From Aureimonas sp. Leaf324 (GTDB lineage: Bacteria; Pseudomonadota; Alphaproteobacteria; Rhizobiales; Rhizobiaceae), in NCBI RefSeq assembly GCF_001423245.1, contig NZ_LMOH01000012.1, forward strand, positions 126,518-190,517: a stretch of DNA of 64,000 nt, in the 5' to 3' direction. The notes beneath the pieces are model-generated. The model did no database searches. It had not been told where the DNA came from and saw nothing but the letters and a program-made list of their open reading frames with translations. Of the stretch, positions 1-64,000 are shown piece after piece. How positions within the stretch are numbered: position 1 is the first letter of the stretch; each line of letters opens with the position of its first letter. The translations under genes and the position numbers were made by a program.

Positions 1-230
1 CGGAGTTCCGCCTCCTCAAGGTGTTCGTCGAGCACCCCGGTGCGGTGCTGTCGCGGGACCAGCTGCTCGACCTCACGGTCGGGCGCGAGGCCGAGCCCTT
101 CGACCGCGCCATCGACAACCAGGTCAGCCGACTGCGCAAAAAGGTCGAGAGCGACCCGAAGAACCCGACCATCATCCTGACCCATTGGGGCGGCGGCTAT
201 AGCTTCGTCCCGGAGGTGATCGCGCCATGA
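1..230 (+). CDS. OmpR-family response regulator, C-terminal part (partial at window edge)
   Basis: Only the C-terminal winged-helix DNA-binding domain is inside the window; the receiver domain lies before base 1. The frame is open from the edge and reads through the typical Trans_reg_C pattern: FRLLKVFVEHPGAVLSRDQL, then DRAIDNQVSRLRKK, ending in a GGGYSFVP wing. It should bind DNA when phosphorylated by a partner kinase. Its stop overlaps the start of the kinase gene that follows (ATGA), so the two are translationally coupled and almost certainly partners. The signal sensed is unknown. Confidence 0.85.
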   Translation, partial: EFRLLKVFVEHPGAVLSRDQLLDLTVGREAEPFDRAIDNQVSRLRKKVESDPKNPTIILTHWGGGYSFVPEVIAP

Positions 231-1729
231 CCATAGCATCGAACCACGCCACGGTATGGAAGCGCGCTCTCCGCTGGCCGACATTCGAAGCCAAGCGATG
301 GAGTCCGGCCTACTGGTGGCGCAAGAGCCTGGCGATCCAGCTTCTCGCCTCCATGCTCCTCGCCCTCTTCGGCAGCCTCGCCTTCGGCCTCTACATCTGC
401 TGGGACGAATACAAGGGCGCCATTCAGAGCGCGGCACGAACGGAGCTGCACAGCCGCTCGGCGGCGGTGGCGCGTCTGATGGAGGTGGCGACGCCCGACC
501 TCAGGGACGAACTCGCTCGGGTCAACAGCACGCAGTACACGCGCTTCTGGGTCTCGGCCGGCGGCACGCCGAACCTAGACGGCTGGGTCGATGCCGCCTT
601 CGTCCAGTTCCAGGTCCCGCTTCGTGACCTTCTCGGCGAAGGAGTCGAGGACACTCCGGTCGGCCACCCCGGTGCCGGCCTAGTCTTCGAAACGGATGCG
701 ACGAGCGATCTGTTCCGCCAAGGGGCCCGTTGGGACGGCCCGATCGTCCAAGGCGTCTCCGACGCTCCCCTTCGTGCGCGATACTTGGACTACGCGGAGG
801 GCGACGGGGCCGGCGTCATCATTCCGCTGACCGACGGGCAGGCTCTCAACGTCGCGTTCTACAAGCACATCGTCCCGTCGATCTGGGCGACACCGCTTCC
901 GTTGACCCTCGCGCTTACGGCCGGGTTGGTAGCTCTCGTCGGTGCCTTCACCGCCCGGCGCATCGCACGCCCCCTAAGACAGCTGACCACGGCCGCGGAG
1001 TCGCTCGGGCGCGGCGAGGCGGTGCAGCCGTTGTGCGAATGCGGCCCCGACGACATCCGTCGGACGTCGGAGGCCTTCAATCGCATGCAGGAGCGCCTTC
1101 ACCGCTTCGTGGACGACCGGACGCGGATGCTCGCCGCGATCAGCCACGACCTGCGCACACCCCTCACCACCCTTCGCCTGCGCGCCGAACTCGTCGAGGA
1201 CGCGAACCTTCAGGGACGTATGCTCTCGACGATCGACGAGATGCAGGCGATGACCGATGCCACCTTGGCCCTCATCCGCCAGGAGACGACGGCCGAGGCG
1301 ACCCGTACCATCGACCTGTGCGCCCTCGTCGAGAGCACGTGCGAGGATCTCGCCGAACTCGGCCACGACGTGACGTTCGAGACCAGCGAGCGTCTTCCCT
1401 ACCGTTGCCGGCCGGATGGTCTGCGACGTGTCGTGCGCAACCTCGTCGAGAACGCCGCTCGATACGCTGGCAATGCGAACGTACGCGTCGTCACCACGCG
1501 TTCGACCGTCGAGATCGTCGTGGAGGACGACGGTCCCGGCATCCCCGCCGACAAGCTGGACGAAGTGTTCGCGCCCTTCTACCGCCTCGAGGGTTCGCGT
1601 TCCCGCCAGACGGGCGGGGCCGGCCTCGGCCTGTCGATCGCCCGAGCCATCGTCCGTCAGCACGGAGGCGACATCGCGCTTCGCCGGCGCTCGCCCGGCT
1701 TGAGCGCCGTCGTGAGGCTCCCGGCCTGA
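227..1729 (+). CDS. Sensor histidine kinase, EnvZ/RstB-like
   Basis: Inner-membrane two-component kinase of 500 aa. It has a transmembrane helix near residues 34-56, a periplasmic sensor region, and a second helix near 225-243. HAMP, HisKA and HATPase_c domains follow. The phospho-accepting histidine is H307 in AISHDLRTPL; the N box reads NLVENAARYA, G1 reads EDDGPGIP, the F box is FAPFYRLEGS and G2 is GGAGLGLSIA, so the catalytic core looks intact. It starts inside the stop of the upstream OmpR-type regulator, forming a regulator-kinase operon. The ligand cannot be inferred from the periplasmic sequence. Confidence 0.9.
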   Translation: MTIASNHATVWKRALRWPTFEAKRWSPAYWWRKSLAIQLLASMLLALFGSLAFGLYICWDEYKGAIQSAARTELHSRSAAVARLMEVATPDLRDELARVNSTQYTRFWVSAGGTPNLDGWVDAAFVQFQVPLRDLLGEGVEDTPVGHPGAGLVFETDATSDLFRQGARWDGPIVQGVSDAPLRARYLDYAEGDGAGVIIPLTDGQALNVAFYKHIVPSIWATPLPLTLALTAGLVALVGAFTARRIARPLRQLTTAAESLGRGEAVQPLCECGPDDIRRTSEAFNRMQERLHRFVDDRTRMLAAISHDLRTPLTTLRLRAELVEDANLQGRMLSTIDEMQAMTDATLALIRQETTAEATRTIDLCALVESTCEDLAELGHDVTFETSERLPYRCRPDGLRRVVRNLVENAARYAGNANVRVVTTRSTVEIVVEDDGPGIPADKLDEVFAPFYRLEGSRSRQTGGAGLGLSIARAIVRQHGGDIALRRRSPGLSAVVRLPA

Positions 1730-1865
1730 GACCAGGCGTTCCCCCATCGTATCGGTGGCAAGCTGCCGCTCGGACGTCGAGATCGTCGAAACGCTGACTG
1801 AACTGCGATCGACGACCGTCGCTCCTCACCGTTGCCGCGTCTCGACGCCCCATCGAAAGCCCGGA

Positions 1866-3143
1866 ATGTTCCACCTGAACTTCTCGATCCCGTGCCTCTA
1901 CGTGCTGGCGCGGTTTCTCCTGCCGCTCCCCTGGCCGACCCGATCGAAGCTGGCCGCCGGCGCCCTTCTCCTTTTCGCCTCGCAGTTCCACCTCTGGAAC
2001 CGCCTGTCGTCGGGCTCCGTCTTCTCGCCCGAGTTTCCGCAAGGGGTGGTGGTCGCCTTCAACTGGGCGTTCGGCGCGATCCTGTTCCTAGCGATCCTCC
2101 AGATCGCGCTCGACGTCGTCGGCCTCGCGACGCTTCCCTTCCGCCGGCCCGCCGCGATCGTCTCGACGAGGGTGCGATACGCGGCGGCCCTGACCGCGAT
2201 GGGTCTCGCCGCGATCGCCGTCCACCAGGCGACACGGGTGCCCGAGGCGAAGGACGTGGAGGTCGCGATCCGGGACCTACCGCCCGCCTTCGACGGCTAC
2301 CGACTCGTGCAGCTCACCGACCTACACCTCAGCCGCCTGTTCCAGGCAGACTGGGCACGCGCCGTCGTGGAGCGCGCCAACGCGCTGGACGCCGACCTGA
2401 TCGTGGTGACGGGCGACCTCATCGACGGCTCGGTCCAGGCGCGCCGCGCCGACGTCGAGCCGCTCCGCGACCTCAGAGCGCCGGACGGCGTCTGGATGAT
2501 CCCCGGCAACCACGAATACTACTTCGGCTACGACGCCTGGATGCAACGCTTCGGCGAGCTCGGCCTCCGGGGCCTCACCAACCGCCACACGGTCATCCGA
2601 CGGAACGGGGCGGAGATCGTGCTGGCGGGTCTCGCAGATCTACGAGCGCCGGCGAACGGGCACGAGGGCCCCGACCTCGACGCGGCCCTGGCGGGGGCCC
2701 CCACGGGCGCGCCCGTGATCCTCCTCGAACACCAGCCCCGAAACGCCCCGGAGCGGGCCCCGCATGCCGACCTCCAACTGTCCGGCCATACCCATGGCGG
2801 CATGATCCGCGGACTGGGTTTCTTCGTCGCCCGCGCCAACAACGGATTTGCGTCGGGCGCCTACCGCATCGGCGACATGACGCTTTACCTCAGCAACGGC
2901 ACCGGCCTCTGGCCGGGCTTCGCCCTGCGCCTCGGCAAGCCTCCGGAGATCACCCGCATCACGCTCCGTGTTTCAGGCTCGCGATCCGTACTGCCCTACG
3001 GCACGACTTCGGTGGCCGCCTTCCCTCTGCAGGGCAAGACCGAGGTCAATTCCACCCCAGGATCCGTTCGGCAGCTACCGTCCTTTCTAGAAAGTTCGTC
3101 GGTGAATTCGGCGGACCGCAGAGGATCCTTGCCCGCGATCTAG
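1866..3143 (+). CDS. Membrane-associated calcineurin-like metallophosphoesterase
   Basis: YaeI/YkuE-type phosphohydrolase with hydrophobic N-terminal helices (three to four predicted) followed by a metallophosphatase domain. The metal-binding blocks appear in order: TDLHLS, TGDLIDG, GNHEYY, LEHQPR and GHTHGG. This family uses two metal ions to cleave phosphoesters, for example lipid pyrophosphate links; the actual substrate is unknown. The start at 1866 (MFHLNF) is chosen because the first membrane helix begins there; an upstream in-frame ATG at 1755 would add a low-complexity extension. About 55 residues after the catalytic domain are not recognisable. It is a single gene, convergent with dnaE2. 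Confidence 0.85.
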   Translation: MFHLNFSIPCLYVLARFLLPLPWPTRSKLAAGALLLFASQFHLWNRLSSGSVFSPEFPQGVVVAFNWAFGAILFLAILQIALDVVGLATLPFRRPAAIVSTRVRYAAALTAMGLAAIAVHQATRVPEAKDVEVAIRDLPPAFDGYRLVQLTDLHLSRLFQADWARAVVERANALDADLIVVTGDLIDGSVQARRADVEPLRDLRAPDGVWMIPGNHEYYFGYDAWMQRFGELGLRGLTNRHTVIRRNGAEIVLAGLADLRAPANGHEGPDLDAALAGAPTGAPVILLEHQPRNAPERAPHADLQLSGHTHGGMIRGLGFFVARANNGFASGAYRIGDMTLYLSNGTGLWPGFALRLGKPPEITRITLRVSGSRSVLPYGTTSVAAFPLQGKTEVNSTPGSVRQLPSFLESSSVNSADRRGSLPAI

Positions 3144-3237
3144 CTCGTGGCCGCCCGGCCGAACCGCGGTCGCCGATTGCGACGTACATTGGGACCGGTG
3201 GTCCTCCACCGACCCCGATCGTCGGGGTAGCGTACCA

Positions 3238-6200
3238 TCAACGAAAATCTCGGGTTCTCACGCGAATCTCGTCGACGACATGACCGTAGGGATCGGCCAT
3301 CGTCTTGGCGGGCGGCATGCGTGGCGGTGCCTTCGCGATCACGCCTGCAATGTCGGTCATGCCCTCGTCCGCCCGTCCCCGCCGTCCGACGCTCGCGAAC
3401 TCCCGCGAAAGGTCCGTCAGCGCGTGCGCCACGAGGTGGACGACCTCGCCCTCCCGTTGGATGCGTCCCCGTACGCCCATCATCCCGGCACCGAGCACCG
3501 TCCGGCGGTTCGCCTCGAACACCTTCGTCCAGACGACGAGGTTGGCGACGCCTGTTTCGTCCTCGATCGTGATGAACATGACGCCCTTCGCCGACCCGGG
3601 CCGCTGGCGAACGAGGACGAGACCGGCCACCTCGACCCACCTTCGGTCACGTGAACTCATAGCCTCGGCACAGGTGATATGGCGCCGCCGGCCCAGCTCG
3701 GCCCGGAGGAACGAGACAGGATGCTGGCGCAGCGTCAGCCCGACGTGGCCGTAGTCCTCGACGACCTCGCCACCCTCCGGCATGGCCCGTAGCCGGACGA
3801 CGGGCTCGACCTGCTCGGACACGGTTGCCGCCTCCCGGTCAGCGGCCGCGGCGAACAATGGGAGCGGCTCGTCGCGCAGCGCCTTGATCGCCCACAGTGC
3901 GTCCCGGCGGCTCATTCCCAACGCGGGACGGAAGGCGTCCGCCTCAGCGAGCTCGGTCAGGGTGGCGTGCGGGACTCGCGCCCGGCGCCACAGGTCATCG
4001 ACGGACGCGAATGGTCTGTCCTCCCTCGACGCGATCAAGCGAGCCGCTTCCGCGTTGCTTAAGCCCCGCACCATCCGCAGCCCGAGCCGGACCGCGTATC
4101 GCCCGTCGTCGGCCTCGGAAAACTCTTCCGCTCCGCTTGGCTCCAGCGTGCAGTCCCAGCGGCTGGCGTTGACGCAGACCGGCCGCACCTCGACGCCATG
4201 CTCCTGGGCGTCCCGCACGATCTGCGCCGGGGCGTAGAAGCCCATCGGCTGGGCGTTCAAGAGCGCTGCGCAGAACACGTCGGGATGCCAGCACTTCAGC
4301 CAGGACGACGCGTAGGCGATCAGCGCGAAGGACGCCGCGTGGCTCTCCGGGAAACCGTAGGATCCGAAGCCCTCGAGCTGGCGGAACGTGCGCTCCGCGA
4401 ACTCGCGCTCGTAGCCGTTCGCCACCATCCCCTCGACCAGCTTGTCCCGGAAGTGCGAGACGCCGCCTGTGAACTTGAACGTCGCCATGGCACGACGAAG
4501 CTGGTCGGCTTCCCCCGGCGTGAACCCTGCGCACTCGATGGCGACGCGCATGGCCTGCTCTTGGAAGAGCGGCACGCCGAGCGTCTTGCCGAGGACGCGC
4601 TCGAGCTCGGGCTTCGGGAAGACGACCTTCTCCCTGCCCTCACGGCGGCGGAGGTAGGGGTGCACCATGTCGCCCTGGATCGGCCCCGGGCGGACGATCG
4701 CGACCTCGATGACGAGGTCGTAGAAGGTCCGCGGTTTCATCCGCGGCAGCATGGCCATCTGGGCGCGGGATTCGATCTGGAAGGTGCCGAGCGTGTCCGC
4801 CCGCCGAATCATGGCGTAGGTCCGCGGATCCTCCGCCGGGATGCTGGCAAGGTCGAGGGCGATCCCCTTATGTTCACGTAGGAGGTCCAGTCCCCGACGC
4901 ATCGCCGACAGCATGCCGAGCGCCAGCACGTCGACCTTCATGAACTTCAGCGCGTCGATGTCGTCCTTGTCCCACTCGATCACCTGGCGGTCGACCATAG
5001 CGGCCGGCTCGATGGGGACGAGCTCGTCGAGGCGGTCGCGCGTCAGGACGAAGCCGCCGGGGTGCTGCGACAGGTGCCGCGGGAAGCCGACGAGCTGTCC
5101 CGCGAGCTCGAGAGCCAGCCGGAGCCGGCGGTCCTCGAGGTTCAGGTTGATGCTTTGCGCGTGCTTCTCGTCGATGTCCTCCGACCAGCCCCAGACCTGG
5201 GACGAGAGCGTCTTCGTTAGATCCTCCGGCAGGCCGAGCGCTTTGCCGACGTCGCGCAGCGCGCCCTTTGCCCGGTAGCGGATGACGGTCGAGCACAGGG
5301 CGGCCCGGTCCCGTCCGTAGGTCTCGTAGACCCACTGGATGACCTCCTCGCGCCGCTCGTGCTCGAAGTCGACGTCGATGTCAGGCGGCTCGCGGCGCTC
5401 CTCGGACACGAAGCGCTCGAACAGGAGGTCGTTGCGAGAGGGGTCGATAGACGTCACGCCCAGCACGAAGCAGACGGCGGAGTTCGCCGCCGAGCCGCGG
5501 CCCTGGCAGAGGATGCCCTTCGACCGCGCGAACCGGACGATCGAGTTCACCGTCAGGAAGTACGGCGCGTAGTCGAGGCGCTCGATCAGCCGGAGCTCGT
5601 GCTCGAGGTTGCGCCGGACGCTGTTCGGCAAGCCCTCGGGGTACCGCTCAGCCGCGCCCTCCCACGTCAGCTTGGCCAGCGCCTCCTGCGGGGTCAGGTC
5701 GGGGAACTGCTTCTCCTCCGGGTACTGGTAGGCGAGTTCCGACAGGGAGAAGCGGCAACGGTCGGCGATCTCAACCGTCCGGGCGAGCGCCTCCGGGTAC
5801 CGGGCGAAGAGGCGGTGCATCTCCTCCGGCGGCTTGAGGTAACGATCGGCATGCCGTTCGCGACGAAACCCAGCCGCATCGATCGTCACGCCGTGCCGGA
5901 TGCAGGTCACGACGTCCTGGAGGATTCGACGGTCGGGCTCGTGGAAGAGGACGTCGTTCGTCACCACCGTCGGCACGCGCATCGCCTGCGCCATGGTCGA
6001 AAGCTCGTGCAGCCGGAACTGGTCGTTCGGCCGGCGGCGCAGGGTCAGCGCGATGTAGGCCCGGGTGCCGAACGCGTCCCGTAGGCGACGGAGCTGGCGA
6101 CCGAGGTCCTCGTCGGCCTCATCAGGAACGAGGATGGCGACCATGCCCTCGCCATGCGCGACGAGGTCGTCCCAGTGCAGGACGCAGCGTCCCTTCCCGC

Positions 6201-6507
6201 CCCGCGACTTCCCGAGCGACAGGAGGCGGCAGAGGCGGGCGTAGGCCGGACGGTCCGTCGGGTAGACGAGGACGGGCAGCGCGTCGACGACGTCGAGGCG
6301 GCATCCGACGATGGCGCGGACGCCCGTCGTCTTCGCCGCCTCGTGGGCGCGCACGATCCCGGCCACCGAGTTCCGGTCAACGACGGCCAACGCCTCCATG
6401 CCCATCAGCGCGGCCGTAGCGAAGAGCTCCTCGCAGGACGAGGCGCCCCGCAGGAACGAAAAGTGCGACGTCACCTGAAGCTCGACGTAGCGAGGTGCGC
6501 CGCTCAT
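3238..6507 (-). CDS. dnaE2: Error-prone DNA polymerase III alpha subunit DnaE2
   Basis: C-family polymerase of about 1089 aa that performs translesion synthesis with ImuA and ImuB. It begins with a PHP domain ([17 protein letters not shown]), contains the polymerase acidic motif PDIDVDF, the motif [12 protein letters not shown], a helix-hairpin-helix region and a C-terminal OB fold ([20 protein letters not shown]). The chosen start gives an ATGA overlap with the end of imuB, so the two genes are translationally coupled. Length and order match the imuA-imuB-dnaE2 mutasome cassette of alphaproteobacteria. Expression is probably SOS-induced through the LexA box upstream of imuA. Confidence 0.95.
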
Positions 6508-8024
6508 CCGAAGATGCCGTGGAGATACCACTTGTGGGAGCCGGTCGCAGGATGCTCACCGTCACCGGCACGGTAGAGCCAATACCGCTCGCCGGCGTCG
6601 TCCTCGACGCGGAAGTAGTCTCTGACCTCCGCGGCCTCGACTTCCCGCTTCCACCACTCGCCGAACACCCGCTCCGGGCCGTCGGCGCGGCGGATGCGGC
6701 GGCGCTGCCCCCGCCATGAGAACCAGACGGGTGGGTTGTCCGGCAGGAGCGCCATCGTCTCGACGGGCTCGGGCCGCGGCAGCAACCGGGACGGCCGCGG
6801 CCAGTGGTCGTCCCAGGACGCGCCGTCGTCGATGGACATCGGCTCGACGCGGGCGACGGACCGCTCCGGCACGTCGCTGGCCACCGGGGCGAAGCGATAG
6901 AGGCGACGTTCGCCGATGCGGTTCGCTAGCAGGTCAACGAGACCGGAGACGTCCACCTTGGGCTCCTCGACCAGCGAGGACATGACCTGGGCGGCGCCGA
7001 GCGGCTCGTGATGCGTTGCCGCGAGCGTCATGACCTCGATTCCGAAGCCGGGATCGACCTTCTCGATCCGGTCGCACAGGAGACGCGTCAGGCGCCGCGT
7101 GTCGCGCTCCGCCTTCGCCGTTCCGATGCGGATGGCCTCCGATCGGTTATCAACCCGGCCGAACAGGAGGTCGAGGCGGCGGGCGCCGAGGCCGCGTAGT
7201 TCAAGTTCGGCGACAAGGGCGACAACGAGCTTGCCGACATACCGCTTGATCGTCTCCGGCGCGCCGATGGGCTCGCCGAAGACGCGTCGCACCTCGACGA
7301 GGTCGGGCGACCGAACGGGCTCGATCGGCTCAGGCACGGTGCCGAACGCCTGGTCGAGGCGCCGGACGAGCTGCGGACCGAAGCGCTGGACGAGCGGCGC
7401 CCGAGGCTGGGCCGCGAGATCTCCGACCGTCGCGAAGCCAAGGACTTGGAGGTCGCGGCGCATGCGCTCGGGCAAGCGGAGGGCAGCAAGGGGCAGCCGC
7501 GCAAGGGCGTGTTCCGCCCGCCCCGGCTCCACGAGGACCATGGCGGCGCCCGCATGCCGGGCGGCTGCATGCGCGGCGCCCCAAGTGTCCGCGATCGCGA
7601 CACGTGCCTCCAGCCCGGACGCGGCGAAGCGGTCGACGATCGCGCGGAGCATGGCCTCCTCGCCACCATGCAGGTGATCGGCGCCGGTCGTATCGACGAC
7701 CAGCCCATCCGGCGGGTCCGCCGCGACGACGGGCGAGAACCGCAGCGCCCAGACAGCAAGGCGGTCCAGCGCGTCCGCGTCCCCGACCGGGTCGGCGTCC
7801 AGGATGGCAAGGCCGGGAACCAGCGCCTGAGCTTTCGTAGCGGGCATGCCGACGTGGAGGCCGGCGCTCTCTGCCAGTTCGTCCGCCGCCAGGACGACGC
7901 GGCGGCTCCCGTCCCGCCCGACGAGCACCAGCGGGATGTCAGCCGGTGGCGCGCTTCCGGGCGACTTGCGGCGGAGCCGATCGGTCGGCCACCGTGGAAG
8001 GAAGAGCGAGACGACCCTGGGCAT
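6504..8024 (-). CDS. imuB: Y-family polymerase-like protein ImuB
   Basis: Catalytically inert Y-family homologue that bridges ImuA and DnaE2 and contacts the beta clamp. The N-terminal DinP-like region starts [19 protein letters not shown]; later blocks include [17 protein letters not shown] and a helix-hairpin-helix around [19 protein letters not shown]. The start at 8024 is preferred over an upstream ATG because conserved ImuB sequence begins there. Its first 86 bases overlap the end of imuA, and its stop overlaps the dnaE2 start. Second gene of the mutasome operon. Confidence 0.92.
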
Positions 8025-8700
8025 CACACGCCTCCACTTCGAAGTCGGCACATTCTCCCGCCCGGGACCGCAGGAGTTCGAGGAGCCACCGGGACCGGCC
8101 GACGCCGGGAACGGGCAGCGGGCGCGACGGCAGGACGGAGACGCGCCAGCGCGTCACGGACGCGGTCGGCTGGCCGAAGTCCGCGGCCTCGGCCTGTCGT
8201 CGCCATCGCCGGACGGCGAGCGCGAGCGTGCCCGACCCCTCGGCGGCGAGCTGGAGGCGGCGCGACGCCGTCATCGACAGCTTGGCGACTTCGGCGACGA
8301 CGGCACCAAGTCCGCCATGCCGGAGGCCGTCCTCGAAGCAGGCCAGAAGCGTCTTCTCGTCGCCCGCCTCGACGTAGATCACCCTACCTGGAGCGAGGCC
8401 GGCCTGGGCGATGGCAGGGGCGAAGAGGTCTGGGCGTGTCATGCACCAGAGAATCTTGCCCTTCGTGCGAGCGGCGACCCCGGCGGTGAACAGGGCGGCC
8501 GCGGCTCCGTCGACCGCCCCGTTCCCCCCGCCCGCCACTTCGTGAAGGGCACCCAGCGCCAACCCGCCGCCCGGCAGGCGTCCGTCGATCTCCGGGACGC
8601 CGAACGGCAGCGCCTCGCGAACCCGCGCATCCCTACCCTCGAGGCGCTGGACGCGCTCGCGTAGATCGGCCAGGACGGAGTTGTTGGGCATGCGGGGCAT
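7939..8700 (-). CDS. imuA: ImuA, RecA-like mutasome accessory protein
   Basis: First gene of the SOS mutasome operon. The protein has the ImuA/SulA-like RecA-fold core: FGVPEIDGRLPGGGLALGAL near the start, a KILWCMTRPDLFAPA strand, and a long basic C-terminus. ImuA modulates RecA filaments and is needed for DnaE2-dependent mutagenesis. Start choice: M at 8700 or 8691; further upstream in-frame ATGs would run into the LexA operator. Its 3' end overlaps imuB. Confidence 0.9.
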   Translation of the reverse strand: MPRMPNNSVLADLRERVQRLEGRDARVREALPFGVPEIDGRLPGGGLALGALHEVAGGGNGAVDGAAAALFTAGVAARTKGKILWCMTRPDLFAPAIAQAGLAPGRVIYVEAGDEKTLLACFEDGLRHGGLGAVVAEVAKLSMTASRRLQLAAEGSGTLALAVRRWRRQAEAADFGQPTASVTRWRVSVLPSRPLPVPGVGRSRWLLELLRSRAGECADFEVEACDAQGRLALPSTVADRSAPPQVARKRATG

Positions 8701-8748
8701 CGGTTGGCGACGGACCAGATTCCTACGGACGACTCGGTCGAAGAATAT

Positions 8749-8763
8749 GTTCCCGTTCTGTTC
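8749..8763. promoter_or_regulatory. LexA box (SOS operator) of imuA-imuB-dnaE2
   Basis: Exact match to the alphaproteobacterial LexA consensus GTTC-N7-GTTC, read on the plus strand. It lies about 50 bases upstream of the imuA start, where it can occlude the promoter of the minus-strand operon. The site indicates induction of the mutasome after DNA damage. The direct-repeat motif works in either orientation in this bacterial class. Confidence 0.85.
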
Positions 8764-8966
8764 CGTGACTAGCCCGTGAGTCAATCGACCTCTCGGCTAT
8801 CCACCGATGCGACCCAGACTGTGGACAACTCGGCTAGCGCTGTCGGCGCGGCCGGAGTCCGTCTCGACAGATGTCCTCCCGACGCCGGGATCACGCCTCC
8901 GGGAGAAAGCTGGCGGTAGCGGCCGGGCGCCCGAGGTAAGCGGAACATATCGAAAGGCCCGCTCGC

Positions 8967-9989
8967 ATGATCCGCTGGACTCTCTCCACCGCCCTTCTCG
9001 GCACCCTCCTGCCCATGACGGCGATCGCCCAGACGAGCGTCGAGCATCCCGTCTACGGTCCGCGGCTCGAGGGTTTCGAGTACCCCCACCCCGTCGCCAT
9101 GCGCATGGTCCGCTCACAGGGGCAGGCCCTGGAGATGGCCTACATGGACGTCGCCGCCACCGGCGAGGCGAACGGCAGGACCGCCGTCCTCCTCCACGGC
9201 AAGAACTTCTGTGGCGCGACCTGGGAGCGGACGATTGCAGTGCTGACGGAGGCCGGGTACCGCGTCATCGCCCCCGACCAGATCGGCTTCTGCAAGTCGT
9301 CGAAGCCTGAAGGCTACCAGTTCAGCTTCCCCGACCTCGCCACCCGGACGCACGCCCTCGTCGCCGAACTCGGCATCGAGAAGCCCGTCGTCGTCGGGCA
9401 CTCCATGGGCGGCATGCTGGCCGCCCGCTACACATTGATGTTCCCGGACGACGTCGGACAGCTCGTCCTGGTGAACCCGATCGGGCTGGAGGACTGGCAG
9501 GCGAAGGGCGTGCCGTACCAGCCGCTGGACGATGCCTACGCGGGCGAGCTGAAGACGAGCTTCGACAGCATCAAGGCCTACCAGCAGCGCATCTACTACA
9601 ACGGCGACTGGAAGCCGGAGTACGACCGCTGGGTCGAGATGTCGGCGGGAATGTATGCCGGAGACGGTCGAGAGATCGTCGCCCGCACCCAGGCGCAGAC
9701 CTCGGACATGGTGTTCACCCAGCCCGTGGTCCACGAGTTCGGGCGCATCGCGGTTCCCACGGTCCTGATGATCGGCGGGCTCGACCGCACCGCCCCCGGT
9801 GGCAACCGGGCAGCCGAGGAAATCGCCGAGACGCTCGGCCAGTACCCGACGCTCGGACGGCAGGCAGCGGAAGCCATTCCCGAGGCCACGCTGATCGAGT
9901 TCCCCGAACTCGGGCACTCGCCTCAGGTCGAGGCGCCGGACGTCTTCCACGCCAAGCTGCTGGAGGTACTGGGGTTCCGCGAGAAGTGA
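8967..9989 (+). CDS. Secreted alpha/beta hydrolase
   Basis: A 340-aa protein with a Sec signal peptide (MIRWTLSTALLGTLLPMTAIAQ, cleavage near residue 21), so it acts outside the cytoplasm. It has an alpha/beta hydrolase fold: oxyanion HGKNF, nucleophile S146 in GHSMGG, acid in GGLDRTAPG, and histidine in ELGHSPQ. The full triad is present, so it should be an active esterase or related hydrolase; the substrate is not predictable. It stands alone, divergent from the imu operon. Confidence 0.88.
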   Translation: MIRWTLSTALLGTLLPMTAIAQTSVEHPVYGPRLEGFEYPHPVAMRMVRSQGQALEMAYMDVAATGEANGRTAVLLHGKNFCGATWERTIAVLTEAGYRVIAPDQIGFCKSSKPEGYQFSFPDLATRTHALVAELGIEKPVVVGHSMGGMLAARYTLMFPDDVGQLVLVNPIGLEDWQAKGVPYQPLDDAYAGELKTSFDSIKAYQQRIYYNGDWKPEYDRWVEMSAGMYAGDGREIVARTQAQTSDMVFTQPVVHEFGRIAVPTVLMIGGLDRTAPGGNRAAEEIAETLGQYPTLGRQAAEAIPEATLIEFPELGHSPQVEAPDVFHAKLLEVLGFREK

Positions 9990-10029
9990 TGTAGGTTGGG
10001 GCCTCCGCAACCAGCCGGTGGAGACATCC

Positions 10030-10275
10030 ATGCCCGAGAAGACGCTGTTCATCGTCCAGCAGTTCGAGCGCATGGGCAAGCGCCTGGTCTCGGGTCGGCA
10101 GATGGAGTTCAAGACGGCCGTTGAGGCGAAGGGACGCGCCGAGCGCGACGCCGCCCGGACCGCAGGCGTCGTCGCGCTCCAGCAGACGATCGACACGGAT
10201 ACGGGCGAGGTCGTCGAGGATCCCGTCGTCCTTGCCCGCTACGGCGAACTGCCTTCCGAGTTCGATCAAGGATGA
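10030..10275 (+). CDS. Small conserved-looking hypothetical protein (81 aa)
   Basis: Short soluble protein starting MPEKTLFIVQQFERMGKRL and ending PSEFDQG. The start is set by a GGTGGAG ribosome site six bases before the ATG; an ATG twelve bases upstream lacks such spacing. Coding character is good (strong third-position GC, no rare codons) but I do not recognise a domain. It lies 40 bases after the hydrolase gene and may be read through from it. Confidence 0.6.
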   Translation: MPEKTLFIVQQFERMGKRLVSGRQMEFKTAVEAKGRAERDAARTAGVVALQQTIDTDTGEVVEDPVVLARYGELPSEFDQG

Positions 10276-10426
10276 TCGGGTGATCTGGGAGGATGTACTC
10301 GGCAGCCGTTACGTCGGCTGTATCCACGTCTGATCGGCAGCGACGCACGATACCGTGACGCACGGTCGCCGTGCATCGATGCTCGCTCCAATTGGTGTTC
10401 GGGTTCGAACTGTCCTGGGAGACACG

Positions 10427-11797
10427 ATGCGTCGAGTGATCGTCTGCGCGGCATACGCCTGGGCTCTGACGTTCAGCGTAACGCCGTCTGATGCGCAGGA
10501 ACGCGAAGCTGTCGTCCTCGGTGGAGGCTACGTCATGTCGCTCGATCCGGGCGTCGGAGATCTCAGGCAAGGCGACATCCTGGTGCGGAACGGCGCGATC
10601 GCCGAGATCGCGCCGCGGATCGAAGCGCCGGGCGTGACGCGCATCGACCTAGGCGGCAAGCTCGTCCTGCCCGGTCTCGTCGACACGCATACCCACCTCT
10701 GGACCAGTTCCATGAAGGGCTGGTTCCAGAACACGCCGCAGACAGCCTACTTCGACGTCAAAGCGCATTTCGGGCGGCACTTCACGCCCGAGGACGTGCG
10801 GATCGGCACCTACTACGGCGCCGTGGAAACCCTGGCCTCGGGCGTGACGACGACGGTCGACTTCTTCCACAACAACCGGGGCACCGACTTCTTCGAGGCG
10901 AACCGGCAGGCGCTTCTGGAGAGCGGCCTGCGCGCAAGGCTTCTCTTCGGTGCCCACGACGACATGCCGGCGGACGAGACGGTTCATCTCGATCGTCTGG
11001 GAACGCTGGCCGCCGGATGGCGCGACGGCCGGGTGACCCTGGGTTTCGGCTGGCGCGGCCCGGGCACGGGTTCGCCGCAACAGCTTGCGACCGGCCGCAC
11101 GGAACTTACCGCCGTGCGAGCGCTCGGCCTGCCGATCGCCGTGCATGCCTCGGGCAAGACGGTGGCTCCGCTGGCGGCGAGCGGCCTTCTCGGTCCCGAC
11201 GTCCAGATCATCCATGCGACCGGCGCCTCGCCCGAGGAACTCCGCGTCTTCGAGGAGGCCGGCGCCTCTCTCGCCCTGACACCCGTCACGGAGCAGCGCG
11301 TCGGCTACGGCGTGATCGCGCTCCGCGACTTCGAGCCCATGCGCCGCATCGGGCTCGGGATCGACGGGCCGGGCCTTGCGGGCCAAGCCGATCTCTTCGC
11401 CAACATGCGTCTTCTCGCCCTCAACGAGGCGGGCCGCAGCGGGGACGAAACCGCACCGTCTCCGCGCCGAGTCCTCGAACTCGCGACACGAGACGCCGCA
11501 CGATCCATCGGCATAGACGACGAGATCGGCACGCTCACTCCGGGCAAACGGGCCGACATCATCGCCCTCGACCTCCAGGACCTCGGCATGGGCCCCTTGC
11601 CGGACGGCGACCCGGCCGCGCTGGTGGTCTATTCGGCGCAGCCCGCCCATGTCGACTTCGTCATGGTCGACGGCGAAATCCGCAAGCGCGACGGGCGGCT
11701 CCGCAAGGTAGACGTGCCCCGGCTCCTCGACGACGTGGCGCGCTCGATCCGAAGCGTCGCGAGCCGCGCCGGCGGCTGGCCGCCGGCATCCGACTGA
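10427..11797 (+). CDS. Secreted amidohydrolase-family metal hydrolase
   Basis: TIM-barrel amidohydrolase of the cytosine-deaminase/chlorohydrolase type. It starts at MRRVIVCAAYAW with a signal peptide ending near SDAQ, so the protein is exported. Metal ligands are visible as DTHTHLW, VHASG, IHATG and GIDGPG, and the small flanking beta-sandwich with GKLVLPGLVD and LTPGKRADIIALD is complete. It should hydrolyse a C-N or C-Cl bond of an unknown substrate. In-frame ATGs upstream would precede the signal peptide and are rejected. Confidence 0.87.
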   Translation: MRRVIVCAAYAWALTFSVTPSDAQEREAVVLGGGYVMSLDPGVGDLRQGDILVRNGAIAEIAPRIEAPGVTRIDLGGKLVLPGLVDTHTHLWTSSMKGWFQNTPQTAYFDVKAHFGRHFTPEDVRIGTYYGAVETLASGVTTTVDFFHNNRGTDFFEANRQALLESGLRARLLFGAHDDMPADETVHLDRLGTLAAGWRDGRVTLGFGWRGPGTGSPQQLATGRTELTAVRALGLPIAVHASGKTVAPLAASGLLGPDVQIIHATGASPEELRVFEEAGASLALTPVTEQRVGYGVIALRDFEPMRRIGLGIDGPGLAGQADLFANMRLLALNEAGRSGDETAPSPRRVLELATRDAARSIGIDDEIGTLTPGKRADIIALDLQDLGMGPLPDGDPAALVVYSAQPAHVDFVMVDGEIRKRDGRLRKVDVPRLLDDVARSIRSVASRAGGWPPASD

Positions 11798-11918
11798 CAG
11801 GCAACCTAAGTTGAGCCGGAGACTTCCCCCGTCGATTCCATGCAAGCCGGCCCTCCATCGCAAGACCGTTCCCCGATCCCCACCTGCGGTCGATCTTCCA
11901 AAAACTTCAGGACGCCTC

Positions 11919-12596
11919 ATGCCCGACGGTGCCTTCCTTCGAGTCGCAGCGATGGCTCTGTCCATGCTCGGCGTCCTCGCAGCAGCCGGCGGCGATGCGC
12001 TCGCCCAGTCCGGGGCGACGCCGATCCGGGTCGTCGCCTTCGGCGACAGTCTCGTCGCGGGCTACGGCCTGAAACCCGGCGAGGCGTTCCCGGCCCAGTT
12101 GCAGGCTGCGTTGCGGGCGCGAGGCTACGACGTGACCGTCGCCAACGCTGGCGTCTCGGGCGACACATCGGGCAAAGGCTTGGCCCGCGTGGAACGTGCC
12201 GTCCCACCGGGCACCGACCTCACCATCGTCGAGTTCGGTGCGAACGACATCTTCCGCGGCGTGCCGCCGCGCACCACCGAGCGCAACCTCGACGCCATCC
12301 TCTCGCATGTCGGCAAGGTGTCGAAGGCAACGGTCCTTGCGGGGATGGTGGCTCCTCCCAACCTAGGCAACGATGCCGCACGGGCGTTCGCCCCGATCTA
12401 TAGGCGGTTGGCGGACCGACGCTCGGCTGCCCTCTATCCATTCTTCCTAAAGGGCGTAGCCGGCCAGACGAGTTTGAACCTCGGGGACGGCATCCATCCG
12501 AACGCAGCCGGCGTGAAGCGCATCGTCGACGGCATCATGCCAACCGTGGTGTCTGAGCTTCGCAAGCTCGAAGGGCGGCGCTCGGCCGTCGATTGA
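11919..12596 (+). CDS. Arylesterase/lysophospholipase-like GDSL hydrolase (TesA family)
   Basis: SGNH hydrolase of about 225 aa with a signal peptide (ending near DALAQ). Block I is AFGDSLVAGYGL, block II includes NAGVSGDTS, block III GANDIFRG, and block V is DGIHPNAAG with the catalytic D-x-x-H. All four SGNH residues are present. The family hydrolyses acyl esters and lysophospholipids in the periplasm. The start at 11919 is the first ATG ahead of the signal peptide. Confidence 0.9.
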   Translation: MPDGAFLRVAAMALSMLGVLAAAGGDALAQSGATPIRVVAFGDSLVAGYGLKPGEAFPAQLQAALRARGYDVTVANAGVSGDTSGKGLARVERAVPPGTDLTIVEFGANDIFRGVPPRTTERNLDAILSHVGKVSKATVLAGMVAPPNLGNDAARAFAPIYRRLADRRSAALYPFFLKGVAGQTSLNLGDGIHPNAAGVKRIVDGIMPTVVSELRKLEGRRSAVD

Positions 12597-12801
12597 CGGG
12601 ATCGGAAGGAGTTCCCTTCCAGCCAGAACATGATTTGGCCGATGATGCCGTGCCCGCATCTCAGATAGATTGTGGGGATGGCCCCGATCGGCGGTATTGC
12701 GCGCCCCCGGCACATCCGGCGATGGTGCCAACCATGGTTTCATACCTTACGTTCTCCGATCTCCGCCGCCGCTCGGTGCCGCAGCTCGCCAAGGGATGCT
12801 G

Positions 12802-13821
12802 ATGGGACGGCTTCCGCCTACGACGGCTGGGCGGCAGGCCGATCTGTTCGCGGACCTCGCCGCCAACGACGACGCCGCGCCCAGGCCTCTCCCCGAGCCT
12901 TCCAATCGCCGTCCTCGCGGCGTCACCGTCCCCGCCCTCCCATCCGACGACGAGATGGCAGAGCACCTCGTGGCGACGGGACGCTACCGTGTCCTGCGAC
13001 GACTCATGCCGCGGCCCATGGCGTCGATGCCATCTCCTTGGCCGATCGACCTCAAGCGCGGCGTCATCCTCGATACGGAGACGACCGGGCTCGACCACTC
13101 GACGCACGAGGTGATCGAGATCGGAATGGTCGCGTTCACCTACGACGATGCGGGAATTCGCGACGTCATCGACGTGTTCTCGGCCCTCCGCGAGCCTAGT
13201 CAACCGATCACCGCGGAGATCACCCGGATCACCGGCATCACGGACGAAATGGTCCGAGGCCAGACCATCGACCTCGACGCCGTCGAGCGCTTCATCGAGC
13301 CGGCGGATCTGGTCGTCGCGCACAACGCGCGGTTCGACCGACCGTTCTGCGAGAAGCTCGCACGCGGGTTCGACGTGAAGCCTTGGGCCTGTTCGGTGTC
13401 CGAGATCGATTGGACATCCCTGGGGTTCGAGGGGACGAAGCTCGGCTATCTCGTCGGGCAGGCTGGCTACTTCCACACCGGCCACCGGGCCGTCGACGAC
13501 TGTCATGCGTTGCTCGAGGTGTTGTCAGGCTCGTCCCCCAACGTCGACGTGCCGGCCCCCTTCTTCCAGTTGGTCGCCTCTGCCGGAAGGGATCGCCTAC
13601 GCATCCACGCCATCGGCTCGCCGTTCCATACGAAGGACATCCTGAAGGCACGAGGCTACCGATGGGCGGACGGTTCGGATGGCCGTCCGAAGTGCTGGTG
13701 GCGGGAGGTCGATGAAACCGCCTTCGGCGAGGAGGACGCCTTCCTGACGCACGAGATCTACGGCGGGTACCCGGAAGCAATCGTTCACCGCCTGACGGCG
13801 TGCGAGCGGTTCAAGTCGTAA
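12802..13821 (+). CDS. DEDDh 3'-5' exonuclease (DNA polymerase III epsilon-like) with extra C-terminal domain
   Basis: The exonuclease core shows ExoI LDTETTGLD, ExoII VVAHNARFDRPF and ExoIII HRAVDDCHAL, so the DEDDh active site is complete. The epsilon subunit proofreads in the replisome; free-standing homologues trim nucleic acids. The protein is longer than classic DnaQ: about 80 N-terminal residues and a C-terminal segment with KARGYRWADG and PKCWWREVD lie outside the core. The start at 12802 is chosen from an AAGGG site with normal spacing. It is convergent with the Shango operon and may be the last chromosomal gene before the defence island. Confidence 0.85.
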   Translation: MGRLPPTTAGRQADLFADLAANDDAAPRPLPEPSNRRPRGVTVPALPSDDEMAEHLVATGRYRVLRRLMPRPMASMPSPWPIDLKRGVILDTETTGLDHSTHEVIEIGMVAFTYDDAGIRDVIDVFSALREPSQPITAEITRITGITDEMVRGQTIDLDAVERFIEPADLVVAHNARFDRPFCEKLARGFDVKPWACSVSEIDWTSLGFEGTKLGYLVGQAGYFHTGHRAVDDCHALLEVLSGSSPNVDVPAPFFQLVASAGRDRLRIHAIGSPFHTKDILKARGYRWADGSDGRPKCWWREVDETAFGEEDAFLTHEIYGGYPEAIVHRLTACERFKS

Positions 13822-13903
13822 GCGGCTTTCGGAGCCTAGCTTTCTGAACGAAGGCTTTGGGACGAAGTGATTAGAATGAACCCGAAGACTGCCAGGTCGC
13901 ATT

Positions 13904-16135
13904 TCAGCTGGTGGTGATCTTGACGGCCAGCTCACGAGCAAGCGTGCGAAGGTCCAGCTCGAGACCTCGATTGCGTACGATCCAGAGATGCCGAAGCAGT
14001 TCCTCTGGAACGAACCGATCGAACTTGGCCTCACGCAAATTGCCGACCGCGTTGGCGAGTTCCGAGACGGTCAGTTTCGGGTCGTCCGCGATCCGTTGCA
14101 GGGCTGCGATCACCATCTCGGGGGTAGCGTTCGTCGCCGTGACCCCCACGTCGTGTCCCGAGCATCTCAGCCCTTGCGAGGTCAGCGCGATGGCGAACAG
14201 CGAGGCCATCGCCGTACCTCGCCAGAGGAAGATCTGCGTGTCGCCGCCTGCCGCTAGAACCTGAATACTGGCGAGATCGTGCGCCCGGTAGACCGTGCGG
14301 GCCTGCTGAAGCAGCGCCTTCGCATTCCCGTCCAGGTACCCTGGGACGTCGACATCCTCGTAGACGGAGCGCATCTCGGATAGGAGGCGGTCATGCATCG
14401 GCTCCGAGACCAGCCCCTCGAACATCGGGAGCTTGCCCGCCCTGTGTATCTCCACCCTCAGGGTCTTCGTCCGGTCATCGACGTCGACGATGCGCCAGCG
14501 CCGGCCGGCGAAGGCCAGCAGGCTTCCGACGCCGACCGAGTTCGCGACGGGGATCGTCCCCAGCGTCGACTGCTCCGAGACCAGCTTCCACTCCTGGTCG
14601 GTCTCGAAGATCGCGTAGAAATCCCTCCCGGTGGTGATCACCTCTCCCGCCTCGCCGAGCATGATCGTCCCGTCGGGCGCCTGTTCGAGGAGATTCGAGT
14701 CGGCACCCGCCATCGCCCGCAGGAGAGCGACGAACTCCCCCTTTCCGAGAGCCGCCAAAGGTCCCTTTCCGCAGATGTCCGCGTAAAGTCGTGAGGCCTT
14801 CTCTCCACCCCGCTCGCAGATGATCGAGAGGATCTGATGCAGCACGACGGTAGCGATCGAGGGGTCGGCCCCCGGCGGCTCCACGAACTTCGCGACGAGG
14901 AGGCGGATCGCCGCGACGGCCCGCACGACATCCATGTGCAACCGGTCGATGAGGTCGGATGCGGTCGTCGGATCGCGCTCACGGACGTAGATCCGCAGGA
15001 CGGCCGGCACGCCCTTGCGCCGCCCACTCCGTCCGAGACGCTGCCGGAGGCCTGCCAGGGATCGCGGCGCCCCGATCTGCGCGACCGACTTCACCGAGCC
15101 GATGTCGATGCCGAGTTCGAGGGTCGTCGTCGCCACCGCGGTCGTCGGAGGCGTGCCTGCCTTCAGTCGTCCTTCCAGCTCCTCGCGCAGTTCGCGCGAC
15201 AGACTACCGTGATGCGGGAAGAACTCGTTCGTCGTGCCGGCGTCGTCGCTGCGTTGGCGCAGGCGATCGACCATCGCCTCGACGCGTCGGCGAGAACCGG
15301 CGAACAGGAGGTTGTTGTCGCCACGCAGCGTCTGGAAGACGTGATCGGCGACGAGGTCGAGGGCCCGCCGCGCACCGATGTCCTCCAGTGCATCCGGATC
15401 GTCGACGTCGTGCGCCTCGAGGACGGCACGAACCTGGAGCAGGATCTCGGGGGAGCCCGCTGCCCCATCGACGCGGACGACGGTCTCCGCCTTCCCGGGC
15501 GCCATCCACTCGGCCGCCGCCTGCGGATCCCCGATCGTGGCGGAGAGTCCGACGCGCCGCATCGTCCGACCCGCGACGCCGTCCAGACGGTTCAGCAGGC
15601 TATGGAGATGGAGGCCCCGGGGGCCGGACAGGAAGGCATGGAGTTCGTCGACCACGACGAACCGGACGTTGCCGAACAGGCGTCCGAGACCGCCGGACCG
15701 CCGGACGAACATCGCCTCCAGGGACTCCGGCGTGATGAGGACCACGCCGCGTGGATTACGCAGCGTCCGCGTCTTGTCGGCCTGCGGCGCGTCGCCGTGC
15801 CACCGCACGATCGGCATCTCTAGCCTCTCGCAGAGGGGCAGGAGACGCCGGTACTGGTCGTTGATCAAGGCCTTCAGCGGCGCGACGTAGACGACGGAGA
15901 GACCAGCCTCCTCGGCGCCCGCGACCTGCGTCAGGATCGGCAGGAACGCCGCCTCCGTCTTGCCTGCCGCCGTCGAGGCCGAGATCAGCACGTGCCCGCC
16001 GCCGTCCAGGATCGGATGGATCGTCCGCTCCTGGATGTCCCGCAGTTCGCTCCACCCCTCCTCGTGGATCCAACGACGGATCTCGACGTGGAGCCGATCG
16101 TAGCCGTCCCGCCGCTCAGAGCCTGAGGGTGGCAA
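13904..16135 (-). CDS. sngC: Shango SngC: Lhr-like DEAD/DEAH-box helicase
   Basis: Superfamily 2 helicase of about 743 aa, third gene of a Shango anti-phage operon. Walker A is ASTAAGKT (residues 53-60 from the chosen start), motif II is VVVDELHAFL, motif III GLSATIGD, and the C-terminal RecA lobe has TTLELGIDIG and QRLGRSGRRKG. It resembles the core of Lhr but lacks most of the long C-terminus. There is no ATG near the conserved N-terminus. A TTG at 16135, overlapping the end of sngB by 20 bases, is the most plausible start; a much longer ATG-initiated version would be read inside sngB and is rejected. Confidence 0.85.
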   Translation of the reverse strand: MPPSGSERRDGYDRLHVEIRRWIHEEGWSELRDIQERTIHPILDGGGHVLISASTAAGKTEAAFLPILTQVAGAEEAGLSVVYVAPLKALINDQYRRLLPLCERLEMPIVRWHGDAPQADKTRTLRNPRGVVLITPESLEAMFVRRSGGLGRLFGNVRFVVVDELHAFLSGPRGLHLHSLLNRLDGVAGRTMRRVGLSATIGDPQAAAEWMAPGKAETVVRVDGAAGSPEILLQVRAVLEAHDVDDPDALEDIGARRALDLVADHVFQTLRGDNNLLFAGSRRRVEAMVDRLRQRSDDAGTTNEFFPHHGSLSRELREELEGRLKAGTPPTTAVATTTLELGIDIGSVKSVAQIGAPRSLAGLRQRLGRSGRRKGVPAVLRIYVRERDPTTASDLIDRLHMDVVRAVAAIRLLVAKFVEPPGADPSIATVVLHQILSIICERGGEKASRLYADICGKGPLAALGKGEFVALLRAMAGADSNLLEQAPDGTIMLGEAGEVITTGRDFYAIFETDQEWKLVSEQSTLGTIPVANSVGVGSLLAFAGRRWRIVDVDDRTKTLRVEIHRAGKLPMFEGLVSEPMHDRLLSEMRSVYEDVDVPGYLDGNAKALLQQARTVYRAHDLASIQVLAAGGDTQIFLWRGTAMASLFAIALTSQGLRCSGHDVGVTATNATPEMVIAALQRIADDPKLTVSELANAVGNLREAKFDRFVPEELLRHLWIVRNRGLELDLRTLARELAVKITTS

Positions 16136-17453
16136 GCTCGTCGTCCGTCGCAGGTGCGCCACCGGTGACTGCCTCGGAAGGCCCGTCGACGATGTCTTCG
16201 TCCGGTTCGCCGGCGTCCGCGGCGACGGCGACGGACGCGACGAGATCGGTCCAACGCGTTCCGGGATTCTGCTCCAGGACCGCAAGGAACTGCACGAAGG
16301 CGCGGATGGTGTTCCGCGGCGTGCGGAAGTAGGCCTCGCCGATGCGCCCGTTGCAGTGGGCCATGAAGGCCGGCAGGGCCTCGTCCGGTACGAGGTTGCG
16401 CGACGGGTCGCCACCGGCGAAGACGTTCCTGATGTTGCCGAGGAGGACGTAGAGATCCTCGGGCGTCAGGCTCTGCAGCCGCAGCACCGGACCGGAGAGG
16501 TCGACGAGACCGTTGGCCGCGAAGGTGTTCTCGGCGAGCCGGGACTGGAGGGCTGCATAGCTGTAGAGCCCGCGTCGCGTGTCCATTAGGAACTCGGGCG
16601 TACCGCCGAGGAGGAAGCCGAGCCCCTGCGCGTTGCCCTGCAGGACGTCGTTGAGCATCCGCAGGATCTGCTCGTAGTTCTGGTTTCGGGCCTGGGCGTT
16701 CTGGAGCTTGTAGAGGTTCACCATCTCGTCGAGGACAACAAGAATCCCGGTGTAGCCCGCCAGGCGAACGAAGGCGGCGAGAAGCTTGAACGCGTCGTAT
16801 ACGTCCGCGTCGTCGATGATGTTGCGCACGCCCAGCGCCTGGCGCGCTTCGGTCTTCGTCGAGTACTCGGCACGGAGCCAGCGAAGCGCCGAGGCCTTCA
16901 GCCCCTCGTTCTCGGTCTCGCCACCGCGCCAGTAGGCCTTGAGAACGGTCGCATAGTCGTACCCGCCGACATGGTCCTGAAGACTGGCCAACCTAGCGTC
17001 GATGGCGGACTCGACCGACGTCCCCCTCGTCTCCGCGTCCTTGACGCATTCGGTCACGAACCGCTCGACGATACTCGCCAGCGCGTTCCCGTCGGGCTTG
17101 GTCCGGGTCGCTATGTTGCGGACCGCCTCGGTGTAGAGATTGCGCGCCTGGCCGCCGGACGCATGCAGCCGTCGGTCCGGAGCGAGATCGGCATGCAGCG
17201 TGACGCACTTCCGCTCCAGGGCGATCAGGCGAACGAGGTTGAGGAAGAAGGTCTTGCCCGCCCCGTACTCGCCGACCACGACCCGGAACGCCGAACCGCC
17301 GTCCGCGATGCGGTCGATGTCGCGCACGAGGGCCCCGACCTCCCCTGCCCGGCCGACCTGCACGTGGCGCAGGCCGACCCTCGGCACGACGCCGGCGGAC
17401 AGCGCCTGCAGGATCGTATCGCGGTCGCGCGATTTGATGGGTCCCGTGTTCAT
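16116..17453 (-). CDS. sngB: Shango SngB: BrxD-like P-loop ATPase
   Basis: Cytoplasmic ATPase of 445 aa related to BREX BrxD (DUF2791). Walker A is GEYGAGKT (residues 61-68) and Walker B is ILVVLDEMVNLY near residue 240. The start at 17453 overlaps the sngA stop (ATGA), which fixes it and indicates translational coupling; its own end overlaps the helicase start. In Shango systems this ATPase acts with the TerB protein and the helicase in phage restriction; the mechanism is not settled. Confidence 0.87.
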   Translation of the reverse strand: MNTGPIKSRDRDTILQALSAGVVPRVGLRHVQVGRAGEVGALVRDIDRIADGGSAFRVVVGEYGAGKTFFLNLVRLIALERKCVTLHADLAPDRRLHASGGQARNLYTEAVRNIATRTKPDGNALASIVERFVTECVKDAETRGTSVESAIDARLASLQDHVGGYDYATVLKAYWRGGETENEGLKASALRWLRAEYSTKTEARQALGVRNIIDDADVYDAFKLLAAFVRLAGYTGILVVLDEMVNLYKLQNAQARNQNYEQILRMLNDVLQGNAQGLGFLLGGTPEFLMDTRRGLYSYAALQSRLAENTFAANGLVDLSGPVLRLQSLTPEDLYVLLGNIRNVFAGGDPSRNLVPDEALPAFMAHCNGRIGEAYFRTPRNTIRAFVQFLAVLEQNPGTRWTDLVASVAVAADAGEPDEDIVDGPSEAVTGGAPATDDELATLRL

Positions 17454-20400
17454 GCCGTCTCCGATACGTCGCTCAACGCGGCCCTCAGGTGATCGGGGAC
17501 CGTCAATCCGTCGTCGTCCTCGTCCAGGATCGATTCGTCGAACCGGTCGAAGGCCCATTCGTTGATCGTCTCGATCGCGCCATCGGGAAGCAAGCCGAAG
17601 TCCCTGGCCAGCCTGTCGAATTCGCTACGATCCACCGTTCCTCTCGCTTCCACCGAGCGTAGGAGCCGGCCATGCGCCCTGTCGAGACCGATCAGGCCCT
17701 CGGCTTCGGTAACGGACGCGGCATCCCGCCGGACGACCGGCGCGGGGTCTTCGGCATCCTCCTCGAAGATGTCGGCGAGGAGCTGCGAGACGGCGGAGGT
17801 CTCGGATCGAATGCGATCCAGACGCGCCTGATCGACACGGACCACCGGCGCCGGAGCTGCAACCGACGCATCGGCCGAGGGACCTGTGGGGATCGCGACC
17901 CCGACGGCCACCTCCTCGGGTGCGATCGAGACGGGAGCGTCGACCTCGATCGCACCGCGATGGATCGCCGAATAGAGGTCGTCCACGGGAAGGCCCATCG
18001 TCTTGTACAGCTTCTCCAGGAAACGGATCTCCGCAGGGGATGCGTGGCCATCGGCGAGCACCGCCGACATGGCGCTCCGAGCGACGCGCTTCCGGTCGAG
18101 GTCGGGCATCTTCGCGAGCCGCGACAGAACGTTCCCCTGCTTAGTGCCGGCGGACATGAGATGACGAGCGAAGGCTTGCAGACGGGCACGCTCCGCTGCG
18201 CCGAGACCTGCGCTCGCGGCGATGTCTGCCTCGATCGCAGCGAGTTCGGCGAAATCCTTGGAGTCGTCCGCAGCCGCAGCGAGGACCGCGACCTCGATCA
18301 TCGTGCGCATCGCCTTGTATTCGTCGCGATCGGAATCGACGTTGCCTCCACCGGGCGCCGAGAACAGGATCACGTCGCCTTCCAATCCGGGCGTTCCCGA
18401 GCCGTACCGGCGATCGGGCTCGATGCCGAGATCCAGGCGATCGAGGATTGCTCCCAACTGTGTGGCCGTTGCCGCCGGAACCTTACCCTCGGCGGTATCG
18501 GGCATGCCGAGGGAGGACATTAGGGTCCGAACTGGAGTCGCGGCCATGCCGGATGTGGTCAGGCGCGCCCGCAGCGCATCGCCGACAGCCTTCGCGGGTG
18601 CGCCAAACTCGGTATTCGCGATCGTCTTCGGTACGAGGAATGCCGCCTCGATCGTACCTCGCGCCTCTGGCTTCCGCCCGAGCAGCCGGCTGTACGGCTG
18701 TAGCTCCTCGGAACACGCATCGAGCGCCTCCCGCATCCACTTCAAGGGTGCACTTAGTCCGACCACGTCGGGGACCGGGCGCCCTGCAAACGACGGTACG
18801 ATCTCCGCCTCGAACTCACCCGACGCCGCTCCATAGCGAACGAGCATGGTGCGCTTAGGTGCGGCGACCTTCATGCCGGAGGGGAACCGCTCGGCGAACT
18901 TCGCCTCCCAGAGAAGGCGCGCCTCAGGGAAGCATCGTTCAATCGCTGTCCGCGTCCTCGTCTCGGGATGCCCGAGAAGCCAGACGAGGGCGTCGTCGGC
19001 GTCGAGCGCCGCCCCTTCGGCGATCCTTCGACCAAGGTGCAGCCGGATCGCTACCGGCAGTTCCTCTCCGGTCCAGAGGGCCGGACTCGGTGTCGGTTTC
19101 GGGACGTCGTCGAGCAGCGCGGCTGCGGCGCCAAGGAGCTTCGAGGCATAGGTCCGGAACGAGTAGTCGCGTCCGTAGATCGCCAGAAGCCGTTCGACCT
19201 CGGCGACGATCGCGGCCGCATCGCCCGTCTCCCCGTCGTGGAAGAGCCGCCGCTCAAGCCCGTACAGGAAGATGAATGGATAGCAGATCCCGTAGTCCGG
19301 ATCGCTCCGGCCACCCGCGAGCCACTGTAGGTGAGCAAGACGAGCAGCGGGAGTGATCTCCGAGTACGACGGCCAGTACGGCACGGAGCTGCCCGCGACG
19401 TCGGCACCGGACGCCGCGACCCGGGCGGACGGATCGAGGAGGCTCGGATCCTTGCGACCGCTCCGGGGCGCCTGCAGTTCTCGCCCGACGAAGAAGAGGC
19501 CACCTCGGATCGTATGGCCGGCGATCTCCATGACCTCATCGCTGCTGACCCATCGATAGGGCAGCCGGGACTGGCGCACGGACTCGGCGAACTTCGAGAT
19601 CCGCTCGCCGACCGAAGGCGCAGGAGGAATGGGCGCAGCCTTGGCGGTCGGCGCGGCCGTTGGGGCAGGAGCCGATGGTACCGGTGTAGGCTGCGGCTGC
19701 GGCTGAACGAGAAGGAGCGACGCATCGATGTTCAAGACATCAGACAGCGCCTCTAGCTCGTCGAGGGTCGGCGTCCGGGTGCGGGTCTCGATCTGGTAGA
19801 CCGTCGCGACGGCGATCCCCGTACGATCGGAAAGTTGCTTGATCGTGAGTCCTCGAAGCTCGCGTGCACGCGCGACCGGCAGAGGTCCTGCGACGATCCG
19901 ATCCTGTGACCGAGACGAGGTGTGTACGCTCGATGGAGGATTCGCCGATGATGCGCCTGGCCGAACGGTCGCATCCTCCCTTCCCTGGACCGGGGTGACA
20001 GGTCGATCGCTCGACGATATCGCTGCGAGGTTCCTGGCGGACCGCTCACCGAGGATATCCCGCCGAAACTCATCGCTCGATCCGAACGTCGATCGCGCAG
20101 GGAACCCGATCCTGTCGGTCGGTATCCCCAAGGTATTCGAGAGTGCGAACGCTTCCAGCTCCGTAGGACTGCGGGTGCCGTTCTCGATCTGATGCACGAT
20201 GCTAGACTTCAGCCCGCTGGCCAGGGCGAGCGTCCCGCCGGTCAGGCCAGCCGCCTCCCGCCAGTGCCGAAGCGGCATGGGGCCCGGAATCTCGGGAACG
20301 ACTGCGGTGGCTGGGCGAGCCTGATCGACGGACGAAGACTGCAACGGCTGCGCTGGCAAAGGCGGCTCCATCGGAGCCTCGACTGCGAGTTGGATCTCGC

Positions 20401-20581
20401 GCTCCAAACCAGCGAAGGCCGGCTCTGGATCGGTGCCGGCGATCGGTGTCTCCGCTACCGTATCCCGCGGAGCCAGGTTCATCGGCTTAGGTTTAGCGGA
20501 CTTCTCTCGATGCCTGCGCGAGTAATAGCGATGCACGAGGACCGCGCCCCCTGCGAACAGGAGGATGATGAACCACTCCAA
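17450..20581 (-). CDS. sngA: Shango SngA: TerB-domain protein with membrane anchor and two HTH domains
   Basis: Large 1043-aa first gene of the Shango trio. In order: an N-terminal transmembrane helix (residues 3-18); an XRE-like helix-turn-helix at 103-160 (LRHWREAAGLTGGTLALASG); a second one at 236-292 (RELRGLTIKQLSDRTGIAVA); a Pro/Ala/Gln linker at 293-325; a TerB_N region from about 340 (WVSSDEVMEIAGHTIRGGLF); a central TerB core (AVLADGHASPAEIRFLEKLY); and a TerB_C tail. TerB domains bind metal and occur in Ter and Shango systems. The membrane anchor plus two DNA-binding-type HTHs is an unusual layout and suggests sensing of DNA or a protein at the membrane. The stop overlaps sngB. Confidence 0.86.
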   Translation of the reverse strand: MEWFIILLFAGGAVLVHRYYSRRHREKSAKPKPMNLAPRDTVAETPIAGTDPEPAFAGLEREIQLAVEAPMEPPLPAQPLQSSSVDQARPATAVVPEIPGPMPLRHWREAAGLTGGTLALASGLKSSIVHQIENGTRSPTELEAFALSNTLGIPTDRIGFPARSTFGSSDEFRRDILGERSARNLAAISSSDRPVTPVQGREDATVRPGASSANPPSSVHTSSRSQDRIVAGPLPVARARELRGLTIKQLSDRTGIAVATVYQIETRTRTPTLDELEALSDVLNIDASLLLVQPQPQPTPVPSAPAPTAAPTAKAAPIPPAPSVGERISKFAESVRQSRLPYRWVSSDEVMEIAGHTIRGGLFFVGRELQAPRSGRKDPSLLDPSARVAASGADVAGSSVPYWPSYSEITPAARLAHLQWLAGGRSDPDYGICYPFIFLYGLERRLFHDGETGDAAAIVAEVERLLAIYGRDYSFRTYASKLLGAAAALLDDVPKPTPSPALWTGEELPVAIRLHLGRRIAEGAALDADDALVWLLGHPETRTRTAIERCFPEARLLWEAKFAERFPSGMKVAAPKRTMLVRYGAASGEFEAEIVPSFAGRPVPDVVGLSAPLKWMREALDACSEELQPYSRLLGRKPEARGTIEAAFLVPKTIANTEFGAPAKAVGDALRARLTTSGMAATPVRTLMSSLGMPDTAEGKVPAATATQLGAILDRLDLGIEPDRRYGSGTPGLEGDVILFSAPGGGNVDSDRDEYKAMRTMIEVAVLAAAADDSKDFAELAAIEADIAASAGLGAAERARLQAFARHLMSAGTKQGNVLSRLAKMPDLDRKRVARSAMSAVLADGHASPAEIRFLEKLYKTMGLPVDDLYSAIHRGAIEVDAPVSIAPEEVAVGVAIPTGPSADASVAAPAPVVRVDQARLDRIRSETSAVSQLLADIFEEDAEDPAPVVRRDAASVTEAEGLIGLDRAHGRLLRSVEARGTVDRSEFDRLARDFGLLPDGAIETINEWAFDRFDESILDEDDDGLTVPDHLRAALSDVSETA

Positions 20582-20738
20582 GACGCTACCCCCGATTGTT
20601 CCCGCCGCCGATTCACACCTTAACCATCGGGCGAGGATGCGGGGAAGATGCGACGTCGTCGTCCGTACATTCGATGGGCGGAATGGTAGCGAGGTCGATC
20701 CGCGAGGCCCGCCCCTACCGGAAGCGACCTGCGGACCC

Positions 20739-23057
20739 TCACATCTCGTCCGCCGACTGATCGGGTGCGGTTCGATAGCGCTCGAGGGTTGCTCGATCTT
20801 CGCCGCCGACGAGTTCGTCGTCGAGAAGTTCGGCTACTCGTCGGTCCATCGCATCGACGTCGAGGATTGTACCGAGCGATCGATTGTTCCGATGGAAGCT
20901 TCGTCGGGCAACGCGATCGCCCAGGGAGCCGAACATTCCCATGGCATACGACCAAGACTCCTGGACGGCGCCCCGAGCGAGAGACACCACGAAGCCTTCG
21001 GCTTCGAGGCGTCGGCTCGTCCAAGCCCGCACCTCGTCGCTGTCGGTGCGGTCGCGCCATCGGTAGAGCAGACTGACGATATTGGGGTGCGCCTCGAGAC
21101 TGCCGTCGACGGTCGCTCCCCTAAGTCGATCGCGTGAGAGTTCCAACAGCCAATCCGTGGTCTCGTCGTCGACCACGTTCTCTATGCCGCGATCTCGTTC
21201 CGTTCCGCGAGCGTTCCTGACGGCACCGTAGCCACTCGACAACGTCGCGAGCCACTCCAACGCCGCCGCCGGCGCGGCATCGCGAACGAGACCGGAGCGC
21301 TGCTCGACGGGCATGCGGTCGATAAGTAGCGCTCTCGTCAACCTGTAGAGTCGGATCTCGTTCGTCTCGTGGGATAGGAATCCCCTGGCTACGTTCTGCT
21401 CGACGTTCAGATCGTCGGCGGCGGCGAAGATCTCCCGCAGGAGACCGGGAACATCCTCGTCGCGCACGTCGCTGGCTCTGTCGATCAGTTCCGCGATCAG
21501 GAGCGCGGTGCGGGTTCCCCCTCGTATGCCTCGTTGATCAAGCCCGGCTCGGAGCCGCGCCGCCGTCGCGCCGGGAGTCCCGACCCCGTCCACGAGCGCC
21601 TGGCTCTCCGCCATGGAGATCGCACCGTCGGGGATGGCGAACGTGAAGTAGGTCGAGAAATGCTCCGGCGAGCAGACCAGACGATCTCGCCTGCTCTCGT
21701 TCCACCCGTCGTGCCAGAGGTTTCCCCAGACTGCATCCAGGCGTGGAAAGAGGCGACGGAGCGCGTGCTCGACGAACGTGCGGTCGGCCCCGGGAACGAT
21801 GTCCAGGAAGATGGCATCGTAACGCCGCCTAGTCTCCTCCTGGTTCCGGTCCCTTTCCGAGTGGCGGCCTACGAGCATGGGACCATTCGATCGTATGGTC
21901 CGATACACCTCCGGACGAAAGAGGCGCAGGGCTTCCAACGCAAGGAAGTCGGCGCGGTCGACGTCGCTTCCCACCGCTGGCCAGGTGACCTCGATGGCAT
22001 TGCCGAGTCGCACCGCGTCGCGGGGCGTCCGTAGGACGGGTGATACGATATCGTGGAACAGGTTCACGAACCGCGTGTGCTTGTCGTCGGGCGGCCCGCC
22101 CATGACCTTCTCCACGGTGCGGACGATCTGCCGATCCAACGTCTCCGAACTTGGCAGAGGTAGGTCGAACGCGCCCTGTACCACCTTCTCCAGGTAGCTC
22201 GCTCCCTCCGAGGGGAACCGCTCGGCGACCATCTTGTCGGCCAAGGTCCTGTCGTAGGCCAGGAGGTAGACGACGTTCGGCAGCCGGCCTGCCGACTTCA
22301 CGAGCTTGAAGACCTGAAGCGCCTCGTCCGTACCCAACCGATCGATGTCGTCGAGGACGACCAAGTAGCGCGTCCCGGAGTTGCGCAAGGCATCCGACAG
22401 CTTCCGATGTTCCTTCTCGACCGTCGTGTCGAGGCGCGACATCCATTCGAGGAGGTTGGCACCGCCGGCGACGGCGGCCCCCGCGGCCGGTGTCGCCGCG
22501 ATCGACGCGAGTCCGCCCAGGAACGGCCCAGCGGCCGAGAGCCGACTTCCCACTTTGGCCAGTGCCTCCCTCGCCTGACGATCCAGTGATTTCCCCACGG
22601 TAACGCCGAGTTCGGCGAAGAAGGCCATCGTCAGGGACTCGGGTGTAGAGAACCACCAGGGATTGAAGGCCGCGACGGATATGCGGCCCTCACGAACGTC
22701 GTCGCCTAGATGATGCAGGACCAAGTTGACGGCACTGCTCTTTCCCGCACCCCACACGCCGTTGATCGCATAGACCAGGCCTGCCGATGCATCTGCTCTC
22801 GCGATGCTTCTCGCGATCGCCCTCGCGAAGGGATCGATGCCGACCTCGTCCTGCTTGGGATGCAGGATGGGGGAGTCGCTGTTGAAGTTCGTGGGCAGAT
22901 CGCCCTCGTCGCTCGGGCTGGCGCCCTCCCCGGCGGTTCCCGAATCCTCGCTCGAACTGAAGCCATGGCTTCGAGAAGGGAGACGGGCCAGAAGGCGTCG
23001 GATCGTTTCGATCATGCGATGCTCCGCCCAGTCGAGCTTCACCGATAGCCAAGCCAT
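20739..23057 (-). CDS. KAP-family P-loop NTPase
   Basis: A 772-aa protein. Walker A is GVWGAGKS (residues 100-107) in the typical KAP context AINGVWGAGKSSAVNLVLHH, followed by FNPWWFSTPE and Walker B YLVVLDDIDRLG. Between them lies the hydrophobic insertion (GLASIAATPAAGAAVAGGA) that gives KAP NTPases a membrane-inserted hairpin. KAP proteins recur in phage-exclusion and defence loci. The start follows a CGGAGGG ribosome site. It is on the same strand as sngA, 157 bases upstream, so it may be co-transcribed with the Shango operon. The C-terminal part has no domain I recognise. Confidence 0.8.
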   Translation of the reverse strand: MAWLSVKLDWAEHRMIETIRRLLARLPSRSHGFSSSEDSGTAGEGASPSDEGDLPTNFNSDSPILHPKQDEVGIDPFARAIARSIARADASAGLVYAINGVWGAGKSSAVNLVLHHLGDDVREGRISVAAFNPWWFSTPESLTMAFFAELGVTVGKSLDRQAREALAKVGSRLSAAGPFLGGLASIAATPAAGAAVAGGANLLEWMSRLDTTVEKEHRKLSDALRNSGTRYLVVLDDIDRLGTDEALQVFKLVKSAGRLPNVVYLLAYDRTLADKMVAERFPSEGASYLEKVVQGAFDLPLPSSETLDRQIVRTVEKVMGGPPDDKHTRFVNLFHDIVSPVLRTPRDAVRLGNAIEVTWPAVGSDVDRADFLALEALRLFRPEVYRTIRSNGPMLVGRHSERDRNQEETRRRYDAIFLDIVPGADRTFVEHALRRLFPRLDAVWGNLWHDGWNESRRDRLVCSPEHFSTYFTFAIPDGAISMAESQALVDGVGTPGATAARLRAGLDQRGIRGGTRTALLIAELIDRASDVRDEDVPGLLREIFAAADDLNVEQNVARGFLSHETNEIRLYRLTRALLIDRMPVEQRSGLVRDAAPAAALEWLATLSSGYGAVRNARGTERDRGIENVVDDETTDWLLELSRDRLRGATVDGSLEAHPNIVSLLYRWRDRTDSDEVRAWTSRRLEAEGFVVSLARGAVQESWSYAMGMFGSLGDRVARRSFHRNNRSLGTILDVDAMDRRVAELLDDELVGGEDRATLERYRTAPDQSADEM

Positions 23058-23340
23058 GACGCCCTCCGATCGATCATGACCGCCCGGAACCGGAGGCCGA
23101 CCCGCGGCAAGCTCTCGCAGTGGTCATCGACCCCAGCATATCGGGGCGACACGCGCCGATGCGACCCTGCCCTGGTGTATGCGGAGCATCCAGTATCCTG
23201 ACGGGATAGGTGGACTTCAAGCCCTCGACGACGGGATATGCGCGCTCGCAGGTCCGAGATGCACGCTCGATCGCCGGCAGCGTTCAGCTCTTGGCGACGT
23301 CGTGCATGACACCTTGTACGGGGAGTAAATATACACATAT

Positions 23341-23370
23341 GCTTTCTCGAAAACGGGTTTCGAGGAAAGC
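23341..23370. promoter_or_regulatory. Imperfect palindrome upstream of hipB, likely autoregulatory operator
   Basis: Arms GCTTTCTCGAAA and TTTCGAGGAAAGC face each other across a short spacer, with one extra G in the right arm. The element ends eight bases before the hipB start and just downstream of an AT-rich stretch (TATACACATATG) that could hold the promoter. HipB-type antitoxins repress their own operon by binding such inverted repeats. The rest of the 320-base gap between the KAP gene and hipB shows no gene. Confidence 0.5.
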
Positions 23371-23378
23371 TTGGTTCC

Positions 23379-23699
23379 ATGCCGCGAAGTTCGCCTGCCA
23401 TCGCTGTGATGCCCGAGGCGGTAATGTCGTCTCTCGTACTTTTCGGCGCGCATCTCAGGACGGCGCGGCAGCGCCGCGACGAAAGTCTCAGGACCATGGC
23501 GGCGAGGATCGGTACGTCGATCCCCACCCTCCGTCGGATGGAAGCGGGAGACCCGAAGGTCGCGATCGGGGTGTACGCCACGGCGCTGTGGATCTTCGGC
23601 AAGGCGTCCACGCTCGGCGATATCCTCGAACCGGCCTCGGACGAATACGCGACCATGCTGGACGTCGATCGGGCAGATCGAAGGAGGGCTAGGCGGTGA
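23379..23699 (+). CDS. hipB: HipB-like antitoxin, XRE-family HTH
   Basis: Small DNA-binding protein with a helix-turn-helix (ARQRRDESLRTMAARIGTSI then LRRMEAGDPKV). It precedes hipA and overlaps it by four bases (GTGA), the usual antitoxin-first arrangement. It would neutralise HipA and repress the operon. Internal starts at 23409 and 23424 are also possible and would remove a non-conserved leader. Confidence 0.8.
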   Translation: MPRSSPAIAVMPEAVMSSLVLFGAHLRTARQRRDESLRTMAARIGTSIPTLRRMEAGDPKVAIGVYATALWIFGKASTLGDILEPASDEYATMLDVDRADRRRARR

Positions 23700-24988
23700 G
23701 CGATTTCAGGGGCAGCGAACTGTCGGTCTGGTACCTCGGCGGCGAGAATCGTCGACTGGTCGGCCAGGTGCGCCTCGATGCCGGAAACCGGCGGTGCCTC
23801 CTCGACCTTTCGGACGAGTGGCTGCGGACGGGCTTCGAGCTGTCACCTGATCTGACATTGGATCACCGCACGCATGCGCCACGCGGTGACATGGTCGCGC
23901 CTGGAGCGATCGAGGACGCCATGCCCGACCGATGGGGCGAGCGGATGATCCGCGTGGTCTCCAGGCCGCCACGCATGACACCGCTCGACAAGCTCTGGTA
24001 CGCGGGCGATCGCAGGTTCGGCGCCCTGGGCGTATCCATGAGCGCCGACGAGTACGTTCCCTACGAGACGCCGGCGCTGATGACCCTCGAGTCCCTTGCG
24101 GTTGCCGAGGCGTTGATCGCTCGCGTGATGGATAGGGAACCGCTGACCGAACGCGAGAGGCAGCTGGTCGCCAGCGCTGGAACCATGGGTGGCGCGCACC
24201 CGAAGCTGTTGATCGCGAACGATGACGACGAATGGATCGCCAAGTTTCCACGCGGCAGCAACGTGGATCAGCTCCTGATCGAGCACGCGTGCATGGAACT
24301 GGCTCGGCATGCCGGCATCGACGTGGCTGACTCGTTCGTTCTACCCGGAGGAGTCGACCACGTCTTGCTCGTCCGTCGCTTCGACAGAAGAGGTGGACGG
24401 CGTGTCCACGGCGTATCGGCCCGGACGATGCTGATCGCGGAAGGCGACGACAGCTACGCCGCCATGGCTGGCGTGATCAGGCGGTTCGCGCCTGCGGATC
24501 GCATGGACGGGATGCGACGAGAACTGTTCCGTCGGATGGTCTTCAACGTGCTGATCGACAACACGGACGACCACACCAAGAACCATGCGTTCCTGCGAAC
24601 CGACTCCGGACATTGGGAGTTGTCGCCCGCGTATGACATCCCCACGCAGATGAACGGCTTGGGTATACAGGCGATCCAGTTCTCGCCCACCCCATCCATG
24701 TTGAACCGCTTCGACGTCGACCATGCGGTCGCGGCCTCGCGTCACTTCGGTCTCACGCCGGAGGAAGCAAGGCAGGAATGGAATCACGTAGCTGGCTGGG
24801 TGAACCAGTGGCGGCCGGTCTTCGCAGCCTGTGGCGTGCGCGACCACGATCTGAACTACCTCGCCGACTTCCTCGATTCCGGCGAGTTGCTCGATCACCG
24901 GCGAGATGCGATCTTGGCAGAGTTCGAACCAGGCATCGAGACCGGACGGACGATCGGAGACAAGGAGCCGGGTCTCGCACCAGGCTAG
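23696..24988 (+). CDS. hipA: HipA-like serine/threonine kinase toxin
   Basis: A 430-aa HipA-family kinase. The N-terminal subdomain has GALGVSMS; the glycine-rich phosphate loop reads GTMGGAHPKLLI; the catalytic loop is DNTDDHTKNHAFL and the metal motif is LSPAYDIPT. All key kinase residues are present, so it should be active. Relatives phosphorylate glutamyl-tRNA synthetase or other targets and induce dormancy. It starts at a GTG overlapping the hipB stop. Within the island it is one of few genes on the plus strand. Confidence 0.87.
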   Translation: MSDFRGSELSVWYLGGENRRLVGQVRLDAGNRRCLLDLSDEWLRTGFELSPDLTLDHRTHAPRGDMVAPGAIEDAMPDRWGERMIRVVSRPPRMTPLDKLWYAGDRRFGALGVSMSADEYVPYETPALMTLESLAVAEALIARVMDREPLTERERQLVASAGTMGGAHPKLLIANDDDEWIAKFPRGSNVDQLLIEHACMELARHAGIDVADSFVLPGGVDHVLLVRRFDRRGGRRVHGVSARTMLIAEGDDSYAAMAGVIRRFAPADRMDGMRRELFRRMVFNVLIDNTDDHTKNHAFLRTDSGHWELSPAYDIPTQMNGLGIQAIQFSPTPSMLNRFDVDHAVAASRHFGLTPEEARQEWNHVAGWVNQWRPVFAACGVRDHDLNYLADFLDSGELLDHRRDAILAEFEPGIETGRTIGDKEPGLAPG

Positions 24989-25171
24989 GGCGGCGCACCT
25001 CGGAGGGCGGCCGAGAACGGCCACCACGACCGTTCTCGAGAGGTGGTACCCGCGTTCATCCACGATCCACCCCGTGTCCTCGCTCGGAGCGATCGCGCGT
25101 GCGCTGGCTGCGCATCGTACTGTGCCACGGGCTGGCGAGGTCGACGCCTCGGCATCCTCGAGGAGGACCAC

Positions 25172-27016
25172 TCAGCGAGCAGGAGGCACGAACCCCTTGC
25201 GATCGCCATCCGCTCCGTTCGGACCGGCGAACCATTCGTAATGCGTGGCGTCCTGCACCGCGACCGGCGGCTCCTTGTTCTCGACGACGATGATCTGGAG
25301 GTCCCGGCTCGTCTTCGGTATCGACGACCAGAACCCATCTTCCAGACCGGGGTCCAGACTATCGGATGCCTCCACGTCCCTGCCTCGCTTGTAGGAAGTC
25401 AGGGGGGAGTCGATGATCACGAACCCCGGATGCGGGCGCTTGTTCTGCGCGCAATAGCGGAGAAGCCCGACGACGAAGGCCGAGTAGAGAAGCGCTCGAA
25501 CACCCTTGCCGTGCGACTGACGCGCCTGACCGTCGACGACGATGTCGTATGTCTGCTGATCGAACTCGACACGGGGCTCCTCCGAGGGCCAGCCCCACTC
25601 CTTGAGCGTAGCCTCCACCTGGCGGCAGAACGCCAGCAGGGCCGCCGACGGCAGCGGCTCCCATTCCTTGGCCCTAGGTCGTCCGTCCCTTGCGGCGTCC
25701 TCGATCTCCTGCCGAAGCTGGACGAGGTTGTCGAACTGGTCCAGGTCGTTGCGCGTCGCCTCGAGCCGCAGCCGTCTCTCGGAGAGCGCGTCGAGCCGGT
25801 CGACGTCCCCCTTTAGCCTCGGTGCGAGATCGGATCGGAGCCTGCCCTCGATCTCCTCCAACCTGGTGGCGCACTCGTCGACCGTGGCGACATGTACCGC
25901 CCGCCGGCCTTCGAGATCCGAGATCGCGGCCTGGAGGTCGGTCCGCTGTGCCAGGATCTTCGCCGCTTCGGACTTGGCCGCGTCGTAGATTCCCGAGCTC
26001 CTCTCCTCGGCGACATGGCGATGGTCGGCCGTCATCGGCTGATCGCAGAGCGGACAGGTCACCTCCTGCAGCTGGTCGAAGTACTGGGCGCCCTCCGCGA
26101 CGAAATCCAGTCTCTTCAGATCCGAGTCGTACCGCTGCTGGAGGAGACCGTATCGGACCCGCAACTCGTCGATGGCGATGATCTGAGAGTTCGCGTGATC
26201 CAGGCTCTCGGCGGCCGTAGACCGTTCCGACTGCAATTCCTCGCGCTCCAGCTCCATGGTCTGGAGCCGCATTCGCGTCGTCTCCATCGCCGCTTCGAGC
26301 TTTTCCACGGAGTCCAGCGACTCGTCCCGGCGAACGCCTTCCAACCGCTTCTCCAACGGGGCCATCAGTTCCTCGATGACACCCAGCTTCGCGGCGAGGC
26401 GGGCCTTCACGATCTCGCGCTTCTCCTCCGCGACGACCCCCGAATCGTCCTTCCCGGTCAGGAGGAACGAGAACATCCGCTTGCGCATGGTGTCCCCGAA
26501 CCCGGTCTCTCCGAGCACGGGCGACTGCTCGGCGATGACGGAGATCTCGTCGACGACGAAGATCGGGAACAGGTTTCGGACGGTGAGCCGTTGGACCTTC
26601 CCCTGGCTGTTCGTCCTGAGGCGGGCCTCGGGAATACCTGCGAACGGGAAGATCACCGAGGTGACGTCGTCGCTCTGCGACGTGCCACGACGTCTTGGGG
26701 CGATCGTCCGGTTCGAACCGGAAGCCCGTTCGATCGGGAGATCGTAGACCTCGAGGTTACCGCCTGAGAGATCCCGCCTCAAGGTCAACGCCTCTCCGGT
26801 GCCATTACCGAATTCGACGAAGAGGGTCGAATACGGCTCGGCCTCGGGGACGCGCTTGCGCATGATATCCGAGCCCAGGATGTAGTCGAGGCAGTGAAGT
26901 ACGAAGCTCTTGCCGGTATCCGATGCGCCGGCGAGGATGTTGCCTCCGACATCGAAGCGAACCTCGGCGTCGTCCACGGAGGATCCGCGAAGCAGGATGC
27001 GGCGGACGTGCATCAT
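25172..27016 (-). CDS. ABC-three-component system ATPase (SMC/Rad50-like, Lamassu-type)
   Basis: SMC-like ATPase of about 614 aa. Walker A is GASDTGKS (residues 30-37); two long coiled-coil arms flank a zinc-hook motif CPLC; the signature-side region has QSHGKGVRALLYSAF; Walker B is GFVIIDSPLTSY. This pattern matches the ATPase of ABC-three-component conflict systems, the wider family to which Lamassu belongs. It is the last gene of a three-gene operon with the middle component and nuclease effector. The start is one of two adjacent ATGs, two bases after the preceding stop. Confidence 0.82.
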   Translation of the reverse strand: MMHVRRILLRGSSVDDAEVRFDVGGNILAGASDTGKSFVLHCLDYILGSDIMRKRVPEAEPYSTLFVEFGNGTGEALTLRRDLSGGNLEVYDLPIERASGSNRTIAPRRRGTSQSDDVTSVIFPFAGIPEARLRTNSQGKVQRLTVRNLFPIFVVDEISVIAEQSPVLGETGFGDTMRKRMFSFLLTGKDDSGVVAEEKREIVKARLAAKLGVIEELMAPLEKRLEGVRRDESLDSVEKLEAAMETTRMRLQTMELEREELQSERSTAAESLDHANSQIIAIDELRVRYGLLQQRYDSDLKRLDFVAEGAQYFDQLQEVTCPLCDQPMTADHRHVAEERSSGIYDAAKSEAAKILAQRTDLQAAISDLEGRRAVHVATVDECATRLEEIEGRLRSDLAPRLKGDVDRLDALSERRLRLEATRNDLDQFDNLVQLRQEIEDAARDGRPRAKEWEPLPSAALLAFCRQVEATLKEWGWPSEEPRVEFDQQTYDIVVDGQARQSHGKGVRALLYSAFVVGLLRYCAQNKRPHPGFVIIDSPLTSYKRGRDVEASDSLDPGLEDGFWSSIPKTSRDLQIIVVENKEPPVAVQDATHYEWFAGPNGADGDRKGFVPPAR

Positions 27017-27018
27017 CG

Positions 27019-27528
27019 TCAGAGAACCAACTTCTCGAGGGATCCGACACGATTGAACTCGGCGCCCCACTTCCCGATACGCTCCGACATGAAGTCGTCG
27101 AGGGCGCGATCGTCGAGCTCCCCGAACGTGGCGATCGTCCACCGTGCCCGTATGGCCAGCTGTCTCGCGTAGTCGCTCGCGAGCAGGGCTAGGAACGCGG
27201 CGGTGAGGGCGTTCGAGGCGTAGGTGATGCCGCTGTGGTCGAAGCGCTTGTCGATCAGCTCACGCGAGAACATGCGGTCGAGCCCCATGCTCAGCGCTTC
27301 GCGCTTCACAAGCAGCTCCCCCCCGCGGAACGGCACGGCGGGATGCAGGCTCTCGGGGCCATCCGCATCGCCGGAATGAACCAGGAGATAGTCGAACGAG
27401 ACGAGGCGTTGAAGGTCGGCGCTCCGTCCCTCGTTGGCGTTGAGGATGAACAACATCCTCAGTCCATGCTCGAGCGGGGAGTTGAAGATGCGTCCCTCGC
27501 GCCTCGGTGAGGCGGATGCGGGCGTCAT
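27019..27528 (-). CDS. ABC-three-component system middle component
   Basis: A 169-aa protein with the middle-component pattern: IFNSPLEHGLRMLFILNA at the start, LQRLVSFDYLLVHSGD, and a C-terminal segment EFNRVGSLEKLVL. Middle components connect the ABC ATPase to the effector. The start at 27528 overlaps the stop of the effector gene (ATGA), and its own stop lies two bases before the ATPase start. Function is inferred from family and context. Confidence 0.78.
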   Translation of the reverse strand: MTPASASPRREGRIFNSPLEHGLRMLFILNANEGRSADLQRLVSFDYLLVHSGDADGPESLHPAVPFRGGELLVKREALSMGLDRMFSRELIDKRFDHSGITYASNALTAAFLALLASDYARQLAIRARWTIATFGELDDRALDDFMSERIGKWGAEFNRVGSLEKLVL

Positions 27529-28640
27529 CGATCGATCCATTCGACGATACCGTCGTTGGCGAGCTGATGACACATCCCCTCACGGTCGTTGGCCATGACG
27601 TGAGGGTTGAGCATGTGCCCGGTCAGCTGCAGGCTCTGCGCCGCCTGTACCGTCGCTCCCAGACGTGCGAGGCCGTTGGCCGCCGGTCCCGTGTAGGTGA
27701 AGTAGAGACCGTCGGCGAACTCCTGCAGGAGGGTGTCGAAGAAGGCCTCGTCGAGCATGCTGTCGCGAGCGAGCTCCCGGAGATTCTCCGCGCAGTAGAA
27801 CGTGAGACGCGATCGCCGGAACAGGGCGGCCTCCTTCGGGAACGGCTGCAGTGCCACCTCGTCTACGACGGGCTCGCCGACGGCCTCTCCGATGGCCTCC
27901 AACAGTCGGCCGACGTAGACGGTCTCGGTCGGGGCGACGGCCGATGGCGGAACTTTCGGAACGACGCGCTCGATCAACGGCAGGCCGAACACCGTGTGGT
28001 GGTAGTTCGTCTGGGCATGCTCCTGCAGCAGCTCGAGCGGCTGCTTCGCCCTGAAGATCGAGAAGTCGAACTTCCTGACATGCTCCTCGAGCGACGGCTC
28101 CAGGATCACCTCGTCCTTCATGATCTCGTACCGACAGCGCTTGTCCCAGTCGGCGACGATCCTCCTCGCCATGCCGGCAGGATCGTCGAGGGTATCCTGG
28201 AGGTCCGACGTCACGCCCAAGTGAGTCACGAACCAGTATTCAGACGGCGCTCGGTAATCGCCTCGATAGGTGTAGAACAGGACCTTGGCGATCTCGGCCG
28301 CCGCCGAACCCCAGCCGAGCCGAGTCTGGTAGTGCTTGCATTGATAGAGGCTCCAGCGCCGCGGGTCGGCTGCTGTCGGATCGAGCCACACGACGACGTC
28401 GCGGCCCTTGTCTCCGGACCCGCCGCGTTGCTGGACCTGATCGACGCCTGGCACCTTCCGTGCCAGGTACCCCGTGGCCCATTCCAGCGTGAAACGCTCG
28501 AAGTCGAGCGGGCTGAATTGAGCGAGGCGGTCGAGCGGTTTCACGGGCAACCCGACGCCCAGGCCCAGGAGGCGAGCATTCGCGTTCGGCCAAGGCGACG
28601 GACGATCGATATCCGTCGTAGATGCTGGATCGATATTCAT
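27525..28640 (-). CDS. ABC-three-component effector: Mrr-like PD-(D/E)xK nuclease with system-specific C-terminal domain
   Basis: A 371-aa first gene of the operon. Residues 43-115 have the Mrr-type restriction-endonuclease fold: helix FERFTLEWATGYL with E53, D81 in GSGDKGRDVVVW, and the QxK motif YQCKHY (Q100, K102). The C-terminal half carries the association domain of ABC-three-component proteins (FRRSRLTFYCAENLRELARD and LLQEFADGLYFTYTG). It probably degrades DNA when the ATPase senses foreign ends or structures. All catalytic residues are in place. Confidence 0.8.
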   Translation of the reverse strand: MNIDPASTTDIDRPSPWPNANARLLGLGVGLPVKPLDRLAQFSPLDFERFTLEWATGYLARKVPGVDQVQQRGGSGDKGRDVVVWLDPTAADPRRWSLYQCKHYQTRLGWGSAAAEIAKVLFYTYRGDYRAPSEYWFVTHLGVTSDLQDTLDDPAGMARRIVADWDKRCRYEIMKDEVILEPSLEEHVRKFDFSIFRAKQPLELLQEHAQTNYHHTVFGLPLIERVVPKVPPSAVAPTETVYVGRLLEAIGEAVGEPVVDEVALQPFPKEAALFRRSRLTFYCAENLRELARDSMLDEAFFDTLLQEFADGLYFTYTGPAANGLARLGATVQAAQSLQLTGHMLNPHVMANDREGMCHQLANDGIVEWIDR

Positions 28641-28802
28641 GACGACGCTGCACTCGTTGCCTTCGTCGTAGCATCAAACCCGACCTGCCGGAAAGCGATA
28701 AGGGCCGTCGCCGCATGACGCCATCTCATTGGGAGAACGGCTGCGGACGCACCTTTTGATCTGCGGTCGGAGCGCCTTTGACCCAAGCACCCGGCCCGTC
28801 GT

Positions 28803-29135
28803 TTAGGTATGGCGTGTCGCGGGCGTCCGAGGCTCGTCGCGACCCGAAAGGTCTTCCGGATCGACCCGCTCATACTCCTGTATCGCCGCGTTCCGCGCGT
28901 CGCGCAACTCGTCGAACATGAGTTCCCTATGCTGCGCATAGATCTCAGGCGACGCCTTCTTGGCTCTCACGGCAGTCTCGCCGATGACCTCGATGCATCG
29001 TACCGTCGCATCGACAGCCATCGAATTCCGCGAAAGTTCCGCGATATCCTGATCACCGACGTATCTGATCGCACGTTCGGCATAGTGCAGCGCCTCGTGC
29101 ACCGACCACTGGAACCTGGCTTGATCGGACCTCAC
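28803..29135 (-). CDS. hepT: HepT-like (DUF86) toxin, probably inactive
   Basis: A 110-aa HEPN RNase-family protein. It keeps the family outline (FQWSVHEALHYAERAIRYVG, then IGETAVRAKKASPEI), but the catalytic R-x4-H-x-Y motif reads R81-N-A-A-I-Q86-E-Y88: the essential histidine is glutamine. The usual tryptophan before the motif and a conserved C-terminus are also missing. The start is a GTG overlapping the mntA stop. Since RNase activity needs the histidine, the toxin is probably dead. Confidence 0.75.
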   Translation of the reverse strand: MRSDQARFQWSVHEALHYAERAIRYVGDQDIAELSRNSMAVDATVRCIEVIGETAVRAKKASPEIYAQHRELMFDELRDARNAAIQEYERVDPEDLSGRDEPRTPATRHT

Positions 29136-29431
29136 GGTAGCGTTCCGAGATCGGATCGGATCTCCCGCTCCACCTGGGGTTTCAGTGCGGTGTCGAAGAC
29201 AAGGTCGACGCGCCAGCCCAATACTTCCGCGACCTCCCGCCGGAGACGAGCAATCGTTCCGGAGCTCATCGGCGCCGATTTCGTCACGAGCAGATCGATG
29301 TCGCTGTCGACGGTATCCTCACCTCTCGACACGGAGCCGAAGAATCACGGGTTCGTTACGCCATATCGAGCGAGGACAGCGAGCAACGCTTGCTTGTTGT
29401 CCCGTAGCGCATCCGACGGGTGTATCGGCAT
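29132..29431 (-). pseudogene. mntA: MntA-like nucleotidyltransferase antitoxin, interrupted by an in-frame TGA
   Basis: MntA antitoxins AMPylate HepT. The N-terminal 28 codons (MPIHPSDALRDNKQALLAVL to GVTNP) run into a TGA at 29345-29347. The same frame then continues FFGSVSRGEDT and DSDIDLLV, the nucleotidyltransferase GS-x-G-x-D-x-D motif. One C-to-T change of CGA (Arg, often seen here as NPR-FGS) explains the stop. A GTG at 29332 could restart translation but would drop the motif's GS. With the HepT histidine lost as well, this looks like a decaying pair. Confidence 0.75.
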
Positions 29432-29859
29432 GTCGACTATCCTCAACGATGCCTCTCTGTACCAGTGATCGCATACGTAGGCTTCGGCTTGTTCGGAATC
29501 AAACGATACGCCGTATCGCCAGCAGTTCCGAAGCCCGCTCCACCCGAGCGGGACACACGATCTGGCATCGATCTTCATGAAGATCGGATCGCGGTTTCGC
29601 TGGACACCTAAACCGAAGCCTCCGGGATCGGTGGAGCACGTCAGCCCAACGCAAGGCCCGGAGGAAGTCCTCCGAGAAGCTTTGCCCCGCCGAAGATGAC
29701 GTATTGTAGAGAAGGTCCGCCTGAGCAGTCGCCGTTCGACGTACATGGGCTTGGCTTCCACGAAGCCTCAAAACCCGAAAGCTTCGTCAAACGTCGCCTT
29801 GGATCCGACCCCGAGTCGCCACCGACCCGCTAGAGCCTATGCCTCGACGTCGAGCCGCG
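29432..29859. other. Gene-poor stretch with possible gene remnants
   Basis: No convincing complete gene. On the minus strand a piece reading IFMKIDARSCVPLGWSGLR to HWYREASLRIVD has acceptable codon use and leads into the mntA start. Another frame upstream has LLYNTSSSAGQSFSEDFLRA. They could be frameshifted parts of a degraded gene. I do not recognise a family. Confidence 0.35.
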
Positions 29860-30453
29860 CTACCGGGAAGCCGAGTGCACGAGAATTCGGGCGATCTGAT
29901 CGCGAATGGCGACGGAACCGCTTGCGCTCAAGAGCTGGACCCGGTCGCCCCCCAATCTGCCTAGTCTCTCCCTAGCCGTCTTCGAGAACCCCTTCTTGCT
30001 CACCAGGATGATCTCGTCGGCCTTCCTGGCATCGAAGTACCTACGCAGCAGTCTGCGATCTATCGAGTCACCGTCGAGCTTCGCCTCCACGAGGTAGGTT
30101 CTGCCGTTCGCCCGCAGCACGAAGTCAGCCTGGTGTGCTCCCTCAAGCTCCTCCACCGTCGTCACCTCGTCGGAAGTCCGTTGCAGATCCCGGATCGCGG
30201 CCAGCACTTGCTTCTCGAAGTCCAGGTACTCGGACAACGCCATGCGGAGCTCGGCCTCGTCGCCGCCTCGCAGATATTCGGTCCTACCGTTCGGCAGCTT
30301 GATCCTGACTGGCCAACGCCTTCGCAGCCAGCCGTGCCGAAAGAGGTATCCGAGGAGCGGAAACGTCGCGACCGCCAAGGCGCCGGTCGCCAGCGGTACG
30401 GCCAAGACCTCCAGGAACGGGCTTCCGACGACGTCGGGGAACGAGAAGCTCAT
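29860..30453 (-). CDS. Membrane-anchored PD-(D/E)xK nuclease-like protein
   Basis: A 197-aa protein with one N-terminal membrane helix (about residues 14-36), a basic stop-transfer region, a short helical linker, then a restriction-endonuclease-like domain: E80, D110 in HQADFVLRANG, and E123-A-K125 in YLVEAKLD. The D...E-x-K triad suggests an active nuclease tethered to the inner membrane. The start at 30453 has a strong AAGGAG site and overlaps the stop of the preceding membrane gene (ATGA), so the two form a coupled pair. This is probably a small defence module. Confidence 0.65.
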   Translation of the reverse strand: MSFSFPDVVGSPFLEVLAVPLATGALAVATFPLLGYLFRHGWLRRRWPVRIKLPNGRTEYLRGGDEAELRMALSEYLDFEKQVLAAIRDLQRTSDEVTTVEELEGAHQADFVLRANGRTYLVEAKLDGDSIDRRLLRRYFDARKADEIILVSKKGFSKTARERLGRLGGDRVQLLSASGSVAIRDQIARILVHSASR

Positions 30454-30785
30454 TTCCACTCCTTGGCGTAGGTCAAGGCAACGCTGATGACATATAGCGC
30501 AACGCCTATGCAGATGTGGATCGGAATTCCGTGGAACGCGACGGCAGGATTCTTGAGGGAGTAGGACACCGCCACACCCCACGCCGCCATGAAGATCACC
30601 AGCATGATGAACACGAAGTAGACTAAACCTTGATCGTCGTAGGTCGCTCCTGGCCCCCCGCCGCCGGACGGCGCGATCGTGCGGGTCCTCACCCTCAGAA
30701 GAGGAACTAGAAACGACAATCCTGCAACGCAGAACGTCGGGCCGATGAAGTCGATCAGGTTTTGTCCAAGCAGGTATCTACACAC
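30450..30785 (-). CDS. Small membrane protein with three predicted helices, coupled to the nuclease
   Basis: About 111 aa with hydrophobic segments IGPTFCVAGLSFLVPLL, YFVFIMLVIFMAAWGVAVSY and ICIGVALYVISVALTY. There is no ATG close to the first helix; a GTG at 30785 next to a GGAGG is a likely start, though a longer frame is open upstream. Its stop is inside the start of the membrane nuclease gene. It may be a membrane partner or immunity protein for that nuclease. No family recognised. Confidence 0.5.
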   Translation of the reverse strand: MCRYLLGQNLIDFIGPTFCVAGLSFLVPLLRVRTRTIAPSGGGGPGATYDDQGLVYFVFIMLVIFMAAWGVAVSYSLKNPAVAFHGIPIHICIGVALYVISVALTYAKEWK

Positions 30786-31490
30786 CCTCCATGAGGACAA
30801 GCAGCAGAGGGAAGACGCCGACCGTAAGCTTGTACAAGTGAAGGCTCGAACGTTGTGGGACGCAGATCGGACGATCGACGCCGGCCCCCCGGACGGGCGG
30901 TTTGGGGTCGTGTCGTGGCGGATAGCATCGATCGTCGCGCTTAAGGTTTCCCTAGCTCGGCGCACGATGTGGATACCGATACGGCACGATATGCGCCGAC
31001 GAGCGATCGAAGCGCGAGTTCCGACACGATTACTCGGACTTCGCCGTGGGACCGGGGGGGTCTCGGCATGATCCGTGGACGCGGCTCCATCGTCTTCGTG
31101 AGCGAAGATCATGCGTACCGTCGGCAGGCCTTGCCGAAGCCCCCCCCCTACGTCCGTTCTCGGACGTCAATATCCTCAGAGGCCGTTCGAACACCATCGG
31201 CGAACGTCGGGTCAAATTATTTCATCAACCGAGGGTCATAAATGCAACCCAAGGTTGTCACACTAACAGCGAGCAATCCGATGAAATAAGGATCGGTAGC
31301 ATTTTAATAAAACAGAAACGTACGGTTAACCATACTTTCCGCCGCAAGGTGACTTGCGGAGTTTTTCCACCGTTATATTATTCGTCCTGAGACATAAGTC
31401 TCGGACCATTCATTAGCAAAACGGCGGTCATCGCGGTGCTCGTAACATCGCGACGACCTGGCCACCATCGAGCTGTCTGGAGCATCGACT
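30786..31490. other. Intergenic region between minus-strand and plus-strand halves of the island
   Basis: No supported protein gene. Features seen are a G7 run near 31053 and a C run near 31140 that could pair over about 90 bases, and a shift to AT-rich sequence from about 31200. A factor-independent terminator follows at 31342. It must hold the divergent promoters of the membrane-nuclease pair and the FtsH-like operon. The AT-rich part just before the terminator could encode a short RNA. Confidence 0.4.
31342..31366 (+). terminator. Factor-independent terminator upstream of the FtsH-like operon
   Basis: A seven-base perfect stem (CCGCAAG / CTTGCGG) with a GTGA loop is followed after two bases by five T. 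No plus-strand protein gene ends nearby, so it would end either a short untranslated RNA started in the AT-rich sequence before it, or an attenuated leader. Confidence 0.6.
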
Positions 31491-31781
31491 ATGGTTAGCA
31501 TCAATTATAGTTCCCCGCAGGGGGACCGCAACGTCGTGCGCCCGCATCGCGGGAGCATGGTTAACGTCGCGGACTTCCTGTCGGCCGGTCAGGCCGCCCT
31601 GCTCGAGCGCATCCCCGAGACCGGGGACATTCTGGACCTGGACGCGGCCGTCGCGATCCTGGCGCGCACCGAGCCGCACGCCTATGGGGCGCTGGTGACG
31701 TTGATGAACAAGGGCATCGTCTCCGCGGACTTCGTCGACACCTCCTACGTCGATCCCGAGATCGTCATCCGCAGGCTCTGA
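31491..31781 (+). CDS. Small protein of unknown function, first gene of the FtsH-like/UvrD-like operon
   Basis: A 96-aa acidic soluble protein: NVADFLSAGQAALLERIPET, then DILDLDAAVAILARTEPHAY and a tail VDTSYVDPEIVIRRL. No domain recognised. It lies 85 bases ahead of the next small gene on the same strand. The ATG at 31491 is weakly supported; an internal ATG at 31557, close to GGGAG, would give a 74-aa form. Co-direction with three further genes suggests an accessory or adaptor role, which is inference only. Confidence 0.6.
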   Translation: MVSINYSSPQGDRNVVRPHRGSMVNVADFLSAGQAALLERIPETGDILDLDAAVAILARTEPHAYGALVTLMNKGIVSADFVDTSYVDPEIVIRRL

Positions 31782-31866
31782 GCCCGACGGAATTGCGCCG
31801 GGACCGGTATCTCCGGCCCGTCTGACCCAAGTTCTCGCCGAGCCTCGCGTAGGCCGAAGGATCCTC

Positions 31867-32154
31867 ATGTTTTCCCGTACCACCACCCCGCCGGATGCAC
31901 TGCATCCCGGCGACCGCCCCCGCACGCCCGCTAACGCCCCGTGCGTCGTCCACCTCGATTCCGCCGTGGCCGTCGGCGCCGCGATCCGGGCGGCCCGTCG
32001 CTCCGCCGACGCGCAGACCCGCGCCGCGATCCGTACCTCGCTCGTCGGCTTCGCGACCGCCGGCTGCCCCGCCGCCGCGCTGGTTCTCGCCTGGTTCGAT
32101 CGCGACGGCGCGATCTGCGACGACGCGTCCACGGGAGGCGTCGATGGCCGCTAG
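31867..32154 (+). CDS. Small helical protein of unknown function, second gene of the operon
   Basis: A 95-aa protein with an Ala-rich helical centre (VHLDSAVAVGAAIRAARRSA, then FATAGCPAAALVLAWFDRDG). A GAAGGA site precedes the ATG. Its last eleven bases overlap the start of the AAA+ protease gene, implying translational coupling. No family recognised; it may be a substrate adaptor or antitoxin-like partner of the protease. Confidence 0.6.
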   Translation: MFSRTTTPPDALHPGDRPRTPANAPCVVHLDSAVAVGAAIRAARRSADAQTRAAIRTSLVGFATAGCPAAALVLAWFDRDGAICDDASTGGVDGR

Positions 32155-34123
32155 GCGCTCGGCTCCCACCGCCCTCACCTCCTTCGACGATCTGCGCGTC
32201 GACTTCGGCCCGGAGGAGTGCCCCCTGACCGTCGAGGAACAGCGCGAGGCGGCCATCGGCTTCCTCGCGCCCAGCCGCTTCGCGATCCACCGCGAGTTCG
32301 TCCGCAGCTTCTCCGACGCGCAGATCGACCGCATTCGCCAGGATTCGCCGCTCGTGATCGTCGTGACGACGCCGATCGACGGCGGCCTCCTCGAGCCCCC
32401 GTTGCGCTGTTCCATCGACTGGCTGCTGGCGGGCGACGAGGTGGACCGGAAGGTCGTCTTCGTTCACCTCTCCGGTGATCCCTTGATCGACGGACAGCTG
32501 AACGCGGAGGCGCTGCTTACGCACATCGCGAAGGGCCGTGTCCTGATCGTCACGACGACCGGAGACGCGGCGTTCTCGTTCCCGCCCTTAGTCGACTTGT
32601 CGATTACGCTCTCGTTGCCCGGTTCGGATGCCCTGCGCGACACGTTCACCCGCCGTTACGGCTCGGTCGACATCGGGGGCGATATTCCGTCGTGGCCTCC
32701 CACTCTCACCCATGCGACTTTCGACGTAGCCTGCGCCAAGGGCGTTTCTGCCTCGGAAGCCTGGGCGCTCGCGATGGATCTGATGTGCATCGAGAAGCCG
32801 GGGCCGGAGGAACCAGGGGCGAAGGCGGCGGCGACGGCGCTGCCCCCTCGACCGCTGGAGGAGCTTCGCGGTTACGGCTCGGCCATGTCATGGGCGACCG
32901 ATCTCGTCAGAGACGTCGCCGATTTCAGGGCTGGTCGCATCGCCTGGACCGACGTTTCGCCCGGCGCGCTCATGGTCGGCCCGCCCGGTACGGGCAAGTC
33001 GACCTTCGCGGGATCGGTCGCGGCGAGCGCTTCCCTTCATCTTGTGTCGACGTCGTTCTCCGCTTGGCAGAGCTCCGGCTCCGGACATCTCGGGGACGTC
33101 ACCAAGTCCATCCAGTCGGCGTTCGCCGAGGCCCGCCGTTCGGCACCCTCGCTGGTCTTCATCGACGAGTTGGGCAGCCTTCCCGCCCGAGGCACCGAGG
33201 GGCGATACGACGCCTACTGGTCGACGGTCGTCGACTGCCTACTGGCGGAGTTGGATGGCGGTGACGCTCGTGCTGGCTTCACCGTGCTCGCGGCGTGCAA
33301 CGACGCGACCCGCCTCGATCCCGCCTTGCTACGATCCGGACGTCTCGAGCAGCGCCTCGTGATCGGACTCCCCGATGCATCGGATCTCGCCGCGATCCTG
33401 GCGCAGCACCTCGGCGGCGCGCTCTCGTCCGCCGAGCTGACGCCGATCGCGCAGATCCTGGCGGGGTCGGCTAGCGGCGCCGATGCGGCCGCCGTCGCTC
33501 GCGAGGCGCGTCGCTCGGCCAGACGCCAAGGGCGCGCTGTGACGCTGGCGGACGTCGAGCTGGCCGCCCTTCCCGTCGACGACCTGTCGGATGAGGTACG
33601 GCGCCGTATCGCGGTCCACGAGTCCGGACACTTGGTCGTCGCGCTGGCCTGCGGCTCCGTGCCGTCGTCGATGTCGGCCGGGGTGGCGGGAACCGGGCCG
33701 AAGGTCCTGCTCGGGCGTCCGGGAGGACCAATCCCGCTCGCATCCGACCTGGACGCGCATATCGTCGTCCTCCTAGCCGGTCGAGCCGCCGAGATGCTTG
33801 TCCTCGGCTGTTCGAGCACCGGCTCCGGTGGAGGCGACGACAGCGACCTGGCTGCCGCGACCGATGTGGCTGGACGCATGATCGGCCGCCTCGGCTTCTG
33901 CGGCACGCTCGCCTACGAGCCGTCGGTGGAGCGCGCCCGGATCGAACCAATTCTCCAGGCCGCGGCCGGTAGGGCGCACGCGTTGCTCATCCGTCACCGC
34001 GACGCGCTCGATGCCTTCGTGACGGCCCTGCTCGCCCGGCGCCACCTCGATCGCGCCGCCATCCTCGAGATCGCGTCGGGCTTCGGGCTGCCGGCCTCCT
34101 CCGCGCAGGAGGCCGGCCGATGA
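32144..34123 (+). CDS. Soluble FtsH-like AAA+ ATPase with M41 zinc peptidase domain
   Basis: A 659-aa protein lacking the membrane helices of true FtsH. About 270 unfamiliar N-terminal residues precede an AAA+ module: Walker A GPPGTGKS (279-286), Walker B SLVFIDELG, and sensor/arginine finger DPALLRSGRLEQRL. A peptidase M41 domain follows, with zinc motif H492-ESG-H496 and third ligand D568 in GDDSDLAAATDVA. Both ATPase and protease look active, so it should unfold and degrade proteins in the cytosol. The start at 32144 follows a GGGAGG site, and the stop overlaps the UvrD-like gene (ATGA). Recognition is by motif; the N-terminal region, which would select substrates, is unknown. Confidence 0.8.
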   Translation: MAARRSAPTALTSFDDLRVDFGPEECPLTVEEQREAAIGFLAPSRFAIHREFVRSFSDAQIDRIRQDSPLVIVVTTPIDGGLLEPPLRCSIDWLLAGDEVDRKVVFVHLSGDPLIDGQLNAEALLTHIAKGRVLIVTTTGDAAFSFPPLVDLSITLSLPGSDALRDTFTRRYGSVDIGGDIPSWPPTLTHATFDVACAKGVSASEAWALAMDLMCIEKPGPEEPGAKAAATALPPRPLEELRGYGSAMSWATDLVRDVADFRAGRIAWTDVSPGALMVGPPGTGKSTFAGSVAASASLHLVSTSFSAWQSSGSGHLGDVTKSIQSAFAEARRSAPSLVFIDELGSLPARGTEGRYDAYWSTVVDCLLAELDGGDARAGFTVLAACNDATRLDPALLRSGRLEQRLVIGLPDASDLAAILAQHLGGALSSAELTPIAQILAGSASGADAAAVAREARRSARRQGRAVTLADVELAALPVDDLSDEVRRRIAVHESGHLVVALACGSVPSSMSAGVAGTGPKVLLGRPGGPIPLASDLDAHIVVLLAGRAAEMLVLGCSSTGSGGGDDSDLAAATDVAGRMIGRLGFCGTLAYEPSVERARIEPILQAAAGRAHALLIRHRDALDAFVTALLARRHLDRAAILEIASGFGLPASSAQEAGR

Positions 34124-36147
34124 GCCGCGACGATTTCGAGCGCGACCTGCCGAGCCCCCGTGCGCTCGACCGCACGCAGGAGGCCGCTGCCTCTTTCGGC
34201 ATCTCCGGTCCCGGCCCGCACATCGCGGGGCCGTTGATGGTCCTGGGCGGGCCCGGCACCGGAAAGAAGACCGTCCTCGTCGGTCGCATCGAGCGCCTCG
34301 TCGTGGCCCGCGCCGACCCCGCCCGCTTCCTCGTGGTCGTGCCCTCGCCGGATGCAGCGCTGCAGCTGACGACGTGGATCCGCGCTGCGGTGCCGGCGAT
34401 CGCCTCCGATCAGGTCATGACCTTTCACTCGCTCGCCTTGCGGATCCTGCGCTCGCACGCGCGTCGCCTCGGTCTCTCTCCGGATTTCGCGATCCTCGAT
34501 AGGACGGACGCGATCGCCGTGATGACCCCGGTGCGTGACGGCATGTCAGAGGCCACCTCGGAGCCGCCGCTTCCGCCCGCCGACCTTTGCCTCGACATCT
34601 TGTCGGAGGCCACGGCGAGATCGGTAGACCTGGGCGGGCTACTCGCGGCGTATCCGACGGGCCTGCTGCCGACGGAAACTCGCTTCGACGCCCTCTTCGA
34701 TCGCTATCGTGAGGAGAAGGGGCGCCAACACTCGCTCGATGTCGACGACCTCCTCACCCGCCTCGCGAGTGCACTCACGGATCCGGACTTCGCGGAACTC
34801 GTCTCCTCGTGCTGGGATCATGTCCTCGTCTCCGGCTACGAGGACCTGTCCCCTCTTCAGGCCACCATCCTTGACGCATTCCGCCCCCACGGGCGCGGCC
34901 TGACCGTCTTCGCCGACGACGCCCAGGCGATCGACGTTCACGCCGGCGGGACGGCGCAGATCGCCGCGTTCGCGGGCCGTTACGACCCCGCCGCTACCGT
35001 TATGCGGCTGGAGACCTCCTACCGCTGCTCGCCGCCGATCCTGCGGCTCGCGGCGGCCATACTTCGTGATGGTGCGTGCATGCCGCGGCCGCTGGCCGGC
35101 TTCCATGCGTGGCCGGAGCCGCGCATCCTTTTCGTGGACGACGACGCCGCGCAGGCGCGGCTCGTGGCGGGTGAGCTCGAGGCGGCTCGGGCGGCTGGCG
35201 AGGACCTTTGCCGTCGAGCGATCCTCTACCGATCGCCGGGCGACTCCGTCCTAGTCGAGGCCGAGTTCATTCGACGCCGCATCCCGTATCTCAGGCTGGA
35301 TGGATCGCCCTGGACCGCCCGAGCTCACGTCCGCGGCTTTCTGTCGATCCTGCGCTATGCGGTGAGCCCGGCGGCTCGTCTGTCGGGGCTGCGCGCCCTG
35401 CAGATGATGCCGGGTATCGACCCGACCGCGGCGAAGCGTATCCTCGAGGCCCTAGCCGGTCGCCCCCTTCACGAACTCGACCCGTCTTCGCCGATACTCG
35501 TGGGCGCCGACCTTCCCGACCTCGGCGAGTTCGCCGAGAAGCTGGCGACGATCGCCGCGTCGGCCTCGGCGGTGTGGGCCTGCTATGTGGCGGCCGAGTT
35601 GTATCGTCCTCTCGCCGAACGCCGCTACGTCGACGCGGACGATCGAATGGCCGATGTCGAGGCGCTCCTGACCGCTTCCGCGACGGTGCCCGAACTCCGT
35701 CCCTGGCTGGACGAGCTCGCGATCGACCCCATCGCTCCCGGCAATCCAGTAATGGCGGCACCGGGGCAGGTCACGCTCTCGACGATCCAAATGGCGAGGG
35801 ATCGGGCGTGGGAAAGCGTCACGGTGTTGTCGTGCACGGAGGGTTCGATCCCGTCGGTTCATGCCGAAAGCGCGGTAGAGTTGGAGCAGGAGCGCCACGC
35901 GTTGTACCTGGCGGTCACGAGGGCAGCCGGAAGACTGACCATCCTCGTCCCGCGGTGGAGCAGTGGATCGGGGCGACGCAGGGCGCGACGTGCATCGCGC
36001 TTCCTCGAAGGCCACGTCGCGAAGACGACAGTACAGTCGGCGATCCTCGAGGGGACGGATCCGAAGGACGCCATTTCGTCGATCGTTCGGCAGATCCACG
36101 CCGGCCGGCATGAAAAGGATGATGGCGGAGGCGGCATCCCCGACTAG
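34120..36147 (+). CDS. UvrD/Rep-family superfamily 1 protein with degenerate Walker motifs
   Basis: A 675-aa protein with the UvrD layout: Q-motif-like ALDRTQEAAA, motif III-like TVFADDAQAID, motif IV LETSYRCSPPIL and motif VI LYLAVTRAAGRL. Two key sites are changed. Walker A is GGPGTGKK, with lysine 50 where serine/threonine binds magnesium. The DE of motif II is S238-G239 in VLVSGYEDLSPLQ. ATP hydrolysis is therefore doubtful, and the protein may bind DNA or nucleotide without unwinding. It is coupled by ATGA overlap to the FtsH-like protease, implying that the two act together. Confidence 0.78.
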   Translation: MSRDDFERDLPSPRALDRTQEAAASFGISGPGPHIAGPLMVLGGPGTGKKTVLVGRIERLVVARADPARFLVVVPSPDAALQLTTWIRAAVPAIASDQVMTFHSLALRILRSHARRLGLSPDFAILDRTDAIAVMTPVRDGMSEATSEPPLPPADLCLDILSEATARSVDLGGLLAAYPTGLLPTETRFDALFDRYREEKGRQHSLDVDDLLTRLASALTDPDFAELVSSCWDHVLVSGYEDLSPLQATILDAFRPHGRGLTVFADDAQAIDVHAGGTAQIAAFAGRYDPAATVMRLETSYRCSPPILRLAAAILRDGACMPRPLAGFHAWPEPRILFVDDDAAQARLVAGELEAARAAGEDLCRRAILYRSPGDSVLVEAEFIRRRIPYLRLDGSPWTARAHVRGFLSILRYAVSPAARLSGLRALQMMPGIDPTAAKRILEALAGRPLHELDPSSPILVGADLPDLGEFAEKLATIAASASAVWACYVAAELYRPLAERRYVDADDRMADVEALLTASATVPELRPWLDELAIDPIAPGNPVMAAPGQVTLSTIQMARDRAWESVTVLSCTEGSIPSVHAESAVELEQERHALYLAVTRAAGRLTILVPRWSSGSGRRRARRASRFLEGHVAKTTVQSAILEGTDPKDAISSIVRQIHAGRHEKDDGGGGIPD

Positions 36148-36649
36148 GGCGAGCGAGCGACAAGCTCGATTCCTTCAACCTCTTGTAATCGTTGACCAAT
36201 CACTTCCGACGCTAACGCAGGTCAAATTTCGCTATCGAAAATCAGTACTTCGTTTACCGAAGTTAGCGGTCGATAAGAAACGTTCCACAGAAAATAAATA
36301 TGGAGAACGGGATTAGCCGTTCCTTCAGCCTTTGGAGCAAAGGCCGCAGGTATCGATCGCGCCTTCTGATCAGCGATACATGCATAAGCCAAGAGGATCT
36401 AACAAATCCTTTCAAGCGGATTCAGGCATAGGAATCAATGGCAGCGGCAAAAACCATAAAATGAATCAAGACTAAGTCGAATCAATAAAATTCGAAGTCG
36501 AACATTGCGGATATCGAGTCAACATACGCCTCTTGACTTTCGGCCAAGAAGTCCAGCGGCAAAATCGCGGCAATGATTCGTCAATCACTGCTGCCGAAAC
36601 TATGAGAACGAAACGAGGAAAGGAGACCTTAGGCTTCCAGGGGAACGAA

Positions 36650-36671
36650 GGGGGTGTGTCGCCACACCCCC
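36650..36671. other. Strong nine-base-pair hairpin
   Basis: GGGGGTGTG pairs perfectly with CACACCCCC around a TCGC tetraloop. No T-run follows on the plus strand, so it is not a classic terminator; it may cap an RNA or be a protein-binding palindrome at the element boundary. Confidence 0.5.
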
Positions 36672-36826
36672 TGAAATTCCCGACGGTCGATGTCGCCAAA
36701 CACGATCCGTCAAACCTGCGGTAAGCGCCGCAGTAGCCGTTGACCAGTACCAACCAGTCGATCGCGGAGTTCGAGCTCCGCCTACTCACTTCGCCATCGG
36801 CCAGGTTCGCATCGCGTCCTGGGCCA

Positions 36827-36876
36827 ATCCATCGAGACCGTGACCCGATCCATCACAGATCGCAGCTCGATCCATC
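36827..36876 (+). repeat. Three ATCCATC direct repeats, candidate TnsB-binding sites
   Basis: ATCCATC occurs at 36827, 36848 and 36870, that is, spaced 21 and 22 bases or two helical turns. The last two are extended to CGATCCATC. Tn7-like transposon ends hold several roughly 20-base TnsB sites close to tnsA, which fits the position. The shared core is short, so the assignment is tentative. Confidence 0.3.
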
Positions 36877-37066
36877 GACCACCCGACACTCGCCGATCGC
36901 ACGTCGATCGTCAAGCTCGGAGTGGGCGATCGGGGCCGGCTGCGCCAACGAAAGCCGACCATGATTAACGCACCCGAACCGTCGAACCTCGGCTTGGAGC
37001 CGAGTTCGAGAACCCGAGCCGCCGCTCCTCCGATGGGGCACCTCCCCGCCGCCAAGGAGGGGGAAG

Positions 37067-37816
37067 ATGCGTAGATACATCCGCGCCCCCCGCACCCACC
37101 GCCCGCCGCCCGCCGTCTACGGGCCGCCGGCCATGCCCATGCCCATCGTCGTTCCCGACGAGGCCTCCTTCGTCCCCGTCGAGCCGACCAGAGCGGAGCG
37201 CAAGTTCTCGATGACGAGCACCGCCTCCCATCGCGGCTCGATCGTCGACGACCGCACCGGGCGGCAGCACGTCTACGAGAGTCGCTTCGAGGAACTCGTC
37301 CTCCTCCTGGCCATGGCATCCGAGGACGTCGTCGCGATCGACGAGCAGGTACGGATTGACTGGGTCGACGACGACGGCGAGATCCACGACTACTTCATCG
37401 ATCTGCGACTGACGTTGAGGAACGGTCGCCGCGTCGGCGTGGCCGTGAAGCCCGCGGACCGGGTGGAGAGCTCCCGCATCGAGGACGTCCATCGCCGCGT
37501 CCTGGCACGACACGGAACGAGCGTCGCGGACGCCTTCGAGGTGCGTACCGAGAGGGACATCCATCCGGACGACGTCGCGGATGCGCGCCTCGTCATCCAC
37601 GCCCGTCGAATGCCGGACCCGATGGCGGACGATAGGCTCGATCGCCTGATCCCATCGCTCGTCGGCTGGTGCCGTCTCTCGGAGCTCGCCGACGCCATCG
37701 CGTCCGACGGCATCGGCTTCTGCTCCGTGGTCCGTGCCATCGCCGCCCGCCGCCTCGAGGTGCGGGATGGCGAGCGCATCGCCTCGACCTGCTTCGTCCG
37801 CCTCCGCCACTCCTGA
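37067..37816 (+). CDS. tnsA: TnsA-like transposon endonuclease
   Basis: A 249-aa protein, first gene of a Tn7-like module. The central restriction-endonuclease fold has E71 and E75 (YESRFEELVLLL), D112 (HDYFIDLRL) and K128 in VAVKP; Tn7 TnsA uses E, D and Q-x-K, so the glutamine is alanine here. TnsA nicks the 5' ends of the element and permits cut-and-paste movement with TnsB. A very strong ribosome site (AAGGAGGG) precedes the ATG. It is followed by tnsB, 25 bases downstream. Confidence 0.72.
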   Translation: MRRYIRAPRTHRPPPAVYGPPAMPMPIVVPDEASFVPVEPTRAERKFSMTSTASHRGSIVDDRTGRQHVYESRFEELVLLLAMASEDVVAIDEQVRIDWVDDDGEIHDYFIDLRLTLRNGRRVGVAVKPADRVESSRIEDVHRRVLARHGTSVADAFEVRTERDIHPDDVADARLVIHARRMPDPMADDRLDRLIPSLVGWCRLSELADAIASDGIGFCSVVRAIAARRLEVRDGERIASTCFVRLRHS

Positions 37817-37841
37817 TCCCCCTCGCAAAGGAGAACTCTCC

Positions 37842-40181
37842 ATGCCGCCTTTCGCCCATTCGCATTCCCCCCGACCGAGCCCGACGACCTGGTCCTTTCC
37901 GCCCGGCCACGTCTTCCGGATCGACGGGCACGACTTCGCCCACGTCGCCAGCGATGCACTGATGCTGCGTATGCGATCGCTCGATACGGGGATCGTGCAG
38001 ACGCTCCCGCAGACTGCGTTCGACAGGCTGGTCGGCGAGGATCGCGTGGACCCCAGGATCCCCGAGAACGATCCCTCCCGTCAGTCTCTGATCATCGACC
38101 TCCCCGATGCGCTGACCCTCTCCGACCTGCCGGAGAAGGAACGCAACACGCTCATCGCCTACACCGAGCTGTGCCGACGGGTCGTCGAGAAGCACAAGAA
38201 GAAGGAGCTGCCCTATACCCGGACGGCGTTGCGCAAGGCGCTCCCTGCGATCATGGCGGAGGTCAACGACGAACTCAGCCTCGATGCGTCGGCGCGTGCG
38301 TACGGCGGCGCGAACAGGTCCTCGAAGGTCGACAAGACGCGCCGACTGGCCGCACGCACGTCCCGGCAGATCCTGGTCGTCCCCGCGCCGTCGACGGTGC
38401 TCGGCTACATCGCGATCCTTGAGGCCACGGGCTGGGACCCGATGCAGCTGCGGGATCGTCGGAGCCGTCGTCGCTCCCCAAGGGGTCCCAACCTCGCCGA
38501 TCCTCGCGCCCTCGAGATCATGACGGCTTGGCGGGACGCCTACCTGGATAGGAGCCGTCCCACGGCGAAGACGCTCTATCGCCTGATGAAGGGTGGACCC
38601 GACTTCGAGGGAGCGACCGACATCGTCGGCGGTACGCGGCCGTCTCGTTCCAGGCGTACGCGTCTTCCCCACGAGCGCGTCGCGAAGCTGCCGACGTTCT
38701 TCGCCGAGAACGAGCTCCGAGCGAAGACGGGGCTTCCTCCCCTCACCCCGCCCTCGCTGTCGACGTTCGAACGCGACATCCGCAAGTTGCCCGAGTACGA
38801 CAAGGTTCTTGCCCGTTACGGACCGAGCAAGGCACGACGGGACTTCAAGGTCGCCGGTCGCCATGAACTCGCCATGCGTCCCGGGGAACTCGTCGGCTAC
38901 GATTCGTGGCGAATCCAGAGCCTGAGCAAGCTTCTGCCGCGCAAGGCATTCGACGGGTTGTCCGCGGACGTTCGCACGGCCGTCGAGAAATTGCGCCTCA
39001 GCCTTACCCTCGGCATCGATGCCGCGACGCGGGTCGTGGTCGGAGTTCGCCTCTCGCTCGATCCCAACGCGGATACGACCGTGCGCGCCCTGCGCATGGC
39101 GTTCGTGGACAAGACGGAGATCGCGAGGGCGGCGGGTTGCGTATCGACCTGGGCGCACATGTGTTCGGTTAGCACGTTCGCCATGGACGGCGGGCCCGAG
39201 AACATCGCGGGCATCGTCCAGGCGGGCATCCGGGACGTAGGATCTCAGGTCGCCTACGGTAAGGCCGGTGTGCCCGACGAGCGCGGCTGGTTGGAGGCTG
39301 TGTTCCGCACGACCGACATCCAGCTCTTGCCGCTCTTTCAGGGCAGAACCTTCTCGGGCGTCAACGCCAAGGGGGAAATCAAGCCCGAGCAAGTCGCGAA
39401 CTTGGTCATTCCCGTCCTGCAGCCTGCGCTGATCCGCTACCTCGTAGACGTCTACAACAACCAACCCCACTCCGGGCTCGGCGGTCGAACGCCGAACGAC
39501 GCCTGGATCGAGGCATCCCGCCTGTACGGCGTTCAGCCGCCGCCCTCGCGTGCTCGTCTACGTGCCGCGTTCGGCATGACGTTCGAGCGACGCATCCAGA
39601 ACACCGGGATCTCCCTGGTCGGTCTCGAATTCGCGAACGACGAAGTCGCCGAGATCCGGAGGCTCGTCGGACAGGAGAAGGTTGAGGTCCGCTTGGACGT
39701 CGACAACCTCGATGAGATCTCGGCACGCGCCAAGCGTCCCGGTTCCCCCTGGGTGACCGTTCCTTGCCGGACGGCACTCGGCAAGGTCTCGTTGGAGGAT
39801 TGGTTCGACGCCGCCACGCATATTCGGCGCCAGCACGCAGACGTCTCCGCCCTGAGGGAGTCGGTCGTCCAGACCGCGCTGGCGGACATCCGGAACCTCG
39901 GCATCCGCTCCGCACTGGATGCCGGCATCGGACCGTCGACGATGACCCGTGACCAGATCGAGGAGGAAGCCGCGAAGCTCTTCCGCCAGTTCCGCATCGT
40001 CCCGGCGGAGGAGCGTGGGCGGACCCTCGATTTCCGGTCGGACGCCGACTCCGTCGATGACATGGCGTCGATCGATGCTGCCGAGGTGCAGGCGCCGACC
40101 TCGACGTCCAAGGACGAACCGATGCCCACGACCCGTCGCGGTCGCCGGACCTTCTCGATCAAGACCGGAGACGACGCGTGA
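37842..40181 (+). CDS. tnsB: TnsB/TniA-like DDE transposase (Mu-type integrase)
   Basis: A 779-aa transposase with N-terminal DNA-binding segments, an rve core and a Mu-C-like beta barrel. The catalytic triad is D354 (VGYDSWRI), D449 (FAMDGGPEN) and E485 (RGWLEAVFRT); the D-to-E spacing of 35 residues is exactly that of retroviral-type integrases. The tail is acidic then basic (RRGRRTFSIK), as expected for the TnsC-interacting end. The start at 37842 follows AAAGGAG. Its stop overlaps the tnsC start (GTGA). Confidence 0.88.
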   Translation: MPPFAHSHSPRPSPTTWSFPPGHVFRIDGHDFAHVASDALMLRMRSLDTGIVQTLPQTAFDRLVGEDRVDPRIPENDPSRQSLIIDLPDALTLSDLPEKERNTLIAYTELCRRVVEKHKKKELPYTRTALRKALPAIMAEVNDELSLDASARAYGGANRSSKVDKTRRLAARTSRQILVVPAPSTVLGYIAILEATGWDPMQLRDRRSRRRSPRGPNLADPRALEIMTAWRDAYLDRSRPTAKTLYRLMKGGPDFEGATDIVGGTRPSRSRRTRLPHERVAKLPTFFAENELRAKTGLPPLTPPSLSTFERDIRKLPEYDKVLARYGPSKARRDFKVAGRHELAMRPGELVGYDSWRIQSLSKLLPRKAFDGLSADVRTAVEKLRLSLTLGIDAATRVVVGVRLSLDPNADTTVRALRMAFVDKTEIARAAGCVSTWAHMCSVSTFAMDGGPENIAGIVQAGIRDVGSQVAYGKAGVPDERGWLEAVFRTTDIQLLPLFQGRTFSGVNAKGEIKPEQVANLVIPVLQPALIRYLVDVYNNQPHSGLGGRTPNDAWIEASRLYGVQPPPSRARLRAAFGMTFERRIQNTGISLVGLEFANDEVAEIRRLVGQEKVEVRLDVDNLDEISARAKRPGSPWVTVPCRTALGKVSLEDWFDAATHIRRQHADVSALRESVVQTALADIRNLGIRSALDAGIGPSTMTRDQIEEEAAKLFRQFRIVPAEERGRTLDFRSDADSVDDMASIDAAEVQAPTSTSKDEPMPTTRRGRRTFSIKTGDDA

Positions 40182-41248
40182 GCGAGACCAACAGCGAGCG
40201 GGACCGCTTCGTCGCCCGCATCCTCGCGAACCAGAGCCCGAAGCGCCAGGCGCAGACCGCGGCGATGACGGCGATGCGTAAGGTCTATGTTCCCAACAGC
40301 AACGACGCCGAGCTGAACGAAGCGATCGACAAGCTTCTCGACTCCGTAGCCGTGGAGTTGAGCCTTCCGCACGAGCGTCTGTCCGGGGACATGACGGAAC
40401 GGGGCGGACGCGCGCTCCTGGTCGAGGGTCTTGCCGGAGTGGGAAAGTCGGTGACGTCTCAGAAGGTCCTCGAGGCTAGGCCGGAGTTCGCGCCCGACGA
40501 GAATGGGCGGTCGACCCTCCTGAGGTTCGTGGCTCCCAGTCCGTTCACTGTTGCGGCTCTCGGAAACATGTTGACGGACAGGCTCGCCTACCGAAGCACC
40601 CGGTTCATCCGCGAGAGCAAGGTCTGGCCGATGGTGCATCGCCTATTACCGGAGCAAGGCGTCCGCATCCTGGCGATGGACGAGGCTCAGCACAGCGATC
40701 AGATCGAGAAGGCCGATTCCGTCAAGACGATCGAGAACACGTTTAAACGCCTTATGCAGAATTCCGAGTGGCCGGTGTGGTGGATCTTCGTCGGCCTGCC
40801 GGAGATCCGGAGGTTCTTCCGCGACGACGACTCCATGCGGCGGCGCGTGACGGTCGTCGAGTTCCAGACGCTGTCGTTCGAGCAGGATGTCCAGGTCGTG
40901 AGGGACACGGTCGCCCTGATCCTGCAGGCGGTACCGGGCATCGATGGTTCGGAGCTCTGCACGGACGAGTTCGTCCACAAGCTCATCCACGCCACCTTCG
41001 GCGCCTTCGGCATCCTCATCGAGTTCATCCAGGACGCGGTCTGCGAGTGCATCGGCTCGGGCGAGACCACGCTGACGGCGATGCACTTCGCCGATGTCTA
41101 CGCGGCGAGAACGGGTGCGCCGGACGAGGATAACGTTTTCCTCGCGACCCGCTTCACGATGATCAACGTCGGCAGCGCGCTCTACGTCGACGACGTTGAC
41201 GACCGTGGCATTCCCACCGGTAAGCGCAAGCCCAAGGAACGCCGCTGA
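40178..41248 (+). CDS. tnsC: TnsC/TniB-like AAA+ transposition regulator
   Basis: A 356-aa AAA+ ATPase with Walker A GLAGVGKS (residues 84-91) and Walker B RILAMDEAQHSD. It forms filaments on target DNA, links TniQ to the transposase and confers target immunity. The start is a GTG within the tnsB stop, and its own stop shares one base with the tniQ start. All ATPase motifs are intact. Confidence 0.88.
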   Translation: MSETNSERDRFVARILANQSPKRQAQTAAMTAMRKVYVPNSNDAELNEAIDKLLDSVAVELSLPHERLSGDMTERGGRALLVEGLAGVGKSVTSQKVLEARPEFAPDENGRSTLLRFVAPSPFTVAALGNMLTDRLAYRSTRFIRESKVWPMVHRLLPEQGVRILAMDEAQHSDQIEKADSVKTIENTFKRLMQNSEWPVWWIFVGLPEIRRFFRDDDSMRRRVTVVEFQTLSFEQDVQVVRDTVALILQAVPGIDGSELCTDEFVHKLIHATFGAFGILIEFIQDAVCECIGSGETTLTAMHFADVYAARTGAPDEDNVFLATRFTMINVGSALYVDDVDDRGIPTGKRKPKERR

Positions 41249-43068
41249 TGCTGCCGTTCGAACTCGACGTCGGAGAAGCCGAGACGCCGTCCGACTACCT
41301 CTCGCGTCGCTCGGTCCTCGCCTGCAGGGACGAATCCGCGGAGTTCTGCCTGGACTTCGGGCTGGACTTTCAGGGCATCGTCGATGGCGTTCCCGCGGCG
41401 ATCGAGACGTTGGCGTCGATGGCGGGGATCGAGGCGGCCACCCTGCACGAGAACGCGTTCGTCCGTGTCGGATCGTCCCGGTCGTTCGTTCATCGCGGCG
41501 AGAGACTGGGGCGCCACCACTTGATGCGTGACCGGATCCGCGTGTGTCCGAGATGCATGGCCGAGGACCTGGAGCGTTTGGGGTGCCGGCCGGCGGCCCG
41601 TCCCCACCGTAGGGCGGCGTGGATCGTCGAGGCGATCCGTTGCTGCGATCTGCATGGGGTCGGTCTCGTCGCGCTTCCCTTCGATCCGGAAACCGATCGC
41701 CGCCACGACACGTCTCCTCGGTTTGCGGAAGCGATCCCCCGGCTCCCTCAGCTGCTGGCCAAGTGCCGCGAGCGACCGGTTCGGGCTCTCGAAGGCTACG
41801 TCCGTTCTCGTCTGCGCGGGGTCGCCGCTTCCGGCTGGATCGACGCCCTGCCGTTGTACGTCGTGATCGATCTCTCCTTCCTCGTGGGTATCGTCGAGAC
41901 TCTCGGGCCCGGTATCGGTGGACGCGAGCTGACGGGCAACGAACGCGTTGGTTGCGAGGAGGTGGGCATGGGGATCATCGAGGGTGGCGAAGCGTCGTTC
42001 CGAGAGTTCCTCGAACGCCGCCAGCGGAAGTTCCACGATACGAGAACCGCTTGGGGTCCGAAGTCGATGTTCGGGCGCCTCTATGAACGGCTCGCGCACG
42101 AGACGGACGATGACGCCTACGAACCTGTGCGAGAGTTGATGATGGATCACATGAACGCATCGCTACCGGTGGGGCCGGCCGATAGGGCCTTTGGCCGCCC
42201 CTTCCCGGAGCGAAAGGTCCAGTCGATCTACGAGGCCGCACGCGAGAACCGCCTCCATCCTAAACGGCTCCGCACCTTCCTCGGCGAGGTTGGTCTCATC
42301 GACCGGGGTCAGAAGAAGTCGGACGATCGCACGCTGTTCTCCGCGGATCGAGCTGCGCCTCTACTCCGCGGCTTGCGCGACGCCATGGATCTGCAGGGGG
42401 TCGCGAAGTATCTTGGCATCCCTCGGCCACACGTGCGACCGCTCATCGAGATGAAGTACGTGAAGGTGATCCCCGAGTCCGAGAGCGACAAATTCCGGAC
42501 GTGGTCGATCGAGCGGCGTGAGGCGGATGCGTTCATGACGCGTATGCTGGACCAGGCGGATCGGACCATCGCGCTCGATGGGCTCTATCATCTGCCGGCG
42601 GCCGCGAAGAGGACGTGCCGCTCCACCGGTGAGATCCTGCAGCTGCTGTTCGGTGGCAAGCTGACGAGAGTTGGCATCGATCCGGACGTGAGAGGATACC
42701 TATCCGTCCTCGTAGATCCCGAGGAGATCAAGACGCTGTTGGCGCCGCGAGCCGAAGGGATCGTCACGTTGAGAGCGGTCGAACAAGAGTTGAGAACCTC
42801 GACGGTAGTCGTCAAGAAACTGGTCGATCGCGGGCATCTGAGGGCGAGGACGATCGTCAACCCGGTGATGCGACGCCCTCAGACGATCGTCGATCGAGAC
42901 GAACTCGACCAGTTCAAGCGGAGCTACGTTTCGCTCAATACCTTGGCCGACGATCGCGGACGACACTTCCGTCGTCTCGCAAGAGAACTAAGAGAGGCGG
43001 GAATCGCACCGATCGACGATCCAAAAGTTCTCGAGATAACGCTCTACCGACGCATCGACGTGATCTGA
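41248..43068 (+). CDS. tniQ: TniQ/TnsD-family target-selection protein
   Basis: A 606-aa protein whose N-terminal third shows the TniQ pattern: GRHHLMRDRIRVCPRCMAED, then RRAAWIVEAIRCCDLHGVGL, with cysteines and histidine of the zinc knuckle. The C-terminal two thirds contain several helix-turn-helix-like stretches (LQGVAKYLGIPRPHVRPLIE, TVVVKKLVDRGHLRART). TniQ proteins choose the target, by direct DNA binding in TnsD-like long forms. The length fits a TnsD-like site-specific targeter, so a fixed attachment site is likely. Last gene of the module; a terminator follows. Confidence 0.85.
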   Translation: MLPFELDVGEAETPSDYLSRRSVLACRDESAEFCLDFGLDFQGIVDGVPAAIETLASMAGIEAATLHENAFVRVGSSRSFVHRGERLGRHHLMRDRIRVCPRCMAEDLERLGCRPAARPHRRAAWIVEAIRCCDLHGVGLVALPFDPETDRRHDTSPRFAEAIPRLPQLLAKCRERPVRALEGYVRSRLRGVAASGWIDALPLYVVIDLSFLVGIVETLGPGIGGRELTGNERVGCEEVGMGIIEGGEASFREFLERRQRKFHDTRTAWGPKSMFGRLYERLAHETDDDAYEPVRELMMDHMNASLPVGPADRAFGRPFPERKVQSIYEAARENRLHPKRLRTFLGEVGLIDRGQKKSDDRTLFSADRAAPLLRGLRDAMDLQGVAKYLGIPRPHVRPLIEMKYVKVIPESESDKFRTWSIERREADAFMTRMLDQADRTIALDGLYHLPAAAKRTCRSTGEILQLLFGGKLTRVGIDPDVRGYLSVLVDPEEIKTLLAPRAEGIVTLRAVEQELRTSTVVVKKLVDRGHLRARTIVNPVMRRPQTIVDRDELDQFKRSYVSLNTLADDRGRHFRRLARELREAGIAPIDDPKVLEITLYRRIDVI

Positions 43069-43093
43069 GACCGAGCCTGATCTAGCTTTCCAG

Positions 43094-43126
43094 AAAGCCC
43101 CCGTCCGTATCGGACGGGGGCTTTTT
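43094..43126 (+). terminator. Factor-independent terminator after tniQ
   Basis: A fourteen-base-pair perfect stem starting AAAGCCCCCGTCCG, a TAT loop, and the complementary arm running into five T. It lies 26 bases after the tniQ stop and ends the tnsA-tnsB-tnsC-tniQ operon. Confidence 0.9.
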
Positions 43127-43504
43127 CGTGGTCGGCATCGTTTCGATCCATTCGAACCGAAGTATCCGCGTGGGTAATGATAGCCAGCTTATTCGGCCTA
43201 ACCCTAAGTCTATGCAGATACTCGGTTTTCTGATGGCCGAGTCCGAGATGCAGTGACGCGCAAGGGATGCCGCCGTTTCGGTGCCTCAGCTGACTATGGC
43301 TAACAGGTGCCGGCCAAACTCTCCGACCGCCTCTCACGAGGCGGTCGGAAATCTTGAGTGGACCATTTCGTCCTACTCCGAGGAGGCCGCTTGGGCACTC
43401 GGGAGGCACGTCGGTCCGAACCGCGCGAAAATCGGCTGCCGTTACCGTTGGTGAGCGATGTCACCGAGCATCCGAGGACAGGCGCTGAAGCGGTGTGAAC
43501 ACTC
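43127..43504. other. Intergenic region after the Tn7-like module
   Basis: No convincing gene. It contains the CGATCCATTCG element at 43144, which resembles the ATCCATC repeats upstream of tnsA, and a perfect hairpin at 43323. It also marks the change from plus-strand transposition genes to the minus-strand stress operon, so it may include the distal boundary of the acquired DNA. Confidence 0.35.
43323..43348 (-). terminator. Perfect eleven-base-pair hairpin, possible terminator of the minus-strand stress operon
   Basis: CCGACCGCCTC and GAGGCGGTCGG form a perfect stem around TCAC. It lies 157 bases beyond the end of the phosphoribosyltransferase gene on the minus strand. There is no good T-run, so factor-independent termination is only possible, not shown. 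Confidence 0.4.
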
Positions 43505-44185
43505 TCAGCTTCGGACGCGTCGCGACGATCGCGCCTCCTTCAACCCTGCCATGACCTCCGCGTCAGTCAGTTGGTGAAAGCCCTCGTAGGCGGATCCAAC
43601 CCCTTCGAAGTCATCCACGGGGTGTAGACAAACGATGGCATCGACCCGTCGAGCGATCAAACCGATCCTGTCACGGGGAGCTACCGGCACGGCAACGTAG
43701 ATTCCGACTGCGCCGCGTTGCGAGAGCCAGGACACGGCAGCCAGCATCGTCGCCCCTGTCGCGATGCCGTCGTCCACCACGATCGCAACATGCCCCGCCG
43801 GATCGATGGGTTTGGAGCCGATGCGGTAGATGGACCGACGACGCTCGTTCTCCTGCACGGCCTCGGCGGCCGCACGTTCGATGTAGGCATCGTCTGCCCC
43901 GGATCGAAGCCGAAAATCGTGATCGACGAATATATGCGACTCGGCACCGTCGACGACGGCCCCGAGCGCCACCTCGGGGTCCCCCGGCGTCCCGATCTTG
44001 CGAACCGGGATCAGTTCCAGGGGCGCATGCAGATCACGGGCGATCTCAGCGGCGACGGGCACGCCCCCACGTGGCAATGCGTAGACGATCGGCTTCGCGA
44101 TGTGCATCCGGCTCAGTCTTGCGGCGAGCTTGCGGCCCGCCTCGCCTCTATCGGCGAACATCGCATGGCCGCCAGAAACGGTCAT
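43505..44185 (-). CDS. Phosphoribosyltransferase-family protein
   Basis: A 226-aa type I phosphoribosyltransferase fold. The PRPP-binding loop is VAIVVDDGIATGATM; ALPRGGVPVAAEIARDL and VRKIGTPGDPEVALGAV are characteristic of the stand-alone family found beside PHA, acetate-kinase and universal-stress genes. The substrate is unknown. The start at 44185 follows AGGAGGAG. It is the last gene of the minus-strand stress operon, 87 bases after ackA. Confidence 0.85.
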   Translation of the reverse strand: MTVSGGHAMFADRGEAGRKLAARLSRMHIAKPIVYALPRGGVPVAAEIARDLHAPLELIPVRKIGTPGDPEVALGAVVDGAESHIFVDHDFRLRSGADDAYIERAAAEAVQENERRRSIYRIGSKPIDPAGHVAIVVDDGIATGATMLAAVSWLSQRGAVGIYVAVPVAPRDRIGLIARRVDAIVCLHPVDDFEGVGSAYEGFHQLTDAEVMAGLKEARSSRRVRS

Positions 44186-44272
44186 CGTCCTCGCTCCTCC
44201 TGATCGTCGGCTCCGTCGACGCTTCCGACGTGTGTTCCTGGCGAGACCTGTCGCTAGCCGTCCTGGATGCCT

Positions 44273-45463
44273 TCAAGGGAAACACTCGCCTTCTGGGCTC
44301 GTCATGCGAAGGGTCTCCTCTGCTATGACCCCCTCCTCGTCCGTCGGCAGAACCCAGACGGTGACAGGACTGGCCAGCGTGCTGATCCGAGTTTCGTTCG
44401 CTCGGTTCCAGGCGTCATCGAGATCGACGCCAAGCCAGTCCAATCGCTCGCAGACGCGTTCCCGGACTTCCGGTGCGCTTTCTCCGATCCCCGCCGTGAA
44501 CACGATGGCATTGAGGCCGCCGAGGGCGGCGGTCAGTCGGCCGATCTCGGTCGAGACCGAATAGACGAAGATCGCGACCGCATCCCTTGCGGCCTGCTCG
44601 GAACTGGCGAGCAGGTCCCGCATGTCGGCGCTCGAACCCGACAAGCCCTTCACGCCGCACTCGTGATACAGCACGTTCTCGAGCTCATCGAGCCGCATGG
44701 CCTGCTCCCGCAGGAGCCAGATCATCAATCCGGGATCGAGATCGCCGGGCCGGCTGCCCATGACGAGGCCCGACAGCGGGCTGAACCCCATCGTCGTGGC
44801 AACGCTTCGTCCCTGTCGGAGCGCGCAGAGGCTCGCTCCGCTGCCGAGGTGACAGACGATCGCGCGCCCTTTCGCGGCGCGCTCGTCGAGTTGGGGGAGA
44901 CGCCTCGCGATCGCTTCGTAGCTCAATCCGTGGAAGCCGTAGCGACGAGCCCCAGCCTTCCGAAGGGCGGCGGGAAGCGCGTAGGTGGTGGCAACGGCCG
45001 GCATCGTTCGATGGAACGCCGTGTCGAAGCAGGCGACCTGCTGGACGGGAGGATAGGAAGCGGCGACCGCCTCGATCAACGCCAAGCTCCGCGGCTGATG
45101 CAGCGGAGCCAAGGGGACGAGGGATTTCAGACGCGTCAGGACAGCTGGCGTTACGTTCGCCGATTTGGAATGCTCGAGCCCGCCGATCGCGACCCGATGG
45201 CCGACGGCAGCAAATTCCTGGCCCGACATCTGTCCTGCCACCCATGTCAGGAGACGCTGGGCCGGGTCGCGATCGTCGGATGCGCCGACGACGGGCCAGC
45301 TTTCGTCCACCCTCCTTCCTCGCACCACGGCCGACAAGCGGGGATCGCCCGTTCCGAGATCGAGCTTCCCGGTGAGGATACGATCGAGACTACGGCCGAA
45401 CAGAGCGAACCTGATGCTGGACGATCCGGCGTTCAGCGTGAGGATGTTCGATCTCTCAGGCAT
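44273..45463 (-). CDS. ackA: Acetate/propionate kinase
   Basis: A 396-aa ASKHA kinase making ATP and acetate from acetyl phosphate. Motifs are NAGSSSIRFALF at the N-terminus, VGHRVAIGGLEH, CFDTAFHRTMP, RRYGFHGLSYE, CHLGSGASLCAL and GSRPGDLDPGL, all typical of acetate kinase. The start at 45463 overlaps the end of the upstream phosphate acetyltransferase by eight bases. With that enzyme it forms the overflow pathway from acetyl-CoA, useful under low oxygen. Confidence 0.92.
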   Translation of the reverse strand: MPERSNILTLNAGSSSIRFALFGRSLDRILTGKLDLGTGDPRLSAVVRGRRVDESWPVVGASDDRDPAQRLLTWVAGQMSGQEFAAVGHRVAIGGLEHSKSANVTPAVLTRLKSLVPLAPLHQPRSLALIEAVAASYPPVQQVACFDTAFHRTMPAVATTYALPAALRKAGARRYGFHGLSYEAIARRLPQLDERAAKGRAIVCHLGSGASLCALRQGRSVATTMGFSPLSGLVMGSRPGDLDPGLMIWLLREQAMRLDELENVLYHECGVKGLSGSSADMRDLLASSEQAARDAVAIFVYSVSTEIGRLTAALGGLNAIVFTAGIGESAPEVRERVCERLDWLGVDLDDAWNRANETRISTLASPVTVWVLPTDEEGVIAEETLRMTSPEGECFP

Positions 45464-46490
45464 GGTCGCGTTCCGCGGCACCGGCCGATGGACCGACCGT
45501 CGCCCAAGCATGCGAGAGGAGACGTGCGGCCGCACACGACGCCAGTCTCGATCGCGCCTTGTCGGCACGGCTCGTGAGAACGATGGGAACGCGGGCGCCC
45601 ATGACGATGCCGGCCAGCTGAGCGCCGCCGAGATACTCCAGCTGCTTGACGAGCATATTCCCGGACTCCAGGTCCGGCACCACGAGTATGTCGGCCCTCC
45701 CCGCCACGCGGGAGACGATTTCCTTCGCCTTGGCCGCGTCCTCCGACACCGCGTTGTCGAACGCCAGCGGGCCGTCGACGATCCCGCCGGTGATTTGCCG
45801 GCGATCCGCCATCTTGCAGAGCGCCGCCGCGTCCAGGGTGGAGCGGAGCCTTTCGCTGACGGTCTCGATGGCCGACAGAATCGCCACTCGCGGCTCGCGA
45901 ACGCCGAGGACATGCGCAAGATCGATCGCGTTCAGGACGATGTCGCGTTTTTCCTCGAGGGTCGGCGCGATGTTGACGGCAGCGTCCGTCAGGAAGAGCG
46001 GACGGGGGTAGCGCGAGACTTCGACGACGAAGACGTGGCTCATGCGCCTTGCCGTTCGCAGCCTGGGCTCCGCGACGATCGCCTCCATGAATTCGTCCGT
46101 GTGAAGGCTTCCCTTCATCAAGGCACCGACGCGGCGGTCGCCGGCCAACCGGGCGCTCGTCGCGGCGGCGGCATGGCTGTGTTCGGTCGCGACGATTTCG
46201 AAGGGGGTGATGTCGACGCCGGCCGATTGGGCCGCCCGTCGTATCCGCGCTTCCGGCCCCACGAGAACCGGCGCGATGATCCCAGCCTTCGTCGCTTCGA
46301 CAAGCGCCGTGAGCGTCTCCGGATCGACGGGGTGAACGACGGCCGTCCGCACCGCAGCCAAGCCCTCTGCCAGACGTATCAGACGTTCGCACTGGTTGTC
46401 CGGCAGACGTACCTCGATCTCCGGCACGGCAGGGACGGGTCGCGCCACCTTGTGGGCTGGCGCCTCGACGTCGACCGTTCCCTCGGCCAC
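45456..46490 (-). CDS. pta: Phosphate acetyltransferase domain protein (C-terminal part of a split MaoC-PTA gene)
   Basis: A 344-aa phosphate acetyl/butyryltransferase: ATKAGIIAPVLVGPEARIRRAA, FMEAIVAEPRLRTARRMSHV, ITGGIVDGPLAFDNAVS and ADILVVPDLESGNMLVKQLEYLGGAQLAG are characteristic, and the domain looks complete. Relatives in this order are bifunctional, with an N-terminal MaoC hydratase. Here the same frame continues upstream through the end of a MaoC fold to an in-frame TAG at 46641-46643. Translation of this part would start at the GTG at 46490. It converts acetyl-CoA and phosphate to acetyl phosphate for the adjacent acetate kinase. Confidence 0.82.
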   Translation of the reverse strand: MAEGTVDVEAPAHKVARPVPAVPEIEVRLPDNQCERLIRLAEGLAAVRTAVVHPVDPETLTALVEATKAGIIAPVLVGPEARIRRAAQSAGVDITPFEIVATEHSHAAAATSARLAGDRRVGALMKGSLHTDEFMEAIVAEPRLRTARRMSHVFVVEVSRYPRPLFLTDAAVNIAPTLEEKRDIVLNAIDLAHVLGVREPRVAILSAIETVSERLRSTLDAAALCKMADRRQITGGIVDGPLAFDNAVSEDAAKAKEIVSRVAGRADILVVPDLESGNMLVKQLEYLGGAQLAGIVMGARVPIVLTSRADKARSRLASCAAARLLSHAWATVGPSAGAAERDHA

Positions 46491-46640
46491 GCGTCGGCCG
46501 ACCGGATCGGTCAGTGTGCAAGTCAGCAGGAGCTGTCGAGACTCGGCGTGCTTGCGACTGACCGTGACGTTCAGCGTGAGCTCGTCCCCGGAGACGACAG
46601 GACGGTCGAAGCGGAACGTCTTCGACCGCGGTACGGTCCC

Positions 46641-46904
46641 CTATCCCGGGAGCTTCGTGCCAAGAACGAAGCATACGAGTGCATCCGTCCAGAGGACGCC
46701 GGCGAGGTGGCCGCGGGGCTCCGGATTCGCCGCCCCGTCGCCGGTCGTCGTCCCCTCTCCGGACAAAGCGGCGAAAAGCTCGACGTCGCGAGGCGTCATC
46801 GTTCTCGTGAGACTCGTCGTCTCGCCGAGTTGCAGCTCTTCGAAGGTCCGGTTCCCGTTCGAGAGCGTCCCGCCGGCCGGGACCGAACGTCTGTCGGCGT
46901 CCAT
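46641..46904 (-). pseudogene. MaoC hydratase-like domain fragment ending at an in-frame TAG
   Basis: It starts MDADRRSVPAGG two codons after the phaC stop and reads FEELQLGETTSLTRTMTPRD and LFAALSG, a clear MaoC beginning. It stops at KLPG followed by TAG, and the frame then continues GTVPRSKTFRFDRPVVSGDE, the expected next MaoC strand. So the stop splits a once-fused MaoC-PTA gene. The SGD-x-N-P-x-H catalytic loop is already replaced by a Gly/Thr-rich stretch, so hydratase activity had probably been lost before the stop arose. Confidence 0.7.
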
Positions 46905-46909
46905 CGGGA

Positions 46910-48793
46910 TCAACGCTCCAGCACATAGCGGCCGGGCGCCGGGCCGAGCGAGGCGTATCCCTTGGCGGGCGCTCCGACAGCCGGCGGCTCCACCGGCGCG
47001 CCGGACAGCTCGTCGAGCCAATCGACCCAAGCCGCCCACCACGACCCCTCACGCGGAGGTGCAGCCGCGGACCAGCTGTCGGGGTCGACATAGCGGGTGC
47101 CGGCCGGGCGACGCGTCATGCGGAACGATCTTCCCGCACGGCCGGGCTCGCTGAGGATGCCGGCATTGTGCCCGCCCGTCGTCAGCAGGAACGTGATGTC
47201 CGTATCGTTCATCAGGTTGATCTTGAAGACGGACCGCCACGGCGCGACGTGGTCGCGTTCGGCCGCGACGACGAAGAGCGGCGCGTGGATGTCGCGCAGC
47301 GCGACGGGGCGCCCATCGACCTCGTAGCGCCCCTCGAAGAGATCGTTCGAGAGGAACAACCGACGTAGATATTCCGAATGCATGCGATAGGGCATTCGGG
47401 TCGTATCGGCATTCCAGGCCATGAGGTCGGTCATCGGCGTGCGGCGCCCCAGAAGGTAATGTCGCACGATGCGGGACCAGATGAGGTCGTTGGAGCGGAG
47501 CAGCTGGAAAGCGCCCGACATCTGGCGCGTGCCGAGATAGCCCTGCTCCCACATGAGGTCTTCGAGATAGTCGACCTGGCTCTCGTCGATGAAAAGCGAC
47601 AGCTCACCGGCGTCCGCGAAATCCGTCTGAACTGCCAGCAGCGTGATCGAGTGAAGCTCGTTCCGCTCCTCGCGTGCGAGATAGGCCGCGGCGATGGCCA
47701 GCAGCGTGCCGCCGAGGCAGTACCCGAGGGCGTTCACCCGGGCGTCTGGAACGATGGTCCTGACGGCCGCCAGCGCGTCGAGGATGCCGAGGTGCAGATA
47801 GTCGTTCAACGCCAGATCGCGGTCCTGACCCGTCGGGTTGTGCCAGGAGATCATGAAAACGCTGTAGCCGGCGTCGACGAGATGCCGGACCAGCGAATTC
47901 CGCGGTGACAGGTCGAGAATATAGAACTTCATGATCCATGCGGGCACGATCAGGATCGGCTCCGGGTGGACCCGCCCCGTGGTCGGAGCATACTGGATGA
48001 GTTCGATCAGGCGGTTCCGCATGACGACCTCGCCCCTGGTCACGGCGACGGTCTCACCGGGACGGAATGCCTCCGTCCCCGCCGGCGGCTTGCCGCCCGA
48101 CAGACGTTCCCAGTCGACCCAGGCGTTCGCTCCGCCGTGCAGGAGATTCAGCCCTCCTTCGCGAACCGTCGTCGCGAGCACCTCCGGGTTCATCGCGATG
48201 AAATTGCTCGGGGAGAGCATGTCGAGGCCCTGCCGTACCATGAAGGATACGAGCTGCTCGTGATGTCGGGAGACGCCACCGACACCCGTCGTCCCACAGT
48301 GCCACCACTGCTGATGCAGGAGAAATCCCTGATGGATCAGATTGAAGGGGGTCTCGCGCCAGAGCGGATCGCGGAAGCGATCGTCCTGCGACAGCGGTTC
48401 GATACAACTGGGGCAAGCCGGATCGGACGCCAGCCGAACGGCGTAGTTTCCGAAGCGCACCGCCTTGCGAAAATCCTTCTCGACCAGCTGCTGACATTTT
48501 CCCGGCGATTGGCCGAGATGAATGCTCCAGTCCGCGAACGCCAGCCAAAGCGCCGCCGGAGACGGGCCTGCCGTAAGGCGCCCCATCGTGGCATGGAACA
48601 GGCGATCCAAGCCGTTGGGAACATCCGGGACGTCGAGCTGCACCGAGGGCTGCCGATCCGCCCTTGGCTCGGGCGTCGGCGCTGAGGCCTGATGCGGTCC
48701 TTCCGGAAGCCACCGGGGCATCCACGAGGCTCCCAGCCACGGCCCCCCCAGCCCGCGAGCGTCGACGGAGCCGCACGAACTTCGGTCAGTCAT
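46910..48793 (-). CDS. phaC: Polyhydroxyalkanoate synthase (class I-like)
   Basis: A 627-aa enzyme that polymerises hydroxyacyl-CoA into storage polyester. The lipase-like box is GYCLGG with nucleophile C359; the acid is in VVAAERDHVAPW and the histidine in TTGGHNAGIL; PAWIMKFYILDLSPRNSLV and MISWHNPTGQDRDL are typical PhaC blocks. The start overlaps the SDR stop (ATGA). It is followed by the MaoC fragment two bases later, so SDR, phaC, pta and ackA form one operon linking acetyl-CoA to storage or acetate. Confidence 0.9.
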   Translation of the reverse strand: MTDRSSCGSVDARGLGGPWLGASWMPRWLPEGPHQASAPTPEPRADRQPSVQLDVPDVPNGLDRLFHATMGRLTAGPSPAALWLAFADWSIHLGQSPGKCQQLVEKDFRKAVRFGNYAVRLASDPACPSCIEPLSQDDRFRDPLWRETPFNLIHQGFLLHQQWWHCGTTGVGGVSRHHEQLVSFMVRQGLDMLSPSNFIAMNPEVLATTVREGGLNLLHGGANAWVDWERLSGGKPPAGTEAFRPGETVAVTRGEVVMRNRLIELIQYAPTTGRVHPEPILIVPAWIMKFYILDLSPRNSLVRHLVDAGYSVFMISWHNPTGQDRDLALNDYLHLGILDALAAVRTIVPDARVNALGYCLGGTLLAIAAAYLAREERNELHSITLLAVQTDFADAGELSLFIDESQVDYLEDLMWEQGYLGTRQMSGAFQLLRSNDLIWSRIVRHYLLGRRTPMTDLMAWNADTTRMPYRMHSEYLRRLFLSNDLFEGRYEVDGRPVALRDIHAPLFVVAAERDHVAPWRSVFKINLMNDTDITFLLTTGGHNAGILSEPGRAGRSFRMTRRPAGTRYVDPDSWSAAAPPREGSWWAAWVDWLDELSGAPVEPPAVGAPAKGYASLGPAPGRYVLER

Positions 48794-49551
48794 AGCCGCA
48801 GGCCTCCGTCGATCTCCAGCACTCGCCCGTTGACGTAGTCGTTCTTCAGGGCGAACACGGCGGCGTCCGCAACCTCATCCGGTCGTGCGAACCGACCCAG
48901 CGGGACGCCGGACAGGATGCGTTCCCGGATCTTGCTGGGAATGGCGGCGACCATGCGCGTCTCGATGAAGCCCGGAGCGAGGGCTGCCACGCGGATCCGG
49001 TGGCGGGCGAGTTCCTTCGCCCATACGACCGTCATCGCGGCAACGCCGGCCTTGGCCGCCGAGTAGCTTGTCTGCCCGACGTTCCCTGCCCGCGAGATGC
49101 TCGAAATGTTGAGGATGACGCCGGCTCGGCCCGCCTCGATCATGTGACATGCGGCGGCCCGACCGCAGAGGAAAACGCCCTGCAGGTCTACGGCGACGAC
49201 GTTCTGGAAGTCTGCGAGCGACAACGTCTTTTCGATCGTACGATCTTTCGCCTTTACGAGGAGCCCGTCGCGGACGATGCCGGCATTGCTGACGAGCGCG
49301 TCGATCGCTCCGAAGTCGGCACGAATCTCGGCGAAGACCCGCTCGACCGCGCTTTCGTCCGCGATATCGGCGACGTAGCGCCGCGATGTCCCGGCGTCCC
49401 GCCCGCAGAGCCGCTGCGTCTCCGCCAACTGGATCGTATCGGTGTCGACGAGAGCGACATTCGCGTGGCGCGCCGCGAGGGCCTTCGCGATCTCCCGGCC
49501 CAACCCTTGCGCCGCTCCCGTGATCACGATCGACTTTCCTTCCAATTCCAC
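48790..49551 (-). CDS. Short-chain dehydrogenase/reductase, probable acetoacetyl-CoA reductase-like
   Basis: A 253-aa SDR with NAD(P)-binding TGAAQGLG (residues 11-18), NAG at 89-91, and catalytic Ser150/151, Y163 and K167 in SYSAAK. Its place directly before phaC suggests it makes 3-hydroxyacyl-CoA for polymer synthesis (PhaB role). The residue after the first beta strand pair is aspartate (LVDTD), which usually favours NADH over NADPH, unlike classic PhaB. Function is inferred from context. Confidence 0.85.
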   Translation of the reverse strand: MELEGKSIVITGAAQGLGREIAKALAARHANVALVDTDTIQLAETQRLCGRDAGTSRRYVADIADESAVERVFAEIRADFGAIDALVSNAGIVRDGLLVKAKDRTIEKTLSLADFQNVVAVDLQGVFLCGRAAACHMIEAGRAGVILNISSISRAGNVGQTSYSAAKAGVAAMTVVWAKELARHRIRVAALAPGFIETRMVAAIPSKIRERILSGVPLGRFARPDEVADAAVFALKNDYVNGRVLEIDGGLRL

Positions 49552-49613
49552 GTTCGACTTCCCCCGCGACGCGTTCGTTCGAACGCATGTCCTCGATCGC
49601 TATGCCGGCACGG

Positions 49614-49763
49614 TCAGGGCATCGGGCAGGACTGCCCGTTCATCTGGCGGACGGGGTCATTCGGCGAACAGGCACGATGGCTGAAAGGGTAGAAGTGCGA
49701 GGTCGCGCATGCGCCCAGAACCGAGGGCGCAAGCACCAGTGCGATGACGATGGATCGGGGCAC
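49614..49763 (-). CDS. Small lipoprotein (49 aa)
   Basis: GTG start preceded by AAGGAGG at ideal spacing. The product begins PRSIVIALVLAPSVLGAC, a lipoprotein signal with lipobox VLGAC, and a short mature part with two more cysteines (RAC, QSC). The mature peptide would sit on a membrane. It lies 62 bases ahead of the SDR gene on the same strand and may head the PHA/acetate operon. Entericidin-like size, but no clear family. Confidence 0.6.
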   Translation of the reverse strand: MPRSIVIALVLAPSVLGACATSHFYPFSHRACSPNDPVRQMNGQSCPMP

Positions 49764-49877
49764 GACAACCTCCTTCGGTCGGAACGCGCTGTTGCGTGGA
49801 GGCCTAAAAAGCGCGGTCGATGAATCGAGACTTTGACGCCGCGCAAGGCGAAGGCATTTCTGCGCGCGTTGCCTTGA

Positions 49878-49891
49878 ATGATCGAGATCAA
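49878..49891. promoter_or_regulatory. Near-consensus FNR/FixK box
   Basis: Reads ATGAT-CGAG-ATCAA, one base off TTGAT-N4-ATCAA. It is placed 115 bases upstream of the lipoprotein/PHA operon (minus) and 90 bases upstream of the exporter operon (plus), so it could serve either. Confidence 0.45.
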
Positions 49892-49980
49892 GGCCATGGC
49901 CGGAGCGACGTGCAGGCTCATCGCCATGGATGCCGGCGCTTCGCCGTCCGCGGTGACGACGCGCCCCTCGGAACATTGCG

Positions 49981-51252
49981 ATGGCGGCTTCGAAGACAAT
50001 TTTGCCCGTCGATGCCGGCACGGTCGGCCCCTCATGGAGGCGATCGACACGTCGCATCGGAATGTGGCTCCTGGTGCTTCTCGCGGCAGGCGCCGCCCTG
50101 GCCTATGCCGGCCGATCCTTCATCCTCGGTCCGGTCGTATCGACCTCGATCGTCCAGAGGCAGGATATTGTCCTGACGGTGGTTGCGAGCGGTCTCGTCA
50201 GGACGCCCTATCGAATCGATGTCGGCTCGAAGATCATCGGCGTCGTGACCGATGTCCCTGTCGAGGAGGGCCAGACGGTCGCGGCCGGCGATCTGCTGAT
50301 CCGCCTGGACGATACGCAGGCGCGCAAAGCGGTCGAAACCGCGAACGCGTCGGTCGCGCAGGCGCGGGCGAAACTCGACCAGCTGCAGCATGTGGCCGCT
50401 CCGGTCGCAGAGGAAATGAGACGGCAGGCGGAGGCGAACCTTGTCGATGCCCAGGCCGCCTACCGCCGGGCTTCCGACCTCGCGCGTCGTGGGTTCGAAA
50501 CGGGTGCAGCCCTCGACGCCGCCTCGCGCGCGCTCAACATCGCGCTCTCCCAATCTCGTGCGGCCGAGATCCAGGCGGCCAGCAACAAGCCCGGCGGACG
50601 CGACTTCATCGTGGCGCAAACGCTCGTGACCCAGACCGAAGCGCAGCGGGACGCGGCCGAAACGGCGCTGGAGGACAGTCGGATCTTCGCAGCGCGGGAC
50701 GGGACGCTGATCGCGCGCGACGTCGAGCGCGGCGACACCGTGCAGCCCGGCAAGGTGCTGATGGTTCTCGCCCCCCATGGTGTCACGGAGATCGTGGCGC
50801 CGATCGATGAACAGAACCTCGGGCTGATCCGCATCGGCGAAACGGCCGCCGTTTCCGCGGACGCCTTCCCGGATCTGACCTTCGCGGCGACCGTGAGCTA
50901 CATCAATCCTGCGGTTCAGGCGCAGAGCGGATCGGTCGAGGTCAAGCTCACCGTTCCCGATCCTCCCGCTCATCTGCGGCAGGACATGACGGTATCCGTC
51001 GAGATCGAGGTCGCCCGGAAGGCCGCGGTCCTCAGCGTCGATGTGGACGACGTCCATGATCCCAGGGGACCGGACCCCTACGTCCTGATCGTGGAGAGCG
51101 GCAAGGTGCGCCGACAGCCTGTTCGCATCGGGCTGCTAGGGGACACCGCCGCCGAGATCGTCGATGGTCTTCAACCAGGAACGCGAATCGTCAGCGGGAC
51201 GGCTCCGCGGATTGCCGACGGTCACCGGGTCAGGATCGAGAGCGGTGCCTAG
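49981..51252 (+). CDS. HlyD/MacA-type periplasmic adaptor of an ABC exporter
   Basis: A 423-aa membrane-fusion protein with one N-terminal membrane helix (about 28-44), a lipoyl half-motif GSKIIGVVTDVPVEEGQTV, a coiled-coil hairpin (about 115-225), the second lipoyl half SRIFAARDGTLIARDVERGD and beta-barrel domains. It connects the inner-membrane transporter to the cell exterior. It is the first gene of a three-gene operon with the permease (eight-base overlap) and ATPase. The substrate is unknown. Confidence 0.87.
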   Translation: MAASKTILPVDAGTVGPSWRRSTRRIGMWLLVLLAAGAALAYAGRSFILGPVVSTSIVQRQDIVLTVVASGLVRTPYRIDVGSKIIGVVTDVPVEEGQTVAAGDLLIRLDDTQARKAVETANASVAQARAKLDQLQHVAAPVAEEMRRQAEANLVDAQAAYRRASDLARRGFETGAALDAASRALNIALSQSRAAEIQAASNKPGGRDFIVAQTLVTQTEAQRDAAETALEDSRIFAARDGTLIARDVERGDTVQPGKVLMVLAPHGVTEIVAPIDEQNLGLIRIGETAAVSADAFPDLTFAATVSYINPAVQAQSGSVEVKLTVPDPPAHLRQDMTVSVEIEVARKAAVLSVDVDDVHDPRGPDPYVLIVESGKVRRQPVRIGLLGDTAAEIVDGLQPGTRIVSGTAPRIADGHRVRIESGA

Positions 51253-52471
51253 CCATGTCCCCTTCGAGGTCATCGCAGCCTTGCGCTTTCTGCGCGAAGG
51301 CATCGTCCAGACCATCCTGATCGTCATCGGTGTCGCTGTCGGCGTCGGGGTCGTCGTTTTCATGTCGGCCCTTCTCGACGGTGTCCAGGCCAATTTCCTG
51401 ACGCGCCTTCTGAGCACGCAAGGCCAGGTGGTGATCCTGCCGCAGAGGGATGCCTCGCGCCCGGTCCTGGCGCCGCAATCGGCGCGCTTCATCCGACTTG
51501 TCCAGCCTCGGTCCCAGCGACGCCTGACGGTGGACCAGTGGCGAAAGCTGTCGGATATGCTTCGTGCCTCCCCTGAGGTCGCGGTCGTCTCGCCGATGGT
51601 GTCGGGGTCGGTCTCGATCATCCGCGGCGCCGCGGCACGCACGGCGACCTTTCAGGGCATCGAGCCGGGGCCGTATTTTCGGATCGTCACAATCCCGAGC
51701 GACATCGTGGCGGGGACATCCCGCCTGACGAGCCAGGACCTCCTGATCGGCAAGGAGCTGGCCGAAGAGCTCGGGGTCTCGGTCGGCGAAAAGGTGCTGG
51801 TCAGAGCGGCCGGCGGCAGCATCAAGTCCTTCGACGTCGTTGGCATATTCGACCTCGGCAGCCGGATCTTCAACGAACGCACCGTCATCGGCACGCTGAA
51901 TGCGGCGCAGGGTCTGCTCGGTCTGGTCGGCGAGGTCACCAGCATCGACCTGGCTCTGGTCGACCCCTACGAAGCCGACGCGGTCGCCGATACCCTCGCC
52001 GCTGCCGACCGCGTTCGTGCCGAGAGCTGGATCCGGACCAACAGCGAGTTCTTCACCGCCATTCGCAGTCAGAACGTCTCGAGCGGCACGATCCGCGCCT
52101 CGGTCACCCTTTCGGTCGCGTTCGGCATGGCAAGCGTCCTGGTCGTATCCGTTGTCCAGCGCTCGCGAGAGATCGGCATCCTTCGCGCCATGGGGGCGTC
52201 ACGCGGGCAGATGATGCGGGTCTTTCTCGTACAGGGCGGGTTGCTGGGATTCGCCGGATCGCTGTTCGGGTCGGCTCTCGCCAGGGGGCTTCTGGGCCTC
52301 TGGATGCTGCTCGCCCGCAAGCCGGACGGGACACAGTTCTTCGATCTCGCCATCTCGCCCCGGCTCTACGTCGTCGCCGGCGTTCTCACCACCGTGTGCG
52401 GTGTCCTCGCAGCCGTTGCGCCGGCCATGAGGGCGGCGAGGCTGGACCCCGTGGATGCGATCCGTGCCTGA
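51245..52471 (+). CDS. MacB/FtsX-type ABC transporter permease
   Basis: A 408-aa permease with the FtsX-like layout: one N-terminal helix ([21 protein letters not shown]), a periplasmic MacB_PCD domain with [13 protein letters not shown], and three C-terminal helices including [20 protein letters not shown] and the coupling sequence [11 protein letters not shown]. The start is the GTG at 51245 overlapping the adaptor stop; an ATG at 51164 would lie deep inside the adaptor gene. It works with the neighbouring ATPase as a mechanotransmission-type exporter. Confidence 0.87.
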
Positions 52472-53147
52472 CGACGTGCTCTCGCTGCGCGGCATCCGGA
52501 AGGCCTACAACCCCGGTACGCCGCTGGAGACCGAGGTGCTGCACGGCATCGACATGGATGTGAAGAAAGGCGAGTTCTGCGCCGTCATGGGCCCGTCGGG
52601 CTCGGGCAAGAGCACCCTGTTGAACATCATCGGGCTCCTGGACCGGCCGACCGGCGGCAGCCTGACGATCGACGGCCATGATACCGGGATGCTCGACGAG
52701 AACGGGCTGACCTCGCTGCGCGGTCGCAGCATCGGCTTCGTCTTCCAGTACCATCACCTGATCTCCGCCTTCAGCGCGGTCGAGAACGTCATGATGCCGC
52801 TACTCCTGCGTCGCGGTTTCGCCGACGCGGACATGCGCCGCACGGCCGAGCGCCTGTTGGAGCAAGTCGGCCTCCTCGATTGCGCCGATCGCAAGGCGAC
52901 GCACATGTCGGGTGGTCAGCAACAGCGCGTGGCGATCGCCAGGGCGCTCGCAGGAAATCCGGCGATCGTGCTGGCGGACGAACCCACCGGCAATCTGGAC
53001 ACCAGAAGCGCGGAAGGCGTCTTCGATCTGATGCGCTCGATCGGCCGGACGAAGGGGACGACCTTCCTGCTCGTGACCCACAACCTCGATCTGGCCCGCC
53101 GTTGCGACCGGACGATACAGATCGTTGATGGGCATGTGGTGGCCTGA
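52455..53147 (+). CDS. LolD/MacB-type ABC transporter ATP-binding protein
   Basis: A 230-aa ATPase with Walker [11 protein letters not shown]-loop VFQYHHLI, signature [15 protein letters not shown], Walker [13 protein letters not shown] and the switch histidine in LVTHN. It overlaps the permease gene by 17 bases; an alternative GTG start at 52464 would reduce the overlap. It powers the adaptor-permease exporter. Confidence 0.9.
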
Positions 53148-53205
53148 TCAGCGACACTGCAGGGCATCGGCCGATGGGGCCGCCGACCGAAGACCCGTTC
53201 CGGGC

Positions 53206-53219
53206 TTGATCCACGTCAA
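53206..53219. promoter_or_regulatory. FixK/FNR-type box upstream of the SPW gene
   Basis: TTGAT-CCAC-GTCAA fits the FixK form TTG(A/C)-N6-(T/G)CAA. It ends 60 bases before the SPW-repeat gene start, in normal activator range. Confidence 0.6.
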
Positions 53220-53279
53220 CATCGCTTCCGACCGTCGTTCCATAGTTCCGTCACCCGCATCCGAGAAAGGAGAAGGCAG

Positions 53280-53648
53280 ATGAACGAACAGCGATGGCAG
53301 GACTGGCTGGTGGCTCTCATCGGAGCCTGGCTCGTCCTATCGAACTGGATCCTCACGTTCCAGGCGTCGGAACCCCTGTCGGCTTTGACCGGTCGACTGA
53401 TCTTCTGGAACTCGGCGATCGTCGGCGTGGTCGCCCTCGTCCTCGCGGTGATGTCGCTCACCTCCCACAAGGCCTGGGAGGAGTGGGTGAACATCGTGCT
53501 GGGGCTCTGGTTGGCGATTTCGCCTTGGGTCCTCGGCTTCACGAACGTGCGGAACGCCGTCCTCAACGTCACCCTATGCGGCCTCGCCATCGTCGGTTCC
53601 TCGGCTTGGTCGCTCCGCGACGCCGGACAGGCCGGGCACGCCCGATGA
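53280..53648 (+). CDS. SPW-repeat membrane protein
   Basis: A 122-aa protein with four helices arranged as two repeats, each ending in the S-x-W motif (VLSNWIL and AISPWVL). It starts MNEQRWQDWLVALIGAW after an AAAGGAGAAGG site. SPW proteins are inner-membrane proteins of unknown function, common in stress clusters. A paralogue lies at 62.9 kb on the other strand. Confidence 0.87.
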   Translation: MNEQRWQDWLVALIGAWLVLSNWILTFQASEPLSALTGRLIFWNSAIVGVVALVLAVMSLTSHKAWEEWVNIVLGLWLAISPWVLGFTNVRNAVLNVTLCGLAIVGSSAWSLRDAGQAGHAR

Positions 53649-53700
53649 AGGCGTATCCATCGAGTTCCGCCCTGCCCGCCCACCTTGACGAGACAAAGTC

Positions 53701-53949
53701 ATGAACGTCGTCGACAGCGGCACGCTTCCCGATGTCAGGGTCGAACTCGTCGGCACCCGCCGATGGCGCGTATCCCCTGTCTCCGTTCGGGCGAAGGGGT
53801 GGATTGCCGATCACTTGCCGGACACGTCCCGCATTGACCGGCCCATCGTGGAGACCGACGTCGTGCGCATCAACCGCCTGGCCGCAATGGCGCGAAGCAA
53901 CGGGTTGAGGATCGAATTCAACGGTCCCTTGGCCATGATGCGCCTGTAG
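53701..53949 (+). CDS. Small hypothetical protein (82 aa)
   Basis: Starts MNVVDSGTLPDVRVELVGTR and ends GPLAMMRL. Soluble, with good codon use and a position 52 bases after the SPW gene on the same strand, so probably in the same transcript. No recognised domain. Confidence 0.55.
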   Translation: MNVVDSGTLPDVRVELVGTRRWRVSPVSVRAKGWIADHLPDTSRIDRPIVETDVVRINRLAAMARSNGLRIEFNGPLAMMRL

Positions 53950-54035
53950 GCTCGCGACCCGACCAGGATGAAAAAGGCTCGCGCCCGGCCATTCCTCCGG
54001 GCGCGAGGCACTCAGGTACGAGGCCTTGCGGTGTC

Positions 54036-54491
54036 TCAAGCCTGAGCCGCCGGCGAGCGGCGGCGCGTCGACGGATTGTGAGGCGAGGCCACGGCCTGCA
54101 CGAGTTCCCCGCACCGTTCACGGCTCGCATGCCGCGAGATGTCGGCGAGGCTGAGGATTCCGACCATTCGCTTGTCCGCATCGATCACAGGCAGACGGCG
54201 GACCTTCTTTTCCTCCATGAGTTGGATCGCATCCTGCACCGACTGGTCCGTCCGGCAGTAGACGATCCCTTTGGTCATGACGTCGCGGGCCGTCAGCTTG
54301 CCTGGATCGGCGCCGTTCGTGAAAGCGCGGGTGACGACATCCCGGTCCGTGACCATGCCGATCAGCCGGTCGTTCTCGCCGACCGGCACGGAGCCGATGT
54401 CGTCCTTTTTCATGAGCGCTGCGATCGTTGCGACGGTCGTTTCGGGTGAAACCCATCTTGCACCTTTGTGCATGGCGGCTTCGATCTTCAT
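54036..54491 (-). CDS. CBS-domain pair protein
   Basis: A 151-aa protein with two CBS motifs (DIGSVPVGENDRLIGMVTDR and KVRRLPVIDADKRMVGILSL). CBS pairs bind adenosine nucleotides and often report energy state. The start is at MKIEAAMHKGARW after AAGGGA; a longer upstream frame has no support. A perfect FNR/FixK box lies 65 bases upstream, and a close paralogue is at 61.8 kb. Confidence 0.88.
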   Translation of the reverse strand: MKIEAAMHKGARWVSPETTVATIAALMKKDDIGSVPVGENDRLIGMVTDRDVVTRAFTNGADPGKLTARDVMTKGIVYCRTDQSVQDAIQLMEEKKVRRLPVIDADKRMVGILSLADISRHASRERCGELVQAVASPHNPSTRRRSPAAQA

Positions 54492-54555
54492 GTTCTTTTC
54501 CCTTCGCGAAGATGACTCCGACATCGTCAAGCTAGGATCGGGCACGCAAATCGAT

Positions 54556-54569
54556 TTGATCCCGATCAA
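54556..54569. promoter_or_regulatory. Perfect FNR/FixK box (TTGAT-CCCG-ATCAA)
   Basis: Exact 5+5 palindrome with a four-base spacer, 65 bases upstream of the CBS gene (minus) and about 215 bases before the repeat-protein gene (plus). It indicates activation under low oxygen by an FNR/FixK-type regulator. Confidence 0.75.
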
Positions 54570-54784
54570 AATCGCCGATGACGCTGCCTCGAGCGGCACA
54601 CGCGAATGCGTCGTCATCGAAGGAGAAGAGCTCCGACGATCGTCGGCAACGGCGGGCGCCAAAGCCCGGTCAGACAGCCGAGAGCGCTCGCCGTTCGGTG
54701 AGAAGCCCGACACGCGCCTCGGTTGCACGACCGACCTCGTCGTGGCACGATCCAGGCGGGATCAAGACGGCATGGGGCGCGGTT

Positions 54785-56140
54785 TTGAGAGTTCGCATCG
54801 TCACCGCAGGAATTCTGCTGGCTGCCGGCACCATGGGCGCGTCGGCCGACGAGGCGCTTTCTCTCCTGCCGGATCTTTCCCAGCTCGATCCAGCCCTCGC
54901 AGACGATTTCAACATCGGGGACGGCAATACCGGGCTGTTCAACCGCGGCACCGGAAACACAGGTTATTTCAACGCCGGAACGGGCAACACCGGCGCCTTC
55001 AACGGCCTGGGAAACGCCGACGCCTCGAGCGGCAACGGCAACGTCGGTGTGTTCAATGGCAACCGGAACGGCGGTGCGGACAACGGCAACGGGAACCGCG
55101 GTGCCTTCAATGGCAACCTCAACGGGTTCGCCAGCCAGGGGACCAACGTCGGAAGCGGGAACGGAAACGTCGGCGCCCTGAACGGCAATCTCAACGGCGC
55201 CTTCATCGCGGGACGGGACACGGGGAACGGCAACGGCAACGCCAATCGCGGTCTCCTCAACGGCAATCGCAACGGCAGCGGCGCGCCCTCGGGCGGGTCG
55301 CCCGGGGTGTTCGAAAGCGTGGCGGCCGGCAATCTAGCCTCCGCCGGCGGCTTCGCTGCGACGGCTGTCGGCGCGATCTCGTCAGCTCAAGGCTTCGCAT
55401 CCACCGCGGTCGGCCAGTTCTCGACCGCTGCCGGGTTCGCCACGACCGCGGCGGGACAGTTCGCGACGGCATCCGGCTTCGCGTCCACGGCTGTCGGTCA
55501 ATTCTCCGCGGGCAGCGGCTTCGCTTCCACGACCGTCGGCCAGTTCTCGACCGCCGCGGGGTCGCTTTCGACCACCGTCGGGCAGTTCGCGACCGCCTCC
55601 GGAACAAGCGCCACCGCGATCGGCCAGGCGAGCGACGCATCGGGCAGGAAGAGCGTCGCCATCGGTCAGGGCGCCGTGGCGGGCTTCGAACGTTCCATCG
55701 CCATCGGCCAAGGGGTGCGCACGCGGCGGGACGGCGAAGTTCGGATCGGCGACGAAACGCAGATGGTAACGATACCCTCGCTCGCCGCACCGACCGGGTC
55801 GGGTCCGAGGTTCGTCACGACCGATTCGACCGGCCTCCTGACACCTACGAGCTTCACGGTGGACGATGTCCTGACGAGGATCGACGAGACGGGCGACAGG
55901 GCCGATGAAGGGACCGCACTCGCTCTTGCGGTCGGTGGGCTCGTCCTACCGCCGGACGGCCGCGACTTCGCCTTGAGCGGAAGCGTCGCCGGCTTCGGAG
56001 GGCAGTCCCCGGCCGGAATGTCGCTGGCCGGGCGCCTCCTGTCGGAGCCCGCTTACGATCTCTATCTCCAAGCGGGGGCCGGCGTCGGCCTCGACAGCGG
56101 CCGGGCCGGCGGACGGGTCGGATTGGCTCTTGCCTGGTAA
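54785..56140 (+). CDS. Secreted repeat protein: Asn/Gly-rich repeats followed by YadA-head-like repeats
   Basis: After a signal peptide (VRIVTAGILLAAGTMGASAD) come NTG-x-FN repeats (GNTGLFN, GNTGYFN, GNTGAFN) and N-G-N runs. About ten near-14-residue repeats of the type TAVGQFSTAAGFA follow, as in trimeric-autotransporter heads, then VAIGQGAVAG. The C-terminus (LYLQAGAGVGLDSGRAGGRV) is short and lacks a clear YadA membrane anchor. It is probably a surface or matrix protein. The start is uncertain: a TTG at 54785 lies right before the signal peptide, while an ATG at 54578 adds 69 basic residues unlikely to be translated. Confidence 0.7.
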   Translation: MRVRIVTAGILLAAGTMGASADEALSLLPDLSQLDPALADDFNIGDGNTGLFNRGTGNTGYFNAGTGNTGAFNGLGNADASSGNGNVGVFNGNRNGGADNGNGNRGAFNGNLNGFASQGTNVGSGNGNVGALNGNLNGAFIAGRDTGNGNGNANRGLLNGNRNGSGAPSGGSPGVFESVAAGNLASAGGFAATAVGAISSAQGFASTAVGQFSTAAGFATTAAGQFATASGFASTAVGQFSAGSGFASTTVGQFSTAAGSLSTTVGQFATASGTSATAIGQASDASGRKSVAIGQGAVAGFERSIAIGQGVRTRRDGEVRIGDETQMVTIPSLAAPTGSGPRFVTTDSTGLLTPTSFTVDDVLTRIDETGDRADEGTALALAVGGLVLPPDGRDFALSGSVAGFGGQSPAGMSLAGRLLSEPAYDLYLQAGAGVGLDSGRAGGRVGLALAW

Positions 56141-56648
56141 GGTCCGGCCTATCGGAGCGCTGCTTGCGTTCTGCTTCGCTGCCGCATTGGGGACGGCTCC
56201 GGCGGCAGCGGGGGAACCGTGTGGACCGGGGCCGAACTGCACCGGTGAATCCGATACGGCCAGAGACAACTCCCGGCTCGCGCTGGTGCTCGTCCGAACG
56301 ACGTTCGTGTCCTTCGGCCAGGCGATCGAGACCGGCAACTACTCGATGCTGCGGGATCTCGCCTCGCCGGGGTTTCGGAAACGCTATTCGGAGGCCGGGC
56401 TCGAGCAGGCTCTTGCGCCCCTGCGGGAAGCGGCCCTCCAGTTCGGCGATGCCGTCCTCGTCGTCCCGAGGATCAATGCGTTCGAACGCAAGGGCGAAGG
56501 TCTGATCGAGATCGCCGGCGTCTGGCCCAGCTCACCACGGGCCTCCCGATACCGTCTCGTTTTCCAGGCTGGTTCGGGGGCCTGGCAACTTTTCGGCTTC
56601 GAGGTGTCGGCAGCCGACGATGGCGAACACGCGAAGGCGCCTCGCTGA
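56130..56648 (+). CDS. Secreted hypothetical protein (172 aa)
   Basis: Signal peptide GALLAFCFAAALGTAPAAAG, then a CGPGPNC pair of cysteines, and a globular domain with FVSFGQAIETGNYSMLRDLA, a pattern of NTF2-like or DUF4864-type proteins. It starts at a TTG overlapping the end of the repeat protein gene, suggesting one transcript. It may assist export or assembly of that protein; inference from position only. Confidence 0.6.
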   Translation: MPGKVRPIGALLAFCFAAALGTAPAAAGEPCGPGPNCTGESDTARDNSRLALVLVRTTFVSFGQAIETGNYSMLRDLASPGFRKRYSEAGLEQALAPLREAALQFGDAVLVVPRINAFERKGEGLIEIAGVWPSSPRASRYRLVFQAGSGAWQLFGFEVSAADDGEHAKAPR

Positions 56649-56661
56649 CGAATGGGCTTGG

Positions 56662-57306
56662 TCAGTTCGCTAGCCATCCTTCCATGACCGCGTGCCGCAC
56701 GAGTCCGGCCCTGGTGTGCACCCCAAGCTTCTGACACGCTCTCGAACGGTAGGTTTCGACCGTCTTGACGGAAAGACCGAGCTCGCGCGAGATTTCCTTG
56801 TTGCTGAGCCCTCGGGCGACGAAGCGGGCGACGCTCTCTTCGCGATCACTGAGCTCTTCGATGGAAGCCGCATCCGAGGAGGCGGCGGCCATGACCTTCG
56901 ATGCCACGTGCGGATCCACGTAGAAGCCTCCACCGGCGATGGCTCGGATCGCACGCAGAAGATCCTCCGTTGCCGACCTCTTGAGCACGAACCCCTGTGC
57001 GCCAGCCTTGAGAAACGCTCTTACGTAGGATCCCTCCTCGTGCAGCGTCAGTCCGAGAATGAGCATCCGGCTCCATCTCGCCCGGATCATCGCTGCGAGC
57101 GTTATGCCGTCCATGCCGGGCAACGACCCGTCGACGACGACGAGATCGGGGCGGGTCTTCTCGATGAGATCCATGACCCCTTCCGCTTCTCTGGCAGTTC
57201 CCACCACCTCGAGATCGGGGTGCGCCTCGACCATGGCCTTGATCCCCGACAGGACGATCGGATGATCGTCGACGAGGAAGATGCGCACAGGATTTCGGTT
57301 GGGCAT
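56662..57306 (-). CDS. NarL/FixJ-family response regulator
   Basis: A 214-aa regulator: receiver with VDDHPIV, phospho-acceptor Asp in VVVDGSLPGMDG and a K in FVLKRSATED. A LuxR-type HTH follows (LSDREESVARFVARGLSNKE, LGLSVKTVETYR). It lies six bases after its partner kinase gene on the minus strand. It probably controls genes of this stress region. Confidence 0.92.
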   Translation of the reverse strand: MPNRNPVRIFLVDDHPIVLSGIKAMVEAHPDLEVVGTAREAEGVMDLIEKTRPDLVVVDGSLPGMDGITLAAMIRARWSRMLILGLTLHEEGSYVRAFLKAGAQGFVLKRSATEDLLRAIRAIAGGGFYVDPHVASKVMAAASSDAASIEELSDREESVARFVARGLSNKEISRELGLSVKTVETYRSRACQKLGVHTRAGLVRHAVMEGWLAN

Positions 57307-57312
57307 CTCACC

Positions 57313-58617
57313 CTATTCCTTCCTCAGCGGCAGGGACACGAACACCGCGGTGCCGATGCCAGGTTCGCTTTCGATATCGAGGCGACCACCGACGGAGCGG
57401 ACGCGCTCCTCCATGCCGGCCAGCCCGAAGTGTCGGGAGGAGGCGTTCATCGCCGAAGCTCGATCGAATCCTACGCCGTCGTCCTCGATCGCGATACGCA
57501 GATGGGCTCCGTCCCTGTGGAGCGTCACGCTGACGTTCGAGGCCGATGCATGGCGAGCGACGTTCGTCAGGCTTTCCTGGATCACGCGATAGGCAACGAT
57601 GCCGGTATCGGCGGACAGATCCGCGGGAAGCTCATCGATATGCGTATCGATCGCGATGGACATTTGCTCGCCCCACGCGAGAGCGAGATCCTCCGCTGCG
57701 ATCGCAAGGCCGACCTCGTCGAGGAGCAGTGGTCGCAGGCGCCCGGTGATGTGTCGGACCGACTCGGAGATCTCGTCGACGAGTTGCCGCGACGCGGATA
57801 AGCGTCGTGCCTCCGGCTCCGCCGTTTCCCCGCGTGCTTCCAGCGTCTTGAGCCCGATCGACAATGCGGTCAGCTTCTGGCCGAGCTCGTCGTGGAGCTC
57901 CCGAGCGATCCGGAGGCGCTCGTTTTCCTGAGCCTCGAGAATGGCTGCCAGAAGCCGGTTTCTTTCCGCCTCGTCCGCCTTCGCCTGGGTGATATCGACC
58001 ACCGTCACGACCGCAGCGGAAATCTGCCCCTCGTCGTTTCGGATCGGGGCCGCACCGACCGAAAGCCACAGCGTTTTCCCGCCGGACGACTCGACGCGGA
58101 ATTCTTCGCCGCGCACGGTCTCGCCGGCGTTCATGGCCCGGCCGCTCGGCAGGCAACTCATGGGCAACGCTCGGCCTTCTCGATCGTAGACGCGGAGGGC
58201 GGGGATCGGGATACCGGCTCCCGTCTGGCGCGGATCCAGTCGAAGAAGTCGGCGGTATCGTTCGTTGACGAGCGAAAGCGTCGTCTCGTTCTCGACGACG
58301 GCGACGCCGATCGGCATCTCCTCGATCACGCTTTCCAAACGCCTGCGATAGGCGCGGGCTTCGGCATCGGCATGATCGACGGTTCGGGCCGCCTTGACGA
58401 GGCTGACAGCCATGTATCCGCCCAACCCGGTGACCGCGCCGAGAAGAAGGGCGTCGAACCAGACGACGTCGTCGACGGTATCGGCGAACATCCGCAGCAT
58501 GATGCTGACCAGGATCGCTCCGGCACAGAGGAGCAGCGAGACCGCCCCAACCCGCAGATGGTCCTGCGCGCCCCCCTTTCCTCCTGGCCTGTCGTCTCGC
58601 CCTGCGGACGTCGACAT
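57313..58617 (-). CDS. NarL-type sensor histidine kinase with PAS domain
   Basis: HisKA_3 kinase of about 434 aa: two N-terminal membrane helices (VGAVSLLLCAGAILVSIML; DALLLGAVTGLGGYMAVSL), a PAS domain (VIEEMPIGVAVVENETTLSL), the dimerisation/phospho-acceptor motif RIARELHDELGQKL, and an HATPase_c with ESLTNVARHA and EDDGVGFD. The cytoplasmic PAS could sense redox or oxygen, but no cofactor residue is obvious. The start at 58617 (ATG) is preferred to a TTG at 58695. A perfect FNR/FixK box lies 90 bases upstream. Confidence 0.88.
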   Translation of the reverse strand: MSTSAGRDDRPGGKGGAQDHLRVGAVSLLLCAGAILVSIMLRMFADTVDDVVWFDALLLGAVTGLGGYMAVSLVKAARTVDHADAEARAYRRRLESVIEEMPIGVAVVENETTLSLVNERYRRLLRLDPRQTGAGIPIPALRVYDREGRALPMSCLPSGRAMNAGETVRGEEFRVESSGGKTLWLSVGAAPIRNDEGQISAAVVTVVDITQAKADEAERNRLLAAILEAQENERLRIARELHDELGQKLTALSIGLKTLEARGETAEPEARRLSASRQLVDEISESVRHITGRLRPLLLDEVGLAIAAEDLALAWGEQMSIAIDTHIDELPADLSADTGIVAYRVIQESLTNVARHASASNVSVTLHRDGAHLRIAIEDDGVGFDRASAMNASSRHFGLAGMEERVRSVGGRLDIESEPGIGTAVFVSLPLRKE

Positions 58618-58706
58618 CGAACCCGCTCCAACAACCCCTTCGCCGCGATCGGGAGCCGGCTCGCTCGTGGGAGTTTCTCCCGTACGCCGCGACAAACCCC
58701 GACGAC

Positions 58707-58720
58707 TTGATCCGCATCAA
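58707..58720. promoter_or_regulatory. Perfect FNR/FixK box (TTGAT-CCGC-ATCAA)
   Basis: Sits between the divergent kinase gene (90 bases) and the first (GN)n-repeat gene (127 bases), so it may activate both. Confidence 0.75.
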
Positions 58721-58846
58721 ACCTGACATCTGCGTCCAAGTCTGCCCCGTTGCCTACGATACTCCACAACCTGAATATTTCGGCGTTCCCCGAAGCTCAT
58801 GAGAGCCTCGGCAACTTCAAAGCAGAAGCAACGGGAGTACAGAGCC

Positions 58847-59221
58847 ATGAAACGAATCATCATCACCGCCGCGACCGTGCTCGCCCTCACCACGAGCTAT
58901 GCCGGCGCCTGGTCCGTCGGAAGCGGCAACGGCAACGGCAACGGCAACGTCGGGATCGGGAACGGCAACGGGAACGGCAACACCGGCGCGCTGAACGGCA
59001 ACTTCAACGGCAACAACAACCACGGCATCGGCAACGGCAACCAGAACGGCAACGGAAACTACGGTCTGGGCAACGGCAACTTCAACGGCAGCGGCAACTG
59101 GGGCGGTTTCAACGGCAACCAGAACGGCAACTTCAACGCCGGGGCGCTGAACGGCAACGGCAACGGCAACTCCAACGGCGGGGCCTACAACGGCAACGGC
59201 AACGGCAACATGAACCGCTGA
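58847..59221 (+). CDS. Secreted (Gly-Asn)n-repeat protein, copy 1
   Basis: A 124-aa protein with a clean signal peptide (MKRIIITAATVLALTTSYAG A) followed by about 100 residues almost wholly of G and N with spaced aromatic or small residues (NVGIGNGN, NFNGNNN, NYGLGNGNFNGS, NWGGFNGN). Such low-complexity, Asn/Gly periodic sequence resembles curlin-like or other amyloid-forming surface proteins in composition, but there is no curlin motif. The ATG at 58847 is fixed by the signal peptide. First of three tandem copies. Confidence 0.75.
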   Translation: MKRIIITAATVLALTTSYAGAWSVGSGNGNGNGNVGIGNGNGNGNTGALNGNFNGNNNHGIGNGNQNGNGNYGLGNGNFNGSGNWGGFNGNQNGNFNAGALNGNGNGNSNGGAYNGNGNGNMNR

Positions 59222-59296
59222 CCGCGGTCTCGTGCCGTGTCGCGGCCGACGGACGCCGCGACACGGCACATCATCCCACGCAACAAGGAGGTCGTC

Positions 59297-59722
59297 ATGT
59301 CGAAGAGGACTATCACGCTCGCCACCATGATGGTCGCCCTACTGGGCGCCGTCCAGGCCCATGCCGTCAGCATCGGGAGTGGCAACGGCAACGGCAACGG
59401 CAACATCGGGATTGGCAACGGAAACAGCAACGGAAACGGAAACACCGGCTACGGGAACGGAAACGGCAACGGAAACGGAAACGGGGCGCCCCAGACCAAC
59501 GGGAACTACGGGGCCTTCAACTCCGGGACGGGCAACTTCGGCGCCTTCAACGGCGGCACCGGAAACGTCGGCGCCTTCAACGGCAACGGCAACGCCAACC
59601 ACACGAGCGGAAACGGCAACCTCGGATCGTTCAACGGGAACTTCAACGGAGGCAGCTTCAATGGCAACGGCAACGTCGGCGCGGGGAACGGCAACTTCAA
59701 CGGTCTCGGAAACCGGCGGTGA
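59297..59722 (+). CDS. Secreted (Gly-Asn)n-repeat protein, copy 2
   Basis: A 141-aa paralogue with signal peptide MSKRTITLATMMVALLGAVQ AHA, then a (GN)n block, a short non-repetitive insert (GAPQTNGNYGAFNS), and NFGAFNGGTGNVGAFNGNGN-type repeats matching those of the protein at 54.8 kb. A strong AAGGAGG site precedes the ATG at 59297. It sits 75 bases after copy 1 on the same strand. Confidence 0.75.
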   Translation: MSKRTITLATMMVALLGAVQAHAVSIGSGNGNGNGNIGIGNGNSNGNGNTGYGNGNGNGNGNGAPQTNGNYGAFNSGTGNFGAFNGGTGNVGAFNGNGNANHTSGNGNLGSFNGNFNGGSFNGNGNVGAGNGNFNGLGNRR

Positions 59723-60215
59723 GACGTCCTGGTCGCGGAACACCACCCACCGCTCGACCTATCTTCTTAGGCCGGCGTGCTGGCGCGCCATCTTCGTCGT
59801 CGCCTTCGCGCTGTCGTGCCTCGCCCCGAGCCTCGGCCACGCGGCCATGGGCCAGGGGAACGGCAACGGGAATGGAAATGTCGGGAATGGAAACGGGAAC
59901 GGAAATTCCGGCAACAACAACGGGAACGGCAACGTCGGGGACAACAACGGAAACAACAACACGACCGATGGAAACGGGAACGGGAACATCGGTAGCGGTT
60001 TCGGCAACGGAAATTCCGCGTCCACCGCCGGGAGCGCCTCGAACCACTCCATGGGTCGGGACGGTGGCAGTGACGAGACGCACGGACGCGCGCCGGCAGG
60101 GGTACGGAGCCGGGATCGAAACCCGTTCTTTCTCCCCCTCGGTCCAGGGCGTCCTGAAGCTCCGTGGTTCCTACGCGGGGTTTTCCGTGACCTTCCGGTC
60201 ACGCGGGAAAACTGA
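59661..60215 (+). CDS. (Gly-Asn)n-repeat protein, copy 3, start uncertain
   Basis: The frame contains a typical signal-peptide core (FVVAFALSCLAPSLGHAAM), a (GN)n block and then a non-repetitive tail rich in R and P. No ATG, GTG or TTG lies just before the signal peptide. The nearest in-frame upstream ATG is at 59661 inside copy 2, which would add about 40 residues; the next one, at 59847, would omit the signal. The copy may be damaged at its 5' end or use a long leader. Confidence 0.5.
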   Translation: MATATSARGTATSTVSETGGETSWSRNTTHRSTYLLRPACWRAIFVVAFALSCLAPSLGHAAMGQGNGNGNGNVGNGNGNGNSGNNNGNGNVGDNNGNNNTTDGNGNGNIGSGFGNGNSASTAGSASNHSMGRDGGSDETHGRAPAGVRSRDRNPFFLPLGPGRPEAPWFLRGVFRDLPVTREN

Positions 60216-60270
60216 GCCGTCCTCGGATTGGCGCGCTTGCGACCCTGTGGAGGAAGAACCCCTCGAGGGG

Positions 60271-61524
60271 TCAGGCGACGGGGAGGATGCCATAGACCGC
60301 GCCTCCCAGGGTCGCCGCGACAAGGTTGATGAGGAGGACGAGGACACCGAAGCGCCAGGATCCTACGATCATCGCCAATCCGAGCCGGAGGATGCCGTTG
60401 ACCGCGAGCGCGGCTAGGATCGCGTTCGCGGCGATCGCCGCGCTCGTTCCGTCGCCGACCAGCCTCAGCACGCTGATGGCCGCGACGTCCACGTCCACAG
60501 CTCCAGAAAGGGCCGTCGATGCGATCAAGCTACGGGGCCCCAAGAAGGATGCGAGCGCCGCATTTCCGGTCGACACGACTGCGAACAGGAGTGCGAACAC
60601 CAGCAGCGGTGCGAGCTCGAACGGGCTTTTGGACATCTGGTCTATCCGCATCTCGGCGGCCCTTACGAAGAGGAGAGTTCCGCCAACCGCGCAGAACCCC
60701 ACTGAAGCCGCGACCGCGGGTGCCGCGAGAAGCGGCAGGACGGACGGTTGCACGATCAGCACGATCAGGCACACGCGGCCGAGGGAAACGCCCGCCGCCA
60801 ATGCCGCGGCGCCCGCAAGGATCCTCGAGTTTCCTCCCGACTTCGCCTGACGTGCGACGGCGAGGGTGACGGCCGTCGACGACACGACAGCTCCCGACAG
60901 CGTGCTGAGGATCAGCCCGCGTCGCGGCTCGAACAGTCGCACGGCGACATATCCGACATAGGAGATCGCCGCGGTCAGGACCGTGAAGAACCAGACCTCC
61001 CAAGGATCGAAGCCGCCCCAGGGGTCGATGGCGTGGTGCGGCAGCAGCGGCAGTACGATCGCCGTCATCGAGACGAGAAGGATCGCCGACCGCAACTCGA
61101 TCCAGGAGATGCGCTTCAACAGCGTATGGAGAAGTTCGCGGCTTGCCAGGAGGCCGGTCAGGGCTGCACCGGCGCCGGCTGCCGCCTGCCTGTCGCCGAT
61201 GACGGCCAGACCGCCGAGCAGAAAGACACAGAAGCCAGCGATCGTCCCGGTCGCGCTGAAATCGGAGTCGTGCCTGGCTTCCTGCAGCTTGAAGGCGGAG
61301 AAGACCGCCACGAAGGCGATCAGGGATACGGGCAACACCCATTTCGCATCCGCGGCATCCGCCAGAGCTGCGGACAGGCCGCCGAGAAGTCCCGTGATGG
61401 CGTAGGTGCGAATGCCGGCCGTTCGGCTGTGGCCCGGACGGTCGCGCTCCTGCCAACCCCGTTCGAGCCCGACCAGAAGGCCAATGGCCAAGGCGAGGCC
61501 CAGTCGGAGCATGAGCACGTCCAT
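60271..61524 (-). CDS. MgtC/DUF4010-family membrane protein
   Basis: A 417-aa polytopic protein. The N-terminal MgtC/SapB part has LGLALAIGLLVGLERGW and GIRTYAITGLLGGLSA. The DUF4010 part shows ISYVGYVAVRLFEPRRGLIL, LSGAVVSSTAVTLAVAR and TALSGAVDVDVAAISVLRL. About ten to twelve helices. Function is unknown; MgtC-like domains affect ion or ATP homeostasis. The start at 61524 (MDVLMLRLGL) follows GGAGCGGGA; the longer frame upstream is unsupported. An FNR/FixK box lies 118 bases upstream. Confidence 0.85.
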   Translation of the reverse strand: MDVLMLRLGLALAIGLLVGLERGWQERDRPGHSRTAGIRTYAITGLLGGLSAALADAADAKWVLPVSLIAFVAVFSAFKLQEARHDSDFSATGTIAGFCVFLLGGLAVIGDRQAAAGAGAALTGLLASRELLHTLLKRISWIELRSAILLVSMTAIVLPLLPHHAIDPWGGFDPWEVWFFTVLTAAISYVGYVAVRLFEPRRGLILSTLSGAVVSSTAVTLAVARQAKSGGNSRILAGAAALAAGVSLGRVCLIVLIVQPSVLPLLAAPAVAASVGFCAVGGTLLFVRAAEMRIDQMSKSPFELAPLLVFALLFAVVSTGNAALASFLGPRSLIASTALSGAVDVDVAAISVLRLVGDGTSAAIAANAILAALAVNGILRLGLAMIVGSWRFGVLVLLINLVAATLGGAVYGILPVA

Positions 61525-61641
61525 TCCCGCTCCCACCGTCCACGATCGTGCGGATGTCGACCGCACGAACCGCTCCGTCGCGTTCCCGCGACGTCGGTCC
61601 GCCACCGGGTTCAACGATGCGCCGAGCGACAACGGCTTCCG

Positions 61642-61655
61642 TTGATGCAGATCAA
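61642..61655. promoter_or_regulatory. Perfect FNR/FixK box (TTGAT-GCAG-ATCAA)
   Basis: Between the divergent MgtC-like gene and the second CBS gene, about 115 bases from each start. Confidence 0.75.
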
Positions 61656-61768
61656 CGCGTGGGAGGCCGCACCGGCGATACTGGACGCGTCGAGGACGGC
61701 TCCGCACCACCGGGCCGAATGGAAGCCTTGACGGGATCGGCGAGCCGGATCTCGGCCGGGAGGACTGC

Positions 61769-62188
61769 ATGAAGCTCAGGAAGGTAATGCATCGTGGCGT
61801 CAAATGGGTCTCGCCCGATACCTCGGTGCATGAGATCTGCCGGGTGATGACGTCTTCGAATATCGGATCGGTCCCGGTTTACGACGAGGACCACATCGTC
61901 GGGATCGTCACCGATCGAGACATCGCCCTGCGCGCGCTTGGCAACGGTGCTGATATACCGGCCCTGAAGGCCCGTGACGTGATGTCCAAGAACGTCGTCT
62001 ACGCCCACGACGACTTGTCCCTGAGCGCCGCCGTCAAGCTGATGAAGCGCAAGAAGGTCCGACGCCTGCCCGTCGTCGACGACAATCGCAGGATGGTCGG
62101 GATCGTCTCCGTCAGCGACATTCTGCAGCACGCCGGTCGAAAGGTATCGCGCAAGCTGGTCGAAGCCGTTGCTGCGGCACATGGATGA
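61769..62188 (+). CDS. CBS-domain pair protein, paralogue
   Basis: A 139-aa protein starting MKLRKVMHRGVKWVSPDTSV, with CBS motifs NIGSVPVYDEDHIVGIVTDR and KVRRLPVVDDNRRMVGIVSV. It is clearly paralogous to the CBS gene at 54.0 kb. GGGAGG precedes the ATG. It overlaps the next gene by four bases. Confidence 0.88.
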   Translation: MKLRKVMHRGVKWVSPDTSVHEICRVMTSSNIGSVPVYDEDHIVGIVTDRDIALRALGNGADIPALKARDVMSKNVVYAHDDLSLSAAVKLMKRKKVRRLPVVDDNRRMVGIVSVSDILQHAGRKVSRKLVEAVAAAHG

Positions 62189-62778
62189 TCCCGATCGCGT
62201 CTGCCCGTCGGCGCTCGCCGGGACGGACCGAAGCTGACCGCGGGCCGCATGCCCTGGAACGGCGCACTCCCCACGGAGCCGAACACGTTCGACGGACCCG
62301 CTCGGTCGAGCGAAACCTGTTTCTCCTCATGGCCGCGAACATTGCGCCCCTCATCGTTGCGGCGATGCTGGGGCGACGACTGTCGTCACCGCTTGACGGC
62401 GGAGCCGTTGCAAAGGATGGACGTCGCGTCCTGGGAGACTCGAAGACCTGGCGTGGTTGCGCGGCTTCCCTCTTCGGGACGATCGCCGTCGGCGGGCTTC
62501 TGAACGTCGCGCCGCCTCTCGCAGCCCGTTTCTCCCTCCTGTCGATGAGCGGCGATGTCTTTTCCAGCTTCTGGAAGCGTCGCATCGGGATCGAGGTCCA
62601 CGGGCGCTCGGCGCTCCTCGATCAGTTGCCCGAAGCGGTCCTGCCGCTCCTCCTCCTACGCCGCCGGCTGGTCACGTCTCGACGCGACGTTTTCGACGCC
62701 ATCTTCGTGTTCACGGTGCTGGAAGAGCCGGTTTCGCGCCTCCTCTTCCGGTTCGGTCTTCGGGACCGGCCGTTTTGA
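62185..62778 (+). CDS. CarS-like (CDP-archaeol synthase family) membrane protein
   Basis: About 197 aa. The C-terminal part has DSKTWRGCAASLFGTIAVGG, LSMSGDVFSSFWKRRIGIE and GRSALLDQLPEAVLPLLLL, the pattern of the CarS/CdsA-related family found also in bacteria, where the function is not settled. Hydrophobic helices are present. The ATG at 62185 overlaps the CBS stop; a later ATG at 62329 starts just inside the first helix, so the true N-terminus is uncertain. Confidence 0.65.
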   Translation: MIPIASARRRSPGRTEADRGPHALERRTPHGAEHVRRTRSVERNLFLLMAANIAPLIVAAMLGRRLSSPLDGGAVAKDGRRVLGDSKTWRGCAASLFGTIAVGGLLNVAPPLAARFSLLSMSGDVFSSFWKRRIGIEVHGRSALLDQLPEAVLPLLLLRRRLVTSRRDVFDAIFVFTVLEEPVSRLLFRFGLRDRPF

Positions 62779-62873
62779 CGACGTTCGACCGCGAAGCAAG
62801 GTATCGACAGGCGTTCCCGCAGTTCCGCGAGACGGGTCTTCCACGAAGATCCGTCTCGCGTCTTGGCGCGCGT

Positions 62874-63230
62874 TCAAGCCCGTGTTCCGCCGTATTCGCC
62901 GAGCATGACGAGAGACGATGCCAAAGCGAGGAGCGCACCCGAGAGGATGCTGTTCCACAGGATGATCGGCTGGTCCACGACGCCGAGAAACCAGGGCGAA
63001 GCGATCAGCCATACTCCCATGACCGCGGTGAGCCATTCCTGCCAGACTTGGAACGACATCATGGCCAGTACGCCGAGGGCGACCGCCAGGACGCCGCAGA
63101 GGGAGTAGTTCCAGATCGCGGCTGCCTCCCATCCGACGCCCCGCATGTCGTTGATGAGGAACAGAGCGGAGAGCAGAAGCCAGAATCCGACCAGCGTGAT
63201 GATCCGATCCTGCCAGTGTTGCGCATTCAT
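62874..63230 (-). CDS. SPW-repeat membrane protein, paralogue
   Basis: A 118-aa four-helix protein starting MNAQHWQDRIITLVGFWLLL with a second repeat WLTAVMGVWLIASPWFLGVV; the first S-x-W has become LSALFL. It is the paralogue of the SPW gene at 53.3 kb, in opposite orientation, with a perfect FNR/FixK box 69 bases upstream. Confidence 0.87.
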   Translation of the reverse strand: MNAQHWQDRIITLVGFWLLLSALFLINDMRGVGWEAAAIWNYSLCGVLAVALGVLAMMSFQVWQEWLTAVMGVWLIASPWFLGVVDQPIILWNSILSGALLALASSLVMLGEYGGTRA

Positions 63231-63298
63231 TCGAACCTCCTTGACGATGTCGCCGCTCGGGCGATCGACGGATGCTCCCTCGACGAAGCCGCCGCGTG

Positions 63299-63312
63299 TT
63301 GATCGCGATCAA
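63299..63312. promoter_or_regulatory. Perfect FNR/FixK box (TTGAT-CGCG-ATCAA)
   Basis: 69 bases upstream of the minus-strand SPW paralogue; it overlaps the stop of the gene before it. Confidence 0.75.
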
Positions 63313-63779
63313 GCGTCGGTCGAGCTGCCGTCTTCCGCAGCGCCGACGTCTCGAAGCGATGCACCATCCCGACGCGTCAGGATGAACAGGAAGGTCGACG
63401 TGCCGGGGATGCGATGGGTGCGGCGGTCTTCTGCATCGCCGGCGCCACCATCGGCGGAACGGTTTGTCGGCTCGCCGGTCCGCCGACGGGTCACGCCGTC
63501 CCGGACGGCCCGGACCAGCGGAATGTCGCGCCGATCCGCAATCATGACGATGCCCGGGACGAGGTGCCTGCGCGACAGTCGCCGCAAGGTCGAGCTGACC
63601 TCGTCCGTGAAAACCTTCGCTTGACCATCATGGTGCTCGCCGGGGGCATCCGCATGGATGATCGCCTCGGTCTCGAGGACGAGTTGAGCCAGGCTTCCGT
63701 GATTGCGCAGGACCTCGGCCTTCCGGCGATCGAGGACGAGCAACAGGGCGTCGTGCGGGAGGACGAGATCACGAAGCAT
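63309..63779 (-). CDS. Host-attachment-like protein (eRF1-type archaeal/bacterial fold), tentative
   Basis: A 156-aa protein. The opening LVLPHDALLLVLDRRKAEVL and RNHGSLAQL match the start of the family named protein required for attachment to host cells, followed by VFTDEVSSTLRRLSRRHLVP and IVMIADRRDIPLVRAV. The C-terminal 40 residues are low-complexity and may not be structured. Start at 63779 or at 63794. Confidence 0.55.
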   Translation of the reverse strand: MLRDLVLPHDALLLVLDRRKAEVLRNHGSLAQLVLETEAIIHADAPGEHHDGQAKVFTDEVSSTLRRLSRRHLVPGIVMIADRRDIPLVRAVRDGVTRRRTGEPTNRSADGGAGDAEDRRTHRIPGTSTFLFILTRRDGASLRDVGAAEDGSSTDA

Positions 63780-64000
63780 CGCCCGAACCGCCATCGTGGC
63801 CGCGGGATCCCGCCCGGCCGTTCGTCTCGGCGCCGACGGCGACGTCGTCGACCGTCCGACGTGTCGGAGCTGCCCCTCTCGGCCGGGCTCTTGTCGTCGA
63901 CCGGGCCGTGAAGCGCTGCCCGTCGGCAGCCTCGAGCGAGAAGCTGTCGCCTCCGCCGTCGGTCACGTCGATGGTGAGCAGCGTATCGGCAAGATAGTCG
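63769..64000 (-). CDS. C-terminus of an unrecognised gene running off the window end
   Basis: Open to the window edge: DYLADTLLTIDVTDGGGDSF then SLEAADGQRFTAR, with a Gly/Arg-rich tail. Its stop overlaps the start of the host-attachment-like gene. I cannot assign a family from this short piece, and a non-coding shadow cannot be excluded. Confidence 0.35.
   Translation of the reverse strand, partial: DYLADTLLTIDVTDGGGDSFSLEAADGQRFTARSTTRARPRGAAPTRRTVDDVAVGAETNGRAGSRGHDGGSGDAS

Follow-up and report, generated by a model that had tools for sequence, protein, structure and literature searches.

A Tn7-like-linked locus of Aureimonas sp. Leaf324 encodes a soluble AAA+/M41 protease beside partners that resemble inactivated DNA enzymes

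The window analysed here is a stretch of 64,000 nucleotides from contig NZ_LMOH01000012.1 of Aureimonas sp. Leaf324. Within it, four plus-strand genes encode two small proteins, here called sm1 and sm2, an AAA+/M41 protease, and a homologue of the helicase UvrD (Table 1). The genes are real and lie where a preliminary description of this DNA had placed them, in the same tight arrangement: sm2 and the protease gene overlap by 11 bp, the protease and UvrD-like genes overlap by 4 bp, and a gap of 85 bp separates sm1 from sm2. GC3 is 0.82-0.90 in the four genes compared with 0.77-0.86 in the transposon genes, a similarity that fits coding sequence. Downstream of the four genes, and in the same direction, TnsA, TnsB, TnsC and TniQ follow in the Tn7-like order.

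Table 1. Features of the four-gene locus and of the adjoining Tn7-like module, in window positions.
Feature	Position	Strand	Remarks
sm1	31491..31781	+	96 aa; similar to the C-terminal domain of dead TnsA homologues that precede the protease elsewhere
sm2	31867..32154	+	95 aa; small protein, no recognised fold; 11 bp overlap with protease gene
AAA+/M41 (FtsH-type) soluble protease	32144..34123	+	659 aa; ATPase and active-site motifs intact
UvrD-like pseudo-helicase	34120..36147	+	675 aa; degraded motifs I, Ia, II, III, V
TnsA of Tn7-like module	37067..37816	+	Glu, Asp, Lys in catalytic columns; NCBIfam E=6e-6, under the model's cut-off
TnsB-like transposase	37734..40181	+	D, D, E present; start codon uncertain
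TnsC/TniB-like AAA+ ATPase	40178..41248	+	profile matches
TniQ/TnsD-like protein	41248..43068	+	606 aa; profile matches
Terminator-like hairpin, then T run	43094..43124	+	3' of tniQ
Phosphoribosyltransferase gene	43505..44185	-	3' end faces tniQ; similarity to same-genus genome starts there

The phosphoribosyltransferase gene is the likely right edge of the island: it points its 3' end at tniQ, and resemblance to a genome of the same genus (G020) starts at this gene. That genome retains the right flank from the gene onward, and most of the segment beyond it corresponds to a different contig of the window's genome. Transposon end repeats were sought at the window locus and none was convincing; no empty site was found. 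A PDB sequence search with the window TnsA gave one chance match (E=0.38). Further along, at 54.9-60.0 kb, the window contains long GGCAACGGCAACGG-type repeat arrays, which encode Asn/Gly-rich repeats in large ORFs.

The defence setting reported in the preliminary description is also apparent. An ABC-three-component-like pair, comprising a weak AAA_13/SMC-like protein and a CTD6 protein, is encoded on the minus strand at 25172-28640, and near it are a KAP NTPase (20739-23057) and an Mrr_cat protein (29860-30582). Some relatives of the protease likewise sit among defence genes. Of two copies on Rhizobium plasmids, one is found beside S8 peptidase/ATPase and KwaB-like genes and the other beside CBASS genes. 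A TerB_N/TerB_C protein with an HTH is encoded in the window at 17450-20581 (minus strand), and a 42% identical relative in another genus lies directly beside the module at locus L074 (5446-7542), which hints that this protein travels with these elements.

The protease matches the Pfam families AAA (E=9e-25) and Peptidase_M41 (E=4.3e-12). Its GPPGTGK (K285) and HESGH (H492) motifs and D568 are all invariant in an alignment of 11 sequences, in agreement with the first reading of its catalytic sites as intact. That it lacks membrane helices is likewise upheld, as the most hydrophobic 19-residue stretch has a mean of only 1.68 and falls inside the M41 domain, at 538. Compared to the FtsH equivalog model TIGR01241, the protein has the AAA+ and M41 catalytic motifs but not the N-terminal membrane helices, and it scores 139 bits against a curated cut-off of 600. 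A separate FtsH-like gene in the window's genome encodes a protein 31% identical to the protease. Relatives of the protease occur in 75 of 394 genomes of the host's taxonomic family (E<=1e-60), in 3 of 384 other genomes of the class (E<=1e-62), and in 25 of 72,556 plasmid records (E<=1e-30), with Rhizobium foremost. A search of viral contigs with the protease alignment gave at least 23 loci, with identity of 32% or less among the matches listed, and 15 matches in phage records all had less than 60% identity and at most 47% query coverage.

Three further relatives of the protease, 42% identical, are encoded in the window's own genome (G000) at C17:7499-8650, C30:509-1600 and C12:605307-606578. 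At locus L076, a second protease-like protein, which lacks both Walker A and HExxH (6978-8354), is found directly upstream of an intact protease. We do not claim a degenerate N-terminal AAA domain for the protease, as the match was short (E=0.0097, probability 4%); L083, L169, L078 and L072 were left out of the alignment used in that comparison. A single-sequence structure model was uninformative, with a mean pLDDT of 39.3.

The product of the fourth gene had been described as a superfamily 1 helicase homologue, and the UvrD fold is indeed supported by profile matches to PF00580 (103 bits, cut-off 23; E=3e-29) and UvrD_C (50 bits, cut-off 25.6). What had gone unremarked is that its helicase motifs are lost. 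When the protein is compared with 12 full-length relatives, a thirteenth that is split in two frames, and the protein of L186, we see that the relatives keep the UvrD/PcrA catalytic motifs I, II, III and V and that the window protein does not. Lost are the Walker A Thr, motif Ia, the DExx box (VDEYQD to VSGYED), the Gly of motif III and the HSAKG of motif V; retained are the Walker A Lys, 'TFHS', 'YR' and 'TRA'. Of 314 columns that do not vary among 13 relatives, the window protein matches 141. Its reading frame of 675 codons is open and has a GC3 of 0.815. Judged from these residues, ATP hydrolysis by the pseudo-helicase is very unlikely, and some residual nucleotide or DNA binding may persist. 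The helicase-like sensor envisaged in the preliminary description is therefore possible only as a sensor that lacks the motifs for ATP hydrolysis. Members of the helicase family are common, occurring in 131 of 394 genomes of the taxonomic family, with 38% identity or less to the window protein among the matches listed. Close relatives of the pseudo-helicase were sought in GTDB species genomes using six peptide patterns, a weak test that gave one locus at 25% identity, judged irrelevant.

The gene neighbourhoods of 62 protease loci were compared, namely the window and 61 loci of relatives, which were picked by protease score only, with the exception of L056, entered as a helicase locus. A UvrD-profile match is found at four of these loci, the window included. 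At the other three it is 0.7 to 3 kb from the protease gene, on the opposite strand (L056), upstream (L186), or downstream and only 21% identical to the window protein (L166), and none of the three has a pseudo-UvrD. The window is thus a single case, and the only one of the 62 loci with a UvrD-like gene directly downstream of the protease gene. This tells against the proposed coupling of protease and helicase: the two large genes do not keep company elsewhere, the very outcome that the preliminary description had named as counting against the pair. Nor is there a conserved four-gene set across the loci. The constant element is the soluble AAA+/M41 protease, and the partners vary; the recurring unit is the protease with TnsA-derived or small partners, not the protease with a helicase.

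Among the 62 loci, profile matches were obtained for DUF6634 (23), sm2 (22, one of them weak), a family here called c4 (18), metallophosphoesterase (15), sm1 (7) and DnaQ-like proteins (6). A core of sm1, sm2 and protease is present at seven loci, comprising the window, L070, L071, L152, L076, L085, and L166, where c4 lies in between. The window, L070, L071 and L152 belong to one protease group (support 87); L083 was dropped from the protease tree and its counts, leaving 61 rows. Within this group the slot downstream of the protease is occupied by a dead UvrD in the window, a dead DnaQ in both L070 and L071, and DUF6634 in L152. The catalytic acidic residues of the DnaQ-like proteins are lost in those two of six and kept in L076, L078, L085 and L187. 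A DnaQ- or UvrD-like gene is directly downstream at 5 of 7 sm1 loci, compared to 1 of 16 loci with a dead TnsA homologue, described below (p=0.003, ignoring relatedness). The metallophosphoesterase partners keep their motifs, as judged by eye, and one of them matches the PADLOC defence candidate PDC-S10 (E=1.5e-13); the metallophosphoesterase gene overlaps the protease gene by 4 bp at 3 of the 12 plasmid loci read.

The c4 proteins form a 340-aa family that precedes sm2 at its 18 loci (L069, L081 and others; L076 lacks it), and two of them, when scanned, gave no Pfam family above cut-off. By eye they have a D...(E/D)xK-like motif, of which the Lys is kept in 13 of 18 and lost in 5. As this motif was seen by eye only, and with its Lys in 13 of 18 proteins, we do not assign c4 to the PD-(D/E)XK nucleases, and its homology to TnsA is unsupported (probability 0.25% in both directions). 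The sm2 protein has no family match in Pfam, NCBIfam or PADLOC. At L071 a TniQ gene follows the DnaQ-like gene (4756-6684), and no TnsA, TnsB or TnsC match is found in the stretch read.

Two control sets were examined. None of 20 FtsH loci from the same taxonomic family has any profiled partner or Tns gene. Tns genes, sm1, sm2, c4, DUF6634 and metallophosphoesterase are likewise absent from all 12 loci of helicase homologues, of which L059 alone carries a DnaQ-like gene; L056 was omitted from this set because it carries a protease. Because the tested loci themselves supplied the sequences for the sm1, sm2, DUF6634, c4 and metallophosphoesterase profiles, the zeros for these families count for less than those for TnsB, TnsC and TniQ.

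Directly before the protease, 16 of the 62 loci have a TnsA homologue that is apparently catalytically dead. It aligns with the transposon TnsA over 170 columns (hhalign E=4e-11) and forms one clade (SH-aLRT 99 in a quick, unrooted tree). In the columns of Glu, Asp and Lys, which we take from Tn7 TnsA to be the catalytic residues, neither the Glu nor the Lys was seen in any of 18 dead TnsA sequences (14 aligned and 4 from plasmids, with L084 cut at the Glu). The Asp is retained in all 18, and three (L189, L224 and L226) have Arg at the Lys column. Transposon TnsA proteins have Glu and Asp in 10 of 10 cases, with Lys in 7 and Arg in 3. The loci L187 (22 bits) and L158 (over-long ORF) were excluded from the residue alignment, yet are counted among the 16. 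When partial forms are included, a dead or partial TnsA precedes the protease at 23 of 61 loci. In the reverse direction, the dead-TnsA profile matches 55 of 394 sampled genomes of the taxonomic family, and the protease is adjacent on the same strand at 26 of 30 fetched loci, although the search alignment was built from genes preceding the protease and so favours adjacency. At L273, one of the four loci without an adjacent protease, the contig ends a short way into the flank. The 26 include L285, where the dead-TnsA profile and a weak protease profile (E=2.9e-6) fall on one ORF (1411-2559, minus strand), a possible fusion or frame artefact.

The sm1 protein has 96 residues and no TnsA nuclease domain bearing Glu, Asp and Lys. 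Its profile aligns with the C-terminal domain of dead TnsA at E=3.7e-6 (probability 87%), scoring 36 where 50 column shuffles never exceeded 19.6; the value had been E=3.6e-5 in an earlier set of 13 comparisons. Against transposon TnsA the values are E=6e-4 and a probability of 28%. In a search of 14,631 ORFs with sm1, the first four non-member matches were dead TnsA proteins, weak at E 0.12 to 0.69, and the reverse single-profile search placed 4 of 7 sm1 proteins among chance matches (E 1.5 to 9.3, not significant). From these comparisons it is likely, though not certain, that sm1 is related to the C-terminal domain of dead TnsA, like a leftover of that protein.

The position beside Tn7-like genes, already remarked upon for the window, recurs elsewhere. 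In total, 11 of the 62 protease loci lie upstream of a co-directional Tn7-like module (TnsB and/or TniQ), compared to 0 of 20 FtsH and 0 of 12 helicase controls. At the other 51 loci, the stretch read, which in some cases stops at a contig end, shows neither TnsB nor TniQ in the same direction; L158, with a TniQ-profile match on the other strand, and L189, where the Tns genes point away, were not scored as linked. A TnsA-derived upstream gene is present at 10 of 11 Tn7-linked loci, the remaining one, L078, being cut at a contig end, versus 13 of 50 others (Fisher p=1e-4, ignoring relatedness). A relatedness check by independent pairs came out 3.9 to 1.0 in favour of the link, which is not significant. 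On a Bosea plasmid, the protease, metallophosphoesterase, DUF6634 and TnsA-TnsB-TnsC-TniQ genes all run in one direction.

Scans of Pfam, NCBIfam and PADLOC match single domains, and none of these libraries names the set as a known system, in line with the first description. FtsH shares the AAA+ and M41 domains, HExxH and third Asp ligand, but the protease studied here differs in its lack of membrane helices, its mobile and patchy distribution, and the residues around the FtsH pore-loop position. Its AAA+ domain also matches IetA (PADLOC E=4.9e-16) of IetAS, a pair of ATPase and protease. IetS is an S8 serine protease, whereas none of our four proteins has an S8 domain, and M41 is here fused to the ATPase. 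The UvrD-like protein matches GajB of Gabija (PADLOC E=2.3e-34), but no OLD/TOPRIM nuclease (GajA) is found in the four genes or the scanned neighbours, and the UvrD-like protein lacks helicase motifs. A further likeness is to ClpX, which acts on Mu complexes. It likewise raises CAST integration and is thought, according to the accessible part of PMC12326709, to help disassemble the post-transposition complex, and this proposed disassembly by an AAA+ machine is what the two would share. ClpX differs in being a host protein without an M41 domain and without dead TnsA partners, and protease action on Tns complexes is here a proposal only. TnsF, as presented in the accessible part of PMC10293859, is an enzyme without catalytic activity that a Tn7-like element has co-opted; unlike the proteins studied here, it descends from a tyrosine recombinase and acts together with TniQ. 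FtsH does not appear in the accessible main text of that paper, and a word search of the accessible main text of a survey of Tn7-like cargo (PMC8649781) gave no occurrence of protease, peptidase or FtsH. No description of the pairing of this protease with a dead TnsA was found in the open-access literature, among the matches listed.

We tentatively propose, at somewhat less than even confidence, that an unnamed module is present here in a form linked to a Tn7-like element, and that its soluble AAA+/M41 protease uses adaptors, namely DNA enzymes that are catalytically dead or pieces of such enzymes, which probably guide it to transposition or replication complexes. By its residues the protease is intact. 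The upstream partner appears to be TnsA-derived, as a dead TnsA in many loci and as the C-terminal domain alone here, and the downstream slot holds a dead UvrD here and, in sister loci, a DnaQ-like exonuclease that is alive or dead by its residues. The partners resemble DNA-processing enzymes without active sites, a likeness that hints at a role in steering the protease to DNA-bound protein machines. The dead enzymes would bind DNA-bound complexes without acting on them, and would pass one of the parts on to the protease ring, to be unfolded or degraded. The TnsA C-terminal domain, common to both kinds of upstream partner, would be the likely dock on the protease, and is proposed as such because Tn7 TnsA meets TnsC via its N-terminal region (accessible part of PMC2918618), which is absent from sm1. 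By analogy with ClpX and CAST, the targets could be transposition complexes of the element or its rivals, or replication/repair complexes at the insertion site. A more specific version seems to us rather unlikely: that mobile elements encode a new form of targeted proteolysis in which dead copies of TnsA, DnaQ and UvrD are interchangeable adaptors, each docking the protease on the matching live complex and so dismantling the element's own or a rival's transposition and replication machinery.

Taken together, the constant protease, the TnsA-derived small partner, and the swapped and sometimes dead DNA enzyme point to adaptors that guide the unfolding or proteolysis of complexes bound to DNA. 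The loss of motifs in the pseudo-UvrD alongside its retained coding composition argues for this proposal, as do the lack of Glu and Lys in the dead TnsA clade, the pairing with TnsA in both directions (23/61 and 26/30), the TnsA-derived partner at 10 of 11 Tn7-linked loci, the DnaQ- or UvrD-like gene at 5 of 7 sm1 loci, the absence of Tns genes from both control sets, and the precedents of ClpX and of a dead enzyme in a Tn7-like element. Against it, four of the six DnaQ-like partners keep their catalytic residues, as the metallophosphoesterases do their motifs by eye, so that dead partners are not universal; Arg likewise replaces Lys in 3 of 10 transposon TnsA proteins; in most loci (51/62) the stretch read is without a TnsB or TniQ gene running the same way; the Tn7 link is not significant by independent pairs; sm1 lacks the N-terminal region by which Tn7 TnsA binds TnsC, which tells against simple docking on TnsC; and the pseudo-UvrD is known from the window alone.

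The main rival to the adaptor model is defence against phages or plasmids, wherein the dead enzymes would serve as decoys for, or as sensors of, invader proteins directed against the enzymes of replication and repair, binding would activate the protease, and Tn7-like elements and plasmids would carry the module as cargo. We consider this possible, if doubtful. The ABC-3C, KAP and Mrr-type neighbours in the window, the settings of the two Rhizobium plasmid copies, the resemblance of the metallophosphoesterase partner to PDC-S10, and the majority of loci that are not Tn7-linked are all consistent with it. However, neighbourhood is weak evidence here, as mobile islands collect many cargo genes, and the TnsA-derived partners at 10 of 11 Tn7-linked loci are a better fit to a role in transposition. 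Such a role could also be that of a target selector, with the pseudo-UvrD (elsewhere a DnaQ-like protein) steering Tn7-like insertion to replication or repair structures in the manner of TnsE, and the protease as separate cargo. Dead enzymes do select targets in Tn7-like elements, as in TnsF, and TnsE is thought to be active at replication forks (both from the accessible part of PMC10293859); moreover, four of the six DnaQ-like loci (L070, L071, L078 and L085) are Tn7-linked, as is the window. We nonetheless think target selection unlikely, as the pseudo-UvrD gene shares 4 bp with the protease gene and lies about 0.9 kb from tnsA. Moreover, L076 and L187 have a DnaQ-like partner, but the stretch read there shows no Tn7 module in the same direction.

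The four genes could instead be adjacent by chance in a mobile island, with the UvrD-like gene decaying, and the one-time occurrence of a pseudo-UvrD beside the protease fits this. Chance adjacency is nevertheless quite improbable, given that sm1, sm2 and the protease occur together at seven of 62 loci, that the 675-codon frame has stayed open with a GC3 of 0.815, and that gene ends overlap. Least probable of all, and to our minds barely credible, is a housekeeping FtsH paralogue engaged in general protein turnover: the AAA+ and M41 domains are common to both, but the spread of the protease is patchy (75/394 family genomes and 3/384 others of the class) and includes plasmids, the genome has a separate FtsH-like gene whose product is 31% identical, and the protease lacks a membrane helix.

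Dead TnsA is present in 55 of 394 sampled genomes of the family, with the protease adjacent at 26 of 30 fetched loci. The row of dead TnsA, protease and metallophosphoesterase at plasmid loci L224, L226 and L227, where the last two genes overlap by 4 bp, is a second pairing worth separate study. If the protease does target Tns complexes, as the adaptor model would have it, then it would parallel, in element-linked form, the ClpX step by which a CRISPR-associated transposase is helped in human cells (accessible part of PMC12326709). A general question also becomes testable, namely whether dead enzymes may serve as ready-made protease adaptors.
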